DNA from: Physcia stellaris | Taxonomy: Eukaryota > Ascomycota > Lecanoromycetes > Caliciales > Physciaceae | Direction of reading: 5' to 3' | Length of the DNA stretch: 64,000 bases | NCBI GenBank assembly: GCA_018902385.1 | Contig: JABSSW010000083.1 | Location: forward strand, 1-64,000 | Shown: piece by piece, positions 1-64,000 of the stretch | Numbering within the stretch: the first letter of the stretch is position 1 | Layout of the letters: the number at the start of each line of letters is the position of its first letter | Translations under genes and position numbers: made by a program | Notes under the pieces: generated by a model | Seen by the model: the letters and a program-made list of their open reading frames with translations, nothing else | Database searches by the model: none | Told to the model about the DNA's origin: nothing

Positions 1-3000
1 AATTGTATCGTCGTTCACAAAAACGAAATCAAAATGATTTGATCTAAAACGTTTAAAAAAATCGATCGAAGACGACGAACATCTTTTCAATTGTGTTACG
101 AAAAAAATCGAATGTATTGATCAATTGCTAAAAATATTCAGACGATAAATCAACCGATCAATTTTCTCGATGATAATGAAAAACTCGACAAATTGTTGAT
201 CATACTTTTTGCTGATAATTGAAAATATATTGTAATTTTTGTATAGTTTGATGAACGCGACATCTTTTTGTTTCATGAACATAAATTCATGCTTTTTGTC
301 ATAATGAAACTTAACATTCATTTGATCAAAAATTATGACATCATTAACATTTTGACGAGTGATAAAGCGACGCTTCTTTAACGAGAATTCAGAAATGACG
401 ACAGACTTGATCAAATCAATGACTTGAACTAAAATAAAATCATAAACGATTTCATTTGAAAAGCTGTCAGCACTAACTGAATTGTTGAAGTCTCGTTGCA
501 CATGCGACAAGACTTCAAATCAAAAATCAAAATATTTTAACGTAAAAATTAGAAAGCGAAAAGCGATTTCAACGATTTGATTGATTCGCTCGAACAAATC
601 ATCAATTTGAAAATGATAAACAGCTGAATACAAAAATTTAATTTCTAAACGAATAAACATGACGATTCACATGTTCGATAGAAACTTTCTGTCACGATTC
701 GAAATAATAGCTTTAGATAATTCTCAATCAGTCATATTTAGACGATTTAACAAGACATAATCTCATTGTACAACTGTTCATGTGTTTTTGTTTGAAACTA
801 GCACTATGCGCTTAAAATATTTACAATTAATCGACATCACGCAATCGAATTGATCGACTCGTGATCTTGATAAAATCAAAATGAAATCGATAGTGATAAT
901 GTGAAAAAAAATATTCGATGTGAATATAAATTGTAACGAATCATAAAATTTGTGACGACGTGTCTGATATGTCTAACACTTAAAACAATGTTTAAAAAAA
1001 TCTTTTAAATATTTGAACAAATCGCGAATGTAATAAGAAATTGCTATTTTGTCGTAACAGCGAACAAAATCTGAATGATTATCATCGTGAGCAGCGACGA
1101 GAATGTTCTGAATAGCTGACTGAAATATGCAAAAACGATGAAATTCATAAACGTGATTATCAGTGATGTAATCATCAAAACGAAAAATTAACTCGTTTTC
1201 TCGATAAAAAGAAAGCTTGACGACGTTCACGTCGTTCTTGTTTTGCTGATCAAGCACTGAAAATATCTTTTTTCAATTTAAATCAATGTTGTAATCAGCA
1301 ACAAGTTTCTGACGAAAATTTTCTTTCATTTTCACTAGAGCAACAGTGAATAAAGCATTCAGTTCATCTTTTTCGAAAATTGTGTCGATATTGATATTGA
1401 CTAAACGTGAAAAAACGTCAAACACAATATGCTGTTTGTTTGACTTGTGACGCAACTCGATTTCGAAACGTTGAATATAATCGAAAATTTTGATGAGACG
1501 TAAATTAAATTTATCAATGAAAACAATAATGAAATTTGTTTGTTTAGTTAATTTCAAAGTCGCATCGTGATTCGTGAAAATGACAATAAAACGTTGCTCG
1601 AAAAAGTCGACTAAATGTTTTATTTTCTTAAGCACTCAAATTATGTCGATTAGTTTCAACTCAATCGATCAATATCTGATTTCGACGTCGATTAAAAATC
1701 GATTGAAAAACAAAATGAACTCGATAAATTTGCGAAATAAATATTCTTTGTCATTTCAATTAACATTGTTTTTGACATGATAAATCATGTCAACTAATTC
1801 GAACTTTTTGCTAAAATCAAAATTCACGAAAAGCTTTTTAGCGAAATTCGAATGAACAAAATAAAAAAATTTGATCAATAATGATTGCAAAGTTTGAAAA
1901 AAAGCTATTTTTTCAAATGTAAAATTTTTGATTCTGATATTGCGAAAATAAATTTTTCTGACATTGTCAACTACAGATTCGTCGTGAAATAGCTCAATCT
2001 TCAACTGTTGTAATGACTTGAATATTTCGACGTATCACGACACGTAATCACGTAATCAGCTCGTAAATTCTAAATACGTTTCGAATAACTGAAATGTGAT
2101 AAAAAAAAACAAACGTGAAATAGTTTTGAGCTTTTTTCTCAATTGTGATTAATTCAAATGAATCGACTTTTTGATCAAACAAATGAACAATGAAATAATC
2201 GATGAAGATTTTTTCGAACTTGATCGATATGTTGTTAACTCGTAACATGTCGAATATTTTCGTGAAATGTGCGAAATGTTCTTGCAAAATGCTAAAATGA
2301 ATGACAATGTCGTTCACATAAATTTTAGCGAAAATTCGATAAAGTCGAAAAAATCGATCGATTTGACGTTGCACATACGTTGACGAATTCTTGTAATTCA
2401 TCACAATTACATTGAAACTTTCTTGATCGCGATGCGTGATCACAATTAACTTATGTCTATTTTCTGAATGAATTCTTCATTGATAGAAAAAAGTCGAGCA
2501 ATTCAACACGATGATGTATTGACAATCGATAACAGCAAAAATAATGTTGAACTGTAAAAATAAAAAATAGACGTCTGATTGAGTGATAACATTAAAATCG
2601 CGAATATTTACAATCGAGCGATTTTTCTTCTGATCATTAATTTCTTTTCATACGCAAAAGACAGAATAACTAAAAAAAGTAAATTCGTCTGTTCAGTTAA
2701 ATCTGTCTGATTCGTGCAATTTGTCGAAAATTTCATCGACGAACTCTTTATTTTTTTTATTTAATAAATATATTTTAGTCTTGTCAGATATTCTTTGTTT
2801 TCAGTTTGATTTAAGCGAAATTCTCATTCAGTTTTTTTGAGAAAGTTGAGCGAAATCGATGTGAAAATTTTAACAACAAAAGCTGTCTTGTAATCGACAA
2901 AACAGCTGAAACGTCGAGAAACTTTTGTTGATAATTTTCTGTAAATTGACGAAATTGATAATTTAACTGAAACTGATAAATTGAATTTCTATATTGATAT

Positions 3001-5173
3001 GAATTGTAGTTCGAAAACGATCACATATACGCTTGATTAAAATGAGAAAAACTGACGTAAAACTGCTGATTAAAATCGTTTTTACTTCGATTTTGTTTAC
3101 TTGAACGATTGTTAAATCGATCAACATTGTTGCTGAAATCTTGATCAAAATTGTCACGATGACGAATTGTCATATTCATTCACACGTTTTCTTTCGCGTC
3201 TAGCTGACTCAAGAAAATAGACAAAATGATGTTTTTCGATGATTCAAGTATTTGTGCACGAAAATTCAACTCGAGATTGCTTCATGCAATAATACATTGA
3301 TGAAAAATTGATGAAAAATTTGCTGTTTTAGCATGTCGAAGAATGTTTTGCATGTAAAAGCGTGACTTGCGATCACGACGAACATCGACATAAATATAAA
3401 TTTCGATTTGTAACTTTTTCAAAACAATTGAAATTCGCTTTTTGAAACGTTTAATGAAATGAGCACATCAGCGTTCAATGCTAATCTTTCGAAAAAAATC
3501 TTTTTCGATTTTCGTAAACTTCGTGTTATATCAAGTCAATGCATTTTTTTTAAAGCAAGTAACTATTAACTTCTTCACTTTAGAATCAGAGAACGTTTTT
3601 TCAAATTCTTCAAATAATCGATGAAAATGAAAACGTCACGATAGAAATTGTGTCTTTTTGAATTAACAATGAGTTGATTTGTGTCGAACGAATCTTCATA
3701 ATCAAAATCAAAGTAGTTCACATTCTCAACAAATTTGATAATTGACTGAAAAATGTTATTGTCAACAAAAGAAAATGTTTCATTAACAGAACGAAATATT
3801 GAAACGAAAACGATAATTACGATCATAATGTCATCTTAAAAGATTTGATCAATTTCAAATAATGATTGAGTTGAAAACATGATGCGACGAATTTTTTCGA
3901 TTTGAGTGAAAAAAGACGTCTGACTATTGAAAAAAGATGTCTGATTATTGTCAGTTTGAACGTTGATTGAGCGACGTTCACTGTTCGTAATATTTGACTC
4001 GACGATAGATTGACGTGAAATGTTCAAATCGAAATCAGAATTAGTAATTGACGAGTAACTAGAAACTATTGGCGAGAAAATAAATTCACGAATTTCTGAA
4101 TTGTTATTTTGTCGAAACTTTGAGCTAATAAAAGTTTCGAACTGAATAATTGTAAGAATTTCGAATCGAATGAAAATATCTAGTTTAAATACGAAAGATT
4201 GCTCACTCGAAAGTTGTACACGAGATATTAACGAGAACGATGAGTTGTTTGTAATTGAACTAGTTATCAACTCGAATTTAACTGAGAAGCTTCGAAAAAC
4301 GTTCGATTGACGAAAATCGACAATATCGATTCGAAACTGATTCAACGCGTTTTGCAATGAAATAACGTCGTCAGCTCATTGAAATGAATAAACAACGTTT
4401 TGAGCTCGTGTTCTAAATGATTTGTAATTTTTAACAGTGAGAATCTCGACTGTACGCCGATCTAAATTGCTAAACAATGAAATGAAAAAATGATCGATTT
4501 GCAGAAATTCGTGCAGCGATCAAGCAAACTGAATAGTTTGATTAGAAATTGAAATCAAAATGCCGAAGAAATAGAAAAATGTCTGAAATTGTCTTTCTAA
4601 TCAATGATAAAATGTAACGACAATACTGAATAGCAAAAAGAAACACGATGTTGAAAAGTTGTCTGATGTCACGAATTTCAAAAATGAGACAACGAACGTA
4701 AATGAAAAAAGAGAAAAATGAAAAAAAAATCCGAATCAGAGCAAAAATTCAGTAAGATTTGAATTCACTTTTGCGAACAGATGCGAAACTGACAGATGCG
4801 AAATGACTAAAGCGAATGACGCAATGTCTTTGATTCAACGCAGCGATGAGACAAAAACACATCGAAAAAGAAAAAAACTTGTTTGATGAAATGCTGACAT
4901 ACAGTTAAATAGACAGATTTTTGATTGCAATGTTAGCTGAATGACTAACAATGTTGATTTTGATGATGTGATAAATGATGCTATCAGATTGTTGATGTAT
5001 TGAATGTAAAAAACTTGATTAACTATTTAGAAAATCAATGATCAAATATATATCATAGTAATTACATAAGTCAAGTCATTCAATTGACTAAATGTCAGTT
5101 GATTGATTGAATGCTAAATACAGAAAGTTTGTTTGACTGTTTTCGAGTTCTAGTCACATGTCAATTCATAACA
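1..5173 (-). mobile_element. Ty3/gypsy chromovirus fossil, family A, left-truncated by the window
   Basis: Minus-strand LTR retroelement. Its 5' LTR is at 4990-5173 and the body runs leftwards off the window. Recognisable parts, from high to low coordinate, are a gag-like region (about 3.6-4.4 kb), reverse transcriptase (about 2.0-2.4 kb), RNase H (about 1.3-1.6 kb), the zinc-binding part of integrase (about 1.0-1.25 kb) and the integrase C-terminal region (about 0.1-0.5 kb). The same parts occur in the same order in the complete copy at 45294-53104, which shows it is the same family; position 1 here matches roughly 46,072 there, so about 0.8 kb lies outside the window. The copy is broken many times over, is shorter inside than its sister, and is heavily hypermutated: GG and CC are almost absent. 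Confidence 0.9.
4990..5173 (-). repeat. 5' LTR of the truncated family A element
   Basis: About 184 bp, beginning TGTTGATGTATTG and ending TTCATAACA on the plus strand. It aligns along its length with the LTRs at 45294-45485 and 52913-53104. In the part compared, the substitutions are C/T or G/A changes in CpT or CpC context. The five bases to its right (AAAAT) are the candidate target-site duplication; the partner would lie outside the window. Confidence 0.9.
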
Positions 5174-7052
5174 AAAATCATCAAATCGATTAATTTTTTG
5201 ATTGTTCAAAAATTTGATCAACGAAAATGATTTTGTTTTTTTTGTTTATGCAAATCTCGATTTAATGATTTAATTTGTCACAATTTATACAATTATTTTT
5301 GTTTTGAATTTTTTTGAATTCGTTAACGAATCAACGATACATTCGAATATTTTTCGATTTGATTGATTCGTGATTTGAATTGATTTTGTTAATATTTTTT
5401 ATTTTTTTATTTTTAAATTTCGCAATTTTAAATTTTTCGTTTTCGCTTTTAAAATTGTCAATATCGAACGAAATTTTACGTTTTTTGAATTTTTTGAATT
5501 TTTTTTTCAAAATTTGAACGTCTTTTATACGTTTGAGTCGTTCAAACAATTTCGTCTTTGTGAAATTTTTTTTTTTAAAAACATGCAACGAAATTTCAAA
5601 CGTAATTCGTCACGAAAATCATTGAATTTCATTGTTTTCGTGAATTTGAATTTGAATTTCAATTCAACAAACATATTTATTCGTTCGACATTGTAATTTT
5701 TAATCGATTGATTGTGATTTTGTTTGTGTTTGCGATATTTTTTCAAAAAATTTTGTTACAACGTGATTGCTCGTTCGATGTCGTTTTTCAAAAAAAATTT
5801 GAATTCGATTCAAATGTATTGTTTGTTTGAATGAAAATCGATTTTTGCGTTTCAAAATTTGTTCGCATTGCTATTTGATTTAAAATAAATATTAACATAT
5901 GCGATTTTGATTAAATTCGAAAATTGAATCATGTGATTCACGTTGTTTTGCGTGAATTGATTTTTCATTTGTTTGCAATATTTTTTTCATTTTTTGTAAT
6001 TTTTTTTTTATATTGATTCGATGTCGTCTCGATGATTTTCATGACGAAAAATTTTCAAACAAAATCAAAAACAAAAATAAATGAAATCGAAACAAATGAA
6101 ATGATGATTACAAATTTCGAACGTTCGACAATTCGAATTTTAAATTTGATTTCTTTTTTGTGATTTTTTTCGATTTGTTGTTTGTAATAAATCAATCAAA
6201 AAAATAAATCAACATTTTCGACAAATTCAAAAAACAAATTATTATCAAAATTCGACATGATGTATGCGAGACAACAGAATTGTGTTTTGTTAAATATACA
6301 CGAATGACATCACTTTGAAATATAATAACGATTAGAATGTAAAATTCGTATTAAAAATAATATAATTTAATGAATTATTGACATCAAAATGTATAATTTG
6401 AAATGTAGTATATTGATTTACTAATCGTTACAAAACAAATTACGTTTTGCAATTGCTTTTTATTTATATTTTATTTATTCAATCGTACGAATTCGATCGA
6501 TTTCGATTGACAATATGAATTTGTTGAATTTATCGTTGATCGAGTTGTAAAATGATTGAAATTGATTTTTTTCGAAATCATTCGAATTTCGATAATCGAA
6601 TTGCTTGACGAGATGCGAATCGCATTCTCGAAAATCATGAATTTTTATTTTTTACAACAATGAATAACAAAATTTTAATCAATTAAACAAATCATTCACG
6701 TATTTAAATCATTTAATAATCAAAAACAATTTTTTTTATTTAATTGTTATGTAATGTATGATACACGTATTATATCATAAATTACATTTTTCTATGTGAA
6801 AAATACGTGAATTTTTCAAAATTAAAATTATTTTTTTATAGCGTTGATAACGACGTCGTTACGCGTTTTTCGTTAATTTGTTTTGACAACGAACATCAAA
6901 AAACGCGAAAACGTTAAATTTAATTGAGATTTTTTCAATTGATGTCGAATTTCTACAATTGATTTTCGATTTTTGACGTTTTATGTTGATTTAAATATTT
7001 GTTATTGTTGACTAAATGATTCGAAATCGATTTAAATATTGCTATTCATTGT
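5174..7052. other. AT-rich hypermutated stretch without a gene
   Basis: This is the spacer between the truncated family A element and the family B insertion. It is very AT-rich, with almost no GG or CC. The short open frames are low-complexity (K/F/N-rich) and I recognise no domain on either strand. It is probably older repeat sequence too decayed to classify. Confidence 0.6.
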
Positions 7053-7057
7053 TTAAT

Positions 7058-7377
7058 TGTAAGAAACTCAGAATTCAAGATCTGCGGAACGGATTTCGCC
7101 TGCGAAATGAATTCGTCAAGAATTCAAATCAAACAGATTCGAAACATCAAGTCGATTATATCATGAAATCAGCAATTTCGTCATATTAATAAAATCAACG
7201 CAACAACGATTATCGCATCGATATTTGCGCATATGCGACAATTGATGTGTACGTTGCATTTAACAAAACGTGTATATAATAAATTTTTTGAAAGATAATT
7301 AGTTTTGCAATTATTAATTTAGAAACTATTTTGTTTTTTGCTATACATTTCTGATGTCACACTTCTTGAGTCTTACA
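7058..7377 (+). repeat. 5' LTR of family B element
   Basis: 320 bp with TG...CA termini, immediately preceded by TTAAT. It aligns without gaps to 13265-13584 with about 20 differences, all transitions in CpT or CpC context. Confidence 0.93.
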
Positions 7378-10300
7378 TTCTAATAACTATTATAATCATC
7401 AGATTAGCATCATTCGTGTATACAGCATGTTCGTCTTTTCTTTTTACAGCGCTTCATCGAGTTCGACGATGAATTTGTTCTTGATTCGTCAAGATCAAAT
7501 GTCATCGCGAGAAAGTATCGAGCATATATAGAACAACAACATGTTCGATACGAAGCACTACGAAACGCATTCAATTTTTCAATCGTTCAAACAATTGTCT
7601 TTAAAAAAAAACTTTTCTATATCAAGATAATGAAAAACAAGCTCGATTTATTCTCGAAAAACAACTATGCAAAATGAATTCAATACGTTTGAAAAATGAA
7701 AAATCAATTCGACATGAATCAAATGAACGATTATGCGAAAAATTCTGATAAAATTAAGCTTTTCTTTGTTGTCATCTTTTTGAAAAAAGAATCTAACGCA
7801 CAGTTGCTATGAAACGTCAAGACAAAAAACAGTTCTGATCAAAACTATACATGAAAAAAATATGTCGACTTTTTCAAAAAAAATATCAAAGAAGCTTTCA
7901 TCAGAAAGAAGAATAATTTCGAAAAATACAAAAATTACAAGCAATTAACTTATCAGTCAATAAAAAATTATGACGCATATCGCATCGCTTTGATTTCAAA
8001 TTTACATTCATTCATGAAATTTTCATCAGCAATAGAGTTGCAGAATTTCGTATTAAATTTCACGCAAAATAATCAGAACTTTCTGATCGAACAAAGTATT
8101 GAAAACGATAAAAATTTGATTTTGAAGCGTCTCAAACAACGAAAAGACAACGAGCGTAAAAAGCAACGAAATATCAGCAAAAATAAACTTGCGAACGATT
8201 TCAACAAGCGCAAGAAAAACGACGAAAATTCTGATGCAAACGAAAACGATAATCAAAATCAATTCAACAAAAATCGAAAAAAAAATCGAAAAAACGATAA
8301 GAAATTCAAGTTCAATAATTCTAATCGAAAATCAATTAAAAATAAAAAACTATGACGTTGAATCAAGATCGAATACAAAAATATTCGAAATAACAACAAA
8401 TGCATCGATTGCGATAAATTCGAATGCAATATCGACGACTGCAAAAACATCAAATCGAATACACATTCGTTTGAAAAAGTTTTTCGTGAATCGAAATCAA
8501 AAAAGTAATCGATTTGATGATTTTCAATCAAATTGACACAAAAAAAAACTCAATATCAAACGAACATATCGATTTTAATCATAATGAATTTTTTGCGACT
8601 GATATCGAAATCAAAAGCGTCAAACGTCGTCGTCGAAAATTTCGCATGATTAAGTGTAAAAAAACAATGATCAAAGTGAACAAAAAATTCGACGAGAAAA
8701 GCAAATTGAAATTCGAAATCGTCATGAATTTTGAAACAGAAATCAGTTTGATAAATCATATTTTTGTTAAACAATTTGAATTAGAATTTTTCAACGTATC
8801 AAATTGCGAAATCGTGACTATAGAAAATCATTCATTTAAGAATTATGAAATCTATTTCGTGCAATTCGAAATACAAGACGAGAACGACGTTAGTCGCTTT
8901 TTCAACGACAACTTTCTAAAAATTGATTTGGCATGAAATATGACGTTGAATTTATTTTGAATACAATTATCGAAAATCAAAATGAATTGAAATATCGACA
9001 AAATCGAATCGTGATCACTAACTGTAAAATCAATTCTTTTCACAACAAATCGTATTGAGAAAATCGAATTCGAAAAACTAATCAACGCAATCGTGAATGA
9101 CAAAAAAAAATTTTCATCATGTTCGTACGAGTCACTCGTGACGAGAAAAAAAACATAAATAACGTACATATCGAACGACGAGCACAAATCGATTTTGTTC
9201 TCACGAAAATCAAAAATAAGTCAGATATCAAAATCATCATTTTCGAAATTTTGAAAGAATTCGTTGATTTGACAAATGAGAACAAAACATACGAATTATT
9301 TGATCATGAATCAAACGATCATGCAATAAATTTGAAATTTGACAAAAAATTTTCGTATGATTTTATCTACTCGTTGTCAAAAAACGAACTCAAAATATTG
9401 CGAACGTATTTGAATAAACATTTCAAAAACGAATTTATTCGACTTTTCATTTTTTCGATCGACGCATTCATTCTGTTCGTCAAAAAAAAAACGAAACGTT
9501 GAAATTATGTGTGAATTATAAAGATTTTAATTTTTTAACGATCAAAAATAAATATTTTTTATTGTTGATCGATGAAAGTCTCGATCGTTTGAACAAAATT
9601 CGCATTTATACGAATCTTGATATGATAGCGACATACAATCGACTTCGTATTAGAAAAAATGATGAATAAAAAACAGCGTTTAGAACACGATATGAACATT
9701 TTGAATATATCGTTTTATTTTTTGATTTCATTAATGTATTTGCAACGTTTCAAAACTTTGTCAACAAAATTTTAGCGAAACGACTCGATTTTTGCGTCAT
9801 AATATATCTGAACGATATCGTCATTTACTTTATGAATCGAAAACAGCATATCGAAAACGTCAAATGAATTTTTCAACGTTTGAAAAAACACAAGCTTTTC
9901 ATCAATATCGATAAATGCAAATGATTCACGAACAATATCGACTTTCTGAATTTCGTCGTCTTTTCAAAGAAAATGCAAATGCAAAAAGACAAAATTGAAG
10001 CAATACAAAACTGATCGACTTCAAAAAACGTGTCAGAAATTCTGAGATTTTTGAGATTGTGTAATTTCTACAAACGATTCATTAAGAATTTCAATAAGCT
10101 AACATTATTTCTGATCGTTATGCTAAAAAAATCAGCAAAACTTCACAAAAAAAAAACAAAAAAAAACGCAATCAAAGCAAAAGTCGAAATCGCAACAAAC
10201 TATTGAACGAATTTTTGATTTCTGAAGTTTTCAAAACTTTTAAACGTTTACGAAAAGCATTTTTAGAAACATTTATTTTACAGCATTTCGATTCGACTAA

Positions 10301-13264
10301 ATTTATTCGTGTAGAAATCGACGCTTCAAATAAAGCAATAAACGAAATTTTCGATCAATCAAATGACAAAAATCATTGACATTTCGTAATTTACTTTTCA
10401 AAAAAAATGATTTCAACGAAATATAATTATGAAATTCACGACAAAAAATTTTTGATCATAGTTTTCGCATTCAAACAATGACGTCATTATTTTGAAAAAA
10501 CAAAAAAGCAAATTTTCGTTCTGACGAATCATCGAAATTTCAGTCGTTTCATGATTACAACGAAATTAACATTTCGACAAGTTCGATGAACACAAAAATT
10601 ATCACGTTACAACTTTGTGATCGATTATCGTTTCGACAATAAAAATTTTGCGAACGACTTGTCAAAACGATTTGATCATATAACGATCATCGAAAAAAAA
10701 ATTGAAAATAATCGTCAGATTCTGACGCGTTTACGACAATTTTTGCGAACAAACTCGAACGAGTTTCAAATTTGCGTGAACGAAGTCAAAACGTCGCTCA
10801 TGTTCGATGAAAATGAAAAAAACAATTTTACGAATGATTTTTTTGACGTTTTCGATGAAAAATCAAACGTGATTATCGATGAATGAAAAACAATAATATT
10901 GAATAATGCAACGATTTTCGAATCGATCATCGAAATGATTGCGCGAAAACATATTCACGAACATGATGCAACATATGACGATAAAATCATTGACAATTTT
11001 GTCGAATTGATTCGTTCGTTGTTAGAACAAAATTCGTGCGCAATTCAAATGAAACAAAAATTAATTACTTTTGAGAAATCACATTCGCATTGACACGACG
11101 AAAAAAAAGTATTGTGACACGAAAAATGCTTGTACGTTTCGTCGAATTTGAGAAAAAACGTCATTAAAGCAAATCATGACAACTTTTTCGTTGATCATTT
11201 CGAAATAAAACGTATTCTCGAATTGATACGCAAAAAATATTACTGATTCAATCAAGAAAAAAGCGATTTCGAAAAAGACGTCGAGCATGATTCAAACATG
11301 CGTATTCAAATAAAAAAATATTGCGAAACATGCGCAATTTGCAAAAAAAACAAAGCATTTCGACATAAATCATATGAAAAATTTTCGTCTTTTTTCATAT
11401 CGAAATTCAAATGAGTTGACATTACAATGAATTTCGTGACAAGTTTATCAGAAAACAAAGCATGAAATGAGACAACGTATGATTCGATATTCGTTGTTGT
11501 AAATCGTTTGACGAAAATGACACATTACATCTCAATCACGAAAACGATGATCGCAAAAAATCTCGCTGAAATACTGATTCGAAAAATCATAAAATTTCAT
11601 GATTTTTCGTCGTCAATAACAACAGACAGAAACTCAATTTTTACTTCGAAATATCATGATGCATTATGTTACGTTCTCAAGATAAAACTCAAGTTGTTCA
11701 CGACTTATCATTTTCAAACAGATGATCAGACGAAGCGTCAAAACTCAATCATGAAGCAATATTTCAAAATTTTCGTCAACTTTCAACAAAATGACTGAAT
11801 GAAATTACTGTCGATGATTGAATTTGTTTACAACAACAATAAACATGCGTTCACGCAAATGTTTTCATTTGAAACAATGCAAAAATATACATCAAAAATG
11901 TTCTTTGAAAAATTTGCGAATTTCAAAACTAAATCAAAATTTGCAAAGAAACATGTCGAAGAACTGATCGCGCTGATGAAAATACTAAAAATCAATTTAA
12001 CATACGCACAAAAACAACAGACTAAATACAAAAATACAAAAACGAAATCAATGAATTTCGACGTCGAAATTTACGTCAACGTCAACGACAAAAATATACG
12101 CATCAAACGAAACAAAAAGCTGAAATGAAAATTTTTCGAATCGTTCAAAATACTCGAAACAATAGAAAATCAAGCATATCGACTTGAAATATTCAAACGT
12201 TGACGAATTCACGATGTCTTTCACGTTTCGTTGCTTGAAAAAATTATATCTAAAAGAAAAAAAAAAATTCCGCTAAAATTCACGTATCAATCAAACGATA
12301 TTGACATCGAAAACGACGACGAACTCACAAAAAAAAAGTTTTGAATCGAAATCATTCTTGACAGCAAAGTCTACAAAAAAAATCAAATTTCTGATAAATC
12401 ATACAATGAGTCAAAACTTTATTATCTTGTGCAATGAAAAAATTACGAAAAACGTATTTGAAAATCAATTGCAATGATCAAATATTTACGAAATATGCTG
12501 CGAAAGTTTCATGCGAAAAATTCGAAAAAAAACGATGCAAATAAAATCACTAATCGTCGACGCGTTCGACGTCAAATAAATGTAATTTTTATCGTGAAAT
12601 CGTTGACAAGAAAATCTACTTTTCACATTTGATTCGATGTTGTTTACTGTCTAAAACTTACGACGCATGAAAAATTGAATCGTGTCAAAAACATTTTCAA
12701 AGATTGTTGCTCGATCTGACTGAACGATGAATATGTGAATGTGAAATAAGAAAATCGAAAAGATTTCGAATTCGATATATTCAATGCGATCGTGATTACG
12801 ACGTCTTTTGCGTTTAATCATTTTTTTCAATCAATTCATGACTTCGACGTACGGAATAAAAAAATAAAAAAATAAAGAATGATTCAAATTCAAAACTCAC
12901 TGTCATTCAATTAGCTGTCAATCATCAAATCGAAAACTGTGAATTGTACGAAATCAGACTCTCGATTCTGAAAACAGCAAATAATGAAATCGTCAGATCA
13001 TGCTTTTTCTGAATCATCGAAAAAAGTGTATTCAGATTTTTAACGCAAACTGATTAAAAATCGAAATGAAATATATTCGATGCGAAAATCACGATTACAG
13101 TGATTTTTCAAATCAACAAATTTCTGAGTGCGAAAATCGCGATTACAGCGATTCTTCAAATCAAGAACATGAAACATATTTACACAAATCAGAAATCTTT
13201 GTTGCAAAACATACGAAAAAATGTTGATCATCTCAAAAGACTTCGATGCTAAAAAAAAAGCGCG

Positions 13265-13584
13265 TGTAAGAAATTCAGAATTCAAGATTTGCGAAACGAA
13301 TTTCGTTTGCGAAATGAATTCGCCAAAAATTCAAATCAAACAAATTCGAAACATCAAATCGATTATATCATGAAATCAGCAATTTCGTCATATTAATAAA
13401 ATCAGCGCAACAACGATTATCGCATCGATACTTGCGCATATGCGACAATTGATGTGTACGTTGCATTTAGCAAAACGTGTATATAATAAATTTTTTGAAA
13501 AATAATTAATTCTGCAATTATTAGTTTAGAAACTATTTTGTCTTCTGTTATACATTTCTGATGTCACACTTCTTGAGTCTTACA
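13265..13584 (+). repeat. 3' LTR of family B element
   Basis: 320 bp with TG...CA termini, immediately followed by TTAAT, the second half of the target-site duplication. Same length as the left LTR and no indels between the two. Confidence 0.93.
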
Positions 13585-13589
13585 TTAAT

Positions 13590-14280
13590 GATTAAAAAAT
13601 CGATTTATAACGTTTATACAATTTGCATAACTCGTTTGTACGTTTTATGTCGATAAGCAATGAAACATTTTCTCGACGAATATTTATCGTTTTCTTTTCA
13701 AAAAGTTTATTATTTTATTGAATTAAATCAATTTTGACGAAAAACATTAAAATTTTGATGTAATTTCTTCGCACGTTGCACATCAATCAAAAACTTGATA
13801 TGATTTTCGTTTATGTAATCAAAATTGTAAAATTCGATGAGAAAAATTCGATATTGTAATATTTGTTGAATTTTGACGAAAGCGCATTGAATTATTGAAA
13901 TGAGAAATTTCGATCGCATACAAATTGATGAATTCAAAATTCAATTTCAATTTCATATCAATTCAAACAAAGTTTTTTCTACAAAAACTTTCGAATCTAT
14001 TTGTAAATAAATTAAAAAAAAATTGAAAAATAAAAACATAATAAAAATTTAATAATTTTTATTATTCGATTTAACAAAAATTTGAATTAATTTTATGACA
14101 AAATTTGATTCGACGATTAATTTAATTATTTATATCTGTTTTTGATTAATATCAATTTGAAATAAGAAGTTTCAGTTGAAACATGTATTCAAATCGTTTG
14201 ATAAGATTTTTGAATCAATTTGAATATCGACGTTGAGTTTCACTGAAGATTTCGAAGAATCGAAGTCTTCTTAATATCGA
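13590..14280. other. AT-rich tail of the left repeat block
   Basis: Hypermutated AT-rich sequence with no recognisable gene. The composition changes sharply to ordinary genic DNA at about 14,285, where GG and CC reappear. Confidence 0.6.
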
Positions 14281-14553
14281 ATTCAAGACACAAAACAGGA
14301 TATGAGTGAAAGATATAGATGATTTAAATCTAACTTGTTAACAGTAAAGAGACTGACTTTCGGTCCGTTATCCACCGTATGATAGGGGGTCTGGGCGAGT
14401 ACAGTTATAAAGATAATGTCTATTTGCAGATGCGTAATGGTTTTTCCAAAGAGTGACTCGTACATCTCTATCCAACTGCAACGATATCAATGTTTCCTCT
14501 GTCCACCTCTACAATTCTATATAGAATTCAAGCTCTCTGGATGGTCCTTGGCT

Positions 14554-15150
14554 CTAGCATACGATACTCACACTAGCTCCACCGTACGTGAGGTAGAAGA
14601 CTCCATCAGCAGTATTTGCAATGGGGATGCAATTGCCCCCATTCTGAGAATGGACGGTTGCGCGCCCATTGCAATTCTGGTTCTCCCACACTTTGTACTT
14701 GCAGCCGGAGTTATCCTGGAACTTGGCTCTATCGGTATTATGCAGAGTTAGTATCCGCCTTTCTGGAGGAGCTGAGAGTTGACTAGTTTGGAGGGTGATC
14801 AAGGGGCCCATCCCTTTGTACCGTGCGATGGAAAGAAATTATCGAGGATAGGGAGGATGGATCCAGATTCACGTACCCGTATTTTCCGCCCCCGTTGGGG
14901 AAGTTGTGGCATGTGCCGGAGGAGTAGCTGCCAGAGTAGACAGGTTGGCTGTCACAGGCACCAGAGTTCCAGATTTGCGCGCCAGTGATAACCCGCTTGT
15001 CGAGGGCGGCGGGCTCCGGAGCCGCCTCAGGGGCGGGCGCCGCTGTCGCCGTGGTGGCGAGCACAAGGGCGCTTAGGAGCGCCTTGAGAGTTGGTGCCTG
15101 TGGCCGATTATCACGGGATTCAGCGCAATTTCGACGGGGTGATGTACCAT
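14554..15150 (-). CDS. Small secreted cysteine-rich protein
   Basis: Three exons by my model: 15148-15150 (the ATG alone), 14877-15097 and 14554-14728, giving 132 residues. The 50-nt first intron (GTACAT...CACAG) follows the ATG directly; without it no start codon precedes the signal peptide in frame. The N-terminus MAPTLKALLSALVLATTATA is a typical signal peptide, followed by an Ala/Pro/Glu-rich pro-region ending in LDKR, a Kex2-type site. The mature part has six cysteines, consistent with three disulfides, and ends in SIVC. Intron 2 (14729-14876) has a GTACGT donor and a CTAAC branch site; an alternative in-frame acceptor upstream would add about 20 residues. No family is recognised. It is effector-like in build and lies only about 270 bp from the hypermutated block. 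The function is unknown. Confidence 0.72.
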
Positions 15151-15266
15151 GACGCTGAGGAGATTGTAGAGTTTAACTGCAAGCTTGCTTCTACTACAGA
15201 TTGAGATAGTTGGAGATTGAAGATCGGTGATACTTGACTGATGATGAGAAGGATGGAAAATCTCTC

Positions 15267-15276
15267 CCCTTTTATA
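15267..15276 (-). promoter_or_regulatory. TATA box of the secreted-protein gene
   Basis: TATAAAAGGG on the minus strand, about 115 nt upstream of the modelled ATG at 15150, in a normal position for a strongly regulated fungal gene. It is the clearest TATA box I noticed in the window. Confidence 0.55.
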
Positions 15277-15289
15277 CGTTTCGGGCAGA

Positions 15290-17063
15290 CTTCAAAATGA
15301 TGTGGTAAATCTCAGACTCCTATGTAGAGCATGCGACAAGCTCCGTGGAGAACCACGCTTACCAAGGCATACCAACCTGCAACAAACCTCACACTATCAC
15401 CTTGAGAAAATCCTCACGGCGGTTGTGGCGAGAACTGTCAGCGCTTCACTCCAGCTGAATAAGCTCTTTCGGTGAGACTGTATAGGTTCTTGATAATCAA
15501 ACGCGAGGTGGTCCGCATTACCTAGTCTCCGCCCTACCTCCCAGAAAACTCGAACCTGAGATGACCTGGTCAGCCTCTGTCCGTTACCAGAAATTCGAAG
15601 CAACCAAGCAGTCGAATCTAGGTCAATGAAACGAAAATACCACACGAGAATGTCAGAGCTGAGCTGAGAAGAGTGGTAAGATTTTGGCAGATCTCGTTCC
15701 ATGTACTTGTGATTATGAATCAACTCACAATTCCTGATTGATAAGAGCTTACTTGTTGCCGAAGTTTTTGTAGCACGGACTCAATTTACGCTGACCCCCA
15801 TCCCTTTGATGCTGACCTGCTGCGTGCGTCCATCCCGACTTCTTTTGATATGTTCACTAGTCACATACTCTAGGACAGCAAATTTATAGAGAGATTCAAA
15901 GAGACGTCGGATTGAAATCTCACCGAACCGATAATACGGACAGCTCTGGCCCAAGAATATACACTTATGGCCTTGAAAATGTCAATTGCTGCGCCAGGGA
16001 AATTAGCATACTGTTTCTTGACGAGAGCAAAGCAAGAATGTCGAGAACTATGAGGCCAATCGATTATGCATGAGTGACTGTCCTTGCTCACGTAACGGAA
16101 GCGTGCAATGGCTCGCTGCAAACAACGATGCCCCAAACCTTGGAGTAATCTATCGTCGTCAGAATTGCACAACAAGCTTGAAAGTATCTCTTGTCTAATT
16201 TTTCACCATGTTACGTAGGACGGTGTGCCCAGTCATACGCCTAGTCGATCACTGGCCATTGACCTAGGCTGAAGATGACCGATTCTGAGGTTATTGTTCG
16301 CTTGACCAGTCACTGACTGTCAAATCCAAACACGAGGCTAAGTGTATAGCGTAAGGTAGTTGCGAGGGCGGTTATCTATTTCAGTTTCAGCTTGTCTGCA
16401 TGCTTGGCTGCATGCCCCACAGATGATTATTGGAGTACCATATGGCCGGGAACGCACAGTAAGCAGTCGGTTTAGTATTCGATTGATTAGAAAGCATACA
16501 GTAAGCGGATCAGACTCGAATCATCACTTATTGGGATGGTCTGCATGCTCACCATGCAGCAGGCTCATACGTACTCGTAGTTGATCTCGCAGGCTTCCTC
16601 ATGGTAAGTTTACAGAGATATTAACCGCAAGTCTCGGCGCGATTATAAAACCTTCTAGCAGGCCTGTTACTCTTAGCTCGTAGTCCTTTAGTTCGTTGGC
16701 ACACTTACGAACCGAAAAGGCGGCCGCGATATTCGGAGCTGATAAACAATTACCCGAACAATAATTCAGGACTCGCTACGATTATACCCGAAGATACTTG
16801 CTTTGAGGAATGCCAGCTGGCGAAGAAGGCTTTGGTTTGCATTCACAGTCTCAGCGAAACACTTCCTAAGGACCACTATCGATATCCTCAATAGGATTAC
16901 AATTTCGCTAGACATTGAGGAGCTCAAGTGGGTCAGTCAAGAAGTAATGCTAATAGCTATTCTCACGCAGAAGTCTCCGCAAAGATATTGACAGACTTAA
17001 GGAAAAACCAGTTCCTGCCAAGGTAAATATGCCTCGAATACCTCACCAAAGATTATTGCCTGC
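15290..17063. other. Intergenic, no supported gene
   Basis: Normal base composition. Two minus-strand open stretches of about 100 codons (15397-15723, 15870-16175) resemble no family I know, lack splice-consistent extensions and are near the length expected by chance. I see no RNA gene. Confidence 0.5.
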
Positions 17064-17996
17064 ATGCATCTAGAAATGTCGTATGATATGCCCAGCGGAT
17101 GTTATCATTATGAAAATCTACATGAGGTACCTTGGGACATACAAAAGTGCAAACACGGTACCGTATGAGTTCGTCTGGCGTCCATTCTAACACGTCCCCA
17201 GATACTTTCATCAGCGGTTCAGCATATTCTCAAAGTACAGCGAGGGAGTATGGATGACCGAAGATGCCTGGTTTGGTGTGACGCCAGAGCCTGTAGCACG
17301 GTAAGCTAAACAACACAAGTAAATTTGGGCGCTTTCTAAGCGATATGTCAGAAGAATTGCCCAGGACATTTCTAAGGCAACGCCTGCTGTCAAGGCTGTA
17401 ATTATCGATTGCTTCGCTGGCGTTGGTGGAAACTCAATCGCGTTTGCGCGGAGTAATCGCTGGAAAAGGGTATATGCGATCGAAAAAGACCCTCAAGTGC
17501 TCGCTTGCGCAAAGCATAATGCAGAAATTTACGGAGTGGCGAACAGAATTTCATGGTACGAGGGCGACTGTTTCAATGTTCTGAAAGAAGAACTTTCAGA
17601 CCTTCATGAGTACTGCGTAGTTTTTGCGAGTCCCCCCTGGGGAGGTATGTCAGATCTTATATTAGTCAAAGGCAAGCTAACTGACAGCTGCAGGCCCGGG
17701 CTATAGATCAGATGCGGTCTTTGACCTTTAGACATGCAGCCGTACTCATTGATTGACTTGATTTTGCCGCTGGAACAACATATCAAAAGTATCGTTTTAT
17801 ATCTACCGCGAACCTCCGATCTCAGGCAGCTGGCTGCGCAAGCCAAGAAAGGCACTAAAATAACTGTGACGCATTATTGCATGGAGGGAGCTAGTAAAGT
17901 AGAAATCATGCCCAATCCTCATTTCTTGACGTGAACCCAAGGCTGACCGTCAGGCAGGCTATTTGCGCATACATGGGAGACTTCAGATTTGCTTGA
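17064..17996 (+). CDS. TGS1: Trimethylguanosine synthase (RNA cap N2-guanine methyltransferase), with a frame break
   Basis: Converts the m7G cap of snRNAs and snoRNAs to 2,2,7-trimethylguanosine in the nucleus, using S-adenosylmethionine. Exons: 17064-17146, 17202-17300, 17352-17644, 17694-17898, 17958-17996. Visible hallmarks are HEVPWDIQKYFHQRFSIFSK and DAWFGVTPEPVA near the N-terminus, the SAM motif DCFAGVGGN, the catalytic SPPWGGPGYRS loop across intron 3, LYLPRTSDLRQLA, and the end ASKAICAYMGDFRFA created by the last splice. The summed exons are 719 nt, one short of a multiple of three: after VFDL the frame meets TAG (17729-17731), while the homologous continuation MQPYSL starts at 17734 in another frame. 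This is either a real lesion or an assembly indel in the CTTTAG run. Three upstream in-frame ATGs (17064, 17076, 17088) are possible starts. Confidence 0.85.
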
Positions 17997-18809
17997 GACA
18001 GTCGCAAGAATCAAAGAGTGGATTAGCGGCCGACTTGCGTGCTTGCTTTTCCGTTTAAAAGCTCGCACGTTGTACAAGACTCATAGCCTTATGATGTAGG
18101 CAAGCAGGGTTCACAGAGAGTGAACGGCCTAGCTACGAGTAGCATTCCCTAAGTTCAAGGATTTCCTGTTCTTGTCTCTGCTGAGCAAGAAGGTGTTCCA
18201 GGTTTTGGGTCCAACAAAGGTAGAGAGGGATAGATCTTTAGCAAATCCTGGCTCCGTGTGTTCATGGTAACTTACTTTGAAACACCCCAGCGTAAGCCTA
18301 TTCGGTTGAATTCCAGCACCCCCAGCTTCTGCACAGACATCGATATTTCTAATTGTGAAGCCAATAATCAAAGGATAACGTCTCTTACGCCGTTAGGAAG
18401 ACTACTGAGTATTCATCCTCCACCCGTGGTAGACTATAGAATCATGTGTCCTACTCTAGAACGATTCGTAATCACATCGATTTGCTGGAAGTGACAGCGT
18501 GCAATTAATTACTTTACCTTAGGTACCGAAGTCACCCTAGTGATGTTACAACACTAAGGTAATTTAAGTGCGATCGATTTTTCGTATTGCAACAATGCAC
18601 TAGTGTTAGTATTCCAATACGTATTGAGAGGCCTTTAACTTCACACTGTTTTCTACATAATGTGCAGTTCCTTTCAAGTATCACTCACCTCATATTGTCA
18701 CAATGCCGATTGACTGATCTTTGATATTTGGGTCAGAAGATCAGCTGCGCTTGTTAATCTACCTTCTTAGGTTATGCTGCTGCTACGTACAGCCTCAGGA
18801 GTCTGAAAG
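17997..18809. other. Intergenic, TAF1 promoter side
   Basis: No gene is supported. Around 18,520-18,565 there are mirrored ACCTTAGGTACC / CACTAAGGTAA words of the kind common in ascomycete intergenic DNA, but no defined site can be called. Confidence 0.45.
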
Positions 18810-21800
18810 ATGCCGCATGCCACTGCCATGGACGACTTCCAGGACGAGAACGAAGAGCGAGATTACCATGAGGCACTTCGAATCGCTGGCGGCCCTGAAG
18901 GGTCTAGTAGCTTTCAAGATCGCGATCTTGAGCTTGGGGAGAAGGCCGACGACGCAGTGGACTTCGGCGATTTGAGTGATGATGACTTGGCGGATGATGA
19001 CGAAGATGGAGACAATACTCAGGGCACCCGATTGGAGGGCTCACAGCATGAAGACATGAATTGGGAGTATTCGGTCGATATCCTGCCAAATGCGCAGCCG
19101 CCTGACCCTCAGAATGGCAGCGCTGGAAACGGCGAAAGCCTGGATGACTTATTTGGTGATATGAGGTCCTCTCCACCAGCGGAGGAGGCTGGCAGCAGTG
19201 ATCACCAGCTCTCGAAGGATCTTAGGGGGAAGAGCAGGCTTTTCGAACACGAAGTCGATCTGCCAGCTCTGCGGATACAAGGAGAACAGCTGCACTCTCA
19301 ATTTATGGCTCGTGGAGACGGCAACAATACTGCAGAAACAGATGCCCCGCGTCCTTTACTCGTGGGTATCACCGATGCGGCTTTATCGAAAGAGCAGCAG
19401 ATGCAACAGGCTCTTTTTGAGATGTCGGGTGCTGCTCCTAGGACCCTCGAAATCCCAGGTCCTGAAACTCAAGAGCAGGCGCTGAAGCAATTGTGGCCTC
19501 GGTTCCAGCCCGATACAGTACCGAAATTCATGGATCTACTACCGCCTAAGAAGGCTCGCTATCTTGGTAAGCCTCGCCTTCGAATACCAAAGCCTGTACT
19601 ACCAACCAAAATCAGTCTCGAGATAGCCATGGACCAAGAAAAGAATTTCAGACTAGCCTCTGCATCAAATCAAAAGCCACCGACAGAGACAGGATGGCAG
19701 AATATCGTTAAAGTACAGCAGTCTGCGGCTGAGGAGGAGCGTAGTGATATAATTGAAGACATTGACTCGGATTTTGAACATGATGAGATCGCAGGCGTCA
19801 ACTGGCAGGATTTACAAATACTATGTGGAGATTGGGATAGTCAAAGCCCAGTCGAGCTTTCGAGTGAGAACCATCTCGAAGCGACAGAGACTGGCGCAGA
19901 ATCGGCACGAGATGGCGATTGGGATGATCTTACGTCCGCGTACGATGATTACCCGGGGCCAGCGGCCAAGGTTCGTACCACAAAATCAGAGTGATCACTC
20001 ACTGATCATTGAATAGAAGAGAAAGCTTGGTCGTGCAACTTGCGAAATTCTGAGAGCGCCTCAATTCGAGTGCCCCCCACTGCATAACCCAGAATACACC
20101 ACGTCCAGAATTGGACAGGCGGTTACTTTGGATCTCAACGACCCTCGTCTCCTGATCAATAGTGAATGGCACCAACCCATGCACCGGGGGACCAATGCAT
20201 CGATTACTGGTAACGCACGATTAAGCTTGGGTCGTAGATATAACATATCGAACGATGATGCATACGATCTTCTGAAGGAAAATCATCAAAGTAAGGTACG
20301 AAGTACCCTCGGTAATATGGCTGTTGAGCACAGTGTGCCTGCTATAAAGCTGCAATGGCCCTTTGTAAGTCACCCATGTTGGTCTTCCTTTTTTCGAATC
20401 TGACACATTACCAGTATCGTACCAAACTCGACAAACAACAGGCAAGGTCCTTCCATCGACCACCAATCCACTTTACACCAAACGAGAGTGCTACGTTCTG
20501 TAAGTCTCGTGTAGTAAAGAGAAAGCATTTAAAAGGGAAGGACCCCCAGAGTATTTTCGCATCTGCAAAAGACCTGTCTCTTGGTGATAATTCCAATGTT
20601 CTGCTCCTGGAGTACTCTGAGGAATACCCGACTATGATGTCCAATTTCGGCATGGGCAGTCGACTCATAAACTACTATCGGCGCAGGAACCTAGAAGATA
20701 CTTCGCGGCCTAAGCTTGACATTGGTGAGACTATAGTACTGCTCCCCCAGGATAAGAGCCCCTTCTCTAGTTTTGGCCACATAGATCCGGGAGAGACCAC
20801 GCCTTCGCTGTATAACGGGATGTACCGTGCACCCATATTTAAACACCAGACGAAGGAAACCGATTTTTTGGTCGTTCGAAACAAGACTGGAGAAGACGGA
20901 TCCACATATTATTTGAGGAATATTGAAAATTTACACGTGGTAGGCCAGGAATTCCCATCCGTGGATGTTCCAGGGCCCCACTCCCGTAAGGTTACTACAG
21001 CTTCAAAGAATCGGTTGAAGATGGTCTCGTTTCGTCTCCTCCGCCATCCCGCGAACAAGGGCCAGCTCGGGGTGGAGAAGATCACGAAGCACTTTCCGGG
21101 TTCGTCAGATTTGCAAAACCGTCAGAAGATGAAAGAATTCCTACAGTTTTCGAAAGAAGCCAAATGCTGGAAAATGCCTTCTGGTCATCAGGTGCCGGAC
21201 GAGGAGACCATTCGAGGGATGATAAAACCAGAAGACCTTTGCCTCCTTGAATCTATGGAAGTTGGACAGCAGCATCTCCAGGATGCAGGATTCAGTAAAG
21301 GTGATGATCAAGAGGAAGATGACGACGGCCGGGAAGGCCAGAGTATCGAGCAGCAACTCGCACCATGGTACACATCGCGAAATTTTCTTAACGCTGCTCA
21401 GGGCAAGGCTATGCTACAGCTGCACGGTGAAGGTGATCCGTCTGGGCGCGGTGAAGCCTTCAGCTTCCTAAAAATTTCAATGAAAGGCGGCTTCAAAGCG
21501 ATCGGAGAAAGTGTGGAGGACAAGCTAGATACCCAAATGCGGAAGGAGCTTGGCGGTCACAAGTATAATGTCGCCCGGCAACAAAAGTCGTATGACGATT
21601 CTATCCGTCACATTTGGGACGCGCAGAAACGTAGTTTACAGTCCAGTATCGATCAGTCCGATGTGGAGTTCGAGGACGAATCTGCCGAAGAACTCGTAGA
21701 CGCGCCCGTTGGCGGCAGAACACCACGCTCCGAAGCTCAAACCCCTTCTATGTTTCGCCATCAAGACGATGAGAGCGCTAGCCAATTCAGCAGGATGAGT

Positions 21801-22527
21801 ACCGGAAGCCAGGCTGGGAAGACATTGACGATCGTTCGCCAGATTGTAGATGTTGGTGGTAATGTCGAAGAACAAACGGAAGTTGTCAGTAATCCGGCCG
21901 TCATTCGCCAGTACGTGAAGCGACGACGCACCCAGGAGGCAGAAACAGTCAGGTTAGCAACCGTATATTTAACCCTTATGGTGGAACCCCGCTTACTGAG
22001 CATAGGGTGGAAGACATCAAAATAAGCCATGACCCTGACCAAAATCTGCGCAATAAACAAAGGTGATTCGATTCCTCAATCTCCCTACACTTTTGCTTAT
22101 AATTTCAAGGCTGGAAGCAGAACTCATCCGTCTTGAACGTAACAAGGAACGAAGACTTGCTCGAGACAAACAAAAAGGGGTACAGACCGATGGTGCTGCA
22201 GATTCGCCAGTCTCGCCAAGTTCGCCGGCTGCCGTGACTGTGCCATCGAAGCCAGCAGGAACGCAACGAAAGTGCGCAAATTGCGGACAGGTTGGCCATA
22301 TTAAAACAAACAAGAAGTACAGCTCCAATTTCCTTACCCAAGTTCTCTTCCATCTCATGTGGCTTTTTCTTCTCTTTCTTTTGTTCTTGGCGTCTTCAGC
22401 CTCATTCCCAAACCGGCAAGGAGAGCAGGCTAACCCGACCCTCGCTAGACTTTGTCCCTTGCTAAACGGCGAGCGAAAGCAAGAGGACGGTTTCAACGAC
22501 TCCGTGTTCACAATGGGTACTCCCTGA
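18810..22527 (+). CDS. TAF1: TFIID subunit 1 (TBP-associated factor TAF1)
   Basis: Largest subunit of the general transcription factor TFIID, a nuclear scaffold that contacts TBP and TAF7. Six exons: 18810-19970, 20017-20364, 20415-21952, 22006-22062, 22110-22316, 22449-22527, giving 1,129 residues. The N-terminus (residues about 1-130) is strongly acidic, as in the TBP-binding part of the family. The central conserved domain (DUF3591) runs from about residue 390, with ILRAPQFECPPLHNPEYTT, LGRRYNISNDDAYDLL, WPFYRTKL, NYYRRRN and YNGMYRAPIFKHQ. The C-terminus has a coiled RLERNKERRLARDKQK helix and a CANCGQVGHIKTNKKLC zinc knuckle joined across the last, 132-nt intron. There are no bromodomains, as usual in fungi. 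All five introns are GT-AG. A second ATG at 18828 is an alternative start. Confidence 0.93.
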
Positions 22528-23355
22528 AGTTCCGATATCACCGGGATGATCAAGATCCATCGCTAGGGTCACGACGTGGACTAGACATGACTCAAGGCGT
22601 GGAAGAGAGGCGCTACCGCGGACAAGAGTACCCAGCTATCACTGATCATCGTCTTGCAGGCTCGCAAACGTATGTTGACAGTGCCAATCCGTTGTACTGT
22701 TCATAAGGTACGGCGCTGACATGTGCCAACGGGAGGCAGTCCGCAGTAGATGTAAATGCATGCTCGATGTGCATGACATCACACCACTGTGTCCCCTTGT
22801 TCCCGTAGCTCCTCAGTGAGCGGAAAGCATGTACCTCAAGATCAAGGGTTGAAGGTTTTTGCCCTCGAACAATGTCTTTTGATTGTGGTACTTTCTCTCG
22901 CTTACCAGATGGACCTTGCTTCCGGTACGAAGTACTCGCCTCAAACCGCCATTTAGCTTAAAGTGTTACGTCTTGGGCTGTTCAAGAAAAAGTACGCCCA
23001 CTAAGTAGTTTCAAGGTACCTCACGCCTGGTGCGCCCTTCCTTATACACGAATTAAATGGTACTGTAATTTTACCGAGTGTGTAATAATCTCACTGCCGA
23101 ACCCCCCGCCTTCTTTGCCGCATGGGACGTTTCTGAATCCGGAAAGTATCTTCCCGATCAAGACTCGTTGTGAACATCTCCCGCCAATATAATCCTTTAT
23201 TTGGAAATGTGAGTTTCCTCTAGGTATCCAGTTCATGTCACTCAAATTCATTTCGATGGGGTTTTCAGTACTTATACTTGAGGAAGCAGACAGACAACTT
23301 CAGTGTTGATGACACGTACCGTTGGAACTCTCATCTAGACCTTCACCCTCGTGTA
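22528..23355. other. Intergenic between TAF1 and the WSC gene
   Basis: TAF1 3' flank and WSC promoter. It carries the repeated GGTACC/GTACTT-type words seen in other intergenic stretches here. No gene or RNA is recognised. Confidence 0.45.
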
Positions 23356-23933
23356 ATGACCAGTAACATGCCTGTTCTTACTCGTTCAATTCTGTTAATG
23401 ATCTGTACTGTGCCCATTGTTTTGGCACAAACCCGGTCCACAATGCCTTCCTCACCTTCGTCTACGGACGCTCGGGCTGCCTCCTCGATCATTCCAAGTA
23501 CTTCTTCATTCGCCTATGTCGGCTGTTACAATGAAACGACGGGCAATCCCGAGCTAGGCAGCGTACGCGCTCTGACAGGCGGCAATATGGTACGCTTGGG
23601 GAAAGCTGCTACTTATATTATAATAATCTTTTTGATCCCTAAAGCTGATCCTTTACTGTTTTAGACTGCGTCAGATACAATGACAGTCAACCAATGCCTT
23701 TCCTTTTGCGGCGATGACAAATATGCAGGATTGGAGTATGGCAGGGAGTGCTGGTGTGCTGACATGCTCAATTCTTACGCAACGAAGCTGCCTGATGCCG
23801 ATTGCTCTCTGACCTGTACCGGCGATGAGACCGAGATTTGCGGTGGCTCACTGATGTCGGTATCCTTCGCTGGCTCAAGAAAATTCCATTGACAATCCCT
23901 GTTTAGGCTCACAACATATCAGCGAAAGGCTAA
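23356..23933 (+). CDS. Secreted single-WSC-domain protein
   Basis: Exons 23356-23589, 23665-23859 and 23907-23933 give 151 residues. The N-terminus MTSNMPVLTRSILLMICTVP continues into IVLAQ and is a signal peptide; a Ser/Thr-rich linker follows. The WSC domain covers residues about 53-148, from YVGCYNE to GGSLMSAHN, with eight cysteines, including CLSFCGDDKYAGLEYGRECW and CTGDETEICGG. WSC domains bind polysaccharide in wall stress sensors and in secreted glycan-active proteins. No transmembrane segment follows, so this is probably a free secreted or wall-bound lectin-like protein, not a stress sensor. The last exon is inferred: reading through the second donor gives an atypical tail, while splicing restores the usual domain end. 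Confidence 0.78.
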
Positions 23934-24317
23934 CGCGAAATCAGACGGTCATTCACATGTACCAAAACACAGTCGTCTAATCCTCCTTGCCTCACTGACT
24001 GGACTACGAGCACTGCTATGACAAAATCCACTGAAGGCTCATTCCTCGGTTGCTTCCCAGCGCCCCTATCTCATGGATCAGGCTTCACTGTCACGATACC
24101 AGCTGGACTGGCGTTGGTATAAGAACGAAGCCAGGTGCCGTGTCCGTTGGAGCTGGGAAACCTAACTACACGAACGAAAGCATTCTTTGATGTGATCAAG
24201 TTCGAGGAACACGAAAAGCGCAATGCAGGAGATCGAGGGTCTGACAATGAAAACCCTTCTCAGGTTGCTCTGCTATTGGCTCTCGAACGGATTAATCATA
24301 AGCGATTGCTAGCATGC
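23934..24317. other. Convergent spacer between the WSC gene and the kinase gene
   Basis: 384 bp between the two stop codons. Nothing is recognised in it beyond the two 3' flanks. Confidence 0.5.
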
Positions 24318-27277
24318 CTAGGCAACACCTTGCCTCCCGCGCTCTGCTTCGCCCACCAACAATTGGGGTCTGCGATATGCATAACCTAGAAAGGCGCCTT
24401 TCTTACGCAATTCCAAGACCTCTCGACCCACTACTTTGTCGCGCAATACCCGATCCCGTGGTCTCTTCTTTTCTTTGCCTGCTCTCTTACTTTTCTCTCC
24501 CACATCATCACGCTGCCATTGGGCCCCATCGACCTGCGTAGCGTGATCAGCAGCAGTATCTGCGGACTTCACGGCTGCGCAATCTTGGCTAGACTCATCG
24601 TCGACATCACTGATCGGGTCTTCCTCGTCAAAGTATTTTGTGTCTTCGCGGCTCTTGACGTCCGGAACGAAGGGTGGTCTTGAAAGATGGAGACGATCCC
24701 AGCTGAGTCCGTGAAAGAAGGGATGGGCCTTGATGTCCGCTGCGTCATCTGAGTAGACATAGTAACCTTGATAGTCGCGGCTCTGCTTATCCACTCGGCT
24801 ACCACTCATACGCTTTGATTGATCGTTGGTTTTGTACTTTTTCGAGCATATGCGGTGCTCCTTTTCTTGTAGGAGGCTGTTGATGAGCTCCATGGCCTCG
24901 AATGAAACCTTCTCTTTCTTATCCATGCTTTCTGGTGAGGGGAACTTCAATGATGTCGCGTTCGCCTGTGTTGTTAACAGAGGTCAGCCAACAAAATTTA
25001 AAACAGGTCAAATCGATAGCCTGGCTTTCATCATCCGCCTCGAGAATGTGCAGACCAAGCCTACAATCGCCTTCCAGCGACTTGACGACTCCCGCTGCCA
25101 ACCAGCGAGCTTGACCAACTGCTCGATGTTGAAGAGACGCTTGAGATCAAATGATGCAAAAAGTATGCATGCGATGCAGGAATGGCTTACCAAGATCTTA
25201 AGTTTAGTATCCTGTCTAGTCTCGCATACAAATGGAGTGTAACCGTAGAGACACTGCCATTTTATTAGCTACGGCGCATCGTCTGAAAAAGGGTCGGTCA
25301 TGGCGCTTTTTACCTCATACAATATTATACCAATACTCCACCAGTCGCACCGCCCGTCATAGTATTCTCCACGAATGACCTCCGGTGCCATATACTGACT
25401 GGTTCCTACGACGCTTCGCGCCAGTTTCCGTTTACCTACGCGGTCCCGCCATTGCAATGTACTCTCATTTTCCCTGGGGCCTTCGTCAATCGGCAACTTC
25501 TCCCGCCGTTCTTTACGACCGCCAGTCAAGACATCGGCTAGGGCCATATTTGCTGCAATCGAAGCCCCCTCTTTGCGATCAAGGGAGTCCCCTTCGACCT
25601 CAATGCCCAATTTCTCCATCAAGGACTGGCGATGGTTGTTGAAAAAACTTTGATCGTGTGCCCAATGACCATCAAATGCGAGCCCGAAGTCGGAAATCTT
25701 AAGGTGACCAGATGCGGAAATGAGAAAGTTGTCTGGTTTTACATCCCTGTGGATCCATCGAAGTTTATGAGCCTCCTCAACGCATAAAATCATCTCAGCA
25801 ATGTACCATCTTGCTTTTCTCTCTTTCAATATGTCTTTGCGGAAGAGGAGACCAAGAAAATCACCGCCAACCATATACTCCATCACGAGGTACAAATTCG
25901 TGGAATCCTGGAAACTGGCTATCAATGGCACCACCCATCGAGATTTCTCGGATGCTACTAGAAAATCTCGCTCAGCACGAAGATGGCCTTCCTGGGAGTT
26001 GCGGAGCATATCCGACTTTCGTATCACTTTCATGGCGTAGACTTGACGTTTACCGCTTTTCCTCCCAAGGGCATCACGTCCCCCTACTCTTTGACCGTCC
26101 AAGGTTGACTTAGAGCCATTCGCTGTTGCCGGCTTTCCGGTTGCATCCCATGCAGTCCTCTTTTTGCTATCATAGGTTGGTGTAAGGCAAAGTTCTTCTC
26201 TCTCGCGGACTAGCCTAACTACACCGAAACTCCCCTTACCAAGAATGCGGACCACTTCATATCCTGCGATCTCGACTCCACGGCTCCCTGTCATTCGATT
26301 CGTCTTACTTTTCAGAACCCGATGTTGCCGCAAACAGTCGGTCTCACTAGTCGCCCAGTTCACGATCTCCTGCTGTCGCTGTTCTGGTGATAGAAGCATT
26401 ATATTTAAACGCTGCACGAGATCGTTACGTCGCAATGATCGTGGTGTTGCTTGGCTTGAGAGCAAAGCATTGAAGTATGTCTCGAAGAATATTTTGGCAT
26501 TTGCCGTGAGCTCAACGGTCGCTATTGTCGGGGCAGGGCAAGTCCAGACCGATGAAGTAAGATCCTGTTCGATTGCAGTTTCGGCAATGGGAGTCAACGG
26601 CTTGTCGGGCACAATTTCATCAGCCTTTCCACGAGAACGCGAATGAACGGAAGCAACATTAGATTCAAGTGAAGTCTTGCCGGTAGAGCGATTTCCAGCA
26701 GAGACGCTGCCGCTGTTATAGTAACTGGAGGGGCTTGATGGGTCCGTTTTCCCGTGTAAGGAAATTGTCTGTTCCTCCCATGCCGACTTCGTCAAGCCAT
26801 TGGGCTGCCCTGTCAATGGTGGCTGTGACACACTTGGGCTTGTATCATCGTTATTACCAATCAATGATACAACGCTTGGACGTGTACGCAGCTTAGGTCG
26901 GTGGACGATAGTGGGATTTGCCCAAGCAGTCGAGAATTTCTGTGAGACTTGCTGGGCCACCATGGAGAATGAGGACTTCGGGTCGCTAACAGTTGAAGGA
27001 GCGGGTGACGAAGGCAATGAAGCGTTATGAACAGTGGCAGCAGCATTGTGTTCATTCGGAGCAGTCAAGTTGGCGCAATGATTCCCTGCTAAATTTGCTT
27101 CAATCAGGGGCTAGGTCCTCGACTTAAGTAGGAGCATCTCCTACCGCTATTTCGTTGCCACCCTACAAGTGAGAGAATTCTTGAGCCACTTCGACGCATC
27201 TTAGCAACCGTGCTTAGGTGATGGAGCTCCTCGCTCATGGAACTCCAGCGACTCTTCCCTTTCCGTTCGTCAGACAT
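24318..27277 (-). CDS. NDR/LATS-type AGC serine/threonine protein kinase
   Basis: Cytoplasmic kinase of the Cot1/Dbf2-like group, activated with MOB proteins and acting in growth or septation signalling. Exons: 25314-27110, 25191-25253, 24318-24965, plus a proposed first exon 27167-27277 (MSDERKGKSRW...), because no in-frame ATG precedes 26963 in the main exon; starting at 26963 instead gives 786 residues, the four-exon model 872. Order: a Ser/Pro-rich N-tail, a basic MOB-binding helix (RSLRRNDLVQRLN), GKGSFGVV, lysine in AMKVIRK, HRDVKPDN, DFG with the NDR-type insert before the activation loop, SVVGTSQYMAPEV, and YDGRCDWWSIG. The 63-nt exon encodes CLYGYTPFVCETRQDTKLKI. The AGC tail ends in GAFLGYAYRRP, with the hydrophobic motif region upstream. 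Intron 24966-25190 is long (225 nt) for this region. I do not assign a specific orthologue. Confidence 0.85.
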
Positions 27278-27678
27278 CATCGGTTGATCGAGCTGTAGCT
27301 ATGTGGGAATACTGATAGTGATACGAGTCGTCGAGAACTTGAGCTGTTAATGAAGAGGGTATTGGCATAAGCCTTATGCATAAATGATTCAGGCGTCCTG
27401 ACAATGGACTAGCATATGCCTCTGGAACCGCCGACTCTTGAAGCAAAGAAAAGGTCGAACGGAGGTTCGCAAAACCGGAAGCTCGAAGGGAAAATGCTCA
27501 GAAGTCACCTCATCACATTGATAAGTGCAAGAGCGACCGGTCAATCCCTAGTATCGCTTTCAACTCCACTGCAAGGTATGTTTATTGATACCATCACATC
27601 AGTATTCTACTCTCCTATAAGCCCCAATTCCAGCTGCGCGATCATCACGTGATGTACTTCTTTTAGAAATCTTGCAGT
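27278..27678. other. Spacer between the kinase promoter and the sirtuin 3' end
   Basis: About 400 bp. A plus-strand open stretch at 27416-27652 shows no domain and is not called. Confidence 0.45.
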
Positions 27679-28774
27679 TCATCGCTCTTTCAATTGTTCT
27701 AGGATCTGAGCAGTACGTTCATTGGAGATATTGAGCGAGCTGTCCACCTCCTTTGTCAGAACAGCAATCTCGTCCTCTAGCTCATCGTCCTTGGATTTTT
27801 TTGGCTTAGCGACCTCATCATGGACATCGACTTTCGCATTGTCTCGCGACATATCGCAGATACTCCGCCGTAGGTCCTCCAGCTCTTCATCCCACCCTAA
27901 CGCCGATGCAAGTCTTCGAACTCCGTCATCGCAATCTCCTAGAAGTAGGACATCGTCCGCTCGCGAGCCGAGGGTCCCCACCCTCTCGGAATTAATCAAT
28001 AGTCGTGGTATCCCTTCCGCGCAAAAGCCTGGGAGGCTCGCAAATGGCTGCACCGTTAGACTCGTGCCCATCACAATACATAGGTCTGCAGTGCTTGGCA
28101 CCATACGGTTGGTGTGGAAATTCTCCGGTAAAGCCTCGCCGAAGAATACAATATCTGGCTTGACAAGTCCGTTGCAGCCGCTTCTTAAGCAGTGCGGTAC
28201 TTCACGTTTGTTTATGCAATTCTTCATAAGATTGTCTGGATAAGAAGTCTTACACTCAATGCAGCGTTGACGAGCGAAGCTGCCATGAGCCTCTACAATC
28301 TTCTCATCGGGAACACCTGCTGCTCGTTCAAGGCAGTCAATGTTCTGCGTAAAAAGCTTCAAAAGGAGGCCCTTATCGGAGAGTAGCCGTACGAAGCAGT
28401 GCGATACCGTTGGTCGATATTTGCCAGGATACAGCTCGTGGGCCAGATGGTAGAACGGAAGAGGGTTTTCACGGAAAAAAGAAATGTCGAAGACTGCTTC
28501 TGGGAACGGAAGGTCGAGACGGGCAAGGTTAGCATATAAGCCTGTGTCCGGAGACCGAAAGTCAGGTATGCCAGCAGATGTACTGATACCTGCGCCAGTC
28601 TATGAATGTCAGTCACCGCGTGAGGCATCTTCAGCTGGGCACAGTAGATACCATCACGACAATCTTTTTCGCTCGCCCATTCCGGATAAGTGACGCAACA
28701 GCGTCAAGGGAGCGTTCTGAAAGAGTTTCGGGGGAGACTTTCTCGTCTACTAGGCTCGAGCTCTCCTGACCCAT
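27679..28774 (-). CDS. HST2: Hst2-like NAD-dependent protein deacetylase (sirtuin)
   Basis: Class I sirtuin, mainly cytosolic in yeast, removing acetyl groups from histone H4 K16 and other proteins while consuming NAD. Exons 28652-28774 and 27679-28599 give 347 residues. The start MGQESSSLVDEK was chosen because fungal Hst2 begins this way; the open frame continues upstream without family resemblance. The 52-nt intron falls between KKIVVM and TGAGISTSAGIPDFRSP, the NAD-binding loop. Further motifs are TQNID, the catalytic histidine in EAHGSF, and zinc cysteines in RCIEC and HCLRSGC. The end is a charged helix (KPKKSKDDELEDEIAVL) like the regulatory C-terminal helix of Hst2. The gene diverges from COG4. 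Confidence 0.92.
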
Positions 28775-29250
28775 CTTCAAGTGCGGATATTTCCTTCCGG
28801 GGGCTTTCCGTTGCCGATTTCGATGATAGCGACCTATAGTGAAATATTTGGTTTTTGCCCGAACACGTACAGACAGTAGCAGCTTTAATTTTAGCTTCTG
28901 AGGAAGGACTATGGAAAAGCTCTTCTCCTTGACCAAAATCCTGGCCTTCTAAGGTAGGGTACCGTATGCGTTCCGTCATCCGTCATTTTCACATGCTCGA
29001 ACGCATCGGACCGTGCTCGGCCCGGCGCTACTTGTATACTCGTACTAGCGCTTACGGCGGCAATACAATCATAAGATGCATATAAACATTATTATTATTC
29101 ACAAGAAGACACTACGGCGACGAATGCATCTTAGACTTATGATCCGCCCGATCTTTTGATCAGAACCGTGAACACTCAGTCCGAGATGCAATTTGTGATC
29201 TCTTGCATCAGAATATTATTCTGCTTCGCCGCCGTCTGGCCATCATAGCC
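28775..29250. promoter_or_regulatory. Bidirectional promoter region HST2/COG4
   Basis: 476 bp between the two divergent start codons, so both promoters must lie here or within the genes. I see no clear TATA box. An ATTATTATTATT-like run lies near 29,088-29,100. Confidence 0.5.
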
Positions 29251-31779
29251 ATGTCCCCAGTAAATGGCAGGAACGTGACACACAGTTCAAGTAGGCATGG
29301 TCAGGTATTCCGTGATCAAGACAGTGCTTCCTCACTATCTATCCAGGAGATTGATTCGATTACGGATGTAAGAGTGAAGCTGGCCGAGCTTGCCGAGCAA
29401 GAGAGTAGCACGAACATTCGACTGGAGTCTCTGACATGCACGCAGAAAGATCTCAGACGGGACCTGGGTAGGCTCGATCTCTTACGAGCCAATCTCAGCT
29501 CGCATGTCCTGTCTACTAGGTCTCTCAGCAATGGCATGCTTTTTAACGCTGCTTCCACTGCCGGTCGTATCTCAAGTGCAGTGCAACGACTTGACCTTGA
29601 GCAAGCTAGAGTTCAGTCCACATTAACGGTCGTAGAGCAAGTTGCAGAGCTCAAAGCATGCATTCTGGGGCTTACTGGGTCCATGGGGGGGCCTCAGGAC
29701 TGGGAGACAGCAGCCGGATATCTCAGTAGGGCTTCGAAGATACCAAAGGATATCGTTAATGGTGCTTTTGCCGAGGATATCGTACCAACTGCAGAAGTCC
29801 CAGATCCACCTAGTGTGACTCTGGAGCATGCATCAGAGTCGTTACGTGGCCTCTTCCTGCGAGAATTCGAAATGGCAGCACAAGAGGGAAATGGCGCCAA
29901 AGTCACGAGGTTTTTCAAGTTATTTCCCCTCATAGGGAAGCCAGATGTTGGTCTCGATGTCTATGGTCGCTATGTGTGCCAAGGCATTGCTTCGCGGGCA
30001 CGAGCCAACCTCGACGCTGGTACTGAGGGTGTCCAACGCAAAGAAGGCTTCTTCTATGCCAATGCACTCACAAGGCTCTTTGAGCACATTGCGCAAATCG
30101 TAGAGCACCACGGAGCATTGGTAGAGCGCCACTACGGTAGCGGAAGGATGATCAAAGTCATCGAGCGCCTGCAACTGGAAGCTGATATTCAAGGCGGCAT
30201 TGTGATTGACACCTGGAGTGATGAGCGGAATATCGACCGTAGACTCACTCATATCAGATCTTATGCTTTCACGTTTTTGGTACAAAGCTTCCTCCCAGCA
30301 CAGCCCGCAAGGTCTGGAACACCTCGAGCAGGCTCTCCGGCACCCAGAGGGTCCACAACCAAAGATCTAACTCACGATGACGAGAATTTTGAGATGAAGG
30401 ATATTGATCGGTATCTGGGGGAGATTGCGCTAATGCTTGCCAGGTGGTCACTGTACTCGAGATTCATCTCATCCAAATGCGAGGTACCAACCTTCCTTGA
30501 ACTCCCATTGATCAACGACCAACGCTGGCAGGAACCAAACCTAAGCTCCGATAACAATACAAAAATTCTAAAAGCTCCACCGCTGCTTGTCAATTCGACT
30601 CTGAGCAGTAAGATCTCCCAAAAACTCATCGACCCGTTCAACATCTTGACCACTTTCTTTTCCCGAAGATCCGTCGAAAGGGCATTTCAACTCGACGAGC
30701 AACCTGCCGGATTATCTCTAAACCCAGAAAAGTCTTTACGGGCCAACCCACCTTTCATCACATCAGCGGTTGATGACGTTATGTACATTGTAAACCAGGT
30801 TGTTGATCGATCGCTTGCTACATCTCAGCGAGCGGTCGTCTCAAGCGTGATACCCACAGTAGCTAGAATCCTTAGCTCCGACTTCATTGGCATGATTCAA
30901 AGGAAAATGCGAGACGAGAGCTATCCTAAAGCGGCCATTCAAGGCGCAATGCCTCCTGAGCACCTTATTATCGCATTCTTTGTTTTGATCAATAACCTTG
31001 ACATAGCGACGGATTACGTCAAGAGGATCGTGCTGTCGCGGGTGGACACCTCTGGGACCGCATCTTCGCAAGAGAGCGATGCTCACACCGCGACCAACAC
31101 AATACCATACATGTTCCCATTTGACCATGATGCGGGATCCGTGATATCAATCCTCAAATCACTGCACCAGACTTTCGAGAGTAAAGCGTCGGAACTCATT
31201 AGTGATGGAATTTTTGTCGCTTACAAAAACATTGCGAAGCCCAGAGTCCGACCCGTTCTAGCGGACGCTTTTCGAGACATTGACTATCAAATGACCACGG
31301 ATGAGATTGAGGCTTTCAGCCATGACGTTGGTGTAGAGGATGGAGATCAGAGCAGCATCGATCTCGCTGTACAGCGCCAATTTCAACGAGGCTGGGACGC
31401 TTTGACCAGGCCTATTGCAAGGATACTGACCGAGCGAAATTTTGACAAGCTCCTTTCAATGGTCATTGCATACCTTGGAGAAGTCTTAGAGAAGCGTATC
31501 TGGAGCTACTACGGCCGGCTGAATGGCACGGGAGCAGCACGCCTGGAACGAGATGTCGCGAGCATTGTGAGCGTCGCTGTTCGAGGAGGGCGCTACGGCC
31601 TCCGGGACGCGTTCGCAAGATGTACCCAGATTTGTCTTATCATGAACATGGAGGATGACGAATGGGACGAAGTGCAAGGAGCTTCGACGCCCGTGCAGAA
31701 CGACAACGCTGTTGATTGGAAGATCGACAGCGAAGAGCGTTTGCGAGCGCGAGCCATGGTGAATAGTATTCAAAGGTGA
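29251..31779 (+). CDS. COG4: Conserved oligomeric Golgi complex subunit 4
   Basis: Subunit of lobe A of the COG tethering complex, which captures intra-Golgi retrograde vesicles; Cog4 contacts SNAREs and Sly1. It is a single exon of 842 residues, a normal length. The first ATG in the open frame is 29251 (MSPVNGRNVTHSSS). The N-terminal coiled-coil region (residues about 30-130) contains the heptad-rich QEIDSITDVRVKLAELAEQE. Family-typical segments follow: REFEMAAQEGNGAKVTRFFK, LFPLIGKPDVGLDVYGRYVC, GFFYANALTRLFEHIAQIVE and LQLEADIQGGIVIDTWSDER. The C-terminal half is helical, ending in the Cog4-type domain with KRIWSYYGRLNGTGAARLER and FARCTQICLIMNME. No frame problem was seen. Confidence 0.95.
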   Translation: MSPVNGRNVTHSSSRHGQVFRDQDSASSLSIQEIDSITDVRVKLAELAEQESSTNIRLESLTCTQKDLRRDLGRLDLLRANLSSHVLSTRSLSNGMLFNAASTAGRISSAVQRLDLEQARVQSTLTVVEQVAELKACILGLTGSMGGPQDWETAAGYLSRASKIPKDIVNGAFAEDIVPTAEVPDPPSVTLEHASESLRGLFLREFEMAAQEGNGAKVTRFFKLFPLIGKPDVGLDVYGRYVCQGIASRARANLDAGTEGVQRKEGFFYANALTRLFEHIAQIVEHHGALVERHYGSGRMIKVIERLQLEADIQGGIVIDTWSDERNIDRRLTHIRSYAFTFLVQSFLPAQPARSGTPRAGSPAPRGSTTKDLTHDDENFEMKDIDRYLGEIALMLARWSLYSRFISSKCEVPTFLELPLINDQRWQEPNLSSDNNTKILKAPPLLVNSTLSSKISQKLIDPFNILTTFFSRRSVERAFQLDEQPAGLSLNPEKSLRANPPFITSAVDDVMYIVNQVVDRSLATSQRAVVSSVIPTVARILSSDFIGMIQRKMRDESYPKAAIQGAMPPEHLIIAFFVLINNLDIATDYVKRIVLSRVDTSGTASSQESDAHTATNTIPYMFPFDHDAGSVISILKSLHQTFESKASELISDGIFVAYKNIAKPRVRPVLADAFRDIDYQMTTDEIEAFSHDVGVEDGDQSSIDLAVQRQFQRGWDALTRPIARILTERNFDKLLSMVIAYLGEVLEKRIWSYYGRLNGTGAARLERDVASIVSVAVRGGRYGLRDAFARCTQICLIMNMEDDEWDEVQGASTPVQNDNAVDWKIDSEERLRARAMVNSIQR

Positions 31780-32065
31780 ATCTTTCACTTCAGCTGAGAC
31801 TTCCAGGTTGCAAACCCTTTTCTGGCACATGACACGAGACGGGGGTGAAAACAGTAGCGTATATTTCACACCTATTTCTAAGGTACTCCGTACTGTCGTA
31901 GTGTATTGAAAATTACCTCAACAAGTCAACACGGACATGGACCCGGACCAAAGCAAACTTAATCTATGTAGGTACTTGTAGACATCCCTGCTTTTGCCGA
32001 ACCTTGAAAGTCATGATTGCAAATCCCATAGTGGCTATCAAAGAGAAGAGTGACGGAGAGCCAAC

Positions 32066-33460
32066 ATGACCGACACCAATATTCCGATCACCGACGGCTG
32101 CGGACACATTTCCCACAACACTCGAATTTTACCCATCGACTCGTCCCTGATCGGTAAGGTCGCTTTCACGAATCCGGAGAAAGCTTTTCTCGATGACTGG
32201 TCACTCGAGCTATCCGAATCTAGCGACGCTAAATATCTACAGGAGGCTGCTCTGGAACTGCGAAGCAATGACACGCCCGTGGCATTCCCAACAGAGACTG
32301 TTTACGGCCTTGGGGCGGACGCGACACGCAGCACTGCAGTTACGGGCATCTATGAGGCCAAGCGGCGCCCTGCTGATAATCCTTTGATCGTCCATGTCAG
32401 CTCCATCGCTCAGCTTACGAATCTGCTTCGCCATGGAACGGCAATGACAGACTGTAATCAAGCGCTCTCAGACCCTATACCTTTAGTCTACCGTGCTCTA
32501 ATAGACCGGTTTTGGCCTGGTCCACTAACCATACTCCTCCCACTACCAAGTCCTTCCCCTCTAGCTTCACAGGTTACAGCTGGTCTATCTACTTTTGCTG
32601 TCCGCATGCCATCCTCTTTCCTCGCGCTTGCTCTCATTCACTTGGCGGATGTTCCTCTCGCCGCACCATCAGCCAATGCTTCCACAAGACCATCTCCAAC
32701 CACAGCCGCCCATGTAATGCAAGATCTCTCTGGGCGGATCAAAATCATCATTGACGGAGGAGAGTGCGAGGTTGGCCTTGAGAGTACGGTCGTAGATGGA
32801 CTAACGGATCCACCAGTGATACTGAGGCCAGGAGGGATTTCGGCAGAGATGCTAAGGCAGTCTCCTGGCTGGGAGAAAGTTGCCGTAGGGTACAAAGACA
32901 GTCCTGAAAATGGGATACCCAAGGTACCGGGTATGAAGTACAAGCACTATTCACCGAGAGCCAAAGTGATATTGATCAAACGCGCTCTGGATGCGCAGCT
33001 TCTGGCAAAGCACTCGAGTTCAACAGACAACATTGGCTGTGTGGCTACGAGGACATGGGGAAATGCTCCTTTCAATCATCTTCGAGGGGTCACTGCCCTC
33101 GAGTACGAGAACAACAGCAAAACAAACAACGGTTGTTCCTATCTTCCACAAGCTAAAGCCGAGCGTGCCGCCTTTGACCCTGCGTATACGCTTCCCAGTG
33201 CGCGCCTTACTTTTTCAGCTGGCAAATTCACTCAGATCTTGGTTGAAGGAAGGCCAAGAGACAAGCCTTTGAGTGTTTGGACAGTCCCGCTAGGCAGCGA
33301 AGTCCCGCAAATAGCTCGAGGACTTTTCTCCGCCCTTCGCGAACTTGATGGGAAAGGGGTGGATGTGATCCTGGTCGAGGGCATCGGCGATGACGAGGGC
33401 GGTGCTGCGGCTGCTGTGATGAATAGACTGCGGAAAGCGGCGGACCAGCTGGAGACATAG
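32066..33460 (+). CDS. SUA5: Threonylcarbamoyl-AMP synthase
   Basis: Makes threonylcarbamoyl-AMP from threonine, bicarbonate and ATP, the first step of t6A37 tRNA modification for ANN-decoding tRNAs, in cytosol and mitochondria. It is a single exon of 464 residues. The YrdC domain (residues about 60-265) shows PTETVYGLGADATRS, the KRRPADNPLIVH substrate motif, and PSANASTRPSPTTAAHV. A linker with PGMKYKHYSPRAKV leads into the C-terminal Sua5 domain (about 295-460), which ends GGAAAAVMNRLRKAADQLE. The ATG at 32066 is preceded by CCAAC. Its stop lies 67 bp from the RQC2 stop on the other strand, so the 3' UTRs probably overlap. Confidence 0.95.
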   Translation: MTDTNIPITDGCGHISHNTRILPIDSSLIGKVAFTNPEKAFLDDWSLELSESSDAKYLQEAALELRSNDTPVAFPTETVYGLGADATRSTAVTGIYEAKRRPADNPLIVHVSSIAQLTNLLRHGTAMTDCNQALSDPIPLVYRALIDRFWPGPLTILLPLPSPSPLASQVTAGLSTFAVRMPSSFLALALIHLADVPLAAPSANASTRPSPTTAAHVMQDLSGRIKIIIDGGECEVGLESTVVDGLTDPPVILRPGGISAEMLRQSPGWEKVAVGYKDSPENGIPKVPGMKYKHYSPRAKVILIKRALDAQLLAKHSSSTDNIGCVATRTWGNAPFNHLRGVTALEYENNSKTNNGCSYLPQAKAERAAFDPAYTLPSARLTFSAGKFTQILVEGRPRDKPLSVWTVPLGSEVPQIARGLFSALRELDGKGVDVILVEGIGDDEGGAAAAVMNRLRKAADQLET

Positions 33461-33527
33461 CATCCAGCATGGCATTGCCCCTTTTCAATGGTGATGAATT
33501 CCGATATGTCTTTCGACCTTCTCTGGG

Positions 33528-36500
33528 CTAACGCTGTTTCTTACTTCCCTTTCCACCTCTTTTTCCTTTACTGGCACCTCCAGTTCCCTTGACCGGGTTT
33601 CCTTCACCTCTAGCCACTGTTATTTTGCATTTACTGACTGGCAGAAGTCCTATGACCTCTTGTTCCCTTATCCCTTTGACCAGGTCTTTCTCCCGCCTGC
33701 TAGTCTTTTCTTCCGCCTCAACCGCCTCATCGACGGCTGCTGTGGGTGGTCTTGCCTTTCTGTCCTCGTTGGTTATGGCTGTAGTCCATGCACCCAATAT
33801 CTCTCTCACGGCTTTGCCCTTTTTAGTTGTCCCAGGCTGCAATTTTGCCCTCCATTTACATCTACCACCAATGGCGTCCCATGGTCCACAAACAACCAGT
33901 GCATCTAGGATTTCATCGCCAGGTAATACCGTCCCAACGAAGGTATCCAAATCGCCGTAATCTTCCATCTCTTCGTCACTCAGCGTTTCGATGCCTTCTT
34001 GCATATTGATCTCCCGAATCTCCTCTGCTTCTTTGCCTTTTTCTGCCACTAGCGCGTGTTGTCTTTTTCGCCGCTCTTTTTGGGCGGCGAGTCCCATATC
34101 TTTAGCTACCTTGATTTCGGCTTCACCGGCTACCTTCTGTTGAGTTGTAAGAGAACCGAGTACCTGGAGAGCCAAAAGCCGGTCCTCGTCGTCTTGGTCG
34201 GCATATTTGGTTTTAATCTTGTTCCGCTTACCGTGCTTTCCTCTGATGGGTAGAGCCTTCAATTTAATCTGCGCCGAGGGACCTATGTGATCGGTTGGGT
34301 GGGACGGCTTGGACTGGTTTCCATCGTCCTTCATTGGTGGTAAAGATGTTTGTGTTTGTTGAGGATGGAGATCGTCGAATCGATTTTGACGGAGAAGGCG
34401 TCTTTCTTTTGCTGAGAGGTGGCGGATGGACGGGACCCCATTGGCATTCGCCGTTGACGAAGAACTTGCTTCTTGATCGTAATCTAGGTGGTCTTTGCCA
34501 TTTGTCCTCGACTCTTCCGCTTGAGCCACATCTCCACCCGAATCCTCTTCAGCCGATGCAGCATCCGAGTCTGTGCTAAGGTCATGCAGCTCTTCCGAAC
34601 ACGGTTGGAGAGGGTTACTTCTCGCGCGTCTGAAGGGCTTCTTTTCGGTAAAAGTCTCCGCCGCAACGTCTCTCGCCTCATTCTCCGAATGATCATTCAT
34701 GCTGGAGTCGCTTCCCTCGGCGTCAACGGTTTTGTCCTCGTCAAGACTGGGAATTTCAGCCTCGTCCTCGGCCTCGGTATGCCCCTCATGGCCTGCCTCA
34801 TCAGTAATCAATCCAACCGGAGCCTCCTCGGGTGTGGAAATTGTCACTTTACCATGGTTTGTAAAATTTGCGCTCCTCGCATTGCTTCCAGCTTCCGCTA
34901 CGGTTAGCGACGAGCCGACCACACTTGTTTCAATTTCGCTGATACGGTGTTTCATGTGCCTAATTTTACTTTCCTCGCTGATTCGGAACATGATTCCAAA
35001 CCCCAGGAGAAGCTGAGTAGGAGGCAGGAAGTTCTTCTGCCCTCTGATGGTGAAATCGCCTGTTGTTAGGTATTCTCCAGTCGGTGCAGTCTTCGAGACC
35101 TGATCTGCTTTCACCCACCATGCTGACATCACGGCCTTAGAGTCCCATGCGCTCGAAGTCGCAACCGCTAGATTACCAGCTTGCGATAGCGTGGATGGCG
35201 GAATAGCTGTCTCCAGCGACCTGGCCTTGTTTTTCACTACTACGGATGCCGCACCATTGAGGTCGGCGTGAACGTAAAGATCACCCTTTTTCAGGTACTT
35301 CTTATACAATATATCGTTTTGTTGAGCATCTCGACCTCCTATAACGAGGTGACCCTCGGAAGAAATGAAGTAAATGAACTTCTCAAACCACATTTGTTTA
35401 CGCACAGGCTTCATGACCTCTTTCTCTTGTTTCAACCCTTTTTTGAGATCAGCATTGATCTTACGCTCTGTGCTCTTCAATGCTTTGCTGGACGACTGTA
35501 TGGTCTTCAGTTCTTTCACTGCTGCCGTTTTCTTCTGATCGTAGTATTGGCGCGCATTGGACCATGGTGAGAGCGCGAGGTCAATATCCACAGCTAACCT
35601 GTCATCTATAGATCTTAAAGCCGCCGAGTTCAAAGGGCCATCATCCTCGATTAAGGAAACGTCGCTACCCGTCTCATTACCCTCGTAGTCATCGTCCGCT
35701 TCGAACTGTGCCTCGGAAAGAAGTAACGTCGCTGTATTCTCGTACAGTTTAAGGGGCAACTTGATCGCATCTGCAACAGGGTTCTGTTTTTCCTGCTCCA
35801 TCTCTATTAAACGCGCAATTTCCACCCAATCCATACCTTGAGCAATGAGTCCGTTGATCGCGGTAGTGACTTCTTGCACCTTTTGCCAATTCGCCTCAAT
35901 TGCCTCTGCTTTTCTCACGTTTTGCTGTTGGACCTGTTGCAGCCCTCCTAGACGCTTTTCGTGTTCTTGCCTCGCCATATCAAGTTTCTTCTTTGCGTTC
36001 TCTTCCCGTTCGTACAACCGCGACTCCAATTTCTGTGACTCGATTGACGAGAAGAACTCGTCCACAGTCTTGTTGAAACTATCTGACTCGAGAATGTGAA
36101 TTCCCGAGTCCCCCTCGAATTGCTTGGGTCGAAAAGGGTGAAAGTCTTCATAGATAAGGTTTTGGCGTACAATCGTGGCACCGGGATCGACTTCCAAGGA
36201 CGAAGAGCTACGAGCTCTGGCCACTATGAATCCTTTCGAGACTTGAGAGCTGGTGATGCTTTTGACTACTTCCTGCGCCACGGCCAAGGTGTGCATGAGG
36301 CTGTCAAGGCACTGATCATTTTCCAGAACCTGACGCGGCGTTACGTTGGCGTTAAAGTCAGTGAGCTGCATCGCATGATCGATAAGCATGGGCGGCAATT
36401 CGCTCAGAGAGGCTGATAGTGTTTTCCGCAAAGAATCTCCTTGAGTCTTCCTCGACTTCTTTTTCTTGACTGCTTGATTGTTTTCTCTACTCAGCTCAGC

Positions 36501-37162
36501 CTTCTGTAATGCATCTGTAAGCCTTGCTCGTGTAAGCGGTGGTACGCCATTATAGTTCTGCCGATTCTCCAGCCGATATTTCAGACCAACACGTAGTTCC
36601 TCTTGGTCTGTTCCTTCAGGAACAATACGCAACAGTGAGATGATGTTGAGGTCCTTGTCCGTCAAGACGATATTGCCCCCGGCATAGAATTCAAGAAAGA
36701 GCCGATACTGTCCTTCACTAAATTGGAATTCAAGAACCCTGTCGGTGCCGACCTGAGACACAGAGGCGACTCGTCGAGTCCGCAGATATTTTCGCAGTCG
36801 CGCTACAAATGGGGAGGGTACGGCCGCTGTTGCCCGTGTGAAGCTAGTCAGATGGCAACGGAAGCCCGACTCGATCAGAAGTTGCTGGCGTGCGTTGGGC
36901 TTTGCAAATTTCAACAGGAAGATGCGCTAGTGGCCTGGGGTCAGTTGTTCGACGACTCCATGTAGCTCACCACGGCTTCGGGTGCCACTCACAGATGATA
37001 GATCATAAATGTTCGCCAATCGCAAAGAGACGAGCGAAGAGGAGAGCTCATGGGCAATGACCTGGCAGTGGGACTCAATTAGCCCTACCGAACGGGCACA
37101 AGGTTAACATTGGTCTGCAAAGAACTTGCCTCTATGTCAAGAGACGAGAATCTTTGTTTCAT
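33528..37162 (-). CDS. RQC2: Ribosome quality control factor Rqc2/Tae2 (NEMF family)
   Basis: Binds peptidyl-tRNA on stalled 60S subunits, recruits the Ltn1 ligase and elongates nascent chains with Ala/Thr tails. Exons 37130-37162, 36993-37061 and 33528-36926 give 1,166 residues. Exon 1 encodes MKQRFSSLDIE with the conserved Asp9. Intron 1 (37062-37129) starts GCAAGT and ends CAG, a GC-AG intron; exon 2 then gives VIAHELSSSLVSLRLANIYD and exon 3 resumes with RIFLLKFAKPN, the usual family N-terminus. The Asp-Arg pair of the catalytic centre is in GTDRVLEFQF (about 96-97). NFACT-N is followed by coiled coils (residues about 350-520), the NFACT-R domain (KQMWFEKFIYFISSEGHLVI and YVHADLNGA), a long acidic region, and a basic C-terminal domain ending GKRGGKGSKKQR. 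Confidence 0.94.
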
Positions 37163-37600
37163 GTCCGGATGACGAGAATGGAAGCAAGGGAAGGCAAAAT
37201 ATTTTACAAGAACTTAGTAATTATAGTTCAACGTAAAGTAAAGAGGGAAAAGAGTAAAGGAAAGTTTTTAACGACAATAAGAATCAGGTTGTACCGACTC
37301 TACGAGTACCTCTTAGCTTCGAGGCTTCCTAGGCCTGGGGCAAATCATTATCGATAAGGAATAGCGCGATGACGTGGGGGGCAAATCCATGAGGTACCGA
37401 GGTACGGATACGGGTACGTACTCGAGCACGATGAGCATGAGTTACATGTACATACCACTTCATCGGCTAAGCAGCCATCTTTAACCCACCAGCCCTCGTT
37501 CTGAACCACGCAAGTCAAGATTGCACGATTCCTAGATTCGTTGTAAGGCACCACACTTTGAAGACCTCGGATACGACGTTTCAAGGCAACAAACATCAAT
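37163..37600. other. Divergent promoter spacer RQC2/acylphosphatase
   Basis: About 440 bp between divergent starts. It contains a GGTACCGAGGTACGG-type cluster at about 37,393-37,420, resembling repeated GTAC words elsewhere between genes. No gene is recognised. Confidence 0.45.
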
Positions 37601-38041
37601 ATGACCCAGCGCATCTCCTTCACCGTCCAGGGGCAAGTTCAAGGTCTGTCGACTCTCAACATCTGTCAAGTATTCCTAGTCATGTCCTAATCCGTCATCA
37701 GGCGTCAATTTCCGGTATATTTCGCGGCAGATCCGAAATATGAGTTATCACTAACCCCTTCTGTCAAAGTTCTTTCACCCAACAGAAAGCCGCTGGGTAC
37801 GGACTCACTGGATGGGTGAGTAACACTTCGGGTGGAGATGTGAGGGCAGACATAACCTGGCAGTGTAACTGATCCTCCATTGACCGTGCAGTAGGTCGAG
37901 GGTGAGGCGCAAGGAGACAGAGATTCCATCCAAAAGCTGCTCAGCGACATCAACAAGGGACCTTCTGCTGCACACGTCGTCAAGGTTAACAAGTCTGACA
38001 TTGATATCAAAGAGGGCGAGAGCTCATTCGAAGCAAACTAA
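37601..38041 (+). CDS. Acylphosphatase
   Basis: Small cytosolic enzyme that hydrolyses the carboxyl-phosphate bond of acylphosphates such as 1,3-bisphosphoglycerate. Four exons, 37601-37643, 37702-37714, 37770-37839 and 37895-38041, give 90 residues, the usual family size. Exon 2 is only 13 nt. The spliced protein begins MTQRISFTVQGQVQG and continues VNFRSF (catalytic Arg), GYGLTGWVSNTSGGDVEGEA (catalytic Asn) and ends DIDIKEGESSFEAN; the acylphosphatase fold signature is complete. All three introns (58, 55 and 55 nt) are GT-AG, and intron 2 has a CTAAC branch site 17-20 nt from the acceptor. No long open frame marks this gene, so it is easily missed. Confidence 0.9.
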
Positions 38042-38365
38042 AGACTCGCCGAGAGGACAAAGGTAAGGCGCACACATGATGCCAGACCACAATAGCATCG
38101 ACTGTACGCTTGAGGTCTAGAACTCCAAAAACTTTAGCAGGGAGAACTGGGAGCCAGGCGATTGGATCAAGTGTATCAAATAAGCTGAGGAGAACTGGGA
38201 GCAGCATTCTTTACTCACAACAACTCAAGGGGCGAGATTTTGATCTGACTTATCACGATGGTAGAGGGCCATACGTGAAGAAATTCGCAGACGAACCGTT
38301 CCAGACCCTCCACTTATTACGTGTGTACCGCTGTTCGAACGCTATTGAGCGGGCACTGGGGGTGC
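38042..38365. other. Convergent spacer
   Basis: 324 bp between the acylphosphatase stop and the stop of the membrane-protein gene. Nothing is recognised. Confidence 0.5.
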
Positions 38366-39143
38366 TCATTTCTTCCGCTTCTCCATGACGTCCATCTTCT
38401 CTTCGAGCGTAGTTATATACGAATGGATTCGTTGAACTGCCGCTTGCAGCGCCTGCGTTGCTCCCATCAGCACTGCCTACCAGTCTCCTAGATGGAAGAA
38501 ACGACAAGACTCCACCAAACTTTTGCGATTGAGATTTATCATGCAAATCGGACAAATATCAGACATGTCTCCCAGGACTGACTCCGCGTTATTTCTCACG
38601 TCGGCCAGCCGTAGGATTTCTATTCTAAATTCCACGATATATATCCTTATCCTCTGACGCATTGACTTTTTCCCGCCACATCCTGTACAAAAGGTGCAAG
38701 TAACGTGCCTCGAACAAGATAGATCGCTCTAAATGCAGAGACGTACATAGATATCTTCCGTGAGCAATTCGTTTGACGTGCGGTATTCTTCGAGGATATA
38801 GTAGTAGGTGCCTGCGCCTGCAAGTGTCGATCCGAAAAGGAAGCCAAAAAGCCTAATGTACAGCGACAAATGTTAGTGTCAACACCACCAAAGAAACCAT
38901 GATTGCAGACAACTCCTTGCACGGCATTTGACTAGCAAAGGGATTCTTGTTCCAATTAGGGAACAATATTGGGTAAAGCAAGCACACGTACCCTCCTCGA
39001 AAAGCACCCACAGGCCTTCGTACCACTGTAGTATGCACTGGCTGGTCGAGACGAGGCATTGACGATTGAAAGCTTCTCCGAGAGGCAAGGAATCCCGGCG
39101 GTAGAACTGTGCGTATCGAAGGGGCGAGAAATCTGCAGGCCAT
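38366..39143 (-). CDS. Small mitochondrial-type single-pass membrane protein, conserved fungal family
   Basis: Exons 38992-39143, 38747-38852 and 38366-38452 give 114 residues. The N-terminus MACRFLAPSIRTVLPPGFLA plus SRRSFQSS is rich in Arg and Ser and lacks acids, a mitochondrial presequence look. The middle exon encodes the membrane segment (LFGFLFGSTLAGAGTYYYIL) and EEYRTSNELLTEDIY; the last gives ALQAAVQRIHSYITTLEEKM, a predicted coiled coil. The joined sequence GAFRGG-LFGFL and EDIY-ALQAAVQRI recalls a short fungal family that I know from sequence but not by function. Introns are 139 and 294 nt, long for this window. The long intron contains a RING-like open stretch, listed separately. 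Confidence 0.8.
38477..38662 (-). other. RING-like open stretch inside an intron
   Basis: Within the 294-nt intron of the membrane-protein gene, same strand. It reads DMSDICPICMINLNRKSLVE then SCRFFHLGDW before a stop. CPIC followed by C-x3-H imitates the first half of a RING finger, but the second half is absent. It could be a decayed exon, an alternative exon or chance. Confidence 0.2.
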
Positions 39144-39455
39144 AGCGAGAACGGGTACGAAGCTTGCGACAATAGATGAGGGAAAGGGTTGAGGAGTTGA
39201 ATGCAATCTTAGCGCAGGCTTTGCGCGAGTGATGTATAGATCAAGGAAAAGGAGGTGATTTGAGGGAGCGAAGTGTACGAGTAGAAGGAGGTTTGAGACG
39301 CGCCTCCATCCAAGTACGTAGTCTTGAACCCTACCTTTTGTACATGGCTTTAGGGTTAAAGAGGTGCAGTAGAGAAAAGCAAGTGGAACGATGCATTCTC
39401 CCCTCAGACCGACGATCCTGGGCCGTGAGACTCGAATAAACTTGCTAGCGTGACT
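39144..39455. other. Upstream flank of the membrane-protein gene and edge of the gene block
   Basis: Promoter side of the gene at 38366-39143. Ordinary composition ends at about 39,450, where the hypermutated AT-rich block begins. No gene is recognised. Confidence 0.5.
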
Positions 39456-42400
39456 TTTGAAATATAACGTAGAAATTAGTGAAACGTCAAATCGATTCGC
39501 TTTCGAAATTATTACAAATGAATGTTTGCAAATCAACAAAAATTTTTTCTTTTCATATCGATGCAAATTTTTAATTAATGAACAATTCGATGCATTTCGT
39601 TTTTTTTGAATTTTTTTTTCAATCGTTTTTCAAAAATGATTTTTTCAAAAAAAATTTGATCGTCGATTTCATGAAAAATGTTCATTATTCGAAAACATAA
39701 AAAACATGATCAAATTTACGAATATGTTTCATTTTTTATAAATGTTTTTGTTTTTTGTTCATTTTTAATGAAAATATCGTCGCAAAAAAATTTATGCATT
39801 GCGTTGAATAATTGAAATATGTTTTTTCGAAAATTGCGAAATCGCGAAAAAACAATTTCGATAAAATTCATTTTTAATGAACGTTTATTATTGTTGTTCG
39901 TTTTTAATGAATTGTACAAAATCGAATTTTGAAACATTAAACAAAAAAACAAAACATTGTCACTGTGTAACATGCTCGAAAAACAACAAAATACATTTTT
40001 TATAAATAATTTTGAAATGTGTTCATTTTTAACGAAATTTAAATTATGTTTGTGAAAAATCAAAAATCGATTGATTTCAATGATGAAAATTTGTTGTTTT
40101 GTGAACATTTATATGAAATCAATTATTTCATTTTTTATGAACAATTTTTCAAATGATTCATTAAAAATGAAAATGTCAATGTTGAAAAAATGATTCAAAA
40201 ATTTCAAAAAAAAAATCGCGTGTTTTGATTGCAATTCGCAAAAAAAAATTTGTAAAATTTTTGTTCATTATTAATGAACATTGTTTTTTAACGTTCATTT
40301 TTAAAAAAAAAAAATGAAAATAAACGTTTTTTTGAATTTGAAATTCATGAATAAATTGTTCATTTTTCATGAACATTTTTTGATGTTGTTCATTATTAAT
40401 GAATGATATAAATTGAATATAATCAATGTTTTTGAACATTGATTCGAAAATAAATTCATTATTTATGAATTATTTGATTGATCGCTCATTTTTTATGAAA
40501 AATGAATTTTTAAAAAAATGATGTTTCGTCGTGAACGAATTAACGTTGCTATTGACATTGCGAATGTTTATGATAAATATTTTCATTTTTAATGAATACA
40601 AATGCGAAACAAATTGACGATAATTCAAACGATAAAAATGAAAATGATCAAAAAAAAATGAAAAATAATAATTTTGTGAAAATCATTTAAATTTCATTAA
40701 AAATGAACATTATATTGATTTGCTCATTTAAAATGAACATTAAATTTAGATTTTCGACTGAAATGAACACGATTTTTAAAAATCAAAAAAAAAAAAATTT
40801 GATCATTTTTTTTGAAATCTTTTTTCATACGTTCATTTTTTATAAATTTATTTTAAACGCAATTGCAAAATTTTTTACAATAATTACATTTGACGTCGTT
40901 ATTAACGAAAAAATTCATGAAATTTTCTCGTTTATTGACAAAATCGTCATTTCATTTCAACAAATATTTTATTATTGTAAAATTGTCGAAATTCGTGTTT
41001 CAATCATTTCAATCGCATAATTTACGAATAAATCATCGACGTTTATTTATCAAATGTTGAATTTCATTTTGACGAAAAAAATGAATGTCATAATAAATAG
41101 AATCGATATCGATATCGATAAAATTATTGCGAAAATTTTCGAGAAAAACGTCGATTTGTTGATATCAAAATTTCATTAATAATGTAATAAATTCAAAATA
41201 AATAAATTAAAATGAATTGTGTTTATTAAAAATTTATTGTATGTAATCGATTGATCGTAAATATTGAATTCACGAAAAACATATTTTTTGTATTGACGTG
41301 ATATATGAATTCAACGAAACAATAAATGTGTTATATCAAAATGTGAATTTTCTCGATCATGATATAACACAAATAATTTGATTTCTATAACAATCATTCG
41401 TTTTTAATGACAAATTTCTTCAAAAACTCATTATTAATGAAAATATTGAAATTTTACGTATTTTTCAATTGATGTATTTTTTGAAAATTAAAAATAATTT
41501 CAATTTTATTTTTTTCTTTGTTGAATATTTTGATATGATGATATTGTATGCGTAACATTTCGTCAAATCGTAACAAACAAAGAAAAACGATTTCGTACAT
41601 AATTTGCATCATAATACATTGATTACGTTCGTTTCAAATTCGATAATCATCATTATTTTTCTTTGTAAACGTGAAATCAATAAATGAATTCGATTTAATC
41701 GTATCATTGAAATCGAAAAATTCTTCGTAAAATACGAGCATCAATTGAACGCACATTCGTGTTTATTTCATCGAATTGAATTTGATAAACGTTAAAAAAA
41801 AATTCAATATAAATGAGCAATTTTGTCGTAAATTCATTAAAAATGTAATCAATTTTCGAATTGCTTTTCAACGTCAAAGTCAACAAAAATTTCAAAAAAA
41901 TTTAATTTGATACATAATGAGTTTAATGTAAAAAAAAAGATTTTCATTTAAAATGAAACATATAGAAAATAATACATATATAATGAATTATGCGCTCGAA
42001 TTACAATTCAATAAAAAAACAAATAAAAATTTCAAAAAAAATATAACGTGAAAAAAAGTCAAATACTAATAATGATCATTTGAAAAAAACACACATTTAT
42101 AATGAACATTGAAATTATATCAATATAAAAAATGAATTTTTTTTTTTTTTGCAAATTTTTCATGTATCGAAAAATTTGATAAAATATCGATGAATTTTCG
42201 TTTCATGTTTCATTTTTTTCGAAACGAAAATTATTTGTTTCACGATTTTCGTTATATGCGTAATGATAATTAACAACAATTTTCATTTTAAACGCATGAA
42301 ATCAAATACATTCGTTTTTATCATAAATTTTATGAATTCAAATTGCGATATAAACAGAAATTTTGTCATTCGAAATTTTGAAAATTTCAAACGTTAATTG

Positions 42401-45063
42401 TTGACGAAATGCAAATTTTTGAAAAAATTTTCATTGATTAAATGCATTTATAATGAATTAACAAAAATATATCACATTTTTAATGAAATTTATTTTTGAT
42501 AATTATTTCGAGTATTTTTTGTATGAGAAATCGCAAATGTATTATGAACAATTTTTTGCATTGTTTCATATTTAAAGAATGTATCATCAATATTTTTTTG
42601 TAAATCGACAAATTTTAAATCAATATTGATTTCGTTTATAGAAAATTTTCGATTAATATTGTTCGTTGTCGATAAATTTTTCGAATTCAAATAAACAAAT
42701 TGTTGTTTCAAAAATTGAAACATATCACAAAATGAAATAACAATTTGATTTCAATGAATATATATTAAAATTATTCAATAATATTGACAATGTTAATGAT
42801 GAACAAATGATTGAAATCGAAAAATCATTAAATTTTTTTGTACAATTTTATTGCATTTGATTCGTTTAAATTTCAAAAATTTTACACAATTATCAACACA
42901 TTATCAACGAATTCAATTATATTGTAATTCAATCAAACATGTCTCGAAATTCAAAAAAAAACAAACAACGAACAAATGTTAAAAAAATTCAAAATTTACG
43001 AATTCATACAAAACAATATTTCAATATCAACGAAAATGTTGAAAATGACAAACGATTATCGAAAAAACAACAACAATTTTTGAAATAAATTGATGAATAT
43101 CACGCACAAAATGAATTCATTTTAAAAAAAATTGAACAAAGATAATCGTCAAATGAACATCAAAAAATTGCACGAAAAATATGAATTATCAAACAAAATA
43201 TTACGTTAATAATGAAATTTATTAATATAAATATCAATTTTGATGTCGTTTTTTCAATCGATATTTTTTAAAATGTTTTCACGAAAAACGAACGTTTCGT
43301 CATTACGTTCACAAAAAATGAATCATTTATCAATGTTTTTGTATCAAAATTTTTCACGATTTCATTTTCAAATTTCGTTAAAAATGTATCAATTTTCATT
43401 TTTCAAATTACATTTACATTTTATTTTCAACATTACGTTTTTTTTTTCAAATTTCGAATTCAAACATCATTTTGAACGAAAACGTACAAAATGTCATTAA
43501 AAATGTTGTCGTCGATAAAATTGATAAATTTATTTTTTCGTTATTTATGAAGCAAATTTTTTTTTTCGTTCAAAACGAAAAGTAAAAAAAATAATTCATT
43601 AAAAAGAAAATTTTTGTTCATGCAAAATATCAAAATTGCATATTTTTTGAAAAATGTTTCAATTTTTAATATATCAAATTTTGCACGAAATGTTTCACAA
43701 TTATTCGACGAATGAAACAAATTCGATATATTTGTTATACGCGAAATATTCATATTTTTACGTTATTGAAATGAAATTTATCGACAAAAATCGATCATTT
43801 GAAAAGTTTTGAAAAAATTTTACAACGATTGAAAAATACGTTTTTAATGAATTCATCAATCAATTTTTCGTTAAAAGTGTATGAACGTTCAAATTTTTTA
43901 TATTTAACGAAATTTGTGTTTTTCGCGTTAAATTTATTTGAAATTTTTGTGAATTTCATCGTCGAAATACAAATTAAAAACTGTTTTTATTAAAAATGAA
44001 TTCATCGTTTTTTTTTTTTTTTTTTTTTTTATGAATTTTGTTTCGTTTTTTTTCACAAAATTAAATTAGAAATTCGAAATTTTTTCTTTATGAAAATGTT
44101 TCATTAAATATAAAGAAATTTTCATAATGTTTATATTAAATGTCATGTGTTTTAAAAACGTTAAATTTGTTTAAAATTTTTCAATTTTTTTCGTTGAAAT
44201 ACAAATTAAATATGTCATTCATTTTAAATGAATTTATTTTCAAACATTACATTTATAATGAATTTTTTTGACTTTTTTTTTTACAGATGATTATTCAAAA
44301 ATTTTAAAAATTTTCGAATCGTGATGCGTTTTGAACGTTTCATACGACAATAAATAAAAAAAAAAAAATTTCGATTTTTTATTTACACGAAAATTATAAA
44401 ATCTATTCGTCAAAATCGAAAATTATTGAATGAAAAACATTCAACAAAAACGAAAAAATGTTTATCGACGAGCAATGAAATAAACATTTTAATTACAAAA
44501 ATCGAAAAAATTCGTTATTACAATAATGATAATGCAATTGTTCGTATTTATTGTAAACATATTCATCAATTTACAATGTGAAATTTTGAAAAAAAAAATA
44601 ACGTGAAAAAAAATAACGTCGAAAAAAATAATGCGAAAAAAAATCATTGACAATGTATGATACAAAATTTTGCGAATTTTTGTAAATTTTCTCGACGTTT
44701 CGATGTTTTTTTTCATTTTCAATGAACATTACACATAAAAAAATTATTGATAATGTATGATACAAAATTTTGCGAATTTTTGTAAATTTTTTCGACGTTT
44801 CGATGTTTTTTTTTCATTTTCAATGAACATTACACATAAAAAAATCATTGATAATGTATGATACAAAATTTTGCGAATTTTTGTAAATTTTTTCGACGTT
44901 TCGATGTTTTTTTTTTTTCATTTTCAATGAACATTACACATAATTTAAATTAACGTGTATTGAATTTTGCGCAATTTTTTTGAAATTTTTTAATTTTTGT
45001 TCATTAAAAACAAGTTTGTTCGTGAATTTTTTCAAAAAAATTTCATGCAAAGCTTCAGAATTA
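39456..45063. repeat. AT-rich block studded with a short palindrome
   Basis: About 5.6 kb of AT-rich DNA without a recognisable gene or element. A 15-bp imperfect palindrome, TTCATT-WWW-AATGAA, and close variants recur some 25 times at irregular spacing, for example at 39758-39772, about 39867-39881, 40262-40280, 40386-40402, 40692-40708 and 40722-40738. Open frames here are low-complexity and end within 110 codons. It may be a decayed repeat array or a non-autonomous element cluster. Confidence 0.55.
44641..44943. repeat. Tandem repeat, three units of about 100 bp
   Basis: Units start at about 44641, 44741 and 44842. Each runs from ATTGAyAATGTATGATACAA through TTTTGCGAATTTTTGTAA and CGACGTTTCGATG to CATTTTCAATGAACATTACA. 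The units differ at only a few positions, again C/T, and in the length of one T run. Each contains a copy of the CATTTTCAATGAAC palindrome. Confidence 0.85.
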
Positions 45064-45260
45064 GAACTAATTTGCATATCAACAAACACAATTTTGACAA
45101 CGAAATAATTTTCAAAGTTTCAAAACTATTGCGATCATGAATCGATTTTTGTCATTTTTGCAACATTGAAATGCGCTTATCTTGCTTTACAATTGTAGCT
45201 AGATAAGTGAAAATTATATGAAATGAATGTTTGATGTGCAAGTTGCGAAACATCTGTACG
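45064..45260 (+). repeat. Dispersed repeat, copy 1
   Basis: About 200 bp lying just left of the family A insertion. It matches 54325-54500 in the same orientation, including AACTATTGCGAT, TTGAAATGCG, TTGCTTTA and GTTTGATGT; a shorter third copy begins near 54,680. Unclassified. Confidence 0.6.
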
Positions 45261-45293
45261 AACGCATTGCATTTTTTGATGATTGATCGAAAT

Positions 45294-45485
45294 TGTTGAT
45301 GTATTGGATGTAAGAAGCTTAATTAGTTATTTAGAAGTCAATGGCCAGATATATATCATAGTAATTACATAAGTCAAGTCACTCAGTTGACTGAATGTCA
45401 ATTGATTGACTAAGTGCTAGATACAGAAAGTCTGTCTATTCATCTGACAATCTTCAAATCCTAATCATAATGCCAATTCATAACA
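45294..45485 (-). repeat. 3' LTR of complete family A element
   Basis: 192 bp with TG...CA termini, preceded by GAAAT. It aligns without gaps to 52913-53104 with about 24 differences, all transitions in CpT or CpC context. Confidence 0.93.
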
Positions 45486-48400
45486 ATCTGTTTCAATAAA
45501 AAGAAGTTAGCATTCGACCCGATGCTATTCATAGTCATACTATCATTCATACTTCATATCCATATCATATCTCTCAGCTGAATCGAGGAAAGCGACGAAT
45601 CAGAACGTTGAAAAATTCGACGATGTTAAAGAAATTCGTAGCTTGATCAGCTGATTTGGTTAGCGAAATTGAAATGACGACGAAGCTAGCTAACGAAATC
45701 TTAAACGAAATGACAACGGCAAAGCTCTGCTTAGAAAGTAAAATAGCTTGCGAAATTGACTCGAAATATTTTGAGAATATTGCTTTAACTGAGAAAATCG
45801 ATGACATTGATGATCTTTCTTTAATTCTCGAAGTTGACGTTGTTGATGATGATGAAACTGACGATGATAAGACTAGTCAATCTGATAAAATAGTTTGATT
45901 CATAGTTGTTTCGTAGTCATTGACTAGATTCGTGACATTTTCGAGTTCTGAAAGATTTCGTCATATATCATGTTTTGATTCGTAATCTTTTCACTCAACA
46001 AGATACTTAACGCCTCGCTTCTTGATTATGCGCTTGTTGATGATGCGTGACAATTCAAAGAATTTGACGTTAGTTGTATCGTCGTTCACGAAGACGGAAT
46101 CAAAATGATTTGATTTAGATCGTTTGAAAAAATCAGCCGATGAAAACGGGCATTTTTTCAGTTGAATTACGCTGAAAACCGGATGAATAAATCAGTTGCT
46201 GGAAATATTCAGTCGATAGATCAGACGATCAATTTTCTCGATGATAGTGAAAGATTCAACGAATTGTTGGTCATATTTCTTGCTGATAGTCGAAAATATA
46301 TTATAGTTTTTGTGTAGTTTGATGAGCGCGACATTTTCTTGTTTCATGAACATAGATTGATGTTTTTTGTCATAGTGAAATTTAGCATTTATTTGATCAA
46401 AGATTATGACATCATTAGCATCTTAACGAGTGATAAAACGGCGTTTCTTTAGCGTGAATTCGAAGATATCGACGTCGATAAACTTAGTCAAATCAGTGAT
46501 TTGAATTGAAATAAAGTCATAGACGATTTCATTTGGAAAATTGTCAATGTTAGTTGAATTGTTGAAGTTTCGTTGTACTTGCGACAAAACGTTAGGTCAG
46601 AGGTCAGAATATTTCAGCGTAAAAATCAGAAAACGAAAGACGATTTCAACGGTTTGATTAATTCGTTCCGACAAGTCGTCCGTTTGAGAATGATAAATAG
46701 CTGAATACAAGAGTTTAATTTCTAGTTTGATAAACATGACAATTCACATGTTCGATAGAAACTTTCTGTCACGATTCGAGATAATAGTTTTAGGTAATTT
46801 CCAATCAGTCATATCTAGACGATTTAGCAAGACATGATTTCATTGCGCAATTGTTCATGTGTTTTTGTTTGAAACTAGCACTATACGCTTGAAATATTTA
46901 CAGCTAATCGGCATCACGCAGTCGAATTGATCGATTCGTGACTTTGATAGAGTCAAAATGAAATCGATAGTAATAGTGTGAAAGAGAATATTCGAAGTGA
47001 ATATAGATTGCAGTGAATCATAGAATTTGTGCCGACGTGTTTGATATGTTTGACATTTCGGACAGTGCTTAAGAAAATTTTTGAGATATTTGAACAAGTC
47101 ACGAATGTAGTAGAAAGTTGCTATTTTCTCATAGCAACGAACGAAATTTGAATGACTATCATCGTGAGCGACGATTAGAATATTCTGAATAGTTGAGTGA
47201 GATATGCACAGTCGATGAGATTCGTAAACGTGATTGTCAGTGATGAAATTATCAAATCGAAAAATTAGTTCATTAATCTCCCGATAAAAAGAAAGCTTGA
47301 CGACGTTCTCGTCGTTTTTATTTTGTTGATTTAGCATTGAGCATATTTTTTTTCAATTCAGATCGCTGATGTAATTTGCGACAAGTTTTTTGCGAAAATT
47401 TTTTTCAATTTTCACTAAAACTGTCGTGAAAAGAGTATCGAGCTCGTTTTTTTCGAGTGTTACGTCAGTATTGAAGCTGACTAAACGAGAAAGAGCGTCA
47501 GGCACAATGTGTTGCTTGTTCGATTTGTGACGCAGTTCGACGTCGAATCGTTGAATATAGTCAAAAGCGCGAACAAGTCGAAAATTGAGCTTGTCAGTGA
47601 AAGTTGTAGTCATGCTGATCTGTTTAGTTATGCCTAGAGTCGCGTCATGATTCGTGAAAATGATAGTGAAACGCTGCTTCGAGAAGTCGATTAAATGTTT
47701 TATTTTTTTTAGCATTCAGATTATATCAGCGAACTCTAGTTCGATGAATCAGTATTTTGTTTTCGCGTTCGTTAGAAGTCGACTAAAAAACAAAATAGAT
47801 TCGATAGTTTTTTAGGCGAATATTTTTTATCATTTCATTTGACGCTATTTTTCACATGATATATCATGTCAATTAGTTCAAATTTCTTGTTAGCATCGAG
47901 GTCGACGTATAGTTTTTTACGAAAATCCGAATGAACGAGATAGAAAGACTTAGCTAGCAGAGATTGTAATGTTTGAAAGAAAATTAACTCTTCAATAGTG
48001 AAATTTTTAATTCTAGTGTTGCGTGAGTAGATTTTTCTGACATTGTCAGTTACAGATTCGTCGTGAAGTAGTTCAGTCTTCAGTTTTTGAAGCGATTTGA
48101 ACATTTCAACGTATCAAGGTACATAATTTCGTAGTCAGTTCGTGAGATTCAAATACGTTTTCAGCAGTTGCAAAATAATAAAAAAAAACAAGCGTGAAAT
48201 AGTTTTCAGCTTTTTCTCAGCGATGGTTAGTTCAAGAAAGTCAATCTTCTGATTTAGCAAGTGAACAGTGAGGTAATCAATGAAAGTTTTTTTCGATTTG
48301 ATAGAAATGTTGTTAATTTTGAGCATATCGAAGATTTGCTTGAAATGAGTTAAATGTTTTTGTAAAATGTTTGAGTGAACGACGATATCGTTTACATATG

Positions 48401-51400
48401 TTTTAGCGAAAGCTCGAAACGATCGAAACAATCGATCGATTTGACGTTGTACGTAAACAGAAAAATTTTTGTAATTTATCACAGTTACGTTGAAACTTTC
48501 TTGATTTTTATGTGTGATCACAGTCAGTTTATGTTTGTCGTCTGAATGAATTTTTCATTGATAAAAAAAAGCTGAACAATTCAGCACAATAATGTATTGA
48601 CATTTTAAAACAGCTGAAATTATGTCGGATTGAAGAGATAAAGAATACACATTCGATTGAATGATAGCGTTGAGATTTCGAATATTTACAACAGATCGAT
48701 TTTTTTTTTTGTCGTTGATTTTTTTTCATACACAAAACACAAAATAATTAAATGAAATAAATTCGTCGATTCAATTAAGTTTATTTGATTCATGTAGTTT
48801 GTCAAAAGTTTCGTCGACAAGTTTTTTATTTTTTTTGTTTAAAAAGTATATTTTAGTTTTGTCAGGTATTTTTTGCTTTCAGTTCGACTTGAGCGAAATT
48901 CTCATTCAGTTTTTCTGAGATAGCTTGACAAAGTTTGTGTTTTTTCAAATATTTGAATAGATTGACATCAGTTTTGTGATAATTTGCACGACATCGTCGC
49001 TAGATCGATGAATGATGACGTCATTATCAAAAATGATTTTTGTCGAAAGCTTCAGGTCAGTTTTTGGCTTCGCATTTTTCAAGTTTGAAATAGTTGAAGT
49101 TTCGCTTGTGAAAACTAAAAATTGGAAGTCGTTATAACAAGTTGGCGAAAACTGAACATCTAATTTTGAAAAAGTTTGACGTTGCGACAGAATCGAATTG
49201 TGAAAAATTTTCGAAGCTGCGATTGTAACGGCGATAGTTTCAAAAATAAAAAGGTTATTATCATTCAGCACGTTGATGACGACGTAGATCGCGACGATGA
49301 TTTTCTTGAATCAGTTAGTTTTATGTTTTTGAGCAAAACGTCGTAGAGTTAAATCGACGACGTGGCTAGTTTCGTCGACGTGAATTTGAAAAACATTGAT
49401 GTAGTTTATTTCGATTATGTGATCGACGCGATAATTTCGAGATATATGAACGGTTTGATTGTTTTCATTGCGAACGATAATTTGCTTAATATTGAAGTTT
49501 ATTAAGTGAACGTAAAGTGAGAGTTTCAGCTCATTCGACTCAAAAAAATAATCTCGATCGGATGAGACAGTCGTATAGTGCATTGGAAGAACTAGCTCGA
49601 AACGAAAAAATATTACAGTGATTTTACGAGCATGAATCGAAGTTTGAATAGCTATTTTAGACGTTCGAATTTTTAAATTAGCGATAATTTCACAGTTTTC
49701 GATGTAAGTTGTTTTTTTAAATATGCTAACATCGATTTTTTTTGATTCAATAACGTCATTGTTCAGTAGCATGTTAGTCTTGAGATTGTCGATCAAATGA
49801 ATTTTTTTGATGATTTTAGTTCTAATTGTGACGTCATTTTTTTGGTCAGAAAAGTACATAGATAGAATAGCATACTCGGTTGTCATGTGCTTGTCGACAT
49901 TTAGTTCACGTATTGAAATGAATGTAGTCATGATTTTAATAGACACATCCGAAGCTTGTTTCTTGAAGAATTGACGATCACAAAAAGTTATTTCAGCGTC
50001 GGTGTCTAAACACATAGATTCGGCATCAGCTGTAGAAAATAAAACTACATGAATACGTGCATAGTTTCAGTCTCGAAAGTCATGATCAGTGTCGACGTTT
50101 TTGTTGAAGTCGACGTCTGAAACAATGATGAGAATCGATGCAGATTTAGTTTTTTCAGGAAAATCGAAATGAGCATTTGTGAGAGATTTTGACGTTTTTG
50201 ATACAATAGTTGAGTCAGAATCGATGATTTCGATTCTCGATTGCGTGATAGATGAGTTCGTAAGTTCGTCTGACTTTGAAGTTGTCAGAAGTTTTCTAGT
50301 TGAATTTCGAATAATCACACTAATGCTTTGAGTAGTCATAATAATAGAAGAGAATTGATTAGATACATTTGCTGAATAAATCAAGCTAGTTTTGTCAAAA
50401 CAGTCGAAACGAAGATGTTCGTGTAATTTATTGTTGAAGAAAAAGTCATTGTTACACTTTTTGCAGATAGTTATCTTATTCGATTTTGACAAAAGCATTT
50501 TTGACGTGATCAAATAGACAGCGTTGTCATTTTCGTTTTCGAAATCGTTGTAAGAAATTGATTGATAATATGAAATATTTTTTGAAACATGATAGTCGTC
50601 AGCATTCTTTTCGTCAAAATAGTTTTTTTCAGCTTTTTCAGCTTCGTTATTCTCGTCAACGTTGTAGATTTTAGTCTTGTCAGACTTGTCAAATCTTCTG
50701 ACGTTTGGCTTGTTGAACTTCTGATTCGAAACGAATTCGCTTGAGAATTTTAGCAGAAGAGGTTGTCTTGCAGTCGACAAGACAGTTGAAAATGAATCGA
50801 AAGGTTTTTGCTGATAGTTTTTTGAAAATTGACGAGACTGATAACTTGATTGAGATTGATAAGCTGAATTTCTATACTGATATGAGTTGTAGCCCGAAAG
50901 CGATCACATATACGCTTGATTTGAATAGAAAAGATTGGCGTAGGATTGTTGATTAGAATCGTCTCTATCTCGATTTTGCTTATTTGGTCGATTAGATCGA
51001 TCAGCATTATTACTGGAATCTGAGTTGCTAGCTTGATCGCGATGACGAGTTGTCATATTCATTCATACATTTTTTTTCGCATTCAGCTGATTCAAAAATG
51101 TAGTCAAAGTGATATTTTCGAACGGTTCGGAAATTTGAGCTCGAAAGTTCAGTTCGAGATTATTTCAGACAATGATACATTGATGAAATATTGATGGAAA
51201 GTTTGCAGTTTTGACATGTCGAAAAATATTTTGCATGTAAGTTCGAGATTTGCGTTCTCGACGAGCGTCGACATAAATGTAGTTTTCGATTTGTAGTTTT
51301 TTCAGAACAGTCGACGTTCGTTTTTTGAATCGCTTGATGAAATGAGTGCATCAGCGTTCAATACTGATTTTTCGAAAAAAGTTTTTTTCAATTTCAATTA

Positions 51401-52912
51401 GTTTCGCGTTATATCAGGTTAAGGCATCGTTTTTTAGACAGATAGACATCAGCTTCTTGATTTTAAGACCGGATGAGATTTTTTTCAGATTTTTAAGATG
51501 ATCAGTAAAAATGAAAACGTTTCGATAAAAGTTGTGTCGATCAGAGTTGACAATGAATTGATTTGTGCCGATTGAATTTTCATAGTCAGAATCAAAGTAG
51601 TTCACATTTTCGACAGATTTGAAAGCTGATTGTAAAATATTGTTGACAGCAGAAGATGTTTCAGTTGCGAATCGAGACATCGAAACGAACGCGATAGTCA
51701 CGATCATGATGTCATTTCACAAAGCTTGATTCATTCCAGTTGACGGCGGAATTATTGAAGACATGTTGCGACGAATTTTTTCGATCTGAGTGAAAAAAAA
51801 TGTCTGACTATTGTCAGTCTGAATGCTGACTGAGCGACGTTCACTGTTCGTGATATCTGACTCGACAATAAACTGACGAGAAACGTTTAGGTCAAAATCA
51901 GAATTAGTGATGAGCGAGTAGCTAGAAACTATTGACGAGAAGGTAAAATCACGGATTTCTGAATTGCTATTTCGTCGAAATCTTGAGTTAATAGAAACTT
52001 CAGACTGAATAGCTGTAGGAATTTCGAATCGGATAGAAGTATCGAGTCTGGATACGAGAGATTGCTCATTCGGAAGCTGTACACGAAATACTGAAAATGA
52101 CGACGAACTGTTAACAGACGAACTAGTTACGATTTCGAGTCTAGTTGAGAAGCTTCGAAAGACGTTCGATTGTCGAAAATCGACAATGTCGATTCGAAAT
52201 TGATTCAAGGCGTTTTGCAATGAGACAACGTCGTCAATTCATTGAAATGAGTAGACAGCGTCGTGAGCTCGTGTTCTAGAAAATTTGTAGGTTTTAGCAA
52301 TGAGAATCTCAATCGTACGTCTATTTTCGTTGCTGAGCAGTGAACTGAAAAAATGGTCAGTTTGCAGAAATTCGTGTATCGATCACGCAAGCTGAGTAAT
52401 CTGATTAGAAACTGAAGTCAAAATGCCGAAAAGGTGTTAAGAAAGTGTCTGAGATTGTCTTTCTAGTCAGTGGTAGAATGTAGAAGACTTTTTAGACTAG
52501 TCGGAAAATTTTTTCAGTCATAGAAAGTTTGCGGCAGAAAGCAGATACAAATCAAAAAAATGTAGTAATAGCTTATTGCAAAAAGAACAGTCTGATATCA
52601 AGAGATGACTCCAAAACGAGACAACGAACGTAGGTGAAAAAAAGAAAAAACTGAAAAAAAAGAAAATTCAAATAGATGAGATTTGGCTTCACTCAACGAA
52701 AAGATGCGAAATTGGCAGGTTACATCGATGACGAATCAAATGCTTCGATTGATGACGTAGTTAGTCTGACTCGACGCAGCGATAATGCAATGAAGCACAT
52801 CGAAAAGAAAGACTGTCTTGATGATGAGATAGTACAAGTTGACTGATTTCTGATTGCTGCTAGCTATAGCTAGCGAACTGATTTGATGATGTGGTAGATG
52901 ATGCTATCAGAT

Positions 52913-53104
52913 TGTTGATGTATTGGGTGTAAGAAGCTTAATTAGCTATTTAGGAATCAATGACCAGATATATATCATAGTAATTACATAAGTCAAGTCA
53001 TTCAGTTGATTGAGTGTCAGTTGATTGATTAGATGTTAAGTACAGGAAGTTTGTCTATTCATCTGACAGCCTCCAAGTTCTAGTCATAATGTCAATTCAT
53101 AACA
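52913..53104 (-). repeat. 5' LTR of complete family A element
   Basis: 192 bp with TG...CA termini, followed by GAAAT, the partner target-site duplication. It is the same family as 4990-5173. Confidence 0.93.
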
Positions 53105-53109
53105 GAAAT

Positions 53110-55320
53110 TCTGATCTAGACTCAATCAGAAAACAGTGTCGCAAAGATGAAACGAGAAATTTCGTGAATTCGAAGATTCGTGCAATAATCTGATTTCGAA
53201 ATCGAAACAATTTGACAGCATCTTCGAATCATGATATGATTTCTATTGAAAATTAGTGCATTAAAGTTTAAATCGAATCTTTGTTCTAATATCGTTCATT
53301 CTGAACTCTATGTACATTCGATGATTTCTGAAAATTGCAAAATGATTTTTTTTTTCGTAGATTTTCAACAACGTTTTCAGACTGAAATAATTTGATTGTT
53401 TTCGAAAAAACGAAATTATATCAATCATATCGTTTTGCAATTCGCGATACATTCGTGATTTGAAATCAAAGAAATTTTCTTTTTTGAACAATCGTTTCAT
53501 TTCGTGTTCGAAGAATTTCTGTACAAAATCATCGAGTTTTCATTTTTTATTTTTTTTGAATCGTTTTAGAAACATTCAATCAACATTGACATCGTCTTGT
53601 TTGATTTCAAACTCGATAATTAATCGATTCGATTCAATATAAAATCGAATTTTTTTTATCATAGCATTTTCATCGTCGTTGTGATAAATTTTCACGTATG
53701 ATTTTTCGCAATGTCGTGTAGCGTCAAAAAGCATGATTTTCAACAAATGATTTCGAATGCTGTTGTATTGAATTTTTTTGATTCGTTGAAATTTCAATAA
53801 ATCAAATTGATTATCGATGCTCATTTTTAATCATTGTTCGTTTTTTTCGCGAGAATTTTTTTGTTTGTATTGACAAAGCGTTTTTAATCGACTTCTCAAA
53901 GATTTCTTAGTTTCAAAAATATTCATAGTAGAACGACGAGTTGAAAAGAAAATTTCATGATGTGCGTTGACGTTTTTCATATCGTAAATGTATTGCACGA
54001 CGTTGTGCTCATCGACAAATTGTTTATTGACAACGAAAACAAATTTTCGTGAAGACGAATTTCAAAAAAAAAGAAAAAGAAAAAGATGAAAAAAATAAAT
54101 TGAAATCGAAACTCGAGCATTTGCTGTTGTTGATGTTTCTCGCGCATTTGTCGTTTTTTCGCGTGTTTAATGACTTGTTTTCGCGATTTAGCATTGTCAA
54201 ATAGATCAAAATCGAAAAAATTTTCCATGACGAACGTGCAGATGTTTGAGAGATAAATAAATAGATAAATAAACAAATGAGACTTTGCGAGAAGTTGATC
54301 ATTTCGCAAGCTTTTCAGCAAATCAACTAATTTACATAAATCGTAACTATTGCGATAAAGAATCGATTCTCGTTATTTTTGATGCGTTGAAATGCGTTTA
54401 TTTTGCTTTATAATTTGACTTCAACAAATCAATGTCAAATGTGATTGTTGTTTGATGTACAAAGTGCAAAGCAATTGTATGATCACAAAAGTTTCGATGT
54501 TTGTGCTAGATTCAATAAGCAATGATATACTTTTTCTTTGAAAATTCGAATTCTCAATTGATGAAAACATCGAATTTAACGAAAAAGATTTTGATTTGCG
54601 AAGCAAACTCGACGAGCTCGAAAATCATTTTATTTTCAAATTTCATAACAAATTCAATATTGCTCGAATTAATGTGATTGTTGATGCGTTGAAATGCGTT
54701 TGAAACGCGTTACAATTATGATTCATTTCATGTGTGCGATGCATCGTGAATGATGATGAACGAAAATGCAAAAATTTTGATGTTCGAATTCTGAAAAGTT
54801 GATTTCTCGATCGAGTCAGAAATTTCTGTTAAGAAGTGTTCAAAATATTTTGTTTTAGAAAAAATCTATGAATTTTTTTTTCAAAATTTCATTAAAAATG
54901 TTCAAAATTTTCGTTTGAATTTTGTCAAATTCGTTAAATTCAAAAATCGTTTTGCTTAATTGAAAAATTGAAATTTTTTTTTTTTGCACGTTAAAAACGC
55001 GATTTTGAAAATTGAATTTATGTTATAAATCGACGATTTTTGTGAAATTGAAACAATTTCGAATTTTAAAATTTTTTTTCAAAATTTTCAATATTATGAT
55101 TCGATTTTAATGTAATTTATTCAAATAAATTTATTTAAAATGAATTTTTTTTTTCAATTTTGATGTGCTTTTTTTTATTTCATTTTTTTTGATTATCATG
55201 TTTCGTTTTCATTTTTTTTTTGCATATATTCATTGATTCACGTTTTTACAATTACGATATTCAATTCGACACATTGTTTTCACAATATTCATCAAACATA
55301 CGTTGTTTTCGTGTTCATTG
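53110..55320. other. AT-rich hypermutated stretch without a gene
   Basis: No domain is recognised. Two adjacent minus-strand open stretches (53261-53500, 53576-53824) are of ordinary residue mix, unlike the low-complexity frames around them, and may be remains of an unidentified repeat. Long T and A runs occur near 54.9-55.2 kb. Normal composition resumes at about 55,335. Confidence 0.5.
54325..54500 (+). repeat. Dispersed repeat, copy 2
   Basis: Matches 45064-45260 in direct orientation. A shorter related piece containing GTTGATGCGTTGAAATGCG lies near 54,680-54,780. Confidence 0.6.
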
Positions 55321-55685
55321 CGTGACGATACATTTTTCGCGTGCAGAACTCATCGGACGCGAGCCAAGCCGGATTTCTCTGTCAGCTCTCTAATCTCGAT
55401 CGGGCGGGGACCGTCGGTTTGCGCGAAAGAAGCCCCAATTCTGACTTGGATTAAGTGTACCATGAAATCGCAATTAAGAGTACTAAGACTACCTTGACTC
55501 TAAGCCATCAGCAGTCGGTGCGATACCCCCGGCAGTACATTGCTAGATCCATGGCCAGAACCATCATCATTGGCCGAGAAATAGCTGCCAGCTCACGTTC
55601 CTTTTCGCTCAATTCTTAACAGCTTGTGTATCATAACATATTCCTGCAGTCAGGGTATCATCCGTAACCACCTAAACGCCTAAAA
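55321..55685. other. 3' flank of DOP1
   Basis: Edge of the right gene block. No gene is recognised. Confidence 0.5.
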
Positions 55686-58600
55686 TCAAGCCAATGTGGA
55701 ATCATCAAACAAATCATCAAGAAGGATGTCATAACACGCTTTCCAATCTGCCACTACCATGCTATAGGTGCTCTCGAAGGCGTTGATGCTTAGTTGTCTG
55801 AAAAAAGGCTTCAGGACACGATCAACGATGTCCTCTGTACATATATCCCTGGTTACTTCTGAGCTGAGCAGAGGTTTCCGCTTGCCAATGGGAGCCACGC
55901 TTGCAATTGTCGGAGAAAGCGCATTATCATGTCCGCCGGAGTATGAGTCAAGGTCTTCTGCCAATTCATCAACTAATGCTACAGGACTCCATGCATGGGG
56001 TCGATAAACGGCGTCAACAGTATCGGTAACGAAGAGCCATTCTCGCAATTGGAACTCATCTGGCGCCAGGGTGACGAGGGTGTCGAGGAGTTTGCATGCT
56101 TGTAGGATGGAGTGAACGTTGTAGGTATCGTGTTGCTCGCCTGGAAATACTGATGATAGGGCCTCATACAGCTCCGAACTGATGATGGGCCAAAAGGAGG
56201 CCATGTGCACCGCTGAGATCTTCAATACTAATGCCCGTAGCAGCATGTAGATCTCGGCCCGTGTCGCCGACGAAGGAGAAGATGCGGCCGTTGCTGTTAG
56301 TAGTTCTAGAACCTTCACTTGAATCGCGACGAGGTTCGTGACATAGGCGTCATCAGCGGCAGCAAGCACCAGAAGTGTCATCCTACGGAGGATAAGCTGG
56401 GTCTTGCGATCTGCCTCTATTCGGGCAGAAGAAGCCCCCACACCAAACATGATCCCTGCAGCAGTTGGAGCAAGTATGCGTGAAAGGTAGTCTTGAATTC
56501 GGTCCTTATCTAGCAACGCCCACTGCCGCAAGACCGGAACCCAGCCTTCTTCCGCAAGGCTAAGTGATCTTGTGCAGAAGAATCTTGAATCATTGAATGC
56601 TTCCGCTACAAGTCTGCGCCAAACTTTTGAAGCCTCAGGTATCCGGGACATAGCAAGGAAGATGCGCAGAGTGCTTGATGAAGCCGTTTGAGGGTAAGCT
56701 TTAGACTGAATGGTGGGTGTGAGGATCTGTAAGGAGATGATTGATGATGCAGCTGCAATACGATCTGTATCAACCAGAATCTTCGAAAGTTTTGGAAGAA
56801 GCAAGGCTACGATGCCGACAATGTCATCTGATTGAGTTGGCCTAGGATTAGTCGCATGGTCTGCACTAGCAACATCGCTGTCCGCGGGCTTCCCTTCGTC
56901 TTGTGCGAAAGTCAATGGTTTCGCGGTGAAGGTCGCAGCCAAGAGCCTCACGAAAAGATCCTGCGATATTGTAAGTCAACTAAGCTTACGGGAGGAGAGT
57001 ACATACTCCCAGATCTCGTCGCATTCTTCGCTGTTCACCGAAGGTTGTATTGTTGACTTTTTCTCCCAGCACTGCCGTGAACTCGAGAAGTCTGGGCAAA
57101 GTCTGCCTTTGCGGCAGTGGATTAGCAAGTACATCTTTGAGAAATGTCATACAATCAGTCCAAATCTCATCCATAGCGTCGTCTTCCAGCGAGCGCATAT
57201 ACCGTACAAGAAAGTCAGCTAGAGTGTTGTCCGAGATATCTGCAGTCAGGCTCGATTTCCGACCGGGGTCTAAAGCGTTCGGGTTTGTCCGACTGTACAT
57301 GGCGTTGAACAGAGCTGGGATGATGTTCCTGGGTCTCGAACCGTCGAGAACATGAAGGAGATTGAAGACAGCTGAAGATCTGGACGTATCCATTTGGTCT
57401 CTTGATTGACACCATATCTCGACGAGAATTTCAAGACACTCAAGTGGCTCTGCGGCAAAAAGGTGTTCGAGTATCCGACGTGTCCGATTTTTCATGCGTA
57501 CTGAAGTATAGTTGAGTGATGCTAAGGTAATCAAGTCCCTTGCTTGACTGCTTTGACCGTGACTTGCCCAAGTCCATATGTCCAAACATACATGTATCGC
57601 GTCCTTGAAGCACAATAATACCGTTAGTCGGTTGTTGGCGGTGGTGCGCTTTGATCTGCTAAGCTCTGGTGCAAATACTCCGGACACCATGTTCCCAAAG
57701 AATCCCTGGCTCTGCTCTGGGGCCTTAAGGGATATTGTACCGGCTTCGTCCTGAAGTAATCGTTCATGAGCTCGTGCAAGACTGCGTTCTAAGCCGTGTA
57801 GAAGAGAATGTAAGGTCACGAGAGGTTGGTAATTAGCCGATGACTTGCCCCGTCCCTCGAACGCCGCTCGCAGAAATTCGGAAACCGCTCTTATTGTCTT
57901 GTTGAGACACTCCACAAGAGGCATTAGAATATGAAATGCATTTTCCGCATACAACGGTAGACACTCATCCAGAAAATGAACCCAATGGTCAAGGACAGGA
58001 TAGCTACCTGGCGAGCTGAGACCCAAGAGCAAGCAATCAAGGAGCGCGGGAGATGGAGGACAAGCTGCTGCCGAGGGATCATCAATCTCACTTGCCTCCA
58101 CTGAATCAGATAGACTTGGTAAAGATTGCAGATTATCACTTGTGAACATTCTCGGGTGCGTTAATCTGGGAGGAGCTTTAGGATCCATTGCACGCGTTCG
58201 CATGACTCTCACAAGTAAATGCATTAGTTCCACTTGTAGCAAACTGTCTTCCCGTCTGATGGACCGATTTAGAGCCACTATCACGGTATCTTCCATAATC
58301 GAGTGTTCTACAGGCACAGAAGACTGTCCAGGCAGCATATGCTGCAGTAACGTCGCCGCTACTCGTCGCAAAGCGAAAGATTGAGCTATCAGACTTGTTC
58401 CGTCCGAAGGGTGATCCTGCAGAACGGTAAGACAAGCACGGATGAGGAATGCTTGGATAGTGGCTTCATCATTTACGCCACTATTAGGGAAGGCTGCGAT
58501 GCTCTCCGCAGCTGAGGCCTGCCGATTGTCAGGTTGGCGCTCTTCCATTGTTAGCGATGCCCAGATGTTCCCCGGAGAGCCAACTACCAGATTAGACATA

Positions 58601-61600
58601 GTTTGAAGCAAATATTGGCATTCCTCAAGATCGCTGAGGTCATAAAGAGCAGGCTTTGCAGCGTTACTCGAAGAGAAGATTGAACAGTTCACAAACAACT
58701 TGGACGTTCGCAAGTGATTTAGTAGTAGTTGTACAATTCTAACGGAGACATGTTGGTTATGATCCGCATATGAACCCACGTGGAGTGAACTTACAGGTGG
58801 AGAGCTGGCAGCGATTGTAGCCAGTTGCTGGTAAATCTTGATATTTCCGTTGTGGGTTCGGAAAGAGAATCCAATAGTAGCATCAAGGGACGTTCAAGTA
58901 CTATCATCTCTGGCGTGATACTTGCTGTCTGGCTCTCTGGGCCTAGACGCGTGGAACGTGAGAGGGACGAGCGCCGAGATTGCAAGCTGTTGATGGATGA
59001 GCTACTGTGGGTCCAAAGCGTGGTGAAGCGACGTGCTCCTTCAAGCGCTGCTCCGGCAGGTAGTTTACAGTCATCAATCATTAAGGTTGCAATACACGCT
59101 TCTATGAATCGAGTGCCTGGCAAGACCATTTGGAGTCGCCAAATGCAGCGGACAGCCTCCACGTTGTTGCTAGGCTTTGACGGAGAGAGCCACGGCCACA
59201 GATTCGTGACAAGGTCCGTAATGAGTCGTCGTATCTGATAGCTGCTATGCCAGATCTCTGAAGGCAATGCAATCGAAAAGACCTCCATTGCAGATATAAC
59301 AGCCGTGATGGTTTCTATGGACGTAGGTGTTCCGCTATGGTCTCTTACGCTCGCTAAAGCGTCTACGAGTGCCTGTAAACAAGTGTCTCTGTTTATGTCG
59401 TCCGTCTTTATGATTTTCTGTGTAATCTTTTCTAGGAGAGAGAGGTGCATCTCCAGATACCGTGCTTGGCACTTTCCCCGTAGTTGTTGCAGGATCAATT
59501 GGACAATGTTATGTAAAAGCAGCTGACCAATGTTCTCTAAGGAAAGTGGAATGCCCGCCTGATCGATGTTACCTTGAGAGTGTCCGTAGAACGTTTGAAC
59601 GGCTTTTAGAAATTGCTGACTGGACTCTGCAAAATCGCTGAACCCTTCTTCAAACATTTCTGAAGATGGTGCAGCAAGCCCCTTCTCGAACGCTCGCTCG
59701 GGGATCAGGTCAAGAAGGGAGAGGGCAATCTTCAGCGCTATCTGTTCAGGCTCTGTTAGACTTGTCTTTCCCTGACCCACAGACTCGCGCATGCTGTTTC
59801 GTAGGTATATAACAGTTAGTAGCGTGACCATCGGTATATGCGTCGTTTGCATTTCCTCATCTCGGATGTTAAACCTATTGATAATGAAAAAGATTAGACC
59901 CAAGCCATCTTGATTATCATCCAGAGCCTCACGGTTGCTGAAGCTCGATGTCAAAATCCTCGATATCTTGCCCCATATTAGTCCCGCTTCTATGTTATCA
60001 AAAAGGACGCTAGCACTGCGAAAGACTTCTTCAAAATTGTCTTGTGAAGGGGCTATACTCTGATACTGCCATACACTCTGGAGTAGCGGGATGAGTATTT
60101 GAGGAACAACCATGCCACCGATCTCCCATCGATCCATAAGCGACAAGCATATGCGAAAAGGACGAGCCTTCTCGGTTGGCGTCAGGGAATCGGTCTGTAC
60201 CATCTTGAGAATGGTTCGTACCAGAGCGTCAAGGCTATAACGCTCAAAGTAAGTGTGATAATCCTCCTGGGGTATATTTAATGGCGTCAAAGCGATACTG
60301 GGGGATGTGTGCTTCGTGGTACGGGGGGTACTTGGCTGAGATTCAGCAATTGGCTCTGGCCCGAGGAACCAGGCCCACAGCCTTCGATTTAGGCTCATCT
60401 CGCGGCGAGTCACTACCGAGGCAGCAGCGGCTACTAGTCTATCAAGGTCGTCGCGAGCCGTCTCGCGCTGTAGCACATCGGAATGTATCGGAAGATGGGT
60501 AACCAGGAGGTCTAAGAAGTTACGCTGGATGAGGAGTTGCTCGTCACGAAGTCCGGCAGCGAAAGAACGCACAAGAAGACCAGGCTCTGGAGAAATGACC
60601 GCCTCGACAGTTGATAATGGCTCATCCATGGCTCCTAGCACTCCTTCATTCAGACTTTGGTGATGGCCGGTGGTTTCGCGACCTTGCTTTACAGACCCAA
60701 GCTGTGGTAGGTTGCGGACCATGAAAGCTAAAGCCCCTTGACGGCGGCTAGTACTTGTTATTGAGGCCAAAAACAAGCATTGCCAATAAAATTGATCACT
60801 GGACATATCTCGCGGCTGACTGTCGTTGCCACATCTTTGGCCAATTGCCGTCCTCAATTTGAGCAGGATCGAATGAGTACGCTCAAACTCATCACTGTTT
60901 TGCTCTTCCAACCCTGGGAGCAAAGCGAGAATAATTGCCTTGAGTGCTGGACGTAGGAAAGATTGATCTATCGCTAGTATGTGAATCTCGAACAGTGAAA
61001 GCACTGCTGGTCGGACCGAGAGCGAGGCGTAAGATAGGGCTGGAGAGAGACCTGGCAAGTAGAGTGCTAGATCTCTTGCGAGACCCTCGGGCTAATATGA
61101 TGTTCAGCGACGGCGACACTTCAATCTAGGGCAGCAGAGCTCTCGGGCTGTGTGTTACGTACGCCTAAGACATTGAAGATATAGGCATAGACCTCCATAG
61201 TTTTTTGGTGTACCCCTGAGGGCAAGGAGGGACTGAGGCATTGTGCAAGGCGCCTTGCGACTAGAGGTTTGTGGGGAATCTCTGCGATTTCCGAAGGTCT
61301 GAGTTGCAAAGCCTAGGGAAACATCGACAATCAGCCTCTACAGGGAAAATTGGAGATGCCGGAGTTTTGGCACCTTGAGCAGTCGCGCAAGGAAGGATAT
61401 GTAGTCAGCCCATTCCTGCAATGCTGTGTCGAACAGCGACAACGCTCGCCCCACAGCAGAAGAATACCGGCGGTAATTCTTGTCCTTCTTGGTTGAAGCT
61501 ACAGCATGCTGTTAACGAAACCTCCTGATCATGCTCGATGCTCAGCACGGACGTACTGTCTTCTGCAGCAAATCGGGGCCTAGGATTAATTTTTGGCGAG

Positions 61601-61659
61601 GACCTCCCCGAACTTGCAGGAGACGTAGCTCTCTGCAATCGGCTCGCATCGAGCGACAT
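55686..61659 (-). CDS. DOP1: Dopey family protein Dop1
   Basis: Very large peripheral membrane protein of the late Golgi and endosomes. With Mon2 and the Neo1 flippase it supports endosome-to-Golgi recycling; in Aspergillus the homologue DopA affects development. Exons: about 61522-61659, 61374-61487, 61163-61312, 58795-61091, 57007-58738, 55686-56960, giving about 1,900 residues. The conserved N-terminal domain reads DKNYRRYSS, DTALQEWADYISFLARLLK, PLVARRLAQCLSPSLPSGVH, the EGLARDLALYLPGLSP segment formed by the third splice, and ALSYASLSVRPAVLSLFE. The rest is helical repeat, with the family C-terminus RLLAATFTAKPLTFAQDEGK and QLREWLFVTDTVDAVYRPHA. The exon 1/2 junction is uncertain: GAG|GTTTCG gives a very short 34-nt intron, while a donor at GTGCTG makes 61 nt and drops nine residues. 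Other introns are ordinary GT-AG (71, 61, 56 and 46 nt). Confidence 0.92.
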
Positions 61660-61912
61660 GTTGTAAGAAAGCCGTCCTGCACTGGCCGTAGGTGTGACAA
61701 ATTGGTGACATGACTAACACATCATTGGAGGAGGTGGTGAAATTGCTGGGTGAAGATGGTGTTCTCCTCCGCTCTCAGTTCGGGTACGGTCTCCGCCGAA
61801 GACAGGACCCCCCTTCCTCTTTCTTTCTCGAACATGCAATATTCACGTACCCCCATTCAGCTTCTGCCGATCATCGTCGCCTTGCTAATTAAGTGGGTTA
61901 TGTTTTGGTTCA
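61660..61912. promoter_or_regulatory. Compact divergent promoter DOP1/MON1
   Basis: 253 bp separate the two start codons, so the genes share a promoter region. No TATA box is evident. Confidence 0.6.
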
Positions 61913-64000
61913 ATGACTCCGCCTCTGGATGCTTCGTCAAGAGGCCGAGACATTAATGCAGCTTATGTGGTAAAGAGCAAGTCCTCTCAACAAGGGGAAG
62001 AAGTGACTAGCGAGCAGTCGGGCAAGGAATTCGAATCTCGCGAAGACCCTTTGTCGGTACTTGGCATCGCCGATGCGGTTCCGCGTGAGTACAAACCGCC
62101 TCCGCTGCCAATTAGACCTCATGATCTGGCGAAACCCAGTCAGACAGATCATCCTCCACCCAGCAGTCTACACTTACCGAAAACGTCGCCAAGACCAAAA
62201 CTGCAGTCTGCAGCTACCACTGCCGTATCTTTGACAGATATCCACACTCAATCCTACCAGGATGGCTCACGTGAGACATACGCTGCCCAAGCCAAGCCGA
62301 CATCCTCCAACCAACTTTTGAAAAAGTATGGTAGTATAAGGCCAGTCAAGGGCAATGGCAGCATTGTGGCGGAGACCGCCAGCGTCAGGAGCTTTGCACC
62401 AACACTTGAGACAGGCGCGGATGTGGAAAGCTTGCTGGGAAATGTTCTTGGAGCATCTCGGGAGATCCCAAACCGGACGGAATTGAGCTACCAGACTGAG
62501 AATCTTGATGTGTTTGATTCGTGTCTTTACGAGGTTAACGATGAACTTTCGTCCTTTGCCAAAGAGTTCGACGAGCTGGCTGAATCGAGCGTGGAGGACG
62601 GGACCGAAGGTATCCTCCTCAGCAGCAAGAGCCGGAAGCCGACTAACAGAAGCTGCAGAGCAGCTTCTGAATCTATGGAAAGCCAAGAGAAAGCACTTTC
62701 TCATTCTCTCGTCCGCCGGTAAGCCTATATACAACCGACATGGGGACGATAACTTGATCTCGGGTTACATTGGAGTCATTCAGACCATCATATCCTTCTA
62801 TGAGGGCGCGCAGGACCGACTAAAGGGTTTCACAGCAGCAGACGCTAGGTTTGTAATCATGTCTCAAGGACCTTTATATCTCGTGGCTATATCTAAGCTT
62901 GGCGAGAGCGATGCCCAGCTTGGGGTCCAATTGGAAGCTTTGTATATGCAAATACTTTCAACCTTGACTTCGCCTGTCTTGGGCCACCTATTCTCTAATC
63001 GTCCCTCAACCGATCTAAGGCGCCCGTTGCAAGGAACAGAAACGTTGTTGTCCGCCTTGGCTGATTCTTTCACTCGCGGCTCCTCTTCCACATTGCTATC
63101 GGCCCTCGAATGCCTGCGGATCCGCAAAAGCCACAGGCAGCTAATAAATCACACCTTGCTTCACAAAAGATGCGAGAGTCTCCTTTATGGGTTGATTGTC
63201 GCCGGAGGCAGACTTGTTAGCGTTGTGAGGCCTCGGAGACATTCCTTACACCCTAGCGATCTTCAACTGATATTCAACATGCTCTTCGAAGCCGACAGCG
63301 TCAAGACTGGAGGTGGCGAGAATTGGATCCCTTTATGTTTGCCAGGCTTCAACAGAAATGGCTACCTATATATGTATGTAAGTTTCATTCAACCGAAAGT
63401 CCTAGACGACGCCGAGACTAGCCGCACAAGCGATAAGTTCGGGAAAAAGGACGAAGTTGCTGTGCTTTTGATTAGTGCGAACAAGGATAGCTTTTACGAG
63501 CTCAGAAATATGCGAAATGCCGTAGTCGAGGTTAGTGCTGCCTCTCATGTCGCTTGTGTAATTGATTAAATCGCGACAAGGAGCTCGAAAAGAATGGCAG
63601 CATGCAAATCGTCACGTCTGCTGTTGCTCGTGGACGTCCGACAGCCACAGACATTGTACCAGGAACCGTTTTGCGGCATTTTCTCTACAAGTCAAAAGCT
63701 AACGTCCAGTTCGTTATGCCATCATATGATCCATACTTCAGTACATTAGTAGCACGGCGAAGGCAAGGATCTTACCAAATTCCTAATATCTCTAATGACG
63801 TCCTAACGGTATGGACAGATTGCTTTCTCTGTATCATAGCCTCCACGCAAGCATTCACGCAAAGAACGCCCATCTCAAGGTGCATCACTGTGTGAGTCGG
63901 GAAGCTACTTCATTGGCTTGGGTGACGCCACTGTTCGAAATGTACTGCGTTGCTGGATCCTCGACAAGCCGAAATGCCCTTGCGCAAAGCGCGAATCAGA
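61913..64000 (+). CDS. MON1: Vacuolar fusion protein Mon1 (3' end outside the window)
   Basis: Together with Ccz1, Mon1 is the guanine nucleotide exchange factor for Rab7/Ypt7 on late endosomes and is needed for fusion with the vacuole and for autophagy. Exons 61913-62609, 62659-63530, 63581-63762 and 63819 to beyond the edge. The N-terminal 230 residues are Ser/Pro-rich and disordered. The longin-domain core starts at [20 protein letters not shown], then [49 protein letters not shown] and [19 protein letters not shown]. Intron 1 (49 nt) must use acceptor GCTGCAG to stay in frame with a proper branch distance. Intron 3 (63763-63818) begins GCAAGG, a GC-AG intron; after it the reading [20 protein letters not shown] matches the family, as does [12 protein letters not shown]. 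At least 670 residues are expected in full. Confidence 0.93.

What the first reader, a model, noticed from the sequence alone, without database searches (positions are those of the whole stretch)
7058..13584. LTR pair of the family B element diverges only by CpT/CpC transitions
Aligned by hand, the two 320-bp LTRs show no indels and about 20 substitutions, half read as C/T and half as G/A, so both strands were hit. Taking the C or G state as original, about 16 are in CpT (ApG) and about 4 in CpC (GpG) context. None is at CpA or CpG, although both dinucleotides are plentiful in the LTR. Established knowledge: repeat-induced point mutation in Neurospora strongly prefers CpA. A strictly CpY target would be a different specificity, from a variant RIP methyltransferase or another cytosine-modifying or deaminating system.
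Basis: partly seen in the sequence, partly recalled or inferred. Interest (0 to 1): 0.88.

Follow-up and report, generated by a model that had tools for sequence, protein, structure and literature searches.

The report
Lichen fungus mutates repeats at CpC/CpT
A lichen-forming fungus scars its repeated DNA by turning C into T almost only where the next base is C or T, nearly the reverse of the known fungal repeat-mutation system that prefers C followed by A, so the usual detection indices read this DNA as unmutated.

Summary
Confirmed, and far wider than one LTR pair. The LTRs differ at 20 of 320 sites, all transitions, no indels: 16 CpT, 4 CpC, 0 of 44 CpA, 0 of 32 CpG. The genome matches Physcia stellaris, a lichen fungus. 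In 26 sampled kb below 25% GC, 5,927 cytosines include 2 CpC and 108 CpT but 2,921 CpA and 2,896 CpG; CpG density equals that of gene-rich DNA. In a second repeat family two copies differ by 108 transitions and 0 transversions: CpC 16/16, CpT 88/130, CpA 4/122, CpG 0/104. Stops inside transposon frames are TGA in 341 of 388, as CpY-only mutation predicts. Standard indices call this DNA RIP-negative. Best reading: a RIP-like process with preference CpC >= CpT >> CpA > CpG, against Neurospora's published CpA>CpT>CpG>CpC. The genome has a canonical RID (EQT), a second, separate RID-like gene (EET) with a relative in Heterodermia, and a DIM-2-like enzyme. Which one acts, and when, is inferred. New variant of a known kind.

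The parts
7053..7057 (.). target-site duplication TTAAT, 5' side
7058..7377 (+). 5' LTR
9499..9954 (+). decayed reverse transcriptase (RVT_1) with 2 TGA and 1 TAA inside
   Evidence: row C83:9499-9954
13265..13584 (+). 3' LTR, 20 differences to the 5' LTR, all CpY transitions
13585..13589 (.). target-site duplication TTAAT, 3' side
39424..45305 (.). heavily mutated AT-rich block (18-23% GC in most 500-bp steps): 5,882 bp without a single CC or GG, CpA and CpG retained
45306..55300 (.). more mildly mutated repeat block (27-40% GC per 500 bp), CC low, CT partly retained; ends are approximate
50501..51500 (+). piece of a second repeat family used as independent test of the specificity
2851..3610 (+). 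older copy of the second family in the same window (76% identical)

Best explanation
Repeated DNA of Physcia stellaris is mutated by a RIP-like process: a C5-cytosine methyltransferase of the RID/DIM-2 kind acts in duplicated sequence on cytosines whose 3' neighbour is a pyrimidine, on both strands, and these become thymine. Preference is CpC >= CpT >> CpA > CpG. Shown here: C-to-T on both strands, dependence on a 3' pyrimidine, absence of transversions between the closest copies, several kinds of transposon affected, gene-rich DNA spared, near-complete exhaustion of CpC and CpT. Inferred: that homology triggers it, that it runs in the sexual phase, and that a RID-family or DIM-2 enzyme sets the specificity. 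My first candidate is the second RID-like gene (contig C6); the canonical RID (C5) and the DIM-2-like enzyme (C3) are not excluded.
For: LTR pair 20 of 20 changes at CpY. Sampled DNA under 25% GC: per kb CpC 0.001, CpT 0.03, CpA 0.82, CpG 1.04 of the gene-rich density; CpC falls ahead of CpT as GC falls. Second family: 108 and 99 transitions with 0 transversions, CpC 16/16 and 16/16, CpT 88/130 and 77/99, CpA 4/122 and 6/97, CpG 0/104 and 0/84. Both strands hit. Stops 341 TGA, 42 TAA, 5 TAG in RVT_1, DDE_1 and DDE_3 matches. Two of two AT-rich pieces are multi-copy, one GC-rich piece is single-copy in full. Sharp borders. Three C5 methyltransferase loci, two RID-like with PPCQ and EQT or EET, one DIM-2-like with ENV. 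Ascospore-derived culture, so the species is sexual.
Against: No methylation, cross or knock-out data. Repeat dependence was tested on two AT-rich pieces only. Some CpA changes occur (3-6% between close copies, 7.5% in pooled LTR pairs), and 42 TAA and 5 TAG stops exist. In the 28-row LTR alignment 35 CpA and 18 CpG columns have at least one changed row. The recognition domain of the canonical RID looks like that of Usnea, whose specificity I do not know.
Confidence: 0.82

Rival explanations
1. Repeats are methylated at CpY and the methylcytosines decay to T slowly over time; no burst mutator.
For: DIM-2-like enzyme present; methylation was not measured, so it is not excluded outright.
Against: Between the two closest copies of the second family 104 of 146 CpY sites changed against 0 of 104 CpG, 4 of 122 CpA and 0 transversions in 999 sites: the CpY rate would have to exceed the background by orders of magnitude.
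Confidence: 0.1
3. An APOBEC-like deaminase or editing of retroelement cDNA.
For: C-to-T and G-to-A changes without transversions.
Against: Dependence on the 3' and hardly on the 5' base; both strands hit about equally (10:10; 42:66 and 37:62); DNA-transposon frames (DDE_1, DDE_3) also carry almost only TGA stops.
Confidence: 0.02
4. Sequencing artefact of nanopore reads at modified bases.
For: The assembly is a nanopore plus Illumina hybrid at about 30x each (PMC7513301 passages).
Against: The effect sets the composition of about a quarter of the sampled bins (51 of 200 under 40% GC), differs copy by copy and shapes coding frames.
Confidence: 0.01

Closest known systems
RIP of Neurospora crassa (RID- and DIM-2-dependent)
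   Same: C-to-T on both strands of repeats, AT-rich relics, RID and DIM-2 homologues present
   Different: published order CpA>CpT>CpG>CpC (PMC5496416 passage); here CpC >= CpT >> CpA > CpG. Sexual timing and RID dependence not tested here.
RIP-like CpT signatures of Botrytis, Sclerotinia and Magnaporthe
   Same: CpT is a target; RID/Masc1 gene present (PMC4352252 passages)
   Different: there CpT comes beside CpA and no CpC signature is named; here CpA is nearly spared and CpC is the most depleted
RIP of Trichoderma reesei and Zymoseptoria tritici
   Same: observed in crosses as C-to-T in duplicated DNA (PMC5496416, PMC10294615; passages)
   Different: CpA and CpG lead in T. reesei; 240 of 242 mutations at CpA, 2 at CpT in Z. 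tritici
RIP in other lichen fungi (Endocarpon pusillum, Cladonia rangiformis)
   Same: decayed, AT-rich repeats; RID and DIM-2 homologues reported in Cladonia (passages)
   Different: Endocarpon repeats have canonical indices (1.47 and 0.70). Cladonia repeats peak near 16% GC, below the 22.8% mean of the most AT-rich bins here, which suggests that CpA is hit there too (inference).

Membership tests
RIP in the broad sense | C:G to T:A transitions on both strands, few other changes | tested here: met
RIP in the broad sense | restricted to repeated DNA | tested here: met
   transposon families mutated, gene-rich DNA spared; 2 of 2 AT-rich pieces multi-copy, 1 GC-rich piece not; small test
RIP in the broad sense | acts before meiosis in the sexual phase | not testable with these tools
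   needs crosses or sibling ascospores
RIP in the broad sense | needs a RID-family (or DIM-2) methyltransferase | tested here: inconclusive
   genes present with catalytic motifs; need not tested
Canonical RIP | preference for CpA | tested here: not met
   CpA 0 of 44 in the LTR pair, 4 of 122 and 6 of 97 in the second family; TpA depleted
CpG mutation of repeats (methylated CpG decay) | loss of CpG | tested here: not met
   CpG density ratio 1.04; 0 of 104 CpG changed
MIP (methylation without mutation) | cytosine methylation of repeats | not testable with these tools
   no methylation data
APOBEC-like editing | dependence on the 5' base and one-strand bias | tested here: not met

The most novel reading that the evidence does not exclude
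RIP has enzyme-specific mutational alphabets: Physcia and its kin carry a second, deeply separate RID-like methyltransferase (EET motif, contig C6; relative in Heterodermia) that is a dedicated CpY-targeting RIP enzyme. It can close frames only through tryptophan codons (TGG to TGA) and leaves CpA and CpG standing.
Probability: 0.3. Interest if true: 0.88.

Novelty: new variant of a known kind. Interest (0 to 1): 0.8.

Why it matters
A 2025 survey of 1,239 fungi concluded that RIP-like defences share a preference for CpA (PMC12543289, section 9 read); its 130 species with strong recent signatures are from four classes that do not include Lecanoromycetes. The usual RIP indices are built on CpA-to-TpA and score the repeats here as RIP-free. 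A fungus whose repeats are exhausted of CpC and CpT with CpA and CpG standing shows that the target dinucleotide can be nearly reversed and that such genomes are easily missed. It offers a canonical RID and a divergent RID-like enzyme side by side in which to ask what reads the base 3' of the target C. RID and Masc1 had not been shown to have methyltransferase activity as of 2008 (start of the abstract of PMC2432034 in the listing). A bacterial C5 methyltransferase was changed from CG to mostly CC by one deletion and three substitutions in its recognition domain (PMC10899764 abstract), so such shifts are plausible.

Tried and rejected
Used-up CpA RIP, APOBEC-like editing, CpG decay and a sequencing artefact were considered and rejected (see rivals). 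Rfam on the window gave no match at the gathering scores. A column count on the 28-row LTR alignment blurred the signal, since one diverged row makes a column polymorphic; pairwise counts by identity were used instead. The canonical RID's recognition domain in Physcia and Usnea showed no striking difference by eye. No relatives of the genome are held (text), so whether Heterodermia, Dirinaria, Usnea or Lecanora share CpY targeting could not be tested. No structure prediction was run. Literature searches: (all ten allowed); Clutterbuck's 2011 survey of RIP in ascomycetes (recalled, not seen) may hold related cases.
Full report
Observation. The LTRs at 7058-7377 and 13265-13584 are 320 bp each, align without gaps and differ at 20 sites, all transitions, 10 read as C/T and 10 as G/A. 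Taking C or G as original, 16 are CpT and 4 CpC; none of 44 CpA or 32 CpG sites differs (Fisher P = 3.5e-14 for CpY 20/31 against CpR 0/76). The pair is flanked by the same 5 bp, TTAAT, and both LTRs run TGTAAG...CTTACA: one complete insertion. Inside lies a decayed reverse transcriptase (row C83:9499-9954).

Organism. The window is part of contig C83 (105,801 bases) of a 43.97-Mb genome in 147 contigs. A methyltransferase gene on contig C5 (1,184,035 bases) matches Physcia stellaris G7Y79_00005g016670 at 97% over 98% of the searched part, on a record contig of exactly the same length. P. stellaris is a lichen-forming fungus (Caliciales, Physciaceae) sequenced from a culture grown from ascospores; the published assembly is 46.57 Mb in 196 contigs, so the copy held here is somewhat smaller (PMC7513301, passages). 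In the 12 of 15 passages shown, no RIP analysis of Physcia appears.

Sampling test. In 200 one-kb bins, 51 lie under 40% GC. The 26 bins under 25% GC hold 5,927 cytosines on both strands: 2,921 CpA, 2,896 CpG, 108 CpT, 2 CpC. The 141 bins over 45% GC hold 70,444: 19,220, 15,124, 18,883 and 17,217 in the same order. Per kb, CpC falls to 0.001 of the gene-rich density, CpT to 0.03, CpA to 0.82, while CpG is 1.04. Observed/expected falls step by step with GC, CpC ahead of CpT: 0.34 and 0.75 at 35-40% GC, 0.09 and 0.39 at 30-35%, 0.06 and 0.28 at 25-30%, 0.00 and 0.05 under 25%. TpA is depleted (0.44). The usual indices are TpA/ApT 0.46 and (CpA+TpG)/(ApC+GpT) 1.42, RIP-negative by the thresholds 0.89 and 1.03 (given in PMC3897900). 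In the window, 39424-45305 (5,882 bp) has no CC or GG at all, with a sharp border to gene-rich DNA on its left.

Family test. The LTR search scored 40 of 296 candidates and listed 40 places; I aligned 28 of the 40 (8, 20). Nine same-contig pairs about 6.2 kb apart, the window's among them, were taken as the LTRs of one element each (target-site duplication checked only for the window's pair). Pooled: CpC 9 of 9, CpT 138 of 187, CpA 29 of 387, CpG 16 of 315.5, transversions 42 of 2,861 sites. One pair (C9) looks much older: 18 transversions, 9 CpA, 9 CpG and 6 CpT changes. Over all 378 pairs of the 28 rows, CpT differences stay at 71-91% of sites, while CpA and CpG rise from 7% and 3% in the closest class (93% identity and up) to 22-32% in the classes below 87%, together with transversions (0.9% to 5-7% of sites). 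The non-CpY part thus tracks age. Against a strict reading: in the 28-row alignment 35 CpA and 18 CpG columns have at least one changed row (13 CpA and 20 CpG columns have none, and 0 CpT or CpC columns have none).

Second family. A 1-kb piece at 50501-51500 has 17 places in the genome; six others were compared (five fetched, one in the window). The two closest give 108 transitions, 0 transversions and one gap over 999 sites (L056: CpC 16/16, CpT 88/130, CpA 4/122, CpG 0/104) and 99 transitions, 0 transversions over 799 sites (L058, which covers only part of the piece: 16/16, 77/99, 6/97, 0/84). The other four are older and show 15-35 transversions and more CpA and CpG changes. Both strands are hit (42 C>T and 66 G>A; 37 and 62), and the 5' base matters little.

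Coding consequence. With C-to-T only at CpY, CAA, CAG and CGA cannot become stops, since their C is followed by A or G; the one route is TGG to TGA, by a CpC on the other strand. Stops inside matches: RVT_1, 150 of 527 candidates scored, 250 TGA, 33 TAA, 3 TAG, 10 rows without stop; DDE_1, 10 rows, 44 TGA, 3 TAA, 1 row without; DDE_3, 23 rows, 47 TGA, 6 TAA, 2 TAG, 2 rows without (tallied). In all 341 of 388 are TGA. I did not check position by position that each TGA stands at a tryptophan, and ran no comparison fungus with CpA RIP.

Repeat dependence. One 1-kb piece from each of two stretches of about 22.5% GC gave 52 and 24 match rows, itself included; a piece from a GC-rich stretch gave itself and one 85-bp match. 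Gene-rich parts of the window and the three methyltransferase loci keep normal CpC and CpT.

Why not something else. Used-up CpA RIP is excluded by the standing CpA and the low TpA. A deaminase reading the 5' base of single strands is excluded by the 3' dependence and both strands being hit. Slow decay of methylated C is hard to square with 104 of 146 CpY sites changed against 0 of 104 CpG and 0 transversions. What remains is a burst-like, repeat-directed process with 3'-base specificity: RIP in all but the target.

Candidate enzymes. PF00145 finds four matches at three loci. C5 (P0001, 932 aa) has PPCQ and EQT and groups with RID proteins of Heterodermia and other lichen fungi. C6 is a second RID-like gene with PPCQ and EET; its open frame continues, by my reading, over two introns to QIGNAVPP and a stop. 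In a tree of 37 rows it lies in a well-supported clade (100/98) of 15 rows with one named member, from Heterodermia (P0128), apart from the C5 type. The tree has long branches and a weak root, so only that separation is claimed. C3 carries PF00145, DUF7893 and a BAH match below its cut-off and ENV in motif VI: DIM-2-like. EQT and EET are the triads of the RID/Masc1 group, EET being the form in Botrytis (PMC6709928 passages), which has a CpT signature beside CpA (PMC4352252 passages). That makes C6 my first candidate, but weakly: EET is also in Aspergillus, Penicillium and Lecanora proteins and in two unnamed members (P0159, P0160) of the C5-type clade; for 7 of the 36 database rows the script read no triad. 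In Neurospora, RIP of native repeats uses both RID and DIM-2 (PMC11969663 passages).

Literature. N. crassa CpA>CpT>CpG>CpC; T. reesei CpA~CpG ahead of CpT and CpC (PMC5496416 passage). Zymoseptoria crosses: 240 of 242 at CpA, 2 at CpT (PMC10294615 passage). Botrytis, Sclerotinia, Magnaporthe: CpT beside CpA. Anisogramma: CpA and CpT (PMC10998396 passages). CpT dominance in alignments is printed for Neurospora Tad1 and RIP-capable control sets, so a CpT signature as such is not new. Loss of both CpC and CpT with CpA and CpG standing is what I did not find in ten searches of a library that lacks most subscription papers. Badet and Croll 2025 conclude that RIP-like defences share a CpA preference (section 9 read).

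Verdict. Enzyme and timing are inferred.

Noticed in passing
L013 2401 to about 4090 (G000:C6, about 790,900-792,590): Second RID-like methyltransferase gene (EET) beside the canonical RID; closest database relatives are 60-94% identical, one named (Heterodermia), then identity drops to 48% and less.
   Followed up: partly
proteins P0161, P0167, P0171, P0173, P0180: A further RID-like clade in Lecanora helva and Haloplaca, distinct from both Physcia types: RID-like genes in lichen fungi seem to have duplicated more than once.
   Followed up: no
genome-wide: 10 of 150 RVT_1 matches have no stop inside, some in frames over 800 aa, so some copies or retained genes look unmutated; not looked at further.
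   Followed up: no
window 45306-55300: Repeat block with milder CpY loss than its neighbours, so apparently a younger arrival; it holds the 1-kb piece used as second family.
   Followed up: partly
window 27679-28362 (-), 29203-31779 (+), 32066-33460 (+), 33528-36914 (-): Ordinary fungal genes in the GC-rich part; from the translations they look like a sirtuin, a COG4-like, a SUA5-like and a Tae2/NEMF-like protein (names recalled, no family search run).
   Followed up: no
PMC12542154: Cladonia rangiformis repeats reach 10-20% GC, lower than the most AT-rich bins here (mean 22.8%), hinting that target specificity changed within the Lecanoromycetes.
   Followed up: no
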